Below the pieces are notes generated by a model. That model was not told the DNA's origin, did no database searches, and saw only the letters and a list, made by a program, of their open reading frames with translations. A stretch of DNA of 64,000 bases, from the NCBI RefSeq assembly GCF_023701945.1, contig NZ_JABAEF010000012.1:19922-83921 (forward strand). The letters are read 5' to 3'. The DNA is from Rhizobium sp. CG5. GTDB lineage: Bacteria; Pseudomonadota; Alphaproteobacteria; Rhizobiales; Rhizobiaceae. Positions within the stretch are counted from its first letter, which is position 1; each line of letters opens with the position of its first letter. The position numbers were made by a program, and so were the translations under genes. Shown piece by piece: positions 1-64,000 of the stretch.

Positions 1-993
<993 letters not shown>

Positions 994-1020
994 TCCGAGC
1001 TCGGTTGATTGAATTAGGGA

Positions 1021-1048
1021 GGCCCTGCCGGCAACGGCGGGGCCTTTT
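1021..1048 (+). terminator. Intrinsic terminator of first tuf
   Basis: Stem GGCCCTGCCG (1021-1030) pairs with CGGCGGGGCC (1035-1044) through one G-T pair, with loop GCAA and a following TTTT. It sits 28 bases downstream of the tuf stop. Confidence 0.85.
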
Positions 1049-1378
1049 CTGTTGGGAAATGCCAGATTGCCCGCTCCGCGGCCTGGCCCGAGGGAGGCGA
1101 GGGGTTGACGATGCCGCGCAGCGGCTCATGCCGGCGTCCTCCAGTCTCAAGGGGAGCCGGATCGACGATGTGACGGTCCCCGCCTCCGTCAACGGTGCCC
1201 TGAATGGCCCTCTGCCACGGTCCGCACGGCTGTCCGGAGACGGTGACAGGGGATTGCCAGTGATTGACCGTCGAAAACCAAAAAACAGACTTGCCAATCC
1301 GCGCGGAGCACCGTAAAGGGAGCGCCATGCCCGCAAGCGCAAGTTTGCAGGCGGTTTCTCGAAGGAGAAACAAGGCAT
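1049..1378. other. Gene-free stretch between tuf and tRNA-Trp
   Basis: These 330 bases have open frames on both strands but no ribosome binding site, family resemblance or coherent codon use that would support a gene. The tRNA promoter must lie here. I do not see a -35/-10 pair good enough to call. Confidence 0.5.
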
Positions 1379-1454
<76 letters not shown>

Positions 1455-1649
1455 TTCCATCTGCCGGAAAGCGCATCAGGTTTGCTGCAGGACCGGCAGG
1501 GGACGAACCGGATAACGGTTAAATTTTCGCTGAAGATCGAATATCCCTTGTGAAAAAGGGAATCGGTGTTTATGTAGGGGTTCAAACAGACACGCGGTGC
1601 GTGGGGCTGAAATGTTCAGCTTTACGCGCCGTATATGCGTGGGCAATAG

Positions 1650-1850
1650 ATGGCATCGAAGACAAATCCATTCGCGTTTCTGCAGCAGGTCCGCTCCGAG
1701 ACGTCCAAGGTGACATGGCCGTCGCGTCGTGAAACCATGATCTCCACGGCTATGGTGTTGTTCATGGTCGTCTTTGCCGCGCTGTTTTTCTTTGCGGCAG
1801 ACCAGCTGATCGGCTGGTTGATCAGCTTGGTGCTGAACGTCGGCAAATAA
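1650..1850 (+). CDS. secE: Protein translocase subunit SecE
   Basis: This 66-residue protein has the short single-span SecE form usual outside enterobacteria. An N-terminal amphipathic part with the conserved segment KVTWPSRRET is followed by one membrane helix at about residues 34-58. SecE clamps SecY (encoded at 30597) in the inner-membrane Sec channel. It lies 16 bases upstream of nusG, the near-universal pairing, which makes the call secure despite the small size. Confidence 0.96.
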   Translation: MASKTNPFAFLQQVRSETSKVTWPSRRETMISTAMVLFMVVFAALFFFAADQLIGWLISLVLNVGK

Positions 1851-1866
1851 TCGGGCGGAGACGAAC

Positions 1867-2397
1867 ATGGCGGCGCGTTGGTATATCGTCCACGCTTATT
1901 CAAATTTTGAAAAAAAGGTGGCCGAGGACATCGAGAACAAGGCGCGACAGAAGGGTCTGTCGCATCTGTTCGAGAGGATCCTTGTTCCGACCGAGAAGGT
2001 TGTTGAAGTTCGCCGCGGCCGCAAGGTCGACAGCGAGCGCAAGTTTTTCCCGGGCTACGTATTGGTGCGGGCAAACCTGACCGATGAGGCTTATCACCTT
2101 ATCAAGAATACCCCGAAGGTCACCGGCTTTCTGGGGTCTGACAACAAGCCTGTTCCTATCCCGGACTTTGAGGCCGAGCGTATCCTTGGCCAGGTTCAGG
2201 AAGGTGTCGAGCGTCCGAAGTCTTCGGTGTCGTTCGAGATCGGCGAGCAGGTTCGCGTGTCCGATGGTCCGTTCGCATCGTTCAACGGCACCGTGCAGGA
2301 TGTCGACGAGGAGCGTTCGCGCTTGAAGGTGGAAGTCTCCATCTTCGGTCGTGCAACCCCGGTCGAATTGGAATACGCCCAGGTCGAAAAGGTCTGA
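1867..2397 (+). CDS. nusG: Transcription termination/antitermination factor NusG
   Basis: The 176 residues match normal NusG length. The N-terminal NGN domain opens with the typical RWYIVHAYSNFEKKVAEDI segment and binds the RNA polymerase clamp. The C-terminal KOW domain contains VSDGPFASFNGTVQDVD and contacts Rho or ribosomal protein S10. The gene directly follows secE and precedes rplK by 157 bases. NusG acts on the polymerase encoded further along this cluster and helps couple transcription to translation. Confidence 0.97.
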   Translation: MAARWYIVHAYSNFEKKVAEDIENKARQKGLSHLFERILVPTEKVVEVRRGRKVDSERKFFPGYVLVRANLTDEAYHLIKNTPKVTGFLGSDNKPVPIPDFEAERILGQVQEGVERPKSSVSFEIGEQVRVSDGPFASFNGTVQDVDEERSRLKVEVSIFGRATPVELEYAQVEKV

Positions 2398-2554
2398 GCT
2401 TAAAGAAGGCGGGGCCTTGGGTCTCGCCTTAAAACGCGTGGAAGGATTGGGGATCTGAAGCCGGATCCATCGTCCGTACCACGCAACCGCAGCCGCCGGA
2501 CATGTCCGGCATATCGGGGCCGGGAAACCGGTCCGTTACGAAAGGCAGAGAGAA

Positions 2555-2986
2555 ATGGCTAAGAAAGTTGCAGGCCAGCTCAAGCTTCAGGTCAAGGCAG
2601 GATCGGCGAACCCGTCCCCGCCAATCGGCCCGGCGCTTGGTCAGCGTGGCGTAAACATCATGGAATTCTGCAAGGCGTTCAATGCCGCCACGCAGGAACT
2701 TGAAAAGGGCATGCCGATCCCGGTCGTCATCACCTACTATCAGGACAAGTCCTTCACCTTCATCATGAAGCAGCCGCCGGTCAGCTACTTCCTGAAGAAG
2801 GAAGCGAAGCTGACGTCCGGCTCGAAGACGCCCGGCAAGGGCCCGAAGGCTGGTTCCCTCACCAAGGAGCAGATCCGCACGATCGCGACTGCCAAGATGA
2901 AGGATCTGAACGCGGCTGACGTCGAAGGCGCAATGGCAATGGTCGAGGGCTCTGCCCGCTCCATGGGCCTGGAAGTGGTAGGTTGA
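2555..2986 (+). CDS. rplK: 50S ribosomal protein L11
   Basis: The 143-residue protein contains the proline-rich N-terminal motif [20 protein letters not shown], which forms part of the GTPase-associated centre and the thiostrepton site with 23S rRNA. The C-terminal half is the rRNA-binding domain. A GAGA-type ribosome binding site lies just before the ATG. The rplA start is 3 bases after the stop, so the two are translated as a unit. In known bacteria L1 represses this mRNA; the 157-base leader upstream would be the place to look for that site. Confidence 0.97.
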
Positions 2987-2988
2987 TC

Positions 2989-3687
2989 ATGGCTAAGCTC
3001 GCAAAGCGCATGCAGAAGATCCGCGAAGGCGTTGACCCGACAAAGCTCGTTGCTCTGTCCGACGCCATCGTCATGGTCAAGGAACGGGCCGTCGCCAAGT
3101 TCGACGAAACCGTGGAAATCTCGATGAACCTCGGCGTTGACCCGCGTCACGCCGACCAGATGGTTCGTGGCGTCGTCAACCTGCCGAACGGTACCGGCCG
3201 TGACGTTCGCGTTGCCGTGTTCGCACGCGGCGCCAAGGCTGATGAAGCCAAGGCTGCTGGTGCCGATATCGTCGGCGCAGAAGACCTGGTCGAAATCGTC
3301 CAGGGCGGCAAGATCGACTTCGATCGTTGCATCGCCACCCCGGACATGATGCCGCTGGTCGGTCGTCTCGGTAAGGTTCTCGGCCCCCGCGGCATGATGC
3401 CGAACCCGAAGGTCGGTACCGTGACCATGGACGTCGCTGGCGCCGTCAAGGCTTCCAAGGGCGGTGCTGTCGAGTTCCGCGTCGAGAAGGCTGGTATCAT
3501 CCATGCCGGTATCGGCAAGGCCTCGTTCGATGCCAAGGCTCTGGAAGAAAACATCAAGGCTTTTGCCGACGCCGTCGTCAAGGCAAAGCCGGCTGGTGCC
3601 AAGGGTAACTACGTCAAGCGCGTAGCCATCTCTTCGACCATGGGCCCGGGCGTCAAGATCGACCCGACCTCGGTTACCGCCGCTTAA
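2989..3687 (+). CDS. rplA: 50S ribosomal protein L1
   Basis: This is a full-length L1 of 232 residues. The start is placed at ATG 2989 (MAKLAKRMQ) rather than at the in-frame TTG 2983, because the family begins this way and the TTG overlaps the rplK stop. The conserved [14 protein letters not shown] segment of the second domain is intact. L1 binds the mobile L1 stalk of 23S rRNA and in other bacteria represses translation of rplK-rplA by binding a mimic of that site on the mRNA. Confidence 0.96.
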
Positions 3688-4036
3688 AGAATTTGCCGGA
3701 GCCCTTGGAGGCTCCGGTTATCCAAGAATTTCCGGCCCTTCGGGGCCGGAGATGTCCGGGGAAACCCGGATTTCCTGTCCGAGATTGCTGGTGGCCTAGG
3801 CCTTAATCGTTTAGCCGGCATGAGACGGGTAAGACCCGGATTTTAAAGAGACGTTTCAACGTCTTGAAAAAAATCGGTTCGAGCCTTGTGTGCCTTGTGC
3901 CTGGAGCCTTCGGGTGACAGTGCGAGGGGACAGGATCCTCAAGCGCCGCTTGGGATCCGATGTGATTGGATCCCTTGAGGCAAAGGCAAACCCGGCAGGA
4001 TCGTTGGATTTCGATCCTGTCAACTGGAGACAGACA
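3688..4036 (+). promoter_or_regulatory. rplJL leader with stacked hairpins
   Basis: This 349-base gap between rplA and rplJ holds at least four hairpins: CCGGAGCC/GGCTCCGG (3696-3703/3710-3717), TCCGGCCC/GGGCCGGA (3731-3738/3743-3750), TCCGGG/CCCGGA (3755-3760/3765-3770) followed by TTT, and GGGATCC/GGATCCC (3952-3958/3968-3974). In other bacteria the rplJL leader binds the L10-(L7/L12) complex for translational feedback and often attenuates transcription. The first hairpins could be partial terminators after rplA and the last ones the feedback fold. That assignment is inferred from position and structure. Confidence 0.6.
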
Positions 4037-4555
4037 GTGGAAAGAGCGGAAAAACGCGAATTCGTCACGGAGCTGAACGAAGTCTTTAAGGCTTCCGGTT
4101 CGGTTGTCGTGGCCCACTATGCTGGTGTCACGGTTGCGCAAATGAACGACTTCCGTTCGAAAATGCGCGCAGCTGGCGGTACCGTCAAAGTCGCGAAAAA
4201 CCGCCTGGCCAAGATCGCTCTTCAGGGCACGGAAGCGGAAGGGATGTCGGACCTGTTCAAGGGTCAGACGCTCATTGCCTACAGCAATGACCCGATCACC
4301 GCTCCCAAGGTCGTCATGGATTTCGCCAAGACCAATGACAAGATCATTGTTCTGGGTGGTTCCATGGGAACAACGACGCTCAGCGCCGATGCAGTCAAGT
4401 CGCTTGCGACCCTGCCTTCGCTGGACGAACTGCGTGCGAAGCTGCTGGGCATGATCCAGACACCGGCTACCCGCATTGCAGGCGTTGTCGCAGCACCGGC
4501 AGCTCAGCTGGCCCGCGTGTTCGCCGCCTATGCCAAGAAGGACGAAGCCGCTTAA
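4037..4555 (+). CDS. rplJ: 50S ribosomal protein L10
   Basis: The start is assigned to GTG 4037, with GGAGA at 4026-4030 as ribosome binding site, giving 172 residues beginning [17 protein letters not shown] as in related alphaproteobacteria. A longer open frame upstream (from 3890) is leader sequence. L10 anchors L7/L12 dimers on the ribosome; the C-terminal helix ([15 protein letters not shown]) is the L12-binding arm. The GTG start may help keep L10 below L12 levels. rplL follows after 58 bases. Confidence 0.95.
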
Positions 4556-4613
4556 GGCGGATTTTTCGCTGTTATATCAAACCGGTTCGAACCGAATATA
4601 AGGAACTAGTAAA

Positions 4614-4991
4614 ATGGCTGATCTCGCAAAGATCGTAGACGACCTCTCTGCCCTGACCGTTCTGGAAGCCGCAGAACTGTCGAAGCTTCTCGAAGAAAAG
4701 TGGGGCGTTTCCGCCGCTGCTCCGGTAGCCGTTGCTGCTGCCGGCGGCGCTGGCGCTGCTGCTGTCGTTGAAGAAGAAAAGACCGAGTTCGACGTTATCC
4801 TCGTCGACGTTGGCGCCAACAAGATCAACGTCATCAAGGAAGTCCGCGCTATCACAGGCCTCGGCCTGAAGGAAGCCAAGGACCTCGTTGAAGCCGCTCC
4901 GAAGGCTGTCAAGGAAGGCGTTAACAAGGCTGAAGCTGCTGATCTCAAGAAGAAGCTTGAAGACACCGGCGCTAAGGTCGACGTCAAGTAA
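4614..4991 (+). CDS. rplL: 50S ribosomal protein L7/L12
   Basis: The 125-residue acidic protein has the three expected parts: an N-terminal dimerisation helix pair (about 1-35), an Ala/Gly-rich hinge (about 36-58, containing [10 protein letters not shown]), and a C-terminal domain with EKTEFDVIL and the factor-binding [16 protein letters not shown]. It recruits and stimulates EF-Tu and EF-G on the ribosome. It follows rplJ and precedes rpoB by 264 bases, so ribosomal and polymerase genes may share a transcript. Confidence 0.97.
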
Positions 4992-5057
4992 TATTGACAA
5001 TCGTGGTCGGGAGAGGGTGACAAGCCCCCTCCCGGGCACAATTTCTGCGTGAACGGA

Positions 5058-5092
5058 TTACCCAAAAGCCCGTCAAAACGGCTTTTGGGTAA
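5058..5092 (+). promoter_or_regulatory. Strong hairpin between rplL and rpoB
   Basis: A perfect 13-bp stem TTACCCAAAAGCC (5058-5070) pairs with GGCTTTTGGGTAA (5080-5092) around loop CGTCAAAAC. There is no T-run after it, so it is not a standard intrinsic terminator. A weaker stem, GGGAGAGGG with CCCTCCC (about 5009-5034), lies just before it. In enterobacteria this junction holds an attenuator and an RNase III site; a similar role here is an inference. Confidence 0.6.
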
Positions 5093-5255
5093 TGGGTTCT
5101 TCAAGAGGATAGTTTCGAACCGAACCGTCATTGGCAATCCGGCCTGCGGTTTCGGGATGTGAAACGAGATTGAAAAAATCCATTGATTGACGGGATCGAC
5201 TGGCCATCGAACCCCGTCCGTTGCAGGCCCGGATGCAAAATTTAAAGGAGCGACG

Positions 5256-9398
<4,143 letters not shown>

Positions 9399-9410
9399 GT
9401 GTTTTGACAA

Positions 9411-9437
9411 GGCGCGTGCTGGTCACCAGCACGCGCC
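9411..9437 (+). promoter_or_regulatory. Near-perfect palindrome between rpoB and rpoC
   Basis: GGCGCGTGCTGGT (9411-9423) and ACCAGCACGCGCC (9425-9437) are exact inverted copies around one base, 12 bases after the rpoB stop. There is no T-run. It may act as an mRNA-stabilising or processing hairpin between the two large subunits, or as a weak terminator; the sequence alone does not decide. Confidence 0.55.
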
Positions 9438-9596
9438 GTATTCCCCAGGGTCGCCCGAAGTAATCTGTGGCGCGGCGAGGGGAGTTTTGCCGCATTTTGC
9501 GGTTATTGTCGTTTTTAGGGATCGGAGCGGCGTCCCGGGAATTCGCCGCATTCGAGACCAAGCTGAGGGCCATCGCGCCCCATGAAGGAGACAGGC

Positions 9597-13811
<4,215 letters not shown>

Positions 13812-13863
13812 GGCTTGCGATCAAGGGTGCGATTTTGTCGCAGCCGTCGTTTTGATCATTGAT

Positions 13864-13891
13864 AAACGCCCGGAGAAATCCGGGCGTTTTT
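13864..13891 (+). terminator. Intrinsic terminator after rpoC
   Basis: Stem AAACGCCCGG (13864-13873) pairs with CCGGGCGTTT (13880-13889), and the T-run continues to 13891. It ends the rplKAJL-rpoBC transcription unit. Confidence 0.9.
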
Positions 13892-13993
13892 GGCTTTTGG
13901 CGCGGGGCATGGCGGGGAGGGCCTTGATCCAGCGCAAGGTTCCAGTTTTTACGGATTCTAAACTGCCTTTGTTCACAACGAACGGAGGTTCTT

Positions 13994-15049
13994 ATGAAAA
14001 AACTCGTTTCAACGGTTGCGGCAATCCTGCTGGCAACGGCAGCGTTCGCCGCCGATCCGGTTCCTGCCGATCTGCGCGACAGCGCGCTGGAAATCTTCAA
14101 GCCCCTGCCATCGACCACCCCCGCGGTCGCCCACAATCCGATCACGCCCGACAAGATTGCGCTCGGAAAGGCGCTGTTCTTCGATCCGCGCATCTCCGCC
14201 TCGGGCGTCTTCTCCTGCAATTCCTGTCACAACCTTGGCACCGGCGGTGACGACAATCTCGAGACCTCGATCGGTCACGGCTGGCAGAAGGGACCGCGCA
14301 ACGCGCCGACGGTCTTCAATGCCGTCTTCAACAAGGCACAGTTCTGGGATGGCCGCGCCGAAGACCTTGCCGCCCAGGCCAAGGGGCCGGTCCAGGCCGG
14401 TGTCGAGATGGCCAACACGCCCACCCAGGTCGTGACGACGCTGAAGTCCATGCCGGACTACGTTGCCTGGTTCAAGGCGTCCTTCCCAGGCGAGGAGGAT
14501 CCGGTCACCTTCGACAATTTCGCCAAGGCGATCGAGGCCTTCGAAGCAACCCTCGTCACCCCGGCGCCGTTCGACGCGTTCCTCAACGGTGACGACAACG
14601 CCATGACCGCCGAGCAGAAGCAGGGTCTGGCTCTGTTCATCGACAAGGGCTGTTCGTCCTGCCATGCCGGCATCAATCTCGGCGGGGAGGGGTATTTCCC
14701 CTTCGGCCTGATCGAAAAGCCCGGTGCGGATGTCCTGCCGGAAAACGACAAGGGCCGCTTTGCCGTGACCAATACGGCGGACGACAGCTATGTGTTCCGG
14801 GCAGCCCCCTTGCGCAACATCGCCCTGACGGCGCCCTATTTCCATTCCGGCAAGGTCTGGGACCTGAAACAGGCCGTCGGCATCATGGGCGTGTCGCAGC
14901 TGGGCGAGGCGATCAACGATCAGGAGAGCGACAAGATCGTCGCCTTCCTCGAATCCCTGACCGGCAGGGTTCCGGAGGTTACCTATCCGATCCTTCCGGC
15001 CGAAACGGACAAGACACCGCGGCCAAGTGGCGAGATCAAGCATAACTGA
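13994..15049 (+). CDS. ccpA: Di-haem cytochrome c peroxidase
   Basis: The 351-residue protein begins with a Sec signal peptide (MKKLVSTVAAILLATAAFA, cleavage near residue 19), so it works in the periplasm, reducing H2O2 to water with electrons from small c-type cytochromes. Two c-type haem sites are present: CNSCH (75-79) and CSSCH (220-224). The length and the spacing of the two sites fit the bacterial CcpA/MauG superfamily, peroxidase branch. It stands alone between the rpoBC and rpsL units, with its own ribosome binding site (GGAGG, 13982-13986). Confidence 0.93.
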   Translation: MKKLVSTVAAILLATAAFAADPVPADLRDSALEIFKPLPSTTPAVAHNPITPDKIALGKALFFDPRISASGVFSCNSCHNLGTGGDDNLETSIGHGWQKGPRNAPTVFNAVFNKAQFWDGRAEDLAAQAKGPVQAGVEMANTPTQVVTTLKSMPDYVAWFKASFPGEEDPVTFDNFAKAIEAFEATLVTPAPFDAFLNGDDNAMTAEQKQGLALFIDKGCSSCHAGINLGGEGYFPFGLIEKPGADVLPENDKGRFAVTNTADDSYVFRAAPLRNIALTAPYFHSGKVWDLKQAVGIMGVSQLGEAINDQESDKIVAFLESLTGRVPEVTYPILPAETDKTPRPSGEIKHN

Positions 15050-15068
15050 CCGTTCATGCCGACAATAA

Positions 15069-15098
15069 AAGGGGCCGTCCGGCAACGGACGGCCCCTT
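15069..15098. terminator. Bidirectional intrinsic terminator
   Basis: AAGGGGCCGTCCG (15069-15081) pairs perfectly with CGGACGGCCCCTT (15086-15098), loop GCAA. On the minus strand it runs into TTTTATTG, a good T-tract for the convergent gene at 15134-15430; on the plus strand it can stop the peroxidase transcript. Confidence 0.85.
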
Positions 15099-15133
15099 GG
15101 TCGTGCGGTCTGGCCGCAATCGGGCAGGCAGGA

Positions 15134-15430
15134 TCAGGAGAAGCGGATGATCGCCACTTCGCCCTGCAGCGCGCCCTGATAGGCCGAAGCATGCGGCTCT
15201 TCTTCGGGGATCTCGCTGACCATGCCGATCTGGTCGAGGTCGGCTTCCAGGAAGCCTTCCTCGGCAAGCGCGTTGAGCGCCTCGCGCACGGCCGAATCGT
15301 CATCCGGAGCGCTCAACATGATGTGAAGGTCGATGCCTTCGTCGTCGCCGTCCTTCTCGTAGGCCTTGGCGATGATGATGAACACCATCGGGCCGTCGAG
15401 ATTGTTGTCATTGTCGGGAGTGCTGATCAT
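15134..15430 (-). CDS. Small conserved hypothetical protein
   Basis: The 98-residue protein is strongly acidic, with no signal peptide, membrane segment or cysteine. It has alternating strand-helix character: the segment PMVFIIIAKAY is followed by a region rich in Asp and Glu and by EALNALAEEGFLEADL. I recognise it only as a hypothetical protein of the kind found between rpoC and rpsL in Rhizobiaceae and assign no function. It is convergent with the peroxidase gene and shares its terminator. Confidence 0.7.
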   Translation of the reverse strand: MISTPDNDNNLDGPMVFIIIAKAYEKDGDDEGIDLHIMLSAPDDDSAVREALNALAEEGFLEADLDQIGMVSEIPEEEPHASAYQGALQGEVAIIRFS

Positions 15431-15939
15431 GCGACTCGTCCTTCTTCGCTGTGATCTCGATTCGTGGAGCGAACCGCTATGGTCATGGGGGCATGGAGTG
15501 CCGTTTGGCGATTCTTATCGGCAAAATTCTGAAAAGCCCAATGCATTTCGGATTCCGCCCAGCAATTTGTGTAGAAAGCCTTTACCAAAGGGCCAAAGGG
15601 CTTGCCCGGCAGGGCATGCAGGCCAATAAATTTCGATAGAGACTTGACGGAACCGGGGGAAAACAGTAACACGCCCCTCATCAGATCCCATGTGAGGCCT
15701 GTCCATTCGGAACGACGCGTTCTGGAGTTCGTCTCAAACAAGGTTCTAATCGCACGTGAAGACGACAATGCTGCACGCATGACGCACTTTTAGTGCGTCC
15801 TCTGCTTTTTGTGGCCCATCCGTGATGAACGGGTCGGGCCGCATTTTGCGTATGACGAAAATTGTGCGACCACCGCCGGTGACGGCAAAGTATGGGTCCG
15901 AAAGGGCCTGAGAGACAAGAATTTGCAAGGGATGGTTAT
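15431..15939. other. Intergenic region ahead of rpsL
   Basis: This 509-base stretch separates the divergent gene at 15430 from rpsL. Open frames in it have no convincing start signals. It must carry the promoter of the rpsL-rpsG-fusA-tuf unit (a candidate is listed separately) and that of the small minus-strand gene. Confidence 0.55.
15644..15672 (+). promoter_or_regulatory. Candidate promoter for the rpsL unit
   Basis: TTGACG (15644-15649) and TAACAC (15667-15672) are separated by 17 bases, a plausible vegetative sigma-factor promoter about 270 bases before rpsL. The call rests on this match alone. Confidence 0.4.
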
Positions 15940-16311
15940 ATGCCTACCGTAAATCAGCTGATCCGCAAGCCGCGTCAGGCGCAGGTAAAGCGTAACAAGG
16001 TTCCCGCTCTGCAGGAAAATCCGCAGAAGCGTGGTGTTTGCACTCGTGTTTACACGACGACCCCGAAGAAGCCGAACTCGGCGCTTCGTAAGGTTGCCAA
16101 GATCCGCCTGACCAATGGCTTCGAAGTGATCGGCTACATTCCGGGTGAAGGCCACAACCTTCAGGAACACTCGGTTGTCATGATCCGCGGCGGCCGCGTC
16201 AAGGACTTGCCGGGCGTTCGTTATCACATCATTCGTGGTGTTCTCGATACGCAGGGCGTCAAGAACCGCAAGCAGCGCCGTTCGAAGTATGGTGCGAAGC
16301 GTCCGAAGTAA
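15940..16311 (+). CDS. rpsL: 30S ribosomal protein S12
   Basis: This is a 123-residue S12 starting at ATG 15940 ([12 protein letters not shown]); an in-frame ATG at 15892 is upstream leader. S12 sits at the decoding centre and controls accuracy. The two lysines whose changes give streptomycin resistance (in TTPKKPNSA and in GGRVKDLPG) are both wild type, so this strain should be streptomycin-sensitive at this locus. It begins the str operon and rpsG follows after 81 bases. Confidence 0.97.
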
Positions 16312-16380
16312 TCGGCATTCGTATTTTTTCCAGCGCTGCGCGAGGTTCTCCGCGTGTTAAGGCGCTTACACACAAGTTGA

Positions 16381-16863
<483 letters not shown>

Positions 16864-16894
16864 TCGACGAACAGATTTCGAAAGGCAGTCCACA

Positions 16895-18994
<2,100 letters not shown>

Positions 18995-19064
18995 TCGGCC
19001 CCCGGGCTTTTGTAAGTAACAAAGAATATCCCCCGTCTGGGGGAACAGAAACGGAGAGCCGAAA

Positions 19065-20240
<1,176 letters not shown>

Positions 20241-20384
20241 TTGATTGACGAAATGCCGGCGGCGTTGTATGTCGCCGGCCACGATGACGCTCGGATCGTG
20301 TGATTTGCACGATCCGGCTCGGCACTGCTTTTCATGGAACCGGAGACGGTTTCAGATGGCAGGTCTCCTTCTACTTTATAAGTG

Positions 20385-20417
20385 ACAGGGGCACCCCGCG
20401 GTGTCCCTGTGATTTTT
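20385..20417 (+). terminator. Terminator or attenuator between tuf and rpsJ
   Basis: ACAGGGGCACC (20385-20395) pairs with GGTGTCCCTGT (20400-20410) through 11 base pairs including one G-T, followed by GATTTTT. It could end the str operon or act as an attenuator in the S10 leader, since rpsJ starts 80 bases later. Confidence 0.8.
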
Positions 20418-20496
20418 GAAAATCGGGGGCCGGCCAGTATTGGTAATTCACTGTCTCTGCGTATGCGGGACGCTAGAACAAACAAGGACATGTCGA

Positions 20497-20805
20497 ATGA
20501 ACGGCCAGAATATCCGCATCCGCCTCAAGGCGTTTGATCACCGGGTTCTCGATGCCTCCACGCGGGAGATTGTTTCGACCGCTAAGCGCACCGGTGCAAG
20601 CGTTCGCGGCCCGGTACCGCTCCCGACTCGCATTGAAAAATTCACCGTTAACCGTTCGCCGCACGTCGATAAGAAGAGCCGCGAACAGTTCGAAATGCGC
20701 ACGCATAAGCGCCTGCTGGATATCGTAGACCCGACCCCTCAGACGGTTGACGCGCTGATGAAGCTCGACCTGGCTGCCGGCGTAGACGTCGAGATCAAGC
20801 TCTAA
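20497..20805 (+). CDS. rpsJ: 30S ribosomal protein S10
   Basis: The start is ATG 20497 ([15 protein letters not shown]), giving the usual 102 residues; a nearby ATG at 20490 is out of frame and an upstream in-frame start at 20416 lies in the leader. S10 sits in the 30S head and is also NusE, the partner of NusG/NusB in antitermination. It is the first gene of the S10 operon. The gap to rplC is 173 bases. Confidence 0.97.
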
Positions 20806-20978
20806 AAATGGAATTCCGGCGAGAGCCGAAATAACAAGGAAGGTACGTGGCAAGACCTGCCAACGACTTCTCGAAACGGGAAACCCGATGGTCCGGAAGG
20901 GCTTGAGTGGAATCCTTAAACAAAGAGGCAGGGGGAGGGCCGCAAGGCCCCGACTCGACTCTCAAGAGGAATGAACCA

Positions 20979-21620
20979 ATGCGTTCAGGTGTGATTGCAC
21001 AGAAAGTGGGAATGACCCGGGTCTACAACGACGCCGGCGAGCACATTCCAGTAACGGTTTTGCGCATGGATAGCTGCCAGGTGGTAGCCCAGCGCACTGT
21101 CGACAAACACGGCTATACGGCGATCCAGATCGGTGCCGGTGTTGCCAAGGTCAAGAACACGACCAAGAGCCTGCGCGGCCATTTTGCCGCTGCAAGCGTA
21201 GAGCCGAAGGCGAAGCTCGTTGAATTCCGCGTGTCGGAAGACAACATGATCGACATCGGCGCCCAGATCATGGCGAGCCATTTTGCCGCCGGCCAGTTGG
21301 TCGACGTCACGGGCACGACCATCGGTAAGGGTTTTGCCGGTGCCATGAAGCGCCATAACTTCGGCGGTCTTCGGGCCACCCACGGCGTGTCGGTCTCGCA
21401 CCGTTCGCACGGTTCGACCGGTTCCAACCAGGATCCGGGCAAGGTCTGGAAGGGCAAGCGCATGGCTGGCCACATGGGTCAGACCCGCGTCACCACCCAG
21501 AATTTGGAAGTCGTTTCGACCGATGAAGATCGTGGCCTCATCCTGGTGAAGGGCGCTGTGCCCGGTTCCAAGGGTTCCTGGATCATCGTGCGCGACGCCG
21601 TCAAGTCGGCATCGAAGTAA
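20979..21620 (+). CDS. rplC: 50S ribosomal protein L3
   Basis: ATG 20979 ([16 protein letters not shown]) is preceded by AAGAGGA at 20964-20970 and gives 213 residues. L3 is an early assembly protein reaching toward the peptidyl transferase centre; the central extension with [19 protein letters not shown] is present, including the glutamine-bearing stretch [10 protein letters not shown] that is methylated in other bacteria. rplD starts 13 bases after the stop. Confidence 0.97.
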
Positions 21621-21633
21621 GGGAGCCAAGCAT

Positions 21634-22254
21634 ATGGAACTCAACGTCAAAACCCTCGAGGGTAAAGATGCCGGCACGGTTTCCCTGTCGGATGCCATTT
21701 TCGGCCTCGATCCCCGCGAAGATATTCTCGCCCGCATGATCCGTTGGCAGCTTGCCAACAAGCGTCAGGGCACGCACAAGACCAAGACCCGTGCGGAAGT
21801 ATCCCGCACCGGCGCCAAGATGTACAAGCAGAAGGGCACCGGTCGTGCTCGTCACCATTCGGCTCGCGCTCCGCAGTTTCGCGGCGGCGGCAAGGCCCAT
21901 GGCCCGGTTGTTCGCAGCCACGCCCATGACCTGCCGAAGAAGGTTCGTGCCCTGGCTCTGCGTCATGCGCTCTCGGCCAAGCTGAAGTCCGAAGACCTGA
22001 TCATCATCGATCAGCTCGTATCGACGGATCCCAAGACCAAGGCGCTGATCGGAAGCTTTGCTTCGCTCGGCCTGACCAACGCCCTGATGATCGGCGGCGT
22101 TGAACTCGACAGCAATTTCAAGCTCGCAGCCGCAAACATCCCGAATATCGATGTTCTGCCGGTTCAGGGCATCAACGTTTATGACATCCTGCGTCGCGGC
22201 AAGCTGGTGCTTTCCAAGGCTGCGGTTGAAGCTCTGGAGGAGCGGTTCAAATGA
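21634..22254 (+). CDS. rplD: 50S ribosomal protein L4
   Basis: The product is a 206-residue L4 starting [10 protein letters not shown]. The long loop that lines the exit tunnel is present ([22 protein letters not shown]), a site of macrolide-resistance changes elsewhere. In enterobacteria L4 regulates the S10 operon; no leader match was tested here. The stop overlaps the rplW start by four bases (ATGA), indicating translational coupling. Confidence 0.97.
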
Positions 22255-22544
22255 CTGATCTTCGCCACTACGATGTGATCGTATCTCCCTCGATCACCGA
22301 AAAGTCGACCCTGGCATCCGAACAGAACCAGGTCGTCTTCAACGTCGCCAAGACGGCTTCGAAGCCTGAAATCAAGGCTGCCGTCGAAGCGCTCTTCGGT
22401 GTCAAGGTCATGGCCGTGAACACATTGCTGCGCAAGGGAAAGACCAAGCGTTTCCGCGGGTTCACCGGAAAGCAGAAGGACGTGAAGAAGGCGATCGTTA
22501 CGCTCGCCGACGGTCAGTCCATCGATGTGTCAACCGGTGTCTAA
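22251..22544 (+). CDS. rplW: 50S ribosomal protein L23
   Basis: The 97-residue protein has the L23 fold signature ([14 protein letters not shown] at the N-terminus, [16 protein letters not shown] in the loop). It surrounds the peptide exit and docks trigger factor and the signal recognition particle. It starts inside the rplD stop region and is followed by rplB after 42 bases. Confidence 0.96.
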
Positions 22545-22586
22545 GGATAGGCCCAGTAGGGTAGATACCCAAAAGGGAACAAGATA

Positions 22587-23423
22587 ATGGCATTGAAAAG
22601 TTTCAATCCGACCACCCCTAGCCAGCGTCAGCTGGTCATCGTCGACCGGTCCGGCCTGCACAAGGGCAAGCCGGTCAAGTCTCTGACGGAAGGCCTGTCC
22701 TCGAAGGGCGGTCGTAACAATACCGGCCGTATCACCGTTCGCTATCAGGGCGGCGGTCACAAGCGGACCTACCGTCTGGTCGACTTCAAGCGTCGCAAGT
22801 TCGAAGTCGAAGGCACCGTCGAGCGTCTGGAATACGACCCGAACCGCACGGCGTTCATCGCGCTGATCAACTATGCCGATGGCGAGCAGGCCTACATCAT
22901 CGCTCCGCAGCGTCTTGCTGCCGGCGACAAGGTCATCGCTTCGGAGAAGGCCGTCGACGTCAAGCCCGGCAACACCATGCCGCTGCAGTACATCCCGGTT
23001 GGTTCGATCGTGCATAACGTCGAAATGAAGCCGGGCAAGGGCGGCCAGATGGCCCGCTCCGCAGGCACCTATGTGCAGCTCGTCGGTCGTGACCAGGGCA
23101 TGGCGATCCTTCGCCTGAATTCGGGCGAACAGCGCCTGGTGCACGGCTCCTGCCTTGCCACCATCGGCGCCGTCTCGAACCCGGATCACGGCAACATCAA
23201 CGACGGCAAGGCCGGTCGTTCGGTGTGGCGCGGCAAGCGTCCGCACGTTCGCGGCGTTGTCATGAACCCGGTTGACCATCCGCACGGCGGCGGCGAAGGC
23301 CGCACCTCTGGTGGCCGCCATCCGGTAACCCCATGGGGCAAGCCGACCAAGGGCAAGCGTACGCGTTCGAACAAGTCGACCGACAAGTTCATCATGCGTT
23401 CGCGCCACAAGACGAAGAAGTAA
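22587..23423 (+). CDS. rplB: 50S ribosomal protein L2
   Basis: The 278-residue L2 has its OB and SH3-like domains and the conserved C-terminal segment [18 protein letters not shown], which contains the histidine long linked to peptidyl transferase and subunit association. The basic tail ends RSRHKTKK. rpsS follows 15 bases later in the S10 operon. Confidence 0.98.
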
Positions 23424-23438
23424 GAGAGGTAGTCAGGA

Positions 23439-23717
23439 ATGGCTCGTTCAGTATGGAAAGGCCCGTTTGTTGACGGCTATCTTCTCAAGAAGGCTGAGAA
23501 GGTTCGTGAAGGCGGTCGTAGCGAAGTGATCAAGATGTGGAGCCGTCGCTCCACCATCCTGCCGCAGTTCGTCGGTCTCACCTTCGGTGTCTACAACGGC
23601 AGCAAACACATCCCGGTCAACGTCAACGAAGACATGGTCGGACACAAGTTCGGTGAATTCGCTCCCACCCGGACCTATTACGGTCACGGTGCGGACAAGA
23701 AAGCGAAGAGGAAGTAA
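23439..23717 (+). CDS. rpsS: 30S ribosomal protein S19
   Basis: The product is a 92-residue S19 with the signature [16 protein letters not shown] near the C-terminus. It binds 16S rRNA in the 30S head together with S13 (encoded at 32812). rplV begins two bases after the stop. Confidence 0.97.
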
Positions 23718-23719
23718 TC

Positions 23720-24109
23720 ATGGGCAAGGCAAAAGCCGAACGCCGGCTGAAGGATAACGAGGCGCAGGCAATTGCGCGCACGATCCGCGTCAGCCCCCAG
23801 AAGCTGAATCTGGTCGCGGCACTGATCCGCGGCAAGAAGGTCGAGCGCGCTCTCGCTGATCTGGAATTCTCGCGCAAGCGCATCGCCGGCACCGTCAAGA
23901 AGACGCTGGAATCGGCGATTGCCAATGCCGAGAACAACCACGATCTCGACGTTGACCAGCTGATCGTAGCGGAAGCCTATGTCGGCAAGTCGATCACCAT
24001 GAAGCGTTTCCACGCTCGTGGCCGTGGCCGGGCATCGCGCATTGAAAAGCCGTTCTCGCATCTGACCATCGTCGTGCGCGAAGTCGAAGCCAAAGTGGAG
24101 GCCGCATAA
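23720..24109 (+). CDS. rplV: 50S ribosomal protein L22
   Basis: This 129-residue L22 has the N-terminal globular part ([18 protein letters not shown]) and the long beta-hairpin that enters the exit tunnel (residues around [20 protein letters not shown]). The last base of its stop is the first base of the rpsC ATG. Confidence 0.97.
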
Positions 24110-24822
24110 TGGGTCAGAAGATCAATCCAATCGGTTTCCGTCTTGGAATCAACCGGACCTGGGATAGCCGCTGGTTCGCCGACAATGCCGAATACGGCCA
24201 GCTGCTGCACGAGGATCTGAAGATCCGCGCGTATCTGATGGACGAGCTGAAGCAGGCCGGCATCGCCAAGGTGGTCATCGAGCGTCCGCACAAGAAGTGC
24301 CGCGTCACGATCCACTCGGCTCGCCCGGGCCTGATCATCGGCAAGAAGGGTGCGGACATCGAAAAGCTTCGCAAGAAGCTTGGCGAGATGACCAACTCGG
24401 AAACGCACCTCAACATCGTTGAAGTGCGCAAGCCGGAAGTCGACGCAACCCTGGTTGCCCAGTCGATCGCCCAGCAGCTCGAGCGCCGTATCGCGTTCCG
24501 TCGTGCCATGAAGCGTGCCGTTCAGTCGGCCATGCGTCTTGGCGCCGAAGGCATCAAGATCACCTGCGCCGGTCGTCTCGGTGGTGCCGAAATCGCGCGT
24601 ACCGAATGGTACCGCGAAGGTCGCGTGCCGCTTCACACGCTGCGTGCCGATATCGACTACGGTGTCGCGGAAGCGACCACTGCTTACGGTATCTGCGGCA
24701 TCAAGGTCTGGATCTTCAAGGGCGAAATCCTTGAGCACGATCCGACGGCTTCGGAACGTCGTGCGCTCGAAGGCGACGCCCAGGGCAGCAGCACCAACAA
24801 CCGCCGCCGCGAGAACGCGTAA
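24109..24822 (+). CDS. rpsC: 30S ribosomal protein S3
   Basis: The 237-residue S3 contains the KH domain motif [14 protein letters not shown] at about residues 74-87 and a C-terminal domain with [11 protein letters not shown]. It lies at the mRNA entry channel and contributes to helicase activity. The Ala/Gly- and Arg-rich tail ([11 protein letters not shown]) is typical for the group. It is tightly coupled to rplV and followed by rplP after 36 bases. Confidence 0.97.
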
Positions 24823-24858
24823 TTGGCGCCGCGTGGCAGAAAGTTTGGAGAATAGAAA

Positions 24859-25272
24859 ATGTTGCAGCCAAAGCGCACAAAATACCGCAAGCAGTTCAAG
24901 GGCCGTATCAAGGGCGTAGCCAAGGGCGGTTTTGATCTGGCTTTCGGAGAATTCGGCCTGAAGTCTCTTGAGCCGAACCGCGTCAATGCACGCGAGATCG
25001 AAGCGGCCCGCCGCGCGATCACGCGTTACATGAAGCGCGCCGGCCGTGTCTGGATCCGGGTATTCCCGGACGTTCCGGTCACTGCGAAGCCCACCGAAGT
25101 TCGTATGGGTAAGGGCAAGGGCTCGGTTGAATACTGGGCTTGCAAGGTCAAGCCCGGCCGCATGATGTTCGAGATCGACGGTGTCAGCGAGGAGATCGCC
25201 CGCGAGGCGCTTCGTCTCGGCCAGGCCAAGCTCTCGGTCAAGACGCGCTTCGTACAGCGCATTGCAGAGTAA
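24859..25272 (+). CDS. rplP: 50S ribosomal protein L16
   Basis: The 137-residue L16 starts [16 protein letters not shown], the standard opening, and includes [19 protein letters not shown]. It sits next to the A-site tRNA elbow and the peptidyl transferase centre. rpmC follows 12 bases after the stop. Confidence 0.97.
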
Positions 25273-25284
25273 GGAGCAAGGCAC

Positions 25285-25485
25285 ATGAAAGCCGAAGAAG
25301 TTCGCGGCCTTAGCGCCGACCAGCTCAAGGACAAGCTTGCCGACCTGAAGAAGGAGCAGTTCAACCTGCGCTTCCAGAAGGCGACCGGCCAGCTTGAGAA
25401 GTCCTCGCGCGTCAACGAAGTCCGCAAGGACATCGCCCGCGTGAAAACCATTGCCCGCCAGAAGGCGGCAGAAGCCAAGGCCTAA
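25285..25485 (+). CDS. rpmC: 50S ribosomal protein L29
   Basis: The small 66-residue protein is two antiparallel helices, with the family motif [16 protein letters not shown] in the loop-helix region. It lies beside the tunnel exit near L23. rpsQ starts 14 bases later. Confidence 0.96.
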
Positions 25486-25499
25486 AGGACCAGAATCAT

Positions 25500-25736
25500 A
25501 TGCCTAAACGCATTCTGCAGGGCGTCGTTGTCAGCGACAAGAACGACAAGACTGTTGTCGTTCGCGTAGAGCGCCGATTCGCTCACCCGCTGCTTCAGAA
25601 GACCGTTCGTCGTTCCAAGAAGTACAAGGCTCACGACGAGACCAACCAATACAAGACCGGCGACACCGTCTTCATCGAAGAATGCGCGCCGATCTCCAAG
25701 GATAAGACCTGGACGGTGGTTTCCGCCCAGGCTTAA
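25500..25736 (+). CDS. rpsQ: 30S ribosomal protein S17
   Basis: The 78-residue S17 is an OB-fold protein with the signature [13 protein letters not shown]-like stretch (seen as [15 protein letters not shown]) and [16 protein letters not shown]. It is the last gene before an unusually long 231-base gap that holds a terminator-like hairpin, so it probably ends the S10 transcription unit. Confidence 0.97.
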
Positions 25737-25804
25737 TTGCAGAGAAATGGGCGAGGCCCTTGCGCCTTTCCTAGAAATCTGTATGAAGCAGCGCAGTAGC
25801 GCAG

Positions 25805-25833
25805 GAACGCTCCGGTAACGGGCGTTCTTTTGC
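25805..25833 (+). terminator. Intrinsic terminator between rpsQ and rplN
   Basis: GAACGC-T-CCG (25805-25814) pairs with CGG-GCGTTC (25819-25827) with one bulged T and loop GTAA, followed by TTTTGCTTT. It marks a likely end of the S10 operon inside the long ribosomal cluster, possibly partial. Confidence 0.75.
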
Positions 25834-25869
25834 TTTGAGCGTGAGGAAGGTCCCATTTGGGAAACCACC

Positions 25870-25898
25870 TTGGCACCGACCCCACGCGAAACGATATT
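25870..25898 (+). promoter_or_regulatory. Candidate promoter for the spc operon
   Basis: TTGGCA (25870-25875) and GATATT (25893-25898) are 17 bases apart, downstream of the hairpin at 25805 and 70 bases before rplN. Together they suggest an independent spc operon promoter. Confidence 0.4.
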
Positions 25899-25967
25899 TT
25901 TGTCCATAAGCCGGTATAGGGGGCCTTTGCGCCCAACCGTTCCGGTATAACAAGAAGGCGACCTGAC

Positions 25968-26336
25968 ATGATTCAGATGCAGACAAACCTCGACGTCGCG
26001 GATAATTCCGGCGCACGTCGTGTCATGTGCATCAAGGTGCTGGGCGGCTCCAAGCGCAAGTACGCTTCGGTCGGCGACATTATTGTCGTTTCGATCAAGG
26101 AAGCCATCCCGCGCGGCCGCGTCAAGAAGGGCGATGTGATGAAGGCAGTGGTTGTACGCACCGCCAAGGACATCCGTCGCGCCGACGGCAGCGTCATCCG
26201 CTTCGATAACAACGCAGCCGTTCTTATCGATAACAAGAAAGAGCCGATCGGCACCCGTATCTTCGGACCGGTTCCGCGCGAACTTCGCGCCAAGAACCAC
26301 ATGAAGATCATCTCGCTGGCTCCAGAAGTACTGTAA
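25968..26336 (+). CDS. rplN: 50S ribosomal protein L14
   Basis: The 122-residue L14 starts [19 protein letters not shown], the classic opening of the family. It bridges 50S to 16S rRNA and is the docking site for the silencing factor RsfS. It is the first gene of the spc group here, behind its own candidate promoter, and rplX follows after 13 bases. Confidence 0.97.
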
Positions 26337-26349
26337 GGAGCCACGAGAG

Positions 26350-26658
26350 ATGCAAAAGATCCGCAAAGGCGACACAGTCGTCATGCTCACCGGTAAGGAC
26401 AAGGGTCGTTCCGGCGAAGTCATTCAGGTAATGCCGAAGGAAGATCGCGCGATCGTGCGCGGTGTGAATGTCGTCAAGCGCCATCAGCGCCAGACGCAGA
26501 CGCAGGAAGCCGGCATCATCAACAAGGAAGCCGCAGTGCACCTGTCCAACGTTGCCCTGGTCGACAAGGACGGCAAGCCTACCCGCGTAGGTTTCTCCGT
26601 CGTCGACGGCAAGAAGGTCCGGGTTGCCAAGCGTTCGGGAGAAGTGATCGATGGCTGA
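26350..26658 (+). CDS. rplX: 50S ribosomal protein L24
   Basis: The 102-residue L24 has the KOW motif near the N-terminus ([20 protein letters not shown]) and the conserved [10 protein letters not shown]. It initiates 50S assembly at the 5' end of 23S rRNA. The gene overlaps the rplE start by eight bases. Confidence 0.97.
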
Positions 26659-27208
26659 GGCAAAGTATGAGCCGCGTCTGAAGACGGAATATGTGAACCG
26701 CATTCGCGCCGCGATGCAGGAGCAGTTTTCCTACGCAAACGTGATGCAGATTCCCCGCGTTGATAAGATCGTTATCAACATGGGTGTTGGCGAAGCGACC
26801 GCTGACTCGAAGAAGCCGGCCGTTGCTGCGGCTGACCTGGCTGCCATCGCCGGCCAGAAGCCTGTGATCACCAAGGCCCGCAACTCGATTGCAGGCTTCA
26901 AGGTTCGCGAATTCATGCCGATCGGCGCGAAGGTTACTCTTCGTGGCGCCCGCATGTATGAATTCCTGGATCGTCTGGTCAACATCGCGCTGCCGCGCGT
27001 TCGCGACTTCCGGGGCCTGAACCCGAAAAGCTTTGACGGCCGTGGCAACTTCGCCATGGGCATCAAGGAACACATTGTGTTCCCAGAGGTCAACTACGAC
27101 AAGGTTGATCAGATGTGGGGCATGGATATCATCGTTTGCACGACGGCGCCGACGGATGACGAAGCACGGGCTCTTCTGAAAGAGTTCAACTTCCCGTTCC
27201 GTACATAA
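26651..27208 (+). CDS. rplE: 50S ribosomal protein L5
   Basis: This 185-residue L5 has the conserved [18 protein letters not shown] and [19 protein letters not shown] segments. It binds 5S rRNA and contacts S13 across the subunit interface. It begins within rplX, and rpsN starts 33 bases after its stop. Confidence 0.97.
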
Positions 27209-27241
27209 CCGTAACGACGAGCGTAGAAAGGGAACTTCCAT

Positions 27242-27547
27242 ATGGCGAAGACCAGCGCAGTTGAAAAGAACAAGCGCCGCCGCAAGACAGTTGCTCAGCA
27301 TTCCGCCAAGCGGGCCGTGCTGAAGGCAACCATCATGAACCAGTCTCTCTCGATCGAAGAGCGGTTCAAGGCAACCCTCAAGCTGGCAGAATTGCCGCGC
27401 GATGGCTCCAAGACACGTATTCGCAATCGCTGCGAAGTGACGGGCCGCCCGCGCGCATTCTACCGCAAGCTCAAGATGTCGCGTATCGCGCTTCGCGAGC
27501 TGGGCAATTCCGGCAAGGTGCCGGGCATTGTCAAGTCGAGCTGGTAA
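27242..27547 (+). CDS. rpsN: 30S ribosomal protein S14, zinc-free form
   Basis: The 101-residue S14 belongs to the long form without the CxxC zinc pairs; only a single Cys is seen in [15 protein letters not shown]. It ends with the invariant GIVKSSW. It assembles into the 30S head. rpsH follows after 12 bases. Confidence 0.97.
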
Positions 27548-27559
27548 GGAGACGGGCAA

Positions 27560-27958
27560 ATGACGATGACTGATCCGTTGGGCGATATGCTCACCCGTAT
27601 CCGGAATGGTGCTTCCCGCCGCAAGGCGACAGTAACCAGCCCGGCTTCCAAACTCCGTGCCCGCGTTCTCGACGTTCTGCAGGCCGAAGGTTACATCCGT
27701 GGTTATTCTCAGGTTGATTATGACAACGGCAAGTCCGAGCTCAGCATTGAGCTGAAATACTACGAAGGCGCATCGGTGATCCGTGAGATCGGCCGCGTGT
27801 CCAAGCCGGGCCGCCGGGTCTATGTCTCGGTTAAGTCCATTCCGCAGGTCGCGAACGGTCTCGGCATCACTATCCTTTCGACTCCGAAAGGCGTGATGGC
27901 TGATCATCAGGCTCGTGAACAGAATGTTGGTGGCGAGGTTCTCTGCTCGGTCTTCTAA
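27560..27958 (+). CDS. rpsH: 30S ribosomal protein S8
   Basis: The product is 132 residues, with [13 protein letters not shown] at the start and the C-terminal motif [22 protein letters not shown]8 binds the central domain of 16S rRNA and in enterobacteria represses the spc operon at rplE. The next gene, rplF, starts 42 bases downstream. Confidence 0.97.
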
Positions 27959-28000
27959 GATTGCGTAGATGCGCCTAGCGAAACAGACAGGTTTGAAAAA

Positions 28001-28534
28001 ATGTCTCGTATCGGTAAAAAGCCCGTTCAGGTGCCTGCAGGGATCACGGCCACGGTTGATGGCCAAAAAGTGACTGCCAAGGGCCCGAAGGGTGAACTCT
28101 TCTTCGTCGCAAATGACGAAATCACGGTTGCGCTTGAAGACAACGCTGTTGTCGTCACGCCGGCCAACGAAAGCAAGGATGCTCGGTCCAAGTGGGGCAT
28201 GTCCCGCACGATGATCGAAAACATCTTCAAGGGCGTCAAGGACGGCTTCGAGCGCAAGCTTGAAATCAACGGCGTTGGTTATCGTGCGTCGCTGCAGGGC
28301 AAGAACCTGCAGCTGGCGCTCGGCTTCAGCCACGACGTCGTCTATGAGCCTCCGGTCGGCATCACCATTGCCGTGCCGAAGCCGACGGAAATCGTGATTA
28401 CCGGGATCAACAAGCAGCAGGTCGGTCAGGTCGCTGCAGAGATCCGGGAATATCGCGGCCCCGAGCCCTACAAGGGCAAGGGCGTCAAGTATGCCGAAGA
28501 GCGGATCGTCCGCAAAGAAGGCAAGAAGAAGTAA
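28001..28534 (+). CDS. rplF: 50S ribosomal protein L6
   Basis: The 177-residue L6 carries the two duplicated alpha/beta domains, with [20 protein letters not shown] at the centre and the C-terminal signature [14 protein letters not shown]. It lies near the sarcin-ricin loop and the factor-binding site. rplR follows 12 bases later. Confidence 0.97.
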
Positions 28535-28546
28535 GGATCGCGCGAA

Positions 28547-28909
28547 ATGGCAAGCAGGAAAGAAGCACTTGTACGTCGTGCGAACCGCGTTCGGCGTCAA
28601 CTCAAGGCGGTGGCCAATGGTCGTCCGCGTCTGTCGGTTCATCGCTCGTCGAAGAATATCTACGCTCAGATCATCGACGATGTTGCCGGCCGTACGCTGG
28701 CAGCCGCGTCCACTCTGGAAGCAGATCTGCGTTCTTCGCTGAAGACCGGCGCCGATACAGCAGCAGCAGCCGTCGTTGGCAAGCTGGTTGCCGAACGGGC
28801 TGGCAAGGCCGGCGTGAAGGACGTGGTCTTTGACCGCGGCGCCTTCATCTATCATGGCCGCATCAAGGCCCTGGCAGAAGCTGCCCGCGAAGGCGGTTTG
28901 AACTTCTGA
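28547..28909 (+). CDS. rplR: 50S ribosomal protein L18
   Basis: The 120-residue L18 has a basic N-terminal tail ([20 protein letters not shown]) that binds 5S rRNA and a C-terminal signature [26 protein letters not shown]. It is separated from rpsE by 144 bases containing two hairpins. Confidence 0.97.
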
Positions 28910-28916
28910 TCGAATT

Positions 28917-28962
28917 CCGCCCGGGTCTTTTAAGATCCGGGCGGTTACCGGTTTAACCGGTA
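28917..28962 (+). promoter_or_regulatory. Tandem hairpins between rplR and rpsE
   Basis: CCGCCCGGGTC (28917-28927) pairs with GATCCGGGCGG (28934-28944), and TTACCGGTT (28945-28953) with the overlapping inverted copy ending at 28962. No T-run follows. This is an unusual break in an otherwise tightly packed operon; processing or mRNA stability is a possible role. Confidence 0.55.
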
Positions 28963-29053
28963 CCCCAGTTTCGCTTCCCCCCTGGAGAGGGTGGGGCGGA
29001 ATTTATTGTTGTGATCTGCCGATTGCACCCGGAAAAGAAAAAGGAAAAGGACA

Positions 29054-29623
29054 ATGGCACAAGATAAGCGTGGCTCGCGCGATGATCGCCAGGGCCGTGA
29101 AGAACGCGATAGCGAATTCGTCGACAAGCTTGTCGCGATCAACCGCGTCGCAAAAGTAGTTAAGGGCGGCCGTCGCTTCGGTTTCGCCGCTCTCGTCGTC
29201 GTCGGCGACCAGAAGGGCCGTGTTGGCTTCGGCCATGGCAAGGCACGCGAAGTGCCGGAAGCCATCCGCAAGGCAACCGAAGCTGCCAAGCGCGAACTGA
29301 TCTTCGTGCCGCTGCGCGATGGTCGTACGCTGCACCATGACGTCAACGGCCGTCACGGCGCCGGCAAGGTGCTTCTGCGCTCTGCCAAGGCTGGTACCGG
29401 CATCATCGCCGGTGGTCCGATGCGCGCAGTTTTCGAAACGCTCGGCATGCACGACGTCGTCGCCAAGTCGACCGGTTCGTCGAACCCATACAACATGGTT
29501 CGCGCCACGTTCGACGCCTTGAAGCACCAGGTTCATCCGAAGGACGTCGCTGCACAGCGTGGCCTGAAATATGCGACCCTTCAGTCTCGCCGTGCCGCTT
29601 CCGGCAACGCGTCTGAAGAATAA
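29054..29623 (+). CDS. rpsE: 30S ribosomal protein S5
   Basis: The 189-residue S5 has the double-stranded RNA-binding-like N-terminal domain ([20 protein letters not shown], then [14 protein letters not shown]) and the C-terminal domain ending in an Ala-rich tail. The spectinomycin-binding loop looks normal. It helps set decoding accuracy at the mRNA entrance. rpmD follows after 14 bases. Confidence 0.97.
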
Positions 29624-29637
29624 GAGGAGTCTGATCC

Positions 29638-29847
29638 ATGGCCAAGGCTACGAAGAAGACTGAAGACAAGACGGTCACGATCGAACAGATCGGTTCGCCA
29701 ATTCGCCGTCCGGCAGTCCAGCGCGCAACGCTGGTCGGTCTGGGCCTCAACAAGATGCACCGGGTCCGCACCCTGGAAGATACGCCTTCCGTTCGTGGCA
29801 TGATCCGTGCTGTCCAGCATCTCGTTCGCGTCGTCGACGAGAACTGA
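29638..29847 (+). CDS. rpmD: 50S ribosomal protein L30
   Basis: The short 69-residue L30 has the signature [25 protein letters not shown] in two overlapping parts and ends [18 protein letters not shown]. It is a ferredoxin-like fold protein of the 50S surface. rplO starts 16 bases after the stop. Confidence 0.96.
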
Positions 29848-29863
29848 GACGGGGGAAGTCATC

Positions 29864-30355
29864 ATGAAACTGAATGAAATTAGAGACAACGAAGGCGCAA
29901 CCAAGGACCGTATCCGCGTAGGTCGCGGTATCGGTTCCGGCAAGGGCAAGACCGGTGGTCGCGGCGTCAAGGGTCAGAAGGCCCGTTCCGGCGTCGCCAT
30001 CAAGGGCTTCGAAGGCGGTCAGATGCCCATCTACCGTCGTCTGCCGAAGCGCGGCTTCACCAACATCTTCGGTTCTGACTTTGTGGTCGTGTCCATCGGC
30101 CGCATCCAGACCGCGATCGATGCCAAGAAGCTCGACCCCAAGGCAACGATCGATGCTGCAGCCCTCAAGGCTGCCGGCGTCATCCGTCGCCTCAAGGACG
30201 GCGTTCGCGTTTTGTCTGACGGCGAACTGACGGCAAAGGTAACCCTCGAGGTTGCCGGTGCTTCCAAGGCTGCGGTCGAAAAGATCGAGAAGGCAGGGGG
30301 CTCCATCAAGCTCCTGTCGGCAGCCGCCGAGCCTGCCGCGGAAACCGCGGAATAA
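29864..30355 (+). CDS. rplO: 50S ribosomal protein L15
   Basis: ATG 29864 ([20 protein letters not shown]) with GGGGGAAG upstream gives 163 residues; the in-frame ATG at 29807 lies inside rpmD. The glycine-rich N-terminal extension ([20 protein letters not shown]) threads through 23S rRNA. The C-terminal Ala/Glu tail is slightly longer than usual. A terminator-like hairpin follows at 30368. Confidence 0.97.
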
Positions 30356-30367
30356 TTGGAACTATTA

Positions 30368-30399
30368 TCGCCCGGGGTGCTTCACACCGGGCGATTTTT
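30368..30399 (+). terminator. Intrinsic terminator or attenuator before secY
   Basis: TCGCCCGG (30368-30375) pairs with CCGGGCGA (30387-30394), with GTG/CAC extending the stem inward past a bulged G, followed by TTTTT. secY begins about 200 bases later, so this may modulate read-through from ribosomal genes into secY-adk. Confidence 0.75.
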
Positions 30400-30596
30400 C
30401 TCCCATATGTGTGCCTCACGACCCATGGATGGAATGACGCCGTTTCGTCTTCCGGGAGATTTTTGGAAAACTTAAGGGTGAGGCATGCGATTGCGCCGCA
30501 ATCTCGACGCGCCCGGTTTTCTGCGAATAATTGGAATTTGACCTCCGGACCTGGCGACAGAGATGCGCCTCCGGACTTGGTTACGCGGAGAATTGC

Positions 30597-31937
30597 ATGG
30601 CTTCTGCAGCGGAACAACTGGCCTCAAACCTGAATTTTTCAACGTTTTCCAAAGCGGAAGATTTGAAGAAGCGGCTGTGGTTTACTCTCGCCGCCCTTCT
30701 TGTTTACCGGCTTGGCACGCATATCCCGCTGCCTGGCCTCAACCCCGAAGCCTATGCGGCGGCCTTCCAGAGCCAGTCCGGTGGCATTCTCGGGCTTTTC
30801 AACATGTTTTCCGGCGGCGCCGTCCAGCGCATGGCGATCTTCGCGCTGGGCATCATGCCCTATATTTCCGCGTCGATCATCGTGCAGCTCATGACCTCCG
30901 TCGTGCCGGCGCTCGAGAACCTCAAGAAAGAGGGCGAGCAGGGCCGCAAGATCATCAACCAGTATACCCGTTACGGCACCGTTCTGCTCGGCACGCTGCA
31001 GGCCTACGGCATTGCCGTGGGCCTTGAGAGCGGGCAGGGGCTGGTGGCCGATCCGGGCTGGTTCTTCCGCATCTCCACCGTCGTCACTCTGCTCGGCGGC
31101 ACGATGTTCCTGATGTGGCTCGGCGAACAGATCACCTCGCGCGGCATCGGCAACGGCATTTCGCTGATCATCTTCGCCGGCATTGCCGCAGGCCTGCCGA
31201 CCGCTCTGGCCGGAACGCTGGAACTCGGACGCACCGGCGCCCTGTCGACTGCGATCATCCTGACGGTTCTCGTCGTGGCGATTGCCGTCATCGCGCTGAT
31301 CGTCTTCGTCGAACGCGCCCAGCGGCGATTGCTGATCCAGTATCCCAAGCGCCAGGTCGGCAATCGCATGTTCCAGGGCGATACCTCGCACCTGCCGCTG
31401 AAGCTCAATACCTCTGGCGTCATCCCGGCAATCTTTGCGTCGTCGCTGCTGCTGCTGCCGGCCACGGCTGCCGGCTTCACCGGCACCTCGACGCTGCCTG
31501 CCTGGGCGACCAGCATCATCGCGGCGCTTGGCCATGGCCAGCCGCTCTACATGGTGCTCTATGCGGCCCTGATCGCCTTCTTCGCCTTCTTCTATACGGC
31601 GCTGGTCTTCAATCCGAAGGACACGGCCGATAACCTGAAGAAGCATGGCGGCTTCATCCCCGGCATCCGCCCGGGCGAGCGTACCGCCGAATACATCGAT
31701 TACGTGCTGACGCGAATCACGGTCGTCGGTGCGCTCTATCTGGTTGTCGTCTGCATTCTTCCCGAAATTCTGGTTTCCCAGACCGGCGTGCCATTAGCCC
31801 TTGGTGGTACATCGCTTTTGATTGTTGTCAGCGTGACCCTCGATACTGTAGCACAGGTGCAGGGACACCTGATCGCTCAGCAATATGAGGGGCTGATCAG
31901 GAAATCGAAATTGCGTGGAGGAAAGAGGGGACGATGA
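30597..31937 (+). CDS. secY: Protein translocase subunit SecY
   Basis: The start is ATG 30597 ([20 protein letters not shown]) behind GCGGAG; an in-frame start at 30531 has no binding site. The 446-residue protein has the ten membrane helices of the Sec channel, with [16 protein letters not shown] in helix 1 and the plug-adjacent [16 protein letters not shown]. It forms the inner-membrane translocon with SecE (1650). Its stop overlaps the adk start (ATGA), a coupling typical for this group. Confidence 0.97.
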
Positions 31938-32584
31938 GACTTATCCTTTTGGGACCGCCGGGCGCTGGGAAGGGAACCCAGGCTCAGCGGATCGTCGAGA
32001 AGCACGGTATTCCGCAGCTTTCGACGGGGGACATGCTGCGTGCGGCCGTTCAAGCCGAGACCGAGGTTGGTAAACGTGCCAAGGCCGTCATGGACGCCGG
32101 CAAGCTGGTGTCGGACGACATCGTCATTGCCATTGTCTCCGAGCGCATCGATGCTCCGGACTGTGCCAGGGGCTTTATCCTCGACGGCTTTCCGCGCACG
32201 CTGGTCCAGGCTGATGCGACCGAATCGATGCTGACGGCCAAGGGTCTCGACCTGTCGGCGGTCATCGAGATCAAGGTCGATGACGTCGTGCTGGCCGATC
32301 GGGTTGCCGGTCGCTATACCTGCGCCAACTGCGGTGCGGGTTATCACGACACCAATCTGAAGCCGAAGGTGGAGGGGGTCTGCGACAAGTGCGGATCGAC
32401 TCACTTCAAGCGGCGCCCGGATGACAATGCCGAGACCGTGCGGACCCGCATGTCGGCCTATTACAAGGAAACGGCGCCGCTGCTTGGCTATTACTATGCC
32501 AAGGGAAAGCTGCATTCCGTGGACGGCATGGCCGAAATCGATGTCGTTACGGCGGAGATCGAAGCGATCCTCGGTGCGCTCTAG
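31934..32584 (+). CDS. adk: Adenylate kinase, zinc-type LID
   Basis: The 216-residue enzyme interconverts ATP, ADP and AMP in the cytosol. The P-loop GPPGAGKGT is at residues 7-15 and the NMP-binding part reads [10 protein letters not shown]. This is the long form, and its LID carries four cysteines (C130, C133, C150, C153) spaced as in zinc-binding adenylate kinases, unlike the E. coli enzyme. It is translationally coupled to secY. Confidence 0.97.
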
Positions 32585-32811
32585 GCGCTGCGGGATTAAT
32601 TTCTTTACGGGAGCAGTTGCTTTTAGCCACTGATTCCGTTAAACAGCGCGCCAACTCGCAAGTGAAAAGCGGTCGGCGCGTTCTTCCTCAGGGGAAGACC
32701 GGGGTCGATCGTTTTGACTTGTTGCGAACCTGATTTGTAATTGCGGCTCCGTTAGGGCCGTGTAACGAGACACCACTTGCCGGATGGCAACTGGAACCAA
32801 GGAGAATAGGC

Positions 32812-33180
32812 GTGGCACGTATCGCTGGCGTCAACATCCCGACGGCAAAGCGCGTAGTTATTGCGCTGACCTATATTCACGGGATTGGCACGAAATTCGC
32901 TCAGGAGATCGTCGAGAAGGTCGGTATTCCGGCTGAACGTCGAGTTCATCAGCTCACGGACGCCGAAGTTTTGGCAATCCGCGAAACCATCGACCGTGAT
33001 TATCAGGTCGAAGGCGACCTGCGTCGCGAGACGTCGATGAACATCAAGCGTCTGATGGACCTCGGCTGCTACCGTGGCCTGCGTCATCGCCGCAGCCTGC
33101 CGGTTCGCGGTCAGCGCACGCACACCAATGCCCGCACCCGCAAGGGTCCGGCAAAGGCGATTGCTGGTAAGAAGAAGTAA
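32812..33180 (+). CDS. rpsM: 30S ribosomal protein S13
   Basis: The start is GTG 32812 after AAGGAG (32800-32805), giving 122 residues ([19 protein letters not shown]). The C-terminal [23 protein letters not shown]-type tail, which contacts P-site tRNA, is present. S13 also bridges to L5. It opens the alpha operon 227 bases after adk, and a hairpin terminator-like structure follows. Confidence 0.96.
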
Positions 33181-33202
33181 TTTCCCGGCTATAGACCGGG
33201 TG

Positions 33203-33233
33203 GGAGGCTGGCGCCTTGGCGCCGGCCTCCTTT
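33203..33233 (+). terminator. Hairpin with short T-run after rpsM
   Basis: GGAGGCTGGCGCC (33203-33215) pairs with GGCGCCGGCCTCC (33218-33230) with one G-T pair and is followed by TTT. The loop is only two bases, so the top pairs must open. It may be a partial terminator between rpsM and rpsK. Confidence 0.65.
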
Positions 33234-33316
33234 GAGTTTGGTTTGGGGCCGATAATGGCCCTGACCGGTGGAGCCGCTGGTATTACGGCGGTGCAGAGAT
33301 CAACGAAAGGGACATT

Positions 33317-33706
33317 ATGGCCAAGGAAGCCACCCGCATTCGCCGTCGCGAACGCAAGAATATCTCGTCGGGCGTTGCCCACGTCAATTCGACATTCAAC
33401 AACACGATGATCACCATCACCGACGCACAGGGCAACACCATTGCCTGGTCGTCGGCTGGCGCCAAGGGCTTCAAGGGTTCGCGTAAGTCGACCCCGTTTG
33501 CCGCCCAGATTGCTGCTGAAGATGCTGCCAAGAAGGCGCAGGAACACGGCATGAAGTCGCTGGAAGTGGAAGTCTGCGGCCCGGGTTCGGGTCGTGAATC
33601 GGCGCTGCGCGCCCTCCAGGCTGCCGGTTTCATGATCACCTCGATCCGCGATGTGACCCCGATCCCGCACAATGGTTGCCGTCCGCGCAAGAAGCGTCGC
33701 GTTTGA
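33317..33706 (+). CDS. rpsK: 30S ribosomal protein S11
   Basis: The 129-residue S11 starts [19 protein letters not shown] and holds [20 protein letters not shown] and the C-terminal [18 protein letters not shown]. It lines the mRNA path on the 30S platform near the E site. rpoA starts 103 bases after its stop. Confidence 0.97.
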
Positions 33707-33809
33707 TCCTCGTCATTTCATCCACCGATGAGTGCTGCAGCGCTCCTCTCGGTGCTTCTAAAGCTCGGTTGCCACGATTGGATGGTGGCAACGAACGGAA
33801 GGTAAAAAC

Positions 33810-34820
33810 ATGATTCAGAAGAATTGGCAGGAACTGATCAAGCCGAACAAGGTGGAGTTCTCCTCCACTGGCCGCACCAAGGTGTCGCTCGTCGCTGAAC
33901 CGCTGGAACGCGGCTTTGGCCTGACGCTCGGCAACGCGCTGCGCCGCGTTCTCTTGTCGTCGCTGCGCGGTGGTGCTGTCACCGCCGTTCAGATCGACGG
34001 CGTGCTGCATGAGTTCTCGTCGATCCCGGGCGTCCGGGAAGACGTGACCGACATCGTGCTCAACATCAAGGAAATCGCCATCAAGATGGATGGCGATGAT
34101 CCGAAGCGCATGGTCGTGCGCAAGCAGGGTCCGGGCGTTGTGACCGCCGGTGACATCCAGACGGTTGGCGATATCGAAATCCTCAACCCGAACCATGTGA
34201 TCTGCACCCTCGACGAGGGCGCCGAGATCCGCATGGAATTCACGGTCGCCAACGGCAAGGGCTATGTGCCTGCCGAGCGCAACCGTGCCGAAGATGCACC
34301 GATCGGCCTCATTCCGGTCGACAGCCTGTATTCGCCGGTCAAGAAAGTGTCCTACAAGGTGGAAAACACCCGTGAAGGCCAGGTTCTCGACTACGACAAG
34401 CTGACGATGCAGATCGAGACGGATGGTTCGATCACCGGCGAGGACGCCGTTGCTTTCGCCGCCCGCATCCTTCAGGACCAGCTCGGCGTTTTCGTCAACT
34501 TCGACGAGCCGCAGAAGGAAGTCGAAGAGGAAGCCGTTACCGAACTCGCGTTCAACCCGGCCCTCCTCAAGAAGGTCGACGAACTCGAACTGTCGGTTCG
34601 CTCGGCAAACTGCCTGAAGAACGACAACATCGTATACATCGGCGATCTCATTCAGAAGACCGAAGCCGAAATGCTTCGCACTCCGAACTTTGGCCGCAAG
34701 TCGCTGAACGAAATCAAGGAAGTTCTCGCTTCCATGGGCCTGCATCTCGGCATGGAAGTGCCCGCATGGCCGCCCGAGAACATCGAAGATCTCGCCAAGC
34801 GCTACGAAGACCAGTACTAA
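33810..34820 (+). CDS. rpoA: RNA polymerase alpha subunit
   Basis: The 336-residue alpha subunit has the N-terminal dimerisation and assembly domain ([20 protein letters not shown]) and a C-terminal domain at about 250-320 ([18 protein letters not shown], then [14 protein letters not shown]) that contacts UP elements and activators. It completes the core polymerase with rpoB and rpoC of this window. rplQ follows 126 bases later. Confidence 0.98.
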
Positions 34821-34946
34821 GAACAGCAAAGGCAGCCTTAAACCTGCCTTTCCCCGTCAAACAGCAGGCCCGCCAAACGGTGCCTGTATGTGCCAGGAAA
34901 CGGCAGGGCCTCGGATAGAGGGAGCCTGCGTACAAGGAGAATAGCA

Positions 34947-35372
34947 ATGCGCCACCAGAAAGCCGGCCGCAAGCTGAATAGAACTGCCAGCCATCGCAAG
35001 GCAATGTTTGCCAATATGGCTGCTTCGCTCATCCTGCATGAGCAGATCGTCACGACCCTGCCGAAGGCGAAGGAAATTCGCCCGATCGTCGAAAAGCTCG
35101 TCACCCTCGGCAAGAAGGGCGACCTGCACGCTCGTCGCCAGGCAATCTCGCAGATCCGCGACGTTGCTGTGGTTGCCAAGCTGTTCGATGCGATCGCCAC
35201 GCGTTACGCCACCCGCAACGGCGGCTACCTGCGCATCATGAAGGCCGGCTACCGTCAGGGCGACAATGCCGCCATGGCCGTTGTCGAGTTCGTCGAGCGT
35301 GACGTCGACGCTAAGGGCGCCGCCGACAAGGCTCGTGTTGCCGCTGAAGCGGAACTCGCCGAAGCAGCATAA
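34947..35372 (+). CDS. rplQ: 50S ribosomal protein L17
   Basis: The start is ATG 34947 ([20 protein letters not shown]), behind AAGGAG; upstream in-frame codons are leader. The 141-residue protein is the usual last gene of the alpha operon and sits near the tunnel exit. A strong terminator follows 23 bases after the stop and closes the ribosomal cluster. Confidence 0.97.
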
Positions 35373-35395
35373 GATTTTCCCTTTCAAGGGAAATG

Positions 35396-35428
35396 AAAAA
35401 AGCCGGGTGAGCGATCACCCGGCTTTTT
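35396..35428 (+). terminator. Intrinsic terminator of the alpha operon
   Basis: AAAAAGCCGGGTGA (within 35396-35410) pairs with TCACCCGGCTTTTT (35415-35428), loop GCGA. With A and T runs on both sides it can work in both directions, so it also serves the convergent gene at 35470-36105. Confidence 0.9.
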
Positions 35429-35469
35429 GGCGTTTGGGACTTCAGCGTGATGGCTGGCTTACCGGTTTG

Positions 35470-36105
35470 CTATTGCCGTGAGGTGCAACTGGGATAGGGC
35501 GGCTGTTCGCCCTCGACGACGTCGCACAGCTGGATCGGCAAGAGCTGGGCGAGGCGCGGCCTCCAGGTCTCGATATCATAGACGGGGGCTGTGTCCTGGG
35601 GCGGCAGACGCTCGGCCCATTGCACGGTGATATAGCCAAACGGCGATTTGACGAAGACGATGACCGCTCTCTCGCTGTGGGCCTCTTCCTCTGGCTTGGC
35701 CGGCGCAACCGTGCCGCAACCCAGAAATACCACCAGACCCGAAAGACCATTGATCTCCGTCGGACCAAAGGACGTTCCGGTAAAGGTCGTCTCGCAGGCC
35801 TGCTGGTAATAGGCGGCCAGCATCTGCGCGGCCTCGTCCATCGTCGCCTGTCCCCCGGCATCATTGAAGCCCGTCATGGTGATCATCTGCGACCAGTCCT
35901 CGACACTTTCGCCAGCCGGCACCGCTTCCTGGACGTAGAACGTGCCTTGGGTATCCTCAAAGGTCGGCTGGAAGCCTTTCGGCAGCTGGTAGGTGACAAT
36001 CTGGCCGAAGACCGGCGTGGTCGCCGTCATCGCCTCCTGTGCCCGGGCCTGCGCTGCGATCGACAGACAGGTCATCGACAGTAACAGGATCGCCTTCGCC
36101 TTCAT
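35470..36105 (-). CDS. Secreted hypothetical protein
   Basis: The 211-residue product starts with a Sec signal peptide (cleavage near ARAQ, residue 22-23), so it is periplasmic or secreted. The mature part has three further cysteines and no motif that I recognise; it ends QPPYPSCTSRQ. It is convergent with rplQ and shares its terminator. No neighbour suggests a pathway. Confidence 0.75.
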   Translation of the reverse strand: MKAKAILLLSMTCLSIAAQARAQEAMTATTPVFGQIVTYQLPKGFQPTFEDTQGTFYVQEAVPAGESVEDWSQMITMTGFNDAGGQATMDEAAQMLAAYYQQACETTFTGTSFGPTEINGLSGLVVFLGCGTVAPAKPEEEAHSERAVIVFVKSPFGYITVQWAERLPPQDTAPVYDIETWRPRLAQLLPIQLCDVVEGEQPPYPSCTSRQ

Positions 36106-36242
36106 CCGTAGCTCCGTAGAGAGTTGCCGCCGGCTTCACGGCGCTGCTACGGGATTTATGCCATGAAAAACCGGGCCGGCGAGGGGATCTGGCACCGTTC
36201 GTCTGACTTTGATTGGTACATGCGACGAGTGACTCGGTGGCG

Positions 36243-36905
36243 TCAATCGCCGGCGCTGGCCACTGCGGACTGGCCGGTTCTGCCGGTCTGCTTGTTGGCC
36301 CGTTTCCACGCCATGATCTTTGGTCGTACCAGCCGGTAGACCAGGAGGACGATCACCACGGTGATGTAGAAGGCGGGCTCCGCGGTGATCGCCTTCAGCG
36401 ACAGGGCATAATGCAGGGCCGCGGCGGCGATCACCCCATAGACCAGCTTGTGCAGCTTGACCCAGCGGACCCCGAGCTTGCGGATCGACCAGCGGTTTGA
36501 GGTGAGGGCTAGCGGAATGAGCATCACCAGGGCGGCCATGCCCAGCATGATATAGGGCCGCTTGGCGATGTCGCCGAAGATCGACGAGAAGATCAGGCCA
36601 CGATCGAGCGTCAGGTAGACGGTGAAATGCGCCAGCACATAGTAGAAGGCGAGCAGGCCGAGCGCCCGGCGATAGGCGATCAGGTTCACGCCGAACAGAT
36701 CGCGGATCGGCGTCACCAGCAGCCCCAAACAGAGAAAGCGCAGCGCCCAGAGCCCCAGCAGGTGCTCGAAGGTCCGGACCGGATCGGCCCCCAGCCCGCC
36801 GAAGATGCCCTGATAGAAGGCCCAGAGGCCAGGGATCAGGCCGATCGCATAGAGGGCCCAGATCGACGCTGGTCTGTAGCGGGCGGGGAGGGACGGCAGC
36901 GCCAT
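36243..36905 (-). CDS. msrQ: Haem-binding membrane subunit MsrQ
   Basis: The 220-residue protein has about six membrane helices and the ferric-reductase-like layout of MsrQ (YedZ), with conserved histidines in FEHLLGLWALRF, LAHFTVY, VKLHKLVYG and ALHYAL for haem b. It passes electrons from the quinone pool to MsrP. The start ATG at 36905 lies two bases after the msrP stop; longer upstream frames run into msrP. The C-terminal tail is basic and ends in the cytosol. Confidence 0.93.
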   Translation of the reverse strand: MALPSLPARYRPASIWALYAIGLIPGLWAFYQGIFGGLGADPVRTFEHLLGLWALRFLCLGLLVTPIRDLFGVNLIAYRRALGLLAFYYVLAHFTVYLTLDRGLIFSSIFGDIAKRPYIMLGMAALVMLIPLALTSNRWSIRKLGVRWVKLHKLVYGVIAAAALHYALSLKAITAEPAFYITVVIVLLVYRLVRPKIMAWKRANKQTGRTGQSAVASAGD

Positions 36906-36907
36906 GA

Positions 36908-37855
36908 TCAGAACTTTACCGACAGGTCCATGCCGGAATAAAGGCCGGCGACCTCTTCTGCATAACCGTTGAAGGGCAGGGTGTTCATGCGCGCCCCGCC
37001 GAACAGGCCGGCCGCCTCGCCGATGCGCCGCTCGGTGGCCTGGCTCCAGCGTGGGTGGTCGACCGCCGGGTTCACATTGGCATAGAAGCCGTATTCGTTC
37101 GGCGCGGAGACGTTCCAGGTGCAGGGCGGCTCGTTTTCGGTCAGCGTGATCTTGACGATCGACTTGATGCCCTTGAACCCGTATTTCCACGGCACGACAA
37201 GCCGCAGCGGCGCGCCGTTCTGGTTCGGCAGGGTCTCGCCATAAAGGCCGGTGGCCAGGATCGCCAACGGGCTGCGGGCTTCGTCAAGCCTCAGCCCATC
37301 GACATAGGGCCAGGGCAGGGGCTGGAACAGGCCGCGCTGGCCGGGCATCTCTTCTGGGCGAACCACCGTCTCGAAGGCCACGTATTTGGCACTGCCCAGC
37401 GGCTCGACACGATCGAGCAGGGCTGACAGCGGGAAGCCGATCCAGGGAATGACCATCGACCACGCCTCGACGCAGCGCATGCGGTAGATGCGCTCCTCCA
37501 TGGTGAAGTCCTTCATGATCTCGTCGATGCCGATCACGGTGGGTTTGGCGACCAGTCCGCCGATCTCCACCCGCCAGGGCACCGGCTTGAAGTCACCGGA
37601 GTTCTGCAGTGGGTCGGATTTGCTGGTGCCGAATTCGTAGAAGTTGTTGTAGCTCGTCGCATCTTCCTTGGACGTCACCTTTTCGGTGACCGTATAGTCG
37701 GTCGCTTTGGCCGAAAGGGCGGCGCCGAAGGCACTTGGAGCCGCGGCAAAGGCCAGGCCACCGGCCGCAGCGCCGAGGATCGTGCGACGGTTCATGTAGA
37801 CCGTCTGCGGCGTGATTTCTGAGCCGGCGATCTTTGGCGGATGATAGACGGGCAT
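36908..37855 (-). CDS. msrP: Periplasmic methionine sulfoxide reductase, catalytic subunit
   Basis: The 315-residue molybdoenzyme repairs oxidised methionines in periplasmic proteins. A twin-arginine signal is visible ([14 protein letters not shown] at 23-24), as expected for a cofactor-loaded Tat substrate, and Cys128 in RMRCVEAW is the molybdenum ligand of the sulfite-oxidase fold. The start is set at 37855 (MPVYHPPKI), preceded by GGGAG; an in-frame start at 37870 would hide that site. It forms an operon with msrQ. Confidence 0.93.
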
Positions 37856-38140
37856 GGTGCAGTCTCCCAATGTCTGCTGGATGGTCTTACATACTATACG
37901 TAGCGCAACTGATCATTGTTTCACCCATTGTAAAAGATTCTCGGCAGCCACATTTTCGTGTTCGGCCTTGGAGAGTTGTAGAGGCCGTGGCAACCGTACC
38001 GTTTTGCGCTATGCTGATAGTGACAGTTTCGGCTCTATCCACTAGGACAGGCCCAAAATCCGGCAATTCGTGCACCGTTCACTCCAAGGAACTGCACCCG
38101 ACACCGGCCAAGAACCACGAAAAGATCCGAGGTAACACCG

Positions 38141-39976
38141 ATGCCAGTCTATCGTTCAAGAACAACGACCCACGGCCGCAACATGGCCGGTGCCCGCGGC
38201 CTGTGGCGCGCCACCGGCATGAAGGACAGCGATTTCGGCAAGCCGATCATCGCCGTCGTCAACTCGTTCACCCAGTTCGTGCCGGGCCATGTGCACTTGA
38301 AGGATCTCGGCCAGCTGGTGGCCCGCGAGATCGAGGCGGCCGGCGGCGTCGCCAAGGAGTTCAACACCATCGCGGTGGATGACGGCATCGCCATGGGCCA
38401 TGACGGCATGCTCTATTCGCTGCCATCGCGCGAACTGATCGCCGACTCGGTTGAATACATGGTCAACGCCCATTGCGCCGACGCCATGGTCTGCATCTCC
38501 AATTGCGACAAGATCACCCCCGGCATGCTGATGGCCTCGCTGCGTCTCAACATCCCGACGGTCTTCGTTTCCGGCGGTCCGATGGAGGCCGGCAAGGTCA
38601 CCATGCACGGCAAGAAGGTCTCGCTCGATCTGGTCGACGCCATGGTGGCGGCCGCCGACGACAAGATCTCCGACGAGGACGTCGCCGTCATCGAGCGTTC
38701 GGCCTGTCCGACCTGCGGCTCCTGTTCCGGCATGTTCACCGCCAATTCGATGAATTGCCTGACCGAGGCGCTCGGCCTGTCGCTGCCCGGTAACGGCTCG
38801 ACGCTTGCCACCCATTCCGACCGCAAGGAACTGTTCCTCGAGGCCGGCCGCCGCATCGTCGATCTCGCCCGCCGCTATTACGAGAAGGACGATGTCACCG
38901 CCCTGCCGCGCACCATCGCCTCCAAGGGGGCGTTTGAGAATGCCATGGCGCTCGACATCGCCATGGGCGGCTCGACCAATACCGTGCTGCATATCCTGGC
39001 AGCCGCCCATGAAGGCGAAATCGATTTCAACCTCGACGATATCGATCGCCTGTCTCGCCGCGTACCGTGCCTCTCCAAGGTCGCGCCGGCCAAGGCCGAC
39101 GTTCATATGGAAGACGTACACCGCGCCGGCGGCATCATGGCCATCCTCGGCGAGCTGAACCGCGCCGGTCTGCTGAATGCCGATCTGCCGACCGTGCATT
39201 CCGCAACGCTCGGCGAAGCGATCGCCAATTGGGACATTGCCGTCACCGACAATCCCAAGGCTCTGGAACTGTTTAGCGCGGCCCCTGGCGGCGTGCCGAC
39301 CCAGACGGCCTTCTCACAGTCGTCGCGCTGGGAAGAGCTCGATACCGACCGCGAACATGGCGTCATCCGCGATGCCCAGCATCCCTTCTCCAAGGATGGC
39401 GGCCTGGCCGTGCTGAAGGGCAATATCGCCCTCGACGGCTGCATCGTGAAGACCGCCGGCGTCGACGAGAGCATTTTGAAATTCTCCGGCCCGGCCAAGG
39501 TGTTCGAAAGCCAGGATGCGGCCGTCAAGGGCATCCTCAACAACGAGGTGGTCGCCGGCGACGTCGTGGTCATCCGTTATGAAGGCCCGAAGGGCGGTCC
39601 TGGCATGCAGGAAATGCTCTATCCGACCAGCTACCTGAAGTCGAAGGGCCTCGGCAAGGTCTGCGCGCTGATCACCGATGGCCGCTTCTCCGGTGGCACG
39701 TCGGGCCTGTCGATCGGCCATGCCTCGCCGGAAGCCGCCAATGGCGGCATCATCGGCCTCGTTCAGGAAGGCGACATGATCGATATCGATATCCCCAACC
39801 GCACCATCTCGCTGCGCGTCGGCGATGACGTGCTGGCCACCCGCCGCGCCGAGCAGGATGCTTTTGGCTGGAAGCCGGCCCAGCCGCGCCGGCGCAACGT
39901 CACCACGGCACTGAAGGCCTATGCCGCGTTTGCCACCAGTGCCGACAAGGGCGCGGTGCGGATCCTGCCGGAGTAA
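38141..39976 (+). CDS. ilvD: Dihydroxy-acid dehydratase
   Basis: The 611-residue enzyme catalyses the dehydration step of valine, leucine and isoleucine synthesis. Cys122 in SNCDKITPG and Cys195 in [11 protein letters not shown] are at the iron-sulfur ligand positions known for E. coli IlvD, and the Asp/Lys after Cys122 (metal site and carbamylated lysine) are kept. The C-terminal [20 protein letters not shown] is also conserved. It is transcribed alone, with msrPQ divergent upstream. Confidence 0.97.
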
Positions 39977-40031
39977 TCCTTCCGGACAATCTGATTTGGC
40001 AGCGACCCGGCCTTGTGCCGGGTCGTTTCGT

Positions 40032-41195
40032 TTACCCGTCTCCCTCATAGCCCGAAACGACCAGGCTGACCGGCGCGTGGTCGCTGGTCTTTGACTTGGC
40101 ACTCAAAACGGCATTGATCCTGTCGTGGATCTCGTGCTCCACCTTGCCCGAGTGCGGGTTGACGATCAGCGGTCCAAGGCCGCGCCGGCTCAGCGCCTCG
40201 GTAAAGGTGATATGGTCGAGCAGGATGGTGGGTGCACGTGCCGGGTCCAGCTCATCCTCGAACCGCGCCGTCCAGCGCAAATTCTGCGGATAGTCGAACA
40301 GGGCGTGATTGAGAAATTTGCGGGCGAAGAACACGTCGCCTTGCAGGACGCCGATCAGGTCGTGCAGCAGGTATTCCCGCTCCAGCAATTCCTTGCCCGG
40401 CCCGTCGTTCAGGTCGCCAATCACGAAGATGATCGGCAGTTCTTCCTGGGAGAAGCGCTTGTCGATATAATAGCGGACGTCTGTTGCCTCCGTGGTGAGC
40501 TTGGACCGGGCCAGATGCGCATTGGCCATGAACCAAGTGACATCGGCACGGTCGAAATAGGCCTTGTCGTCTTCGCCCGGCTGCCGCTTCGGCACATCGA
40601 TGCCGATGTGCTTGCTCTTGAAGTGACACCCGATGATCTCCACGCGCCGCCCCTGATACGACATGACCAGCACCTGCGGGTGGCGGTAATGTTCATGCTC
40701 GTGGCGGATGTTCGCACCGACGATCTCGCCCTTCTTGTCGAGCTTCGGCGCCGAGAAAAACCATTTGCCGTTCTTGTGCCCCATCAGCGAGGCATCGGCC
40801 GTATAGGACTTCCAGATGGACAAATCGAGCAGGTGCGCGCCGGTCATTGCCCGCAGTTCCGGTTTGACCAGAAACCACATCCACTATTCGCCGAGCGTGC
40901 CATAGGCCTTGTCGTCCTTGCCTTCATGACAAATGAGTTCGTATTCCTTGAGGTATGTCTGGGCGAACTCCGCCATGACGTCGGCGCCACGGATGCCTTC
41001 GATCAGGAACAGGACATCCGCATCGATCTCCAGCACCTCGTTTCTCAGCGCCTGAAGCTTTGCTTCTGCTTCCTCTTTGGAAGGACGCGTACCGGTAAAG
41101 CTCTTGGATTTGGGCATGAACCGATCGCTCGCCACGCTGAAGGAATCGACCAGCCATTCGACATTCCAGGATGTAATCTTGAACGCCTTCGCCAT
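40032..41195 (-). pseudogene. Endonuclease/exonuclease/phosphatase-family gene with in-frame amber
   Basis: One reading frame covers the whole interval except for a TAG at 40884-40886 (codon 104). The N-terminal part has TSWNVEWL and the glutamate motif in FLIEGI; the part after the stop has VIGDLNDGP and TSDHAPVSL. Together these are the metal-binding motifs of the family, so neither half alone would be active. The text reads GTLGE-stop-WMWFLVKP, and CAG to TAG is a simple explanation. Translation of the second part could restart at 40880. Substrate unknown. Sequencing error is possible. Confidence 0.8.
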
Positions 41196-41270
41196 GCTTC
41201 AGACCTCCGTCTCGGGACGAAGGTGAAATTAGCACGACTACAGCTTCAGAGTGTAGAGCCTATGCTAAAT

Positions 41271-41633
41271 TCACTTCGGCCGTTCGATTCCGTCATAGAT
41301 GGTCGTCAGCTCCGCAAGCCGTGTAGCATAGGCGGCCGTAAGGCAACCGATGTCGGCCTTGCATTCGCCCCTCTTGGTCAGCCATTCGATCTGCTGATCC
41401 TGCAATTGTCCTCGATTGCCCATGGCCATAAGGCCCGATAGCAGCTCGAATGTCGTTACCATCTTCACATCCATGTCGTTGAGCGCCCTGGTATCGCAGA
41501 TCACCTGCTCGTCCGCCTTCAACGCCTCGGCGTCGCAATCGAAGCTTGCCGCATTCACGGGGCCTATGCCCAAGGCAAGGGTAAAGGCAGCGCAGGTGAT
41601 CATCAATCGGAAGCTTGGAATGGAGCGTGACAT
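41271..41633 (-). CDS. LprI-like secreted protein
   Basis: Start at 41633 (MSRSIPSFRLMITCAAFTL) gives 120 residues with a signal peptide ending near NAA (residue 26). The mature part has four cysteines in the DUF1311/LprI pattern (FDCDAEALKADEQVIC, then RGECKADIGCL). LprI of Mycobacterium inhibits lysozyme, but most family members are uncharacterised. A longer frame upstream lacks a binding site. Confidence 0.7.
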   Translation of the reverse strand: MSRSIPSFRLMITCAAFTLALGIGPVNAASFDCDAEALKADEQVICDTRALNDMDVKMVTTFELLSGLMAMGNRGQLQDQQIEWLTKRGECKADIGCLTAAYATRLAELTTIYDGIERPK

Positions 41634-41905
41634 AGGAGATCCTTTTGAGTGCAGCATCGCCCATGCAACGGCGATGCCTCCTCTTGAACGCGGCAGTCGT
41701 GCAGAAGTTCGCTTGCGGTGCAAACAAGTTTGACCACTTAAGGTCTCACTCATGCGCTTGAAAGGCGTTGGCCGACCATGCCGACGCCGTGATGGGCCAT
41801 CCGCAAGCTGGACGCTCCTTGCATCTTGAGAATCAGGCTGGTCGCTGCCACTGTCGGCCGACACTTTGATGCATGCCGCCGGCGCGGCCGACGAACGGGA
41901 CCCCT

Positions 41906-42691
41906 ATGAAGCTGATCCGCAGCTATCCGATCATCGGCGCCATGATGGCCCAGGTGATTGCCGCACTTGTCGCGATCCTCCTGAACGCCGCACTCGGCGG
42001 TGTGATAGACGCCCGCCTTTTTTTCTGGGGGTCGCTGATGGTGCAGGGCGGCGTAGCGGCGGCCATAACCCGTGCGCTCGGGCTGGCGACATGGTGGGTG
42101 TGGATCGGCCTGTTTTTTCCGCTGGCGGTCTATCTGGCCCTGGCATCGGGGGATCTTCCGGCCTGGCCCTTCGGTGTGGCCTTCCTGGTCCTCTCCCTGT
42201 TGTTCTCCAATACGGCACGCGAGCGGGTGCCGCTCTATCTCTCAAACCGTCTGACGTCAAAGGCCCTGCTGTCGTTGATGCAGGAGCGCGGTGCCACGCG
42301 CTTCATGGATCTGGGGTCGGGTCTTGGAGGCGTGGTCAGGGCGATTGATGGGGACGGTCGGATTGCCGTCGGCGTTGAAACCGCCCCGCTGGCTTTCCTG
42401 GTATCGGTCATTCTGTCGAAGATCCGCGGTCGCGGCCGTATCTTTCGGCAGGATATCTGGTCGACCGACATTTCCAAGCAGGATGTCGTCTATACCTTTC
42501 TTTCGCCGGAGCCGATGGCCAGGGTCTATCAAAAAGCCAAGCGCGAAATGAAGCCCGGCAGCATTCTTGTCTCCAACAGTTTCGCTGTGCCCGGATTGGC
42601 TGCGGACGAAGTGTGGGATCTGTCTGATCGCCGCAAGACGCAGCTTTTCATCTACCGGATGACGGACGTGATCGCGGATACGTCGAAATAA
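41906..42691 (+). CDS. Membrane-anchored class I methyltransferase
   Basis: The 261-residue protein starts at ATG 41906 (MKLIRSYPIIGAMM). Residues 8-100 form about four membrane helices; the rest is a Rossmann-type methyltransferase with motif I FMDLGSGLGG at 133-142 and VGVETAPL after the second strand. The combination suggests a SAM-dependent enzyme held at the inner membrane. The substrate is unknown, although lipid or quinone-like substrates would fit the location. Confidence 0.75.
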   Translation: MKLIRSYPIIGAMMAQVIAALVAILLNAALGGVIDARLFFWGSLMVQGGVAAAITRALGLATWWVWIGLFFPLAVYLALASGDLPAWPFGVAFLVLSLLFSNTARERVPLYLSNRLTSKALLSLMQERGATRFMDLGSGLGGVVRAIDGDGRIAVGVETAPLAFLVSVILSKIRGRGRIFRQDIWSTDISKQDVVYTFLSPEPMARVYQKAKREMKPGSILVSNSFAVPGLAADEVWDLSDRRKTQLFIYRMTDVIADTSK

Positions 42692-42870
42692 CCGCCCACC
42701 GAAAGCAAGACGCGGCGCCCATGCGGCCGGCAGGAAGGCGGCTTTGTCACTGCCTTGGAAATGTGCGTTTTGCCGCTACGGTGTGTCGGGCGCTCCAGGT
42801 GATCTTTGTCGTTCCAATCTGCTGGGTAGCGCATTAAGAGCTAGTTCTGGAATTTATCAGGGAGTTACCC

Positions 42871-44277
42871 ATGCAAGGCTTGGTTCGCTTGGCGTCCGCT
42901 ACGGCTTTTTTGACTGTTCTGCTGCTGCCGCCGCTGTCGGCGGCAACTGAGGTGCCGGTTGTTGTGCCCCAGACGCGGATGGAGATGCAGCTGTCCTTTG
43001 CGCCGCTGGTCAAGCAGACCCATGGCGCCGTGGTCAATGTCTATGCCGAGCGCATGGTGCAGCGGCGCTCGCCCTTTGCCGGCGACCCCTTTTTCGAGCA
43101 GTTCTTTGGCCAGCGCATGCCCAACCGCACGGAAAAGCAATCGTCGCTCGGCTCCGGCGTGATCGTCGAGGCCAATGGCATCGTCGTCACCAACAACCAC
43201 GTCATCGAAGGGGCCGACGAGATCAAGGTGGCCCTGTCGGACGGCCGCGAATTCCCGGTCAAGGTGGTGCTGAAGGATGACCGGCTGGATCTGGCGGTGC
43301 TGAAGATCGAGGCGAAGGAAGAGTTCCCGGCCCTGACGATCGGCGATTCCGACCGGCTCGATGTCGGCGATCTGGTTCTGGCGATCGGCAATCCCTTTGG
43401 CGTCGGCCAGACGGTGACCTCGGGCATCGTCTCGGCGCTGGCCCGCAACCAGGTGACGGAAGGCGATTTCGGCTTCTTCATCCAGACCGATGCCTCGATC
43501 AATCCCGGCAATTCCGGTGGCGCGCTGATGAACATGCAGGGCGAACTGATCGGCATCAACACCGCCATCTTCTCCAAGGGCGGCGGCTCGAACGGCATCG
43601 GCTTTGCCATTCCGGCCAATCTGGTAAAGGTCTTCCTGGCCGCCGCCGATACCGGTGCCGCGAGCTTCGAGCGGCCATATATCGGCGCCTCGTTCGAGCC
43701 GGTGACCTCGGATGTCGCCGAAGCGCTGGGGCTCGACAAGGTGCTGGGCGCCCTGGTGGTGCGCACCGTCGAAGGCGGACCGGCCGACAAAGCGGGCCTC
43801 AAGCCCGGCCAGGTGGTCACCGCCGTCAACGGCATCGGCGTCGAGCATCCAGACGCGCTCGGCTACCGGCTGACCACGGCCGGCCTTGGAAAATCCGTGG
43901 CCCTGACGATCGCCGACAACGGCAAGGTCCGCGAACTGACCATGGAACTGGCCGCAGCCCCCGAAACCAATCCGCGTGACGAGCGCACCATTGCCGGCGC
44001 CAGCCCGTTTTCCGGCGTGACGGTCGCCAATCTGTCGCCGCGCATGGCCTATGAGCTGCGCATGCCGGCGGAGGCCACCGGCGTGGTGATCTCGAAGATT
44101 GAGCCCGGCTCGCTGGCGGCACGCCTCGGTTTCCAGCCGCGCGACATCGTCGTGTCGGTCAATGGCACGACGATCGGCTCGACCGCCGACATGGCGGCCA
44201 TGATCGCCTCCGAACCCGATTTCTGGCGCGTCGAGATCGAACGCGACGGCCAGCGCATAAGGCAGATGTTCCGATGA
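42871..44277 (+). CDS. HtrA/Deg-family periplasmic serine protease
   Basis: The 468-residue protein has a signal peptide (cleavage near SAA, residue 25), a trypsin-like domain with the catalytic triad His110 (TNNHVIEG), Asp140 (DRLDLAVLKI) and Ser215 (NPGNSGGAL), and two PDZ domains at about 265-350 and 375-465. It should degrade or refold damaged envelope proteins. The DegP/DegQ distinction is not certain, so no symbol is given. Its stop overlaps the rarA start by four bases. Confidence 0.93.
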   Translation: MQGLVRLASATAFLTVLLLPPLSAATEVPVVVPQTRMEMQLSFAPLVKQTHGAVVNVYAERMVQRRSPFAGDPFFEQFFGQRMPNRTEKQSSLGSGVIVEANGIVVTNNHVIEGADEIKVALSDGREFPVKVVLKDDRLDLAVLKIEAKEEFPALTIGDSDRLDVGDLVLAIGNPFGVGQTVTSGIVSALARNQVTEGDFGFFIQTDASINPGNSGGALMNMQGELIGINTAIFSKGGGSNGIGFAIPANLVKVFLAAADTGAASFERPYIGASFEPVTSDVAEALGLDKVLGALVVRTVEGGPADKAGLKPGQVVTAVNGIGVEHPDALGYRLTTAGLGKSVALTIADNGKVRELTMELAAAPETNPRDERTIAGASPFSGVTVANLSPRMAYELRMPAEATGVVISKIEPGSLAARLGFQPRDIVVSVNGTTIGSTADMAAMIASEPDFWRVEIERDGQRIRQMFR

Positions 44278-45587
44278 GCGATCTGTTCGCGCCGCAGATT
44301 CCAGGCGATGTGGCGGCCAGGCGGCCGCTGGCCGACCGCCTGCGGCCGAAGACGCTCGCCGAAGTGACCGGCCAGGAACATCTGACCGGCAAGGATGGCG
44401 TGCTGGCCCGCATGATCGCGTCGGGTTCGCTCGGCTCGATGATCTTCTGGGGACCGCCCGGCACCGGCAAGACCACCGTCGCACGGCTTTTGTCCGGCGA
44501 GGCTGGGCTTGCCTTCGAGCAGATCTCGGCGATTTTTTCCGGCGTCGCGGATCTTAAGAAGGTGTTCGAGGGCGCGCGCCTGCGCCGCATGGATGGCCGC
44601 CAGACGCTGCTGTTCGTCGATGAGATCCATCGCTTCAACCGCGCCCAGCAGGACAGCTTTCTGCCTGTCATGGAAGACGGCACGGTGATCCTGGTCGGCG
44701 CGACCACCGAAAACCCGTCCTTCGAGCTCAACGCCGCTCTGTTGTCGCGCGCCCGCGTGCTGACCTTCAAGTCCCATGACGAGGAGAGCCTGGCGACGCT
44801 GCTGACGCGGGCCGAGGGCACGGAAGGCAAAGCGCTGCCGCTCGACGATGACGCGCGCGCCAGCCTGATCCGCATGGCCGACGGCGACGGCCGTGCCGTG
44901 CTGACGCTGGCCGAAGAGGTCTGGCGGGCCGCCCGCAGCGGCGAGATCTTCGACACCGAGGGGCTGACGCAGATCGTCCAGCGCCGCGCTCCCGTCTATG
45001 ACAAGGCGCAGGACGGCCATTACAACCTGATTTCGGCCCTGCACAAATCGGTGCGCGGCTCGGATCCCGATGCAGCCCTCTATTATCTCTGCCGGATGTT
45101 CGATGCCGGCGAGGATCCGCTCTATCTCGGCCGGCGGCTGGTGCGCATGGCGGTCGAGGATATCGGCCTCGCCGATCCGCAGGCGCTGGTGATCTGCAAT
45201 GCCGCCAAGGACGCCTATGACTATCTGGGCTCGCCGGAAGGGGAACTGGCGCTGGCGCAGGCCTGCGTCTACCTCGCCACCGCGCCGAAATCGAATGCCG
45301 TCTATACCGCCTTCAAGGCGGCGATGCGGGTTGCCAAGGAAAACGGCTCGGCACTGCCGCCCAAGCACATCCTCAACGCCCCGACCAAGCTGATGAAGGG
45401 CGAGGGCTACGGCGACGGCTATCGTTACGACCATGACGAGCCGGACGCCTTCTCAGGCCAGAACTATTTTCCCGAAAAGATCGGACGGCGACAGTTCTAC
45501 GAGCCGGTCGAGCGCGGCTTCGAACGGGACATCAAGAAGCGGCTGGACTGGTGGGCCAAGCTGCGCCGCGAGCGTGGCGAAAGCTGA
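44274..45587 (+). CDS. rarA: Replication-associated recombination protein A (AAA ATPase)
   Basis: The 437-residue ATPase has Walker A GPPGTGKTT at 60-68 and Walker B LLFVDEIHRFN from residue 112, with the sensor segment VGATTENPSFELNAALLSR of the RarA/MgsA/WRNIP1 family. It acts at stalled replication forks with RecA. The C-terminal tetramer domain with YKYDHDEP-like sequence (seen as YRYDHDEPDAFSGQNYFPE) is intact. It is coupled to the protease gene upstream. Confidence 0.95.
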   Translation: MSDLFAPQIPGDVAARRPLADRLRPKTLAEVTGQEHLTGKDGVLARMIASGSLGSMIFWGPPGTGKTTVARLLSGEAGLAFEQISAIFSGVADLKKVFEGARLRRMDGRQTLLFVDEIHRFNRAQQDSFLPVMEDGTVILVGATTENPSFELNAALLSRARVLTFKSHDEESLATLLTRAEGTEGKALPLDDDARASLIRMADGDGRAVLTLAEEVWRAARSGEIFDTEGLTQIVQRRAPVYDKAQDGHYNLISALHKSVRGSDPDAALYYLCRMFDAGEDPLYLGRRLVRMAVEDIGLADPQALVICNAAKDAYDYLGSPEGELALAQACVYLATAPKSNAVYTAFKAAMRVAKENGSALPPKHILNAPTKLMKGEGYGDGYRYDHDEPDAFSGQNYFPEKIGRRQFYEPVERGFERDIKKRLDWWAKLRRERGES

Positions 45588-45602
45588 GCGAAACCGTTGC
45601 GC

Positions 45603-45917
45603 TCAGGAAGCCTTGTTGATCCGCGGTGCGGCGGTTGGCGGTGCGATCATCTTGACCGAGGAGTCGGCCAGCCCATGATGGCCCTCCATGTCGACGATCA
45701 GGTGCCAATGGGCCGTTTCGGGGATGGTCACCTTGACCGGGGATTTCTTGGCCACGCCGCCGACCCATTTGAAATCCAGCGTTTCCTTGAAGCGCTGGAA
45801 GTTCGGCGCGGTCATCAGCCGCACATTGTTGACCGCCGACAGCGTCACCTCGATGATGGCACCGGCGCGCTGTTCCTTCAGGTCGTAATGGGTAAAGCGG
45901 AAAGTCGGCTTGGACAT
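45603..45917 (-). CDS. DUF1883-domain protein
   Basis: The 104-residue protein has the all-beta pattern and the segments FRFTHYDLKEQRAGAIIEVTL and HWHLIVDMEGHHG of the DUF1883 family, which often occurs alone or attached to a TIR domain. Here there is no TIR domain. The function is not known. The gene is convergent with rarA, with only 15 bases between the stops. Confidence 0.75.
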   Translation of the reverse strand: MSKPTFRFTHYDLKEQRAGAIIEVTLSAVNNVRLMTAPNFQRFKETLDFKWVGGVAKKSPVKVTIPETAHWHLIVDMEGHHGLADSSVKMIAPPTAAPRINKAS

Positions 45918-46089
45918 TACTGCCCCTCGTTCGCATGGTTGTTTTTGTTGATACTAATCTACCTCGCGGCGGTTAAAGAATCGTTGTTTGACAACCGCAT
46001 CCGTCACCTTGCAGTCGGCAGAATAAAAACGTGGAACCTAATGGGGCGGACCGCGTTGACTAAGCGAGACCAGACCACAGGAGACCGCC

Positions 46090-46320
46090 ATGAGCACCAA
46101 TACCTATATTGCGATTGCCGTCGCCATGATGGTCAATGCCGTGGTGTTCGGTATTGGCGCCGTCACGGTCCTGTCGATTCCGGCGCTGGCCGTGAATGCA
46201 AAATATCTCATCCCGGCGGTGGTCGTTGTGACCTTTTGCGTCACACCGTTCATCGCCTGGCGGATCGCGCCGCGTCTGCGGCTGCGATACTGGCGTGAGC
46301 GCGGCGAACTCGGCGCGTAA
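46090..46320 (+). CDS. Small inner-membrane protein, hypothetical
   Basis: This 76-residue protein starts MSTNTYIAIAVAMMVNAVVF behind an AGGAG site (46079-46083). It has two membrane helices, about 4-28 and 36-56, and a basic tail (RIAPRLRLRYWRERGELGA) that would face the cytosol. No family is recognised. A terminator follows. Confidence 0.65.
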   Translation: MSTNTYIAIAVAMMVNAVVFGIGAVTVLSIPALAVNAKYLIPAVVVVTFCVTPFIAWRIAPRLRLRYWRERGELGA

Positions 46321-46366
46321 TGGGCGATCCACCGCCCAAGACTTGAAATTCCCTCCGACCTCCACA

Positions 46367-46399
46367 GCCCCGTTCCAGCCCCCTGGACGGGGCCTTTTT
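46367..46399 (+). terminator. Intrinsic terminator after small membrane protein
   Basis: GCCCCGTTCCAG (46367-46378) pairs with CTGGACGGGGC (46383-46393), with one unpaired T, followed by a run of T. It lies 46 bases after the stop. Confidence 0.8.
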
Positions 46400-46421
46400 T
46401 TGGTCGGTCGCAACAACGTTC

Positions 46422-47600
46422 TCAATTGGCGTCGCGCACATAGTCGAGCCGATTGCCTTGCGGCAGATGAATGAGCGACAGCGCATCGGGCGTGACCGAC
46501 AGCAGCCCGTAGCAGGAGACCGCCGGCTCTGCCTCGGAGCGGACCGTCACCAGCGGCTGCTCGACGGTGGACGGCACGCCGCCACAGTCCACGCCAACCT
46601 GGAACCGGCCCTCGGCCACGGCATTGCCGTCGTAATAGTCGAACTTGCGGCCGTCCTCGACGAAGCGGATCGTGCTGCGCGCATCGTCAGAACTGCGCCA
46701 GGCGCCGACCAGGCTGTTGTAAAGCTGGCCGCGCGGCGCATCGACGGCGTCCTTTTCCGGCTCGACGGAGCGCAGCGTAATATCGACCGACGTATCGCCC
46801 TCGATCCCGAGATCGCCCGACAGCGTCACGCCGCTGTTGAGCGGAAGCTTCGCCATCTGCTCGAACAGGTCGGGCGGCGACCGCCCGTCGTCGGTCGCCA
46901 CATATTTCCAGCTATCGGCCACGACCGTGCAGGCCGTCTTGCCCTCCACCGGCTCGCAGCCCTTGAAAATGCCGGTAATCGTTGTCGGCTGGCCGTAGGA
47001 GCCGGGATCGGGAATGGAAAAGGCTTCCGGCTCCCGAGGCTTGGCGGCCGGCCCCTTTGCGGCGCTGTCGGGTTTGGGCTTGCCGAACACCTCCGGCACC
47101 TTGGCCGGCACCTGCGGCGTTCCGGGCTCGGCGGTGACGCGGGCGTCCGGGCCGCTGATCTTGACGGTCAGGTCGTCGCCCGGCGTCTTGATGTCGACCT
47201 TGGCGAAATCGTCGAGCCGATAGCCGCGCGCCACGCAATCCTTCTGGCCGGTAATGTCGAATTTCTTCGGCTGGGTGCAGAACAGGTAGTTCTCGCCCTG
47301 GAACTGGCCCTTCGGGTCGATGGCGCGATAGTAGAAATACCGATTGCGCACCGGGCCCTCATAGACCTTGCCGCAGGCGCCGGGCTCGATATTCCACCAG
47401 CCCGACGATTGCCAGTCGCTCTCGCCCTTGAAGCCGATCGCCACGCTGCGCCGCACCTTGGTTTCATTGCAGAAATTCACCTCGGCCCGGGCGCTGCCGG
47501 CAGAAACGGCGAGGCTTGAAAAACCGGCGAAAAGGACCAGCGCCAGCGCACCCGACCGCCCGACAATCCTGCCACCTCTGCTCAAATCCCTGTCCGTCAT
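46422..47600 (-). CDS. DUF1036 secreted protein
   Basis: Start at 47600 (MTDRDLSRGGRIVG) gives 392 residues with a signal peptide ending near ARA (residue 39). Residues 40-150 match the DUF1036 pattern: FCNETKVRRSVAIGFKGESD, GWWNIEPGACGKV and the cysteine-bearing RYFYYRAID region. A Pro/Lys-rich linker follows and then an unrecognised C-terminal domain with cysteines (CEPVEGKTACTVVADSWKY). It is exported; its role is unknown. Confidence 0.75.
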   Translation of the reverse strand: MTDRDLSRGGRIVGRSGALALVLFAGFSSLAVSAGSARAEVNFCNETKVRRSVAIGFKGESDWQSSGWWNIEPGACGKVYEGPVRNRYFYYRAIDPKGQFQGENYLFCTQPKKFDITGQKDCVARGYRLDDFAKVDIKTPGDDLTVKISGPDARVTAEPGTPQVPAKVPEVFGKPKPDSAAKGPAAKPREPEAFSIPDPGSYGQPTTITGIFKGCEPVEGKTACTVVADSWKYVATDDGRSPPDLFEQMAKLPLNSGVTLSGDLGIEGDTSVDITLRSVEPEKDAVDAPRGQLYNSLVGAWRSSDDARSTIRFVEDGRKFDYYDGNAVAEGRFQVGVDCGGVPSTVEQPLVTVRSEAEPAVSCYGLLSVTPDALSLIHLPQGNRLDYVRDAN

Positions 47601-47718
47601 GCCCCGTCCCCCACTGCCGTCGATCCCTGGATTTGACCGTAACGTTAGCGCGTGACGGGAGATTCGGCCAAGACTTTTGCGGGGTGCAGGGGCGCGATCG
47701 TTGTCGAGTCGAGGGGTG

Positions 47719-48051
47719 CTATGCGCTTTTCGCCAGGGCTTGCGCGATCGCTTCGGGATTGACGGCAATGACCTTGAGATAGGCGCGGGTCGGGGCGTCG
47801 GGTTCCGCTCGCCCCTGTTCCCAATCGCGCAGCGTGCCGAGCGGGATCTCATAACGCTCTGAAAACGCTTCCTGGGTCAGGCCGAGCGCGCGGCGGATGA
47901 TTTTGACCCGCGGCATGCGGGATGCGGCGCGCAACTGTTCCGTGGTCAGCGGCGGATTGTCGGGATCGGCAAGCGCATTGGCTTCCGCCTCGTCGTCGCT
48001 CATGGCGTCGAGATGCGCCCAATCCGTCCCGTCTATCTTCCTAGGTGGCAT
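47719..48051 (-). CDS. Helix-turn-helix antitoxin paired with BrnT
   Basis: The 110-residue protein combines an N-terminal BrnA-like segment (MPPRKIDGTDWAHLDAMSD) with an XRE-type helix-turn-helix (RRALGLTQEAFSERYEIPLG, then LRDWEQGRAEPD). It overlaps the upstream toxin gene by 11 bases. Usual BrnA proteins carry a ribbon-helix-helix fold, so the XRE domain is a variant. It should bind the toxin and repress the shared promoter. Confidence 0.8.
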   Translation of the reverse strand: MPPRKIDGTDWAHLDAMSDDEAEANALADPDNPPLTTEQLRAASRMPRVKIIRRALGLTQEAFSERYEIPLGTLRDWEQGRAEPDAPTRAYLKVIAVNPEAIAQALAKSA

Positions 48052-48316
48052 TTTCGTACTCCCGGCGTTCGGCGCGCGTCGCTCTTCGTGCGGAGATGAT
48101 GCGGACGATGTCGTTGCGTTCTGTATAGATCACCGTCAGGAAGACACCAGATGCGACCCCAATGATCCGACGCCGGACCTCTCCGTAGTTCAACGATCGC
48201 TCCTCGGTGTCGACAGCGAAGGGATCGTTGAAAACTTCCGAGGCGACAGCGAAGCTGACCCGGTGCTTTGCCAGATTGCTCAGGGCCTTTTGTTCATCCC
48301 ACTCGAAATCTAGCAT
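48041..48316 (-). CDS. brnT: BrnT-family ribonuclease toxin
   Basis: The 91-residue protein has the BrnT signature: FEWDEQKALSNLAKHRVSF at the start, VFNDPF, then RRIIGVASGVFLTVIYTERND and the C-terminal RIISARRATRAERREYE. BrnT is a RelE-like ribonuclease that blocks translation. It is the first gene of a toxin-antitoxin pair (toxin first, as in known brnTA). Confidence 0.88.
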   Translation of the reverse strand: MLDFEWDEQKALSNLAKHRVSFAVASEVFNDPFAVDTEERSLNYGEVRRRIIGVASGVFLTVIYTERNDIVRIISARRATRAERREYENAT

Positions 48317-48679
48317 GAGCGCCTACGGATTACCAGTAGTTGCGATAAACTCTAGTTTGGCGGATTTTCGGGTTTAGACACCTGTCAATGGATAGGGGGA
48401 TGTATTGGACACTGTCAATGCGGCGCCCGATCTCCTCCTTGCTGGGAAGAAAGCGAAATCGATGAATTGGCCCGATCAGGGCCAAACCTCAGATTTCGCA
48501 AGAGAGGGGCTGGGTCAGGTTTGTGCTAGGCGAACTGCGCCCCTCTCCAGGAAAATCTGAAGTTTAGGCGGCTTGCGCTCGCCTAAGCTTTCGATTTTCT
48601 ATCCTCCCCCGCAAGGGGTGAGGTGGGTGGCTTATTTCGGGTGGACATAGAGCAGAAACATTGCCCCGAATAGCTATAT
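48317..48679. repeat. Palindrome-rich gap at the edge of the accessory region
   Basis: No gene is seen in these 363 bases. They hold direct repeats ending TGTCAATG (48377-48390 and 48408-48420); a nested inverted repeat with TCAGATTT/AAATCTGA (48489-48496/48553-48560) outside GAGAGGGGC/GCCCCTCTC (48502-48510/48539-48547); hairpin TTAGGCG/CGCCTAA (48564-48570/48580-48586); and a CCTCCCCC-GCAA-GGGGTGAGG hairpin near 48602-48623. This mosaic looks like rhizobial intergenic repeat elements. Confidence 0.6.
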
Positions 48680-49468
48680 TTAACTGGAAATCTGGTCGCG
48701 CAACTTAGTCGCTTCACGCGGCCCTTCGGGCAAACTATCGAATATTTCGTCGATTTTTCTTGGCTGGGTTATCATCGCAGTTACGATGATATCGACCAAT
48801 CTGAACAATTCGAGGACAACTTCGTCATTGTCACCGAATTCAATTTCTCCTGGGTGGACCGCATTGTTTCCGACGATACGTACAATATCCAACGCCTTTA
48901 TGACTCTTGCGTCCAAGCCCTTTTTGACGAGGCTTTTGATATCGGTGTTGATATTCTCTCCAGACTCACCCAACTCGATGCAGAGCTTTTGAAGCGAAAG
49001 CCGCAGCATCGCCGCTGCGCATCTCGGCGACATAGGAAACACCTTTCTGGCTTCCTCTAAGAACGGAACGACAGACAGAGGCGTGTCAGGGTTCAGGGTG
49101 ATATCTACTACGAATTCTGGGTAGATAATTTTTCCGGCGAGCCAGATCGATATGTCGGAGCACGAAAAGCAAATGGACAAATCCATGTTGTGTAGTGGTC
49201 TAAAGTTGTCCCAAGAGTCCCCCGCGAATAAGAACGGCTTGCCGCTAAGACGTTGTGTGAAGAATTTTACAAGTTCGCCTTTTGTATCCGTGTTACGCTC
49301 ATTTGCCTTTATGTTTTCGATTACATCAGCGCTAGGCAGCCAGGGACGTTCGTCTTTTTCATATGGGCGGGAACCAATAGAATGCCAATCCTGATGGGCA
49401 TAAGCCCCGCAATGGGGGCAGCAAAATGAATCTTTACCAAGTGTCGGCGCTCGTGCTGCAGAGTTCAT
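48680..49468 (-). CDS. DUF4145-domain protein
   Basis: The 262-residue protein has an N-terminal zinc-like CPHCGAYAHQDW and a distal CFSC pair. The helical C-terminal half reads PRCAAAMLRLSLQKLCIELGE, then DIVRIVGNNAVHPGEI, the DUF4145 pattern. Such proteins occur in mobile and defence-rich regions; their function is not settled. The gene is visibly richer in A+T than its neighbours, a sign of transfer. It lies just outside the inferred transposon end. Confidence 0.75.
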   Translation of the reverse strand: MNSAARAPTLGKDSFCCPHCGAYAHQDWHSIGSRPYEKDERPWLPSADVIENIKANERNTDTKGELVKFFTQRLSGKPFLFAGDSWDNFRPLHNMDLSICFSCSDISIWLAGKIIYPEFVVDITLNPDTPLSVVPFLEEARKVFPMSPRCAAAMLRLSLQKLCIELGESGENINTDIKSLVKKGLDARVIKALDIVRIVGNNAVHPGEIEFGDNDEVVLELFRLVDIIVTAMITQPRKIDEIFDSLPEGPREATKLRDQISS

Positions 49469-49485
49469 CGATTACTCCATTAACC

Positions 49486-49519
49486 AAACCCCGCGCCGAA
49501 CTTAATCGACGCGGGGTTT
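49486..49519. terminator. Inverted repeat upstream of the DUF4145 gene
   Basis: AAACCCCGCG (49486-49495) and CGCGGGGTTT (49510-49519) form a perfect 10-bp stem with a 14-base loop. It lies between the DUF4145 start and the transposon end and could stop leftward read-through from the transposition operon. Confidence 0.6.
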
Positions 49520-49560
49520 ACTTTACCTCATCACAGGCGAGCGGAAATCGAAATGAGAAA

Positions 49561-49664
49561 ACCAATGAAGTACTGGCCAACTCACTCGTAACCCATTGAT
49601 TTGTGGTGGTCTCTCAGGAATTTCCCATTGAGGACTGGCCAACTTGGATGCAAGAACTGGCCAA
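49561..49664. repeat. Candidate TnsB-binding sites at the transposon end
   Basis: ACTGGCCAA occurs at 49571-49579, 49633-49641 and 49655-49663. The motif CCA(A/T)TGA precedes at 49561, 49592 and 49624, spaced 31-32 bases; the 49592 copy continues TTTGTGG and is degenerate. The pattern of repeated sites of about 20 bases at one end matches the arrangement of transposase sites in Tn7-type elements. Confidence 0.6.
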
Positions 49665-49680
49665 ATCGCTTGGCCAACAA

Positions 49681-49705
49681 AAAAGCCGGGCAGAGGGCCC
49701 GGCTT
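49681..49705 (-). terminator. Intrinsic terminator of the transposition operon
   Basis: AAAGCCGGGC (49681-49690) pairs with GCCCGGCTTT (49696-49705), loop AGAGG. On the minus strand the stem runs into TTTTTT, the correct direction for the operon that ends with tniQ 23 bases away. Confidence 0.88.
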
Positions 49706-49727
49706 TCTCCATCGAGGTCGGCTTCAA

Positions 49728-51554
49728 TCAGTAGGCAGTTTCAGTTTCCGACCGTCGATAGAACGGCATTTCCCCGGCGACAAAGATCGGAATCACGCCA
49801 CGACCGAAGAGTTCTTTTTCAACCGTCCAGGTTCTCAGGCCCGCCTGCGTTGAGAGGCTTCCGAGCGAAACGAACTCTCGCATGAACGCCGCCAGGTCTT
49901 TGGGATCGACGTAGTCTTGGAGATTCCGCGTCACAGGATTTCGCAATTTGACGGTCGGGATCCTCTTCTCCGCCAGCAGCACCCTTATGATTTTGCTCGA
50001 TGACGGCATCAGATTGACCAGTTTATGGATAGGGATGCCGTCGTGGTCTGCACCCGTCGTGTGTTCCTTTACTTCATCGATATCCACACGGATTGCCCCG
50101 AGGCCGTGCTCACCTGATGCCACGGCGACCCGTGCTAACTTGCCCCCGAACAGGAGCTCGATCAGCTTGCCGAACGTACAGATCGCTTTCTTCCTGGCGG
50201 CCTGCAGATCAATGAGACTTCCGTCATCTTCGCACGTTACGGCTGACTGCAATTTCCGCAGGAACTCCGTGATGTCCTCAGGTGAGTGACGGTTGACGAG
50301 TGCAAATGCCCCCGTCTCGTCGGCCACATCGGCATTGATGTAACCAAGTTTCACGAGTTGCTCGAACTGTGTGCCTTTGGCATTGAGTGCAGCCTTCGCT
50401 TCGTTTGTGCTCAGGCCCTTCTTTGCTTCGGTGACGAAGCTCTCCATGGTGCCGGCATCGACGAGTATCTTCTCGAACGTCCGCTTCGAGGCTACTTCAG
50501 TGATGAGTCCGGCCGCCGCAAGAAGCTTGGTGAGCCGCGCGGGATGAATATCGTACTCCCGGGAAGCAGAATGCACCGAGTGGATCCTGCGCTCGGTCAC
50601 GGGACCGAAGAATTCTTCACCGGGACCGAGGGGCAGGGTGTTGATTGCGACATCCCGCATGATGTGACGGATGGGATCATATTCATCGTCCTCGGTTTCG
50701 TATGCGAGCTTCTCGTAAAGCCGGCCGAAGAGGAAACGCCCGCCGAGATCGCTATTCTTGCGATAGAAGCTCTGTGATTTCCTGAGAAGCCAACCCCGGA
50801 ACTCGTCCGCGCCTCCGGAAAGCAGGTCGAATCCGGTGCCTGCCGCCGCCGACAGTTCCCGATTGCTCAGATCTTTGGCTTGGAAGCGGATGCCATGCCG
50901 CTCCGAGGCACCGACAATCTCGCAGAGCCGGACTGCAACATACAGGGGCAGGGTATCCAACCAGGGCGAGCCGGTTGGCGTCCCCCTGAGCCGAGCTTGA
51001 ACGTAGCCCTGTAGGCTGTCGGTATCCATGGCCTCCGCCTGAGACAGAAGGTCCTCAATGTTAGCTGCTGCGATCGCGAGGTTCACAGCGAAGTCGTGCA
51101 TGTACTGGCGCGCGTCCTCTCCTGTTGGCGTAATCAGCTTCGTGCCGTGGGTCTCGCAGGTTCTGATTGGATACACGAGCCATTCGATACGGCCATACGC
51201 TCTGAAACCCTTCCGGCCAGCGAGGTTACGCTCGTCGTCGCGAATGCATAATGGGCAGAGCCGGAGGCGGGACCGTTCCATGAGTGCGCGCGTGAGTCTC
51301 TGGCCGGAGACGGTGCTGATCCGGTTCTCGGTTACGATAACGCCTGGAGCAACGTTCGATTTCGGCACGCCCAGAACCGAAGCGAACTTCTGCACATCCA
51401 GATCGTCGCCAACGACCAGTCCCTGAAAACGGAAACCGAGGTCGTTTGCGAAGGATCGTGAATGGCGATATCCGCACGCGGCAGCTAGCCGGGAGCAGTA
51501 GCTGGCGATGGTTTCGCCAGCGTTGAAGGGAAGAAGTTCTGCAAGCCGGGTCAT
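49728..51554 (-). CDS. tniQ: TniQ/TnsD-family target-selection protein
   Basis: The 608-residue protein opens like TniQ proteins (LLPFNAGETIASYCSRLAAACG) and has a zinc-finger-like site Cys100, Cys103, Cys133, His136 (CPLC, CETH). Long TniQ/TnsD proteins bind the target DNA and recruit the TnsC ATPase. The large C-terminal part is a likely site-recognition region. It overlaps tnsC by four bases. Which chromosomal site it recognises is not evident; no tRNA or glmS gene lies beside the inferred end. Confidence 0.85.
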   Translation of the reverse strand: MTRLAELLPFNAGETIASYCSRLAAACGYRHSRSFANDLGFRFQGLVVGDDLDVQKFASVLGVPKSNVAPGVIVTENRISTVSGQRLTRALMERSRLRLCPLCIRDDERNLAGRKGFRAYGRIEWLVYPIRTCETHGTKLITPTGEDARQYMHDFAVNLAIAAANIEDLLSQAEAMDTDSLQGYVQARLRGTPTGSPWLDTLPLYVAVRLCEIVGASERHGIRFQAKDLSNRELSAAAGTGFDLLSGGADEFRGWLLRKSQSFYRKNSDLGGRFLFGRLYEKLAYETEDDEYDPIRHIMRDVAINTLPLGPGEEFFGPVTERRIHSVHSASREYDIHPARLTKLLAAAGLITEVASKRTFEKILVDAGTMESFVTEAKKGLSTNEAKAALNAKGTQFEQLVKLGYINADVADETGAFALVNRHSPEDITEFLRKLQSAVTCEDDGSLIDLQAARKKAICTFGKLIELLFGGKLARVAVASGEHGLGAIRVDIDEVKEHTTGADHDGIPIHKLVNLMPSSSKIIRVLLAEKRIPTVKLRNPVTRNLQDYVDPKDLAAFMREFVSLGSLSTQAGLRTWTVEKELFGRGVIPIFVAGEMPFYRRSETETAY

Positions 51555-52684
51555 TGAGGGCGTACTCCATATTTCGTTGCGTTCTTACCCTTCGATTTGA
51601 GGCGGGCTTCCTCCCAGGCTCGGTCGTCGTCGCGCAGCAGGGCCACTGCGGGTTCGAGTTCCTCCCAGTTGGTTGCTGTGAAAACGTTCTTGCTCGGCCT
51701 GCACCCTGAAAACGAGGTGTAGGTCTTGATGAAGTCGTCGAGCGCCACGTGCTCACGACTGTCGAGGATGGCCAGCTCGACCGCACCCCGGATCATCTGG
51801 ACGACGGAGCCGAATTCGCCGTCGCAGGCATGCGCCATTCTCCGGAGGAAGATGTCTTTGAGCTTTCGAGGATCAGGTTCCTCGTCCCCCGCCGCATAGC
51901 TGCCGAGATCGAAACGGAGTTCCATTCCTGCATGATCCACGACGACCGTTTCCAGGATGCTGTCGATGAGATCCACGCTCCCTTCCACGTTGACCGTGTC
52001 GAACGGGATGACAGTCCTGCGATTGTAGAGCTGCTTGCGGGCAAGGAAGCTCGCGAGCGGAGGTACACCCGCGAGGATGAGACGGACGGGCCAGTCGGGC
52101 ATCTGGGTGAGGGCCTTGAATGCGTCCCCAATGACCGTCGCCTGCCGGACATTAGCGGTCTCGATCGCGTTCTGCGCCTCGTCGATGACGACCCACATGA
52201 CCTTGTGCACCTTGAGAAGGCGTCGGAACAGAAGCCACGCCTCGTTCTCACGGATGCGTTCTGGTGGTGTGTGACCGAGAGCCTCTAGTCCGGCGATGGC
52301 AAGGAGGCGCGGCGTGCATGGCGAACCCGCCTCCATGAAGATGACGGGATGAATGGTCACACCATCCTCGTCAACATAGGAGGCCATCGCCTTGAGGCTG
52401 CGGACATGTTTCACGATCGCCGTCGTCTTCCCCGCTCCCGATCGACCGCACACGGCGACGATGCGCCGCTTGTCGGGCTTTCCGGTGATCCGCGTTGTCA
52501 CGCTTGCGACCAAGCCCATCAGGGCTTCCCTGAGGAGTTCGTCGCGATCGAGTGGGATGTATTTGTTGTATAGCTGAGAGATGCGGTCGGCGACCCCAAG
52601 GCGATCATCGCCGACGAGGCTGCGAACGCGGTCGATGGCAGCTTGGCTGCGGCGTGCTTCATGGTCTTTTTCGAAATCGGTCAT
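51551..52684 (-). CDS. TnsC/TniB-family AAA ATPase
   Basis: The 377-residue ATPase has Walker A GRSGAGKTT at 80-88 and Walker B VVIDEAQN at 165-172, with the sensor region LILAGVPPL after it. It should form the ATP-dependent filament linking TniQ-marked targets to the TnsB transposase. The gene lies 9 bases after tnsB and overlaps tniQ by four, so all are co-translated. Confidence 0.9.
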   Translation of the reverse strand: MTDFEKDHEARRSQAAIDRVRSLVGDDRLGVADRISQLYNKYIPLDRDELLREALMGLVASVTTRITGKPDKRRIVAVCGRSGAGKTTAIVKHVRSLKAMASYVDEDGVTIHPVIFMEAGSPCTPRLLAIAGLEALGHTPPERIRENEAWLLFRRLLKVHKVMWVVIDEAQNAIETANVRQATVIGDAFKALTQMPDWPVRLILAGVPPLASFLARKQLYNRRTVIPFDTVNVEGSVDLIDSILETVVVDHAGMELRFDLGSYAAGDEEPDPRKLKDIFLRRMAHACDGEFGSVVQMIRGAVELAILDSREHVALDDFIKTYTSFSGCRPSKNVFTATNWEELEPAVALLRDDDRAWEEARLKSKGKNATKYGVRPQ

Positions 52685-52693
52685 TTCATGCTC

Positions 52694-55018
52694 CTATTCG
52701 TCATCGAAGATGTCGTTGCTGATGCGGCGGACGACGGAGGTTTCCTTCGTGCCGTCTGGTGTAGTAGGGGTGCTGGGCTTGGCGGGCAGGGCGGCGGAAC
52801 CGAGAACAGGTCGGCCGCCCGTCTCAGCTTCCTGGCGGATTTCCTTCACGCTCCTCGTCTTGGCGTAGACGATCGGTTCGATCCTGAGCGCGGCGAACAG
52901 CTCGTCGGATGGATGCCATTCACCTGTGGGGCGGGGCTCGCCCTTTTCCGCACGGTCAACGACATCGAAGACGTGGTCCATTTTCTTCTCGAAGCGGAGA
53001 TAGTCCTCGTCAGTCAAGACCGGGCTGACGAGACCTGCTTCAAGCCGGGCCATGTCCGACTGCTTCTTGAGCCACGCAAACGTGTCGCGCATGGTCTGCC
53101 GGGAGACTTTCGCGTTTTCGGCGTTGAAGAGCTTGAGGCGCTCGGACGCCGCCAGCCACTGCCAGATGCTGACCCCTTCCAGCTCGCGATGGACGCAGGG
53201 AACCTCGATCCAGCCTTCCTGAGTCAGGATCGAAATCGCACCCAGGTCGTGATTGTTCACGCGGCCGACGAGTGGGATCTTGGAGTTCTTCCGCCTAATC
53301 TGCTGGAGCTCCTTGCTCTGGTAGTAGAGCCCCGCTACCCGATAGCCCTTCTTCGAGGCCTTGCGCGTCACGTAGGTGCCGAACAGGTGCGTGCGCAGAG
53401 CTCCGGTCGGACCCGGCTGGACACCATGATCACGCGCGAGTTCGAACCACGTGTCGAGGGGAGTGGCGCCGTTCAGCTCGGAATGCGGCGCATTGTGATA
53501 GCCGTCGACGCACCAGCGGACCATGCACTCCGCAACCTGGTCCGCGATCGTGTTCGCATGCGCCTCGGCGTCATAGTCGCCTTTCTCGGCGATCGATCCC
53601 CATGTGCGGCCGTCGAAGTAGTTGAACATCTGGTGGCTGAAGGTCTGGAACCAGCGTTCGATGAAACCGCGCCACGAGGCATCGCCGGCTCGTGGCAGGA
53701 AGATCTCGATCCCGGCATCATTGAGCACGACCCGATACGGTCGGTGAGCGAAGTAGACCGCGCTATCCACTGCCACGAATTCGTGCGTACCGCCCTGCGG
53801 CCACGGCGACTGGCATCCGAGACGTTGCGCGATTTCCGTCTTGTTGCGTGTGGACATTTCCAGCGCAGTCATTGCCGATTTCAACGACGGGGGCTCTGCA
53901 CTGACGTGTAGGGCGACGGTGCTCCGGCTCGCCACGCAGATCATCGCCGTGATCGTGAGACGGATCCGCTTGATCTTCTTGCGCTCTGCCTTCGACAACT
54001 TCTTCCAGATTCCGATCTTTACGAGAAGGGTCTGAAGGTCGGTCTCATGGTCGTCGCATTCGATCCGCTCGAGCGGGCGGATCACATCGATTCCGCCAGA
54101 TTCCGGCTGCCATTCACGACGGGCGGCTTCCTTCCCGTCGCGACCGAGATTGCGCCACATTTCCGGCTGAGCGTTGAAGCGGTTGCGGAGCGTCTCCGGG
54201 CACGGGATCCGGAGCTGGTCGTCCGGCCCCCGGTGCTTGTTTTCAGCCTCCATCTTCCGTTCCATCTCACGATGGATCGCCGCAAGATCCGGCTTCGTGG
54301 TCGAGCAGGCCTCGTGGATTGCCGCGCTGAGATGCACGAACTCGTCCGCCGTGAAATATTCGGGGCGATCGCGTCCGTAGTCATTCTTGAGGCAGATGGG
54401 GTCGAAGTCGTTCAGCTCCATCTCGAAGATCCAGCCTTTCACGGTCGAAGGCCGGGGCTCGAAGAGCGCAATGTTGGCCTTCGTGCGATACGTCAGGGCT
54501 TTAGAACCCGTTACACGGCTCTGAATTTCACGCCACTCGCGGGCGATCACCGGAATGATGCGAAGAAGAGGTTCCCGCGACTTGCTGACCACTGGAGGCT
54601 TGGGCAGGCCGTGGATACGGGCGAGCCGCCGCTGCTCCCTGTAGTCCGCCTGCATTTCGAGAAACTTCCGAACAAAGAACTCCTTACGCAAGACATCGTC
54701 CTGGTCGGCAGGGGACAGGGTCGACAGGCTGCTGGAGCCGGAGAGACGCGCTTTGGCCTTGCTCTTGCCGTAGTATTCGAACTCCACCGTCATTGGATTG
54801 CCAGTGCGGTTCAGGCGTACATTGAGGTCCGGCTGCGTGAAGCTTACGGTAGCGTTGGTCTCGTCCATGCGACGCAGGACTGCTCCGTTTCGGTCGCAGT
54901 AAAGCACGCAGTATTCGATGCCGAGATCCTTCACCCGAGCGTGCGCGGGAAGCCGGATGTAGGGAAGCGATACGGGATCGTGCTGGAGTGCGAGGATCTG
55001 TCTGAGGTCGGGCTGCAT
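52694..55018 (-). CDS. tnsB: TnsB/TniA-family DDE transposase
   Basis: The 774-residue protein is a Mu/Tn7-type integrase-fold transposase. The catalytic triad is readable as Asp322 (RIECDDHETDLQ), Asp418 (FVAVDSAVYF) and Glu454 (GFIERWFQ), that is DD35E. N-terminal residues 1-300 should carry the helix-turn-helix domains that bind the end repeats. The Mu-type C-terminal barrel and a Pro/Thr-rich tail ending DIFDDE follow; the tail probably contacts TnsC. It joins 3' ends of the element to target DNA. Confidence 0.92.
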   Translation of the reverse strand: MQPDLRQILALQHDPVSLPYIRLPAHARVKDLGIEYCVLYCDRNGAVLRRMDETNATVSFTQPDLNVRLNRTGNPMTVEFEYYGKSKAKARLSGSSSLSTLSPADQDDVLRKEFFVRKFLEMQADYREQRRLARIHGLPKPPVVSKSREPLLRIIPVIAREWREIQSRVTGSKALTYRTKANIALFEPRPSTVKGWIFEMELNDFDPICLKNDYGRDRPEYFTADEFVHLSAAIHEACSTTKPDLAAIHREMERKMEAENKHRGPDDQLRIPCPETLRNRFNAQPEMWRNLGRDGKEAARREWQPESGGIDVIRPLERIECDDHETDLQTLLVKIGIWKKLSKAERKKIKRIRLTITAMICVASRSTVALHVSAEPPSLKSAMTALEMSTRNKTEIAQRLGCQSPWPQGGTHEFVAVDSAVYFAHRPYRVVLNDAGIEIFLPRAGDASWRGFIERWFQTFSHQMFNYFDGRTWGSIAEKGDYDAEAHANTIADQVAECMVRWCVDGYHNAPHSELNGATPLDTWFELARDHGVQPGPTGALRTHLFGTYVTRKASKKGYRVAGLYYQSKELQQIRRKNSKIPLVGRVNNHDLGAISILTQEGWIEVPCVHRELEGVSIWQWLAASERLKLFNAENAKVSRQTMRDTFAWLKKQSDMARLEAGLVSPVLTDEDYLRFEKKMDHVFDVVDRAEKGEPRPTGEWHPSDELFAALRIEPIVYAKTRSVKEIRQEAETGGRPVLGSAALPAKPSTPTTPDGTKETSVVRRISNDIFDDE

Positions 55019-55027
55019 ATTGTCCTC

Positions 55028-55873
55028 TCAATTCACGTGGTTGAAGCGGACGAAAGGGGCGTCGATGAGCTTGAGGTCCGGGCGGACCGGCACGAGGATC
55101 TCGTCGTGGATCAGGCACCAGACCGCGTTGTGGCCGTAGGCTGGGATCTCCCACCCCGCGAGGAGATCTCGGATGTGGACGGTGCCGCTGAAGCGCGATG
55201 CGTATTCGCGAAGGCGGTCGTTGTCGGCCGCAACGGAATGCTTGAGCGCACGCAGGATGCTCATTGCATTCCAGCAGCGCGCGTCGGTGGCTTCCCGCTC
55301 GGTGATGATGGTGGCTCCGTCGGCGAAGCCGTGGGGCAGGTTCCGGTCCACGGTGCCGATGGTGTATTCCAGACCGTCCTTCTCCAGGAGGTAGGTCGGG
55401 CGCACTCCCACGACGATCAGCCTTCCATTTGCCAACGTTGCGCGGTAGTCGAATGTGTGGTGGGACGTGCCGTCCTCCTGCTGAACCGGAACTGCGGATG
55501 GTTGGTCTTCGACGAGCACGATGTGCTTGGAGGCGCACATCATGTATGCGAGGTTCCGCTCGTAGGTGCTCGAGTACGTGATTGCCTTGCGCGTTTTGCC
55601 GTTGACCATGGTGCCGCGGCTGTGGCCCTTGGTACGGGCAGGATACCACCTGGAAGGGGTGGCCTCTTCGGTCGGCCGCCATACCCAGGGAATGCTGGTT
55701 AGGCCGGAATAATCCTCTTCGTCGTGCGGATCGGATTCGAACGGCACGTAACGGCCGGAGAGGGGTTCGCTTGCTTTCAGGAAGACGGTTTCGGTGGGCA
55801 GGGGAAGGAGGGTACGGTCGAAGCCGGATTCCAGTTCCTTCATGTATCGGATGACTTGGCGAATGCGTGTCAT
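55028..55873 (-). CDS. TnsA-like endonuclease protein with altered motif
   Basis: Start at 55873 (MTRIRQVIRYMKEL) behind AAAGGA gives 281 residues; an earlier in-frame ATG at 55903 lacks a site. A TnsA-type core is visible at about 100-160: helix SSTYERNLAYMM (Glu105), VEDQPSAV, and HHTFDYRATLANGR (Asp142), followed by VGVRP where the nuclease motif usually has Glu/Ala and a Lys (VEVK or AVKP). The Lys-to-Arg change may weaken 5'-strand cleavage. It starts the operon, 9 bases before tnsB. Confidence 0.65.
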   Translation of the reverse strand: MTRIRQVIRYMKELESGFDRTLLPLPTETVFLKASEPLSGRYVPFESDPHDEEDYSGLTSIPWVWRPTEEATPSRWYPARTKGHSRGTMVNGKTRKAITYSSTYERNLAYMMCASKHIVLVEDQPSAVPVQQEDGTSHHTFDYRATLANGRLIVVGVRPTYLLEKDGLEYTIGTVDRNLPHGFADGATIITEREATDARCWNAMSILRALKHSVAADNDRLREYASRFSGTVHIRDLLAGWEIPAYGHNAVWCLIHDEILVPVRPDLKLIDAPFVRFNHVN

Positions 55874-56056
55874 TTCGAATTCCTTTGGGACGCAACTCTC
55901 CATTCTCTGCGGGCAGTCGCCCGCGGGGCTGAAGGGTCTGTTGTTGGGATGGGCATGGCTCCGCCGCTCCGCGCGGTGGGCCGCACGGCGAGGCCAGTTT
56001 TGCGATGTGTGGGAAAATATGCTGCTGCCTGGGTCAGGCGACCTGGCGCGGCAGGG

Positions 56057-56509
56057 TCAGTTTATGGGGTGCTGCTGCCGAAGTTCGGCGAGTCTCTCTG
56101 ACACCTCCGGCTCCCTCATGCCCTCTGCCCACATCATTTTGCGTAGGATCCCGAAAGGGCCTTTTTCCATCATCAAGGGTTCTCGAAGCAGATGCTTCGA
56201 GATTTCGGCGTCGTCGCGGAACGAGCGCGCCAGCTTCGAGAAAACTTCGATCGATGGGACCGGCAGGCTGATACCCAGCCGCCGCAGGGTGGGACCGGCC
56301 TCCTGGTCGATCATGGAGATCATCGCGTCGTGCGCCATTTCATCATCGATTTCCGGAAACTGGGCCTGCTGGATAATGACCTTCAGCGTGATCGCGAAGG
56401 TCGGTGCGAGCATGGGGTCGCCTTGCAGGACACTGCCTGACCACCGAAGGACGGAGGGATGGAAGTCTGCAAGGGTCGCGTAGTAGGCTGTCATTTCTTC
56501 ATGAAACAT
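56057..56509 (-). CDS. Hypothetical helical protein
   Basis: The 150-residue product is mostly helical and acidic, without signal peptide or cysteine. It shows no motif that I recognise; PGPTLRRLGI-like and EVSERLAELRQQ stretches suggest amphipathic helices. It points the same way as the transposition genes and precedes them by about 180 bases, so it could be expressed with them, but no function can be assigned. Confidence 0.55.
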   Translation of the reverse strand: MFHEEMTAYYATLADFHPSVLRWSGSVLQGDPMLAPTFAITLKVIIQQAQFPEIDDEMAHDAMISMIDQEAGPTLRRLGISLPVPSIEVFSKLARSFRDDAEISKHLLREPLMMEKGPFGILRKMMWAEGMREPEVSERLAELRQQHPIN

Positions 56510-56551
56510 GTTGGATACCTTGTTAACGGGGTGGGTTGGCGATCATGGAGG

Positions 56552-56881
56552 TCAACTGGCAGTTCTGCCCGGCGGCGCCACTTCCGTCGCCACAGTCTTC
56601 GTGCGAAGCAGGCCGAGAAATGCCTCGTACGAGGGAAATCGCAGTGGCGGAGCATCGAGCTGCTCGAGCTTGCTGCTCATGTCGGTCAGCAGAGAAGCCA
56701 TGAATTCCCACGCCTCGCGTTGGCGAGAGGGAAAATCCATTGCGATGCCGAGTGCTTCCTGGATGGTCGCTTGCTCGAGTTCGTCGTATTGGAACTCCCG
56801 GCGGAAATCGGCGGTTCTCGATCCCTCGGTGAGGATGTCGAGGGCGTTTTGCATGAGATCGCAGGTTCTACGATTGTCCAT
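56552..56881 (-). CDS. Hypothetical small helical protein
   Basis: Start at 56881 (MDNRRTCDLMQNALDIL) has GGGAG seven bases before it; longer in-frame starts at 56899 and 57037 do not. The 109-residue protein is helical (DELEQATIQEALGIAMDFP, then REAWEFMASLLTDMSSKLEQL). It is unrecognised. It forms a pair with the gene at 56057-56509, 42 bases away. Confidence 0.5.
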   Translation of the reverse strand: MDNRRTCDLMQNALDILTEGSRTADFRREFQYDELEQATIQEALGIAMDFPSRQREAWEFMASLLTDMSSKLEQLDAPPLRFPSYEAFLGLLRTKTVATEVAPPGRTAS

Positions 56882-57827
56882 TTCAATCTCCCTATTCATG
56901 AAACGTTTGTGTGTGCGGCCGGATTCGGTTACAGAATCCAGCATTAGCGGTTGAGCCGGTCCTCGGTGTGAGACGAAGTGTTGGGGGCGCATTGGTGCCG
57001 CGAACAGCGGGCACGGTTCTTCGATGGCAGGCTTCACTGTCTGAATCCTCCTGGTTGTCGTGATGCAGGACGCACGATGCCGTCCCGACGGTGGACGTCG
57101 GGATCATGGTCTCAGATGTTTGGGAAGCAGGGTTGCTCGCCAGGCAGCCGCTGGGCTTACGCCCTAGGCATGGCCTGGGTCAGGTGCTAGCAGCATATAT
57201 TACGCATGTGTGGTTCCTTTCGATCATCAGCACAAACTGAGCTTCCGGGGCATGGAGCCTCGGGTCGGAACAAGTACATACTCGGATTTTTTTCGTCCGT
57301 ATGGAGGGAAAATGAAGGTCGGTTCACTTTTTTTTGGATGACCCGGATACTTCAGTCGGTCCAGGCGCCCGCGCAATGGCGCGCACCGTCCGCTAGACGA
57401 CGATCCTCGACCGAAGGGCTATTCGCCCGGCTATGGCTGCGAAATGGTAGGTCATTGTGCTACTCGCCAGCTTCAATGAAGAATATTCAGGACGAAAAAT
57501 CGCCTGACGTCAACGGTGCTTGCTATAGAAAATTCCAGATCGACCTTGGGTGTGGTCGGTAATATTCTTTCTCTCTTTCCCATTTCGCGCGTGTCAACTT
57601 TATGTGCGAATCCTTCGTTGCGAATATTGTCGATGATCTTCATATACTTATCCGGTTGATACTCTCTCCGCGATCTCAGCGAAGATAGCTCGATGACTCC
57701 GGTTGAATTTCTCGTCCCGACACGGCCTTCATCGAGACGGGCCGAGACACTGTCGGTATCCGTTGTCGATTGCATCACCACCTCGCAGCTTTCTGGTGAG
57801 CAAGACGGCTCACAAGGGAGGCTGACG
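56882..57827. other. Gene-free region between divergent genes
   Basis: These 946 bases contain short open frames with no binding sites or recognisable content. The outward-directed promoters of the leftward small-gene pair and of the rightward 226-residue gene must lie here. Poly-T stretches (57283-57290, 57327-57336) are present but no clear terminator stem. It contains one copy of the 12-base string GCCTGGGTCAGG (57173-57184) also found at 56027-56038. Confidence 0.45.
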
Positions 57828-58508
57828 ATGCGGGAAAACGTGAAGGGCGTGGTAGCGAAGATCGAGCAGGCGCTCGGTCCGGCGTACAGGAGCCTTGGAT
57901 TGACCATGGTGACCGAGGAGAATGCAGGAGAACTGGCAGTTCGTTTCCAGGCCGGCCCCAGGGTCTTCTCGCCTATGTCACTCTGGTTCGGCGTGGACGT
58001 AGACCGCGATGTCACTCTTCAGGATGCGACGGTTGCCGTGAATTGCTACGATCTTATCGAGGTTGGCGACAACGGGTGGATCCACTGGTGGTACGTGCAG
58101 GATACGAGCCATCGCGTAGAAGGCACCGACGAGGAGATACTCGCGGGCATGAAAGAGGAGATGATGACGTATACCGTCATCGACGTCGACTATTCCCGGC
58201 CCAGGATCATCCAATCCACCGCTTTCGCGCTTGCGTGGGAAGAGGCGGTTCGTGGTACCACTCAAGTCAACGAGGTCGAGGAAGTGATCGTCGAACGTGA
58301 CAGCGTCCGGGAGACGGAGAGCTTCGTTTTCGAGGATGTGCTGGGCCGAGAGTTTCGAGTCTCCTATCCTTTTGATGAAGAGCTTCCGGCGCTCATCACC
58401 ATCGATGGCAGGAAGGTGCTGGAGATCCGCCAGCACGAAAATGCGGAAATGGAACAGGTATTAGACGTGCTCTTTGACCCGAGGAATCTGCCAAGGCACA
58501 GCCGTTAG
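57828..58508 (+). CDS. Hypothetical protein
   Basis: ATG 57828 (MRENVKGVVAKIEQALGP) follows GGGAGG (57816-57821) and gives 226 residues; an in-frame start at 57693 has no such signal. The protein has mixed alpha/beta character, many acidic residues (DEEILAGMKEEMMTYTVIDV) and no signal peptide or membrane helix. I do not recognise it. It is convergent with the methyltransferase gene, with 39 bases between their stops. Confidence 0.6.
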   Translation: MRENVKGVVAKIEQALGPAYRSLGLTMVTEENAGELAVRFQAGPRVFSPMSLWFGVDVDRDVTLQDATVAVNCYDLIEVGDNGWIHWWYVQDTSHRVEGTDEEILAGMKEEMMTYTVIDVDYSRPRIIQSTAFALAWEEAVRGTTQVNEVEEVIVERDSVRETESFVFEDVLGREFRVSYPFDEELPALITIDGRKVLEIRQHENAEMEQVLDVLFDPRNLPRHSR

Positions 58509-58547
58509 ACGAGGGGACTGCCCTCTGCTTCCTAGAGTGTCTAAGGT

Positions 58548-60698
58548 TTATGCGTCGTCCCATGTCCGATCGCCGGGATATGGTTCGCCTTCCGGCCAGC
58601 CGTCACCCGGCATGGCGACGCCTCGCTTGAACCTCGTCTTCCAGGTCTCGGATGGCACACCATCATCCGGCTCGTACCGCCCCGCATTCAGATTGATCTT
58701 CGGCGGTGTTGCACCGATCGAGCCGCGTGGAAGAGGCGAAGTCATCAAGCTCCTCCGATCAAAGGTGACCCCGGTAAGTGCCGTGTAAATCGACTGCGCG
58801 ATCGATCGTGCTAGTCGTGGAGGGAATGCGTTGGCGATCTGCCGGATTTGCTGGCTGCGATCTCCGGAGAATACCCACTCGTCCGGAAAGTTCTGGAGGC
58901 GTTGGAGCATCCGGATCGTGAGACTTGGAAGATAGTCGATGCCTGTGATATCGGCAGGGGTCGGCGGGCCGCCGGCTAGCTTTCTGACATCGAAGCCGGC
59001 TGCCGCCCAGGCCTTGGCCGTTTTGTCTTGAGCGCCGTTGGCGATCCCGGCAATGGTCGGCGTGCATCGTTCACCGTATTCCGTGATCCAGTGGTCTGCC
59101 CACTCGTCGAAACGCTTCTGTTCAGCGGAGTAACCAGCGCCGGTTTTTCCATCGCGAGTGCGCGCCTCCGGAGGTGTTCGATGCACCATCAACAGGTCCT
59201 CCAGCACATTGACGGTGCTCGCGTCAGCGGTTCGGGGCATGTTGAAACGATGCAACAGACCGTCTGCAAAGCCGACAATGATAATGCGTGTCCGAGCTTG
59301 CCCGATGCCGAAGTCCTTGCCCTTTAGTTTTTGGATCGTGACTTCGTAGCCGAGATCGCGGAACGCGGCGAGTGCCTGGGCCCGGTGGTCTGAATGCCTG
59401 TCGAACATGAAACCCGGAACGTTCTCGAAGAAGAAAGCCTTGGGTTGCGCCTCTCGTACGACTCGAACGGCTTCGTTCAGCAGGTCGCGGTCGTCCATCT
59501 TTCCCAGTCCGTCACCGCCCTGGGAATAAGACAAGCAGGGAATTCCTCCGGCCACCAGGTCGACACCACGATAGCGGACGAAGGATTCATTTCTGACGTC
59601 CTTCCTGATAACCTTCCAACGGTACCAGTTCCGTCGAAGCGTGGCTGCCGCGTCCTCGTCGTTCTCGTAGAGTGCGACAGGGTCGAATCCTGCGGCATGG
59701 AGGCCAATGGATTGCCCGCCGGCACCAGCGCAGATCTCCACGCAGTTCAGACGGAACGGAGGTCGGGCAACCGGATCCTTCCAGGGGCTTCCGATCTGCT
59801 TCGTGTCGGGAGACAGGAACACCAGCCCCTCCCAGATGTCGAATCCGATGGTTTGGGATTCGTCTGTCTGGAAATCGAAGCCCATCGGTTCTCCGAAACG
59901 TCCGGTCGCAAAGGATTTCAGCGACAGGTGCGCCTTGGCAAGGCCGGGGCCGAGTTCATCGCCCCGGGCGAGGGCGGACTGCCATTCGTGTCCTGGAAGG
60001 TGCTGGCACCCATAGACCCATTCGAATTCATCGAGTGCGGCGGCAGCCTCGGATCGAATCCTTGCATGGCTGGCCTTGTAGTCGGCACTTTCTATGTCGA
60101 CAACGTACTCGTAGGCTCCCCAGCCTTCGGGTACCAGCAGGTGCTCCTCGAAGAATTCGTGGATCATGTCGAGCAACTCGTCCACGCGCCGTTCCAGGGT
60201 CCTTGCGGTCAACCTCGCGGTTTGAGCTGCCCTGTCTTCGAGCGCGGACAGCCGATCATCCCTGCGGTTCTCGTCGTATGACCGGGACATGCGGCGGAGA
60301 TCGGTCTTGAGAGCGTCGACATCATCGGTATCCAGCCGCAGCCCGGCATCAATGCGGGTGAAGGCTTCGATGCGGGTGGCTTCGTCCGCTTGCGCGATCG
60401 CCATCAGCGCGGAGGGCGGCAGGTATACCTTGGCGATGGTTTTCTCCCGCCCGCGGAAAATTTCCCCGAAGCGCAGCAGCGTATTGGCCTCGGCCCGGTC
60501 TATGGCGCACTCCGTGCTCAGGAATTCTCGCAAGTCGATTTCCGGGGCGGTGTGTTCGAGTTCCTCGATGAGTTTGCCAAGCTTGAAGAATCGTCCCCCG
60601 ATTTCGGCATGCACCTTCAAGATTTCCCGTTTCGCCTTACCCATGGCCTTCGCCCGGGCATCATCGAGCACCGGCTTGTCTTTTACTTTCCGCGCCAT
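58548..60698 (-). CDS. C5-cytosine DNA methyltransferase with N-terminal extension
   Basis: The 716-residue protein holds a complete m5C methyltransferase at about 317-640: motif I VEICAGAGGQS (320-330), catalytic Pro-Cys in AGGIPCLSYSQ (Cys388), FFFENVPGF (ENV 425-427), GQARTRIIIVGF (467-471 QxRxR) and motif X NAFPP (623-627). The 300-residue N-terminal part is helical and unlike a simple methyltransferase; it could be a DNA-binding or phage-type domain. No restriction enzyme gene is adjacent, so this is a solitary methylase, possibly protective or regulatory. Confidence 0.9.
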   Translation of the reverse strand: MARKVKDKPVLDDARAKAMGKAKREILKVHAEIGGRFFKLGKLIEELEHTAPEIDLREFLSTECAIDRAEANTLLRFGEIFRGREKTIAKVYLPPSALMAIAQADEATRIEAFTRIDAGLRLDTDDVDALKTDLRRMSRSYDENRRDDRLSALEDRAAQTARLTARTLERRVDELLDMIHEFFEEHLLVPEGWGAYEYVVDIESADYKASHARIRSEAAAALDEFEWVYGCQHLPGHEWQSALARGDELGPGLAKAHLSLKSFATGRFGEPMGFDFQTDESQTIGFDIWEGLVFLSPDTKQIGSPWKDPVARPPFRLNCVEICAGAGGQSIGLHAAGFDPVALYENDEDAAATLRRNWYRWKVIRKDVRNESFVRYRGVDLVAGGIPCLSYSQGGDGLGKMDDRDLLNEAVRVVREAQPKAFFFENVPGFMFDRHSDHRAQALAAFRDLGYEVTIQKLKGKDFGIGQARTRIIIVGFADGLLHRFNMPRTADASTVNVLEDLLMVHRTPPEARTRDGKTGAGYSAEQKRFDEWADHWITEYGERCTPTIAGIANGAQDKTAKAWAAAGFDVRKLAGGPPTPADITGIDYLPSLTIRMLQRLQNFPDEWVFSGDRSQQIRQIANAFPPRLARSIAQSIYTALTGVTFDRRSLMTSPLPRGSIGATPPKINLNAGRYEPDDGVPSETWKTRFKRGVAMPGDGWPEGEPYPGDRTWDDA

Positions 60699-61010
60699 CG
60701 CAGGCTCTCCGTTTTTGGTAGTCGTACCGTGGCGGAGTTGCTGTCCCGGAAAGGGATTGATTAAAACTCTAGCTATCCTATTCGGAGATAGCCGGTCACG
60801 TCAGCGGGAGGGTGTCCGGCGCCTTCAGGAGCTTGGGCAGATCCTATGTGCTCAAGCGGCTCTGGCGCTGATGGCAATCACTACCCGATTTCGGAAAACC
60901 CCACGTGGGCGTTGTAGCGGCGTCCTTCAGGCACGCTGCAAAATGGGTTAGTATGTAGGCCAAAGCTCGTAACATCCCCGCGACGGCGGACTGTCGAAAT
61001 CGGAGTTGGC
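60699..61010. other. Gap upstream of the methyltransferase gene
   Basis: The 312 bases hold no supported gene. A small inverted repeat GCTATC/GATAGC (60772-60777/60787-60792) lies about 75 bases upstream of the methyltransferase start and might be an operator. Confidence 0.4.
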
Positions 61011-61211
61011 ATGCCAGACCATGGGAAGAAGGATGAGGGCGAAGCCGGCGACGCTGGCTCGATCGGGGAAATGGCGGACGACAATGAAACGTTTGGCGAT
61101 GCACTGTCAAAGGTGGGATTCGAGTGGGCCAAGGTCGGCCGCAAGATCGTATCCCAGGGGAAACGCAGGGAAAGTCTGAAGAGGTGGGGTTCCAAGGAGC
61201 CGGACAAGTAG
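61011..61211 (+). CDS. Possible small protein
   Basis: This 66-residue frame starts at ATG 61011 behind CGGAG and is hydrophilic and rich in Lys, Gly and Glu (MPDHGKKDEGEAGDAGSIGE). No family is recognised. Its good start signal and location between two supported genes are the only evidence, so it may not be real. Confidence 0.35.
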   Translation: MPDHGKKDEGEAGDAGSIGEMADDNETFGDALSKVGFEWAKVGRKIVSQGKRRESLKRWGSKEPDK

Positions 61212-61223
61212 AACTTCGGTGCG

Positions 61224-61838
61224 CTATTGTGGGTCGCTTCCCGGGACGACCGAACCGTAGGCGCTGGGGCTGGTGAGCTTGGGCAGAGCCTTTTCGTGCG
61301 GGTCGGGCTCGGTTGGATCGAAATAGGGTAGCGGCACCTCGAAACCGGGATCCACGAACCATCGTGCCTTCATGGGATGATACACGCCAGGCAGACGGAA
61401 ATGCTCGTTGATCTCGAGAAAATCGTTGACGTTCGCTGTGAGGATCGGCATTCGGTGGACGATGGCGACGGCCGATATCATCAAATCGTGTCCGAGCCTG
61501 TTGCTCTTCTGGCCGTGCTGAACGGTCCACATGTGCCGGAGGCTGGGAACAGATGTCATCCCGGCGTAGATCGTTGCCACCTCTGTGGTCATTTCCGGAA
61601 ACGGAAACGCGATGGAGATGAGTTCATCGACCCAGTTGGTGATAAGAAGCGCTCTATGGGGATCGTCCTTCACCCGGAGGTGGGCTCCGCGCTGCAGTTC
61701 TGCTATGACCGGATAGCAGAGCGCAAGACGATGTGTGCCGACTCGCAAAAGCCAGGGGCGCAGTCCCGGCGGCGATTTCACACGGCCCATAAGGCTGACG
61801 ATATCCGTATCCATTAGAAGAATAGGGTCTGTCCGCAC
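61224..61838 (-). CDS. PIN-domain (VapC-like) protein
   Basis: The 204-residue frame starts at GTG 61838 (MRTDPILLMDTDI), or alternatively at ATG 61814. The PIN acidic residues are seen in LMDTDIVSLM, the glutamate of VIAELQRG, LGHDLMISA and ILTANVNDF, the pattern of VapC-type ribonucleases. A Pro-rich C-terminal extension (PYFDPTEPDPHEKALPKL) is longer than in standard VapC. The likely partner is divergently encoded at 61947. A toxin role is probable, not shown. Confidence 0.75.
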   Translation of the reverse strand: MRTDPILLMDTDIVSLMGRVKSPPGLRPWLLRVGTHRLALCYPVIAELQRGAHLRVKDDPHRALLITNWVDELISIAFPFPEMTTEVATIYAGMTSVPSLRHMWTVQHGQKSNRLGHDLMISAVAIVHRMPILTANVNDFLEINEHFRLPGVYHPMKARWFVDPGFEVPLPYFDPTEPDPHEKALPKLTSPSAYGSVVPGSDPQ

Positions 61839-61946
61839 TGTAAAAACCTGTCGTCAGGGATCTTTATGTTGATTAACTTCGAAGTGGGATTCAATTCGAT
61901 CATTATACTGCTTAGGCTGGCATGAAGTCGTCCGAGGGAGGCCCAG

Positions 61947-62150
61947 ATGACGCATAACTCCGATTGGCAGAGACACGAGGCCGAGGCCCGCATCCAGGAG
62001 GTTCTGGACGCGGCTAAAGCACGCGGCACTCAGAGAGTGGTCGACACCGACGGCAGATTTGACGTGACGTTCGTACCTGGGAAACGGACACTGGAAGAGT
62101 TGTTCTCCCGTCCCGGTCCCCTTCCGGACGATGACGATATCAATCTCTAA
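61947..62150 (+). CDS. Phd/YefM-like antitoxin candidate
   Basis: The 67-residue protein follows a GAGGGAGG site. It reads HEAEARIQEVLDAAKARGTQ, then VPGKRTLEELFSRPGPLPDD, like the DNA-binding and toxin-binding parts of Phd-type antitoxins. It is divergent from the PIN gene with a 108-base spacer, which is unusual since such pairs are mostly co-directional. The pairing is inferred. Confidence 0.55.
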   Translation: MTHNSDWQRHEAEARIQEVLDAAKARGTQRVVDTDGRFDVTFVPGKRTLEELFSRPGPLPDDDDINL

Positions 62151-63171
62151 TCAAGTTTTCTGCAACTACGGTGCGGAACCGTAACCGGCGATGGCAAAAC
62201 CAACAAGATGGGGGGGGCGATTTTCGATTACTTCGGCCTACCGCACTGGTTGAAATGATTGAATCGTTGGCGCCGACGGTGACGGAAATTCGCAAAAGCA
62301 CCGTACAAGCTTCTCGTTTGCAGGAGCAGCGCCATTACCGTCCCGTATCCTCACTTCCCTTACCGGAGGTGGGAGGGCTTTGCGCGGCTCAATCCGCCAC
62401 AGCGAGCTGATGTCAGGGTGGCTCAGATGCGGCGCTCTGCGATTAGTCTCGTCAAGGAACAACGACCTGGATCGCGAAAATGGCGATGGGTAACGGTCGC
62501 TGCTTCGAGGCTTGAACCGATCAGTTCCGCTGCGGCGCATCAAGGAAAGAAACTGAACTATGGCAAAGGCCTCAGATCAATCTGGGGGCAGTGAAGATAA
62601 CGCAATCGATTGGAGATCTTTGGCATTGATGCTCCCCAGCGGGGTCAGCCGGTTGAAAGGAGTTATTCTATCCTTGTGCTAAAGGTATTTAGAGCAATTC
62701 CAGCAAAATTGGGATCCGGTTTCCCGTTCGGAATTGCGTTAAAACAAAGAGATAGAGCACTGCAGGCGCTTCTGTTTTCGCCGGAATTTCTCAAGTTGGC
62801 CCCGTTGCAGGCGATTCCGTCGAGCGAGGAAGCCGGAGTTCTCCATGTCAGGGGTTGCTTCAGGCTGCATCCCATAATCGTGCCGGCGAGGCAGGATCGA
62901 TCGGGATCCTTTTCGGACGATGCCGCGATGGATGGTCAATCCGCCGCGATGCGCGACCAGACATGAAAGCGAGATGGTTGCTACCGTCGGGATGTTGTAT
63001 CCCGGCTTCGCGTGCCTCAGGAAATTGCAGGCCCACAATTGACGTCCGTGAGTTTGTTCTCTATATGGTCCAGACATGAGAAAACTCCGAACCCTCACCC
63101 TCCGAATACGATGACGGATCACGGGACCGATCCCGTGGAGCCACAAGTTCCGTATTCTTGGAGTGATGGTC
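62151..63171. other. Long gene-poor region before the second TnsA-like gene
   Basis: About one kilobase with no supported gene. It contains the RIME-type repeat (62691-62758), short frames without start signals, a run GGGGGGGG near 62211, and a small palindrome CACGGG/CCCGTG (63120-63125/63132-63137) about 35 bases ahead of the next gene. It looks like decayed or regulatory sequence. Confidence 0.45.
62691..62758. repeat. RIME-type rhizobial intergenic palindrome
   Basis: The element runs from AGAGCAATTCCAGC to AACAAAGAGATAGAGC and has 8-bp inverted arms GCAATTCC (62694-62701) and GGAATTGC (62730-62737) with an inner GGGA/TCCC pair. This strongly resembles the abundant rhizobial intergenic mosaic element as I remember it, and supports a Rhizobiales origin. 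Confidence 0.75.
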
Positions 63172-63798
63172 ATGAAGACTGGATTCGCGCATGCCGCAGG
63201 CGATGATGCTTGCGATTTCCGCAATATTTACAAGCCCTACCCGCCATACCTGACTTTGAAATGCATCGGAGATCCGCTGTTCCGCAGCCAGCGTGTCCGA
63301 GATTACGCGTGCCTGCTCGACCTTGACCCGGACGTCATCTCCTGGAGATGCACGCCGGAAGCGATCGTCAACCAGAGCGGGGCCGCCCGGCCACGATGGT
63401 GGCATGTCGACCTGGCCGTCGAAACGTCGTCCGAGGCGCGCTTAGTCGAGATCTGGCAGACAAGTACCGGAGGACCCTCCTGGCTTCCAAGGGTCGCCGA
63501 ACAGATGGGCTACCGGCTCCAGCCCGTTTCGATGCTCGAGCTCGATCAGATTCGTCTCCAAAACTCCAAGGACCTTATGCGGTACGTCGGTTCCGAGGTG
63601 CCTCTCGGGGATCGCGTGCGAATCTTTGCCGCACTGGATGAGATGGGCACGCTGACCCTGACCGAATGCCTTTCCGCAATTCGCGAGAGCAAATCCATGC
63701 ACACCATCGCTTCGATGGTCCTTTCTGGACTTCTCGAAGTAGATCTTGATGCCGCGCTCATCGGTCCGGACACCGTGGTCCGCCGCGCCGCGAAGTAG
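63172..63798 (+). CDS. Second TnsA-like protein, degenerate active site
   Basis: ATG 63172 (MKTGFAHAAGDDACDFRN) has GGAG nine bases upstream; the GTG and ATG at 63163 and 63166 are too close to it. The 208-residue product follows the TnsA-fold pattern: SQRVRDYACLLDLDPDVISW (39-58), RWWHVDLAVET (Asp80) and ARLVEIWQT (Glu93). The helix glutamate and final Lys of the nuclease motif are absent. A winged-helix-like C-terminal region (MGTLTLTECLSAIR, VLSGLLEVDL) follows. It may be structural or inactive, or belong to another element. Confidence 0.55.
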   Translation: MKTGFAHAAGDDACDFRNIYKPYPPYLTLKCIGDPLFRSQRVRDYACLLDLDPDVISWRCTPEAIVNQSGAARPRWWHVDLAVETSSEARLVEIWQTSTGGPSWLPRVAEQMGYRLQPVSMLELDQIRLQNSKDLMRYVGSEVPLGDRVRIFAALDEMGTLTLTECLSAIRESKSMHTIASMVLSGLLEVDLDAALIGPDTVVRRAAK

Positions 63799-63808
63799 GG
63801 AGGCGGCC

Positions 63809-64000
63809 ATGTCCAGGACACCAGTCCAGCGTCCCGCGACGCTGGAAACCCTCACCTATGCCTACGCCATCCGTGTCGCCCTGCGGCGCTGCGGTATCTA
63901 TGTGAAGGTCTCGGAATCCGATCGGGGAGCGGCGATCGTGTTTCCACAGGACGCCAACTTCGAGGCCTATGAGGTCGCGCTCGGACAGGAGCTCAAGAAG
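63809..64000 (+). CDS. Unidentified protein, cut by window edge
   Basis: An open frame of 64 codons starts at ATG 63809 (MSRTPVQRPATLETLTYAYA) behind GGGAGG and is still open at the last base. It lies ten bases after the second TnsA-like gene, so they probably form an operon. The visible part has helical character with basic residues (RVALRRCGIYVKVSES) and is not enough to name it. Confidence 0.55.
   Translation, partial: MSRTPVQRPATLETLTYAYAIRVALRRCGIYVKVSESDRGAAIVFPQDANFEAYEVALGQELKK

Follow-up and report, generated by a model that had tools for sequence, protein, structure and literature searches.

The tns operon and its products

The window, i.e., the whole 64,000-bp stretch of Rhizobium sp. 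CG5 DNA analysed here, contains a leftward operon (49728-55903) of four overlapping or nearly abutting open reading frames encoding TnsA, TnsB, TnsC and TniQ. Its identification in the initial annotation as a Tn7-type TnsABC-TniQ operon was borne out by these reading frames and by profile matches for TniQ and TnsC, along with a weaker match for TnsB and a sub-cut-off one for TnsA. The key residues read there in three of the proteins turned out to be conserved throughout the alignments, as detailed below.

The last gene (49728-51554, minus strand) encodes a TniQ/TnsD-like target selector of 608 aa, assigned from its reading frame, profile and alignment. It matches PF06527 above the cut-off (E = 2e-12), and C100, C103, C133 and H136 of its CCCH zinc motif are invariant in 12/12 aligned rows; the comparison with solved structures returned five weak TniQ matches, covering only its first 42 residues. 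The AAA+ regulator TnsC (51551-52684, minus strand, 377 aa), assigned on the same grounds, is matched above cut-off by AAA_22 (E = 1e-12) and TniB (E = 7e-11), and its Walker A/B residues G80, S82, G85, K86, D168 and E169 are invariant in all 13 rows. The DDE transposase TnsB (52694-55018, minus strand, 774 aa), recognised from the reading frame, the alignment and matches to solved sequences, gave a single Pfam match, Mu-transpos_C (E = 7e-4), at 20.1 bits, below the cut-off of 21.7. A profile of 13 TnsB rows matched nine solved sequences, the best three of which (TnsAB or TnsB) had E = 5e-67 to 2e-54. The DD35E triad, D322, D418 and E454, is invariant in 13/13 rows with 35 residues between D418 and E454, so the possibility raised in the initial annotation that it is not conserved did not materialise.

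The first gene (55028-55903, minus strand, 291 aa) encodes a predicted TnsA-like endonuclease, based on its reading frame, the alignment and a sub-cut-off NCBIfam TnsA-like match (E = 2e-6); there was no Pfam match. Its putative catalytic residues E115 and D152 are kept in 10/10 rows, and the third motif reads G-V-R (R168; K in 5/10 rows), as compared with Q-x-K in Tn7 TnsA. In view of this difference, cut-and-paste transposition of the element stays putative, and TnsA may still cut. The three matches of TnsA to solved structures were all interleukin-4, with no TnsA structure among them, and were taken as chance; the structure models of TnsA and TniQ (three close sequences each) had a mean pLDDT of 33 for both and were discarded.

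Extent and ends of the element

The operon forms part of a transposon of 44,013 bp, spanning window coordinates 49554 to 93566 (G000:C3:113487). The portion 49554-64000 lies within the window, and the right end is situated 29.6 kb past its edge. Hence, of the block initially delimited at 49554-55873, the left boundary stands and the right one does not, the element running ~38 kb further. The element begins with TGAGAAA, ends with TTTCTCA and is flanked on both sides by a perfect 5-bp duplication, CGAAA, the left copy of which (49549-49553) directly precedes the candidate transposon end proposed at 49554, and the right copy of which (93567-93571) lies beyond the window.

The left end (49554-49680, plus strand) combines the terminus with TGGCCA repeats, candidate TnsB sites, at 49574, 49636, 49658 and 49671. 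The right end mirrors it with inverted TGGCCA at 93499, 93521 and 93541, which brings the count in the terminal 130 bp to four and three, respectively. At least three TGGCCA occur in 11 of the 4388 intervals of 130 bp within the element and in none from two flanking stretches (45 kb and 26 kb). There was no second match to the left-end repeat within the window, upstream of tnsA included, and the left ends of two other loci (L046 and L047) resemble that described here. Just inside the left end, a hairpin followed by a T run (49681-49708, minus strand) was noted by eye as a possible terminator of the tns operon; the terminator consensus scan lends this little or no support, since it found one site (49700-49683) as compared with 0.7 expected by chance.

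The comparison with empty-site relatives, suggested in the initial annotation, revealed an uninterrupted site in two genomes, G023 (L033) and G013 (L035): the flanks joined with a single CGAAA align without a break to the DNA downstream of nrdJ there, the clear match on the non-nrdJ side spanning only ~20 bp. The ends are sharp and the duplication is of 5 bp; the alternative of a block occurring without boundaries in all relatives does not hold. When 397 genomes of the order were searched with the right-end DNA, a single match of 26 bases appeared beyond the genome itself and was taken as chance.

Genes carried by the element

Next to tnsA, the element encodes a 150-aa protein (56057-56509, minus strand) with homologues in the elements of C. 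lividus, M. album and G011, followed by a 161-aa protein (56552-57037, minus strand) and a 271-aa protein (57693-58508, plus strand); homologues of the latter two are encoded by the C. lividus and M. album elements. Further along lie a C5-cytosine DNA methyltransferase of 716 aa (58548-60698, minus strand), found by profile search and belonging either to the cargo or to the core, a PIN-like protein (61224-61838, minus strand) with sub-cut-off profile matches only, and a 209-aa protein (63169-63798, plus strand) with no Pfam or PADLOC match. After the latter come an AAA/M41 protease-like gene and, beyond the window, Druantia II, PDC-S37, PDC-S06 and Pycsar genes. Overall, the element is loaded with anti-phage defence genes, including Druantia II and Pycsar. 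The Pfam scan, covering 19 proteins of the element, revealed no Cas gene, TnsE or resolvase, and the repeats listed between 47800 and 64000 include no CRISPR array.

Insertion behind nrdJ

The element had been placed beside the ribosomal cluster, with its target site given as unknown. The rplQ match (34947-35297) is ~14 kb off, and the immediate neighbour is nrdJ, encoding the B12-dependent ribonucleotide reductase, whose 3' end now takes the place of the missing target: the right, tns-distal end of the element faces nrdJ at 27 bp past its stop codon. Since nrdJ was matched in 36/36 genus genomes sampled (up to its 3' end in all except G004), it is regarded as native.

Seven distinct cases from Rhizobiaceae have an end 26-27 bp past the stop of nrdJ or an nrdJ-like gene, with a mean pairwise identity of 0.27 in the spacer versus 0.78 over the gene's final 60 bp. 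Their repeat arrays are clear in five cases and degenerate in two, G438 and G524, whose first 110 bp contain, respectively, zero and one exact copy of TGGCCA (two to three in the other five). A search pattern permitting spacers of 23-31 bp after the gene end matched in 5/394 family genomes, every time at 26 or 27 bp, with zero matches for the reversed control and ~0.2 expected by chance (hand calculation). Across 385 genomes of the class, the sole match was the genome of the window itself. G438, with its end 26 bp past the stop, is an additional case.

A complete tns operon accompanies the end in three of the seven cases only. The C. lividus copy, its operon split over two contigs, is located 27 bp from the stop and has the duplication CTTAT at both ends; the M. 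album copy is located 26 bp from the stop, and its duplication agrees at 4/5 bases after a one-base shift. Both share the order tnsA-tnsB-tnsC-tniQ with the element described here, to whose TniQ theirs are 82% (C. lividus) and 79% (M. album) identical. TnsB was not found beside the right end in G007, G438, G524 and G589.

Because the closest relatives sit at the same fixed short distance behind it, nrdJ looks like a docking site. At the level of sequence, TnsD-type homing is characterised by such a constant spacing from the stop codon of a conserved gene, whatever the spacer sequence. It is very likely that the element is a 44-kb Tn7-like transposon in which the long TniQ serves as a TnsD-type selector and nrdJ as the attachment gene. 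In such a scheme, TniQ would contact nrdJ within the final ~60 bp of its coding sequence (a conserved Cys-rich tail, here VRNGTCEKCDTCGSTSGCS), TnsC would bridge the target-bound TniQ to TnsB and TnsA at the TGGCCA arrays of both ends, and TnsB would join the ends to the target just over 20 bp beyond the nrdJ stop, generating the 5-bp duplication and leaving nrdJ intact. Both the contact of TniQ with the nrdJ tail and the activity of the element in transposition are presumed here.

Not all copies conform to this picture. Right-end matches were found in 8/63 genus genomes, and 4/8 depart from the 26-27 bp spacing: that in G011 belongs to a sister element at parE, a site already known; in G434, the end follows nrdJ at a distance of 148 bp; two ends in G013 lie 4.0 and 4.5 kb from the gene; and the match in G450 is degenerate. 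In G007, which is among the seven cases above, the end is located 27 bp past a displaced, degenerate copy of the nrdJ tail beside a tRNA-Arg gene. This copy could also be the remnant of a second nrdJ, reduced to its final 60 bp; if so, the 27-bp spacing is kept, but the case is less telling on the minimal target.

Alternative explanations

The shared location could also stem from a single ancestral insertion behind nrdJ that was then passed down, or transferred by homologous recombination in the conserved flanks, with a TniQ lacking special affinity for nrdJ. The three complete copies do share a neighbourhood of nrdJ and a gene we take, by eye, to be rarA, and the conservation of nrdJ would suffice for recombination. 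Still, this is quite unlikely: in the orientation of nrdJ, the three duplications are distinct (TTTCG, CTTAT, and TGAA plus T or C) while agreeing within copies at 5/5, 5/5 and 4/5 bases, as separate events predict, and the spacers are unrelated. Furthermore, among 35 other genomes of the genus, a TnsB of >60% identity is present in G011 alone, so the distribution of the element is patchy, as opposed to inheritance by all. That the insertion-point sequence itself, which resembles a palindrome (GGAAATCGAAATTTCC), is recognised instead of the gene appears highly improbable, since this sequence, although found at the sites of G000 and G013 and, modified, at those of G023 and G434, is replaced by unrelated insertion-point sequence in C. 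lividus, M. album, G007, G438, G524 and G589 and is absent from the other nrdJ-downstream sequences compared.

A domesticated defence island that no longer moves, its tns genes being relics, would accord with the heavy defence cargo and with the several relatives retaining the right end alone at nrdJ. Its likelihood is low, given that none of the four tns reading frames is disrupted, that apart from the TnsA lysine the key residues checked are conserved, and that both ends are preserved with the perfect duplication. The best reading is that of an ordinary Tn7-like transposon with TnsD-type homing, for which nrdJ is the attachment gene.

Comparison with known systems

In common with Tn7, the element possesses a TnsA-like protein, TnsB, TnsC and a TniQ-family selector with a CCCH zinc motif, and it is likewise flanked by a 5-bp duplication. 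Its termini are TGA/TCA, whereas those of Tn7 are TGT/ACA, and the attachment gene is nrdJ instead of glmS. Unlike in Tn7, the tns operon reads toward the end close to it, and the opposite end lies next to the target gene; TnsE is missing from the 19 scanned proteins. According to sections of PMC2918618, Tn7 inserts ~20 bp past the stop of the conserved gene, TnsD binds the last 36 bp of that gene, and the sequence at the insertion point is unimportant. Both elements are thus inserted a short way downstream of a conserved gene.

Transposons of the Tn5053/Tn402 type (TniA, TniB, TniQ, TniR) have homologues of TnsB, TnsC and TniQ, are not known to carry TnsA and possess the resolvase TniR. The element does not belong to this type: it has a TnsA-like gene and no resolvase among the proteins scanned, and its target is a gene end, as opposed to the plasmid resolution site described for the Tn5053/Tn402 type in part of PMC11406308. 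The same paper describes a type I-F3 CAST, Tn7017, whose TniQ directs insertion beside the conserved parE. A sister of the present element in G011 likewise sits at parE; the present element differs from Tn7017 by its single long TniQ, its nrdJ target and the lack of Cas genes among the 19 proteins. Defence cargo and inverted arrays of TnsB sites are shared with the Tn7-like transposons of Benler et al. 2021, as far as the main text (PMC8649781) describes them.

In the literature searched, nrdJ was not found as an attachment gene of Tn7-like or TniQ elements: nrdJ and ribonucleotide are absent from the main texts of PMC10293859 and PMC8649781 (the latter also lacking Druantia), as are nrd and ribonucleotide from that of PMC11406308, although entries in the supplementary tables are possible. 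With nrdJ, the end of a conserved core gene would join the list of docking sites of the Tn7 family, and homing to it would explain the defence island behind nrdJ in this genome.

The G011 sister element carries a divergent TniQ and is inserted at a gene presumed, by eye, to be parE; its TnsA, TnsB and TnsC are 62-71% identical to those of the nrdJ element. The two form a matched pair for finding the part of TniQ that sets the target. Probably, nrdJ is a new Tn7-like attachment gene, the Cys-tail codons of which are read by a TnsD-type TniQ needing at most ~60 bp; G007 would then have used the displaced, degenerate tail copy by tRNA-Arg, and exchange or divergence of TniQ would have re-aimed a related TnsABC from nrdJ to parE in the sister element. 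Outside chromosomes, four pattern stretches for TnsB relatives in viral contigs gave zero confirmed cases; among plasmids, TniQ was detected in 49 records at <35% identity, except for a 99-residue piece (61%) in Rhizobium sp. T136, which is probably a relic.

Boundaries of the element and its uninterrupted site

The window belongs to contig C3 in a 6.5-Mb genome, and the contig sequence to the right of the window was included in the analysis. The Tn7-like element spans 44,013 bp, from 49554 to 93566 (coordinates above 64000 continue on the same contig), the homology to the region of nrdJ, the gene of the B12-dependent ribonucleotide reductase, starting at 93567 in comparison with genomes G027 and G013 and at 93569 with G023. 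Both termini read TGAGAAA inward and harbor TGGCCA repeats, the candidate TnsB sites (49574, 49636, 49658, and 49671 in the left end; 93499, 93521, and 93541 in the right end). The element is flanked by CGAAA on each side; fused with a single CGAAA, the flanks align uninterrupted to the nrdJ-downstream DNA of G023 and G013, with a clear match of only ~20 bp on the nrdJ-distal side, beyond which the intergenic DNA diverges. The left end proposed in the initial annotation (49554) proved exact, the TGAGAAA terminus being preceded by CGAAA, and the empty-site comparison suggested there has now defined both the ends and the CGAAA duplication.

The tns operon and its proteins

The leftward four-gene operon recognized earlier is present as the ORFs of tniQ (49728–51554), tnsC (51551–52684), tnsB (52694–55018), and tnsA (55028–55903). 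Profile searches bore out the assignments of TniQ and TnsC, which passed the Pfam cut-offs; TnsB fell slightly short of its cut-off, and the sole profile match of TnsA was a sub-cut-off one in NCBIfam. The motifs reported for these proteins turned out to be invariant, i.e., the DDE triad of TnsB and the Walker motifs of TnsC (13/13 aligned rows each) and the CCCH zinc motif of TniQ (12/12), and the TnsB profile recovered solved TnsB proteins. These alignments with relatives, along with the TnsB profile matches, settle the identities of TnsB, TnsC, and TniQ. In TnsA, E115 and D152 are kept in all ten aligned rows; the third motif in the clade of the element is G-V-R168, its column being split between R and K (five rows each), and the corresponding motif in Tn7 is Q-x-K.

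A 150-aa protein (56057–56509) adjoining tnsA, with homologues in the elements of Ciceribacter lividus, Metarhizobium album, and G011, is a candidate regulator or second selector.

The end of nrdJ as the probable target

Between the stop codon of nrdJ and the right end there are 27 bp; nrdJ itself was matched in 36/36 genus genomes sampled, and a 251-base query joining the right end and the nrdJ tail found a match in 60/63 genus genomes. A scan for TniQ relatives revealed two named Rhizobiaceae loci, in C. lividus (G441; 82%) and M. album (G626, Rhizobium album in NCBI; 79%), both with the gene order of the element, a similar left end, and a rarA-like gene (by eye) in the flank outside it. The C. 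lividus element, split over two contigs, ends 27 bp from nrdJ with the duplication CTTAT; that of M. album (35,972 bp, single contig) ends at 26 bp, its duplication agreeing in 4/5 bases after a one-base shift. The complete operon occurs together with an nrdJ end only in these two and in the window's own genome (G000).

A pattern combining the nrdJ tail with TGAGAAA (23–31 bp permitted after the stop) matched 5/394 family genomes (G000, G007, G524, G626, and G589), always at 26–27 bp, against a chance expectation of ~0.2 matches (hand calculation) and none for the reversed control in the same 394 genomes. Across 385 class genomes, the pattern gave no match besides the window's own. A further right end, with 26 bp spacing, was found in G438. 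For the seven distinct cases, identity averages 0.78 over the final 60 bp of the gene and 0.27 over the spacer. In five cases, the first 110 bp contain 2–3 exact TGGCCA, compared with one in G524 and none in G438, whose ends are therefore considered degenerate.

The ends, duplication, uninterrupted sites, spacing, and unconserved spacer are read directly from the sequence. On the mechanistic side, TniQ would read the nrdJ tail and TnsC would act as the bridge, with TnsB as the strand-transfer enzyme and TnsA as the second-strand nuclease; the element may be currently active. TniQ, at 608 aa, exceeds the 400 aa that Faure et al. (PMC10293859) associate, for dual TniQ-TnsD loci, with direct target selection.

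The nrdJ cases behave like Tn7 at glmS (PMC2918618), where TnsD binds the terminal 36 bp of the gene and insertion occurs ~20 bp past the stop, at a point whose sequence is unimportant. Tn7-like transposons are an already known kind of element; nrdJ as their attachment gene was not found in the main-text literature searched.

Right ends departing from the pattern

Right-end matches were found in 8/63 genus genomes, four of which fit the nrdJ spacing (G000, G441, G438, and G007). In G434, the right end lies 148 bp past nrdJ with a palindrome-like site retained and a TniQ ~31% identical; the two ends in G013 are 4.0 and 4.5 kb from nrdJ, and the right end of G450 is degenerate. In G011 (TnsC 71%, TnsB 62%, TnsA 63%, and TniQ 44% identical, the latter without about its last 110 residues), the two ends sit on separate contigs but have the flanking CCTCA in common; one of them directly adjoins the stop codon of a gene identified by eye as parE. 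Since parE is named as a TniQ target in PMC11406308, this location is readily accepted, and nrdJ becomes a natural addition. The tnsA of the parE element (L039:17096–17930) spans two frames and therefore may be broken or misassembled.

In G007, a right end on contig C28, together with a Pycsar-type cyclase gene (89% identity to the element across 1.26 kb), is located 27 bp past the stop of an nrdJ tail copy reading VRNGTCTKCRTCGASRGCY, which is 62–75% identical to the tails of the other cases and lies ~0.3 kb from a tRNA-Arg gene; the nrdJ match on contig C2 has no right end. Either ~60 bp of the nrdJ tail is enough as a target, or the copy is a remnant of a second nrdJ. The profile search found a single TnsB in G007, distant and on another contig, none in G524 or G450, and none next to the right ends at nrdJ in G438 and G589. 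The right ends persisting at nrdJ without TnsB nearby (L109 in G524, L111 in G589, and L102 in G438) are possibly scars of past visits.

Cargo and surroundings

Beyond the window, the element carries genes with matches to Druantia type II (DruE2 profile, 2082 bits; DruF2, 116 bits; and, for a C5 methyltransferase, DruM2, 264 bits). There it also encodes a PDC-S37-like helicase-nuclease and a PDC-S06-like ATPase and, close to its right end, a Pycsar cyclase (785 bits) accompanied by a PycTM effector. The C5 methyltransferase at 58548–60698 may be core and not cargo: in M. album, a homologue (93%) adjoins the tns genes, and others (32–34%) are on tns-bearing contigs of G011, G013, and G434. A 209-aa protein (63169–63798), which matches no family and precedes an AAA/M41 protease-like gene (L018:1734–3590), resembles TnsA by eye only and has homologues on tns contigs of G013 (70%) and G434 (57%).

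Outside the element, a two-gene HTH/toxin-antitoxin-like pair (47719–48316; relatives L031–L034), presumably BrnT/BrnA-like, has homologues within ~2 kb of nrdJ in G029, G033, and G023 (antitoxin part). In G023, a different accessory gene (L033:1074–2048), which we take to be DUF4062-like, separates nrdJ from the antitoxin gene, so this interval may be a hot spot for insertions. An intergenic stretch of ~150–220 bp (48420–48641) recurs downstream of nrdJ in G005, G010, G027, and G026 (L041–L044), in several copies in some of them.
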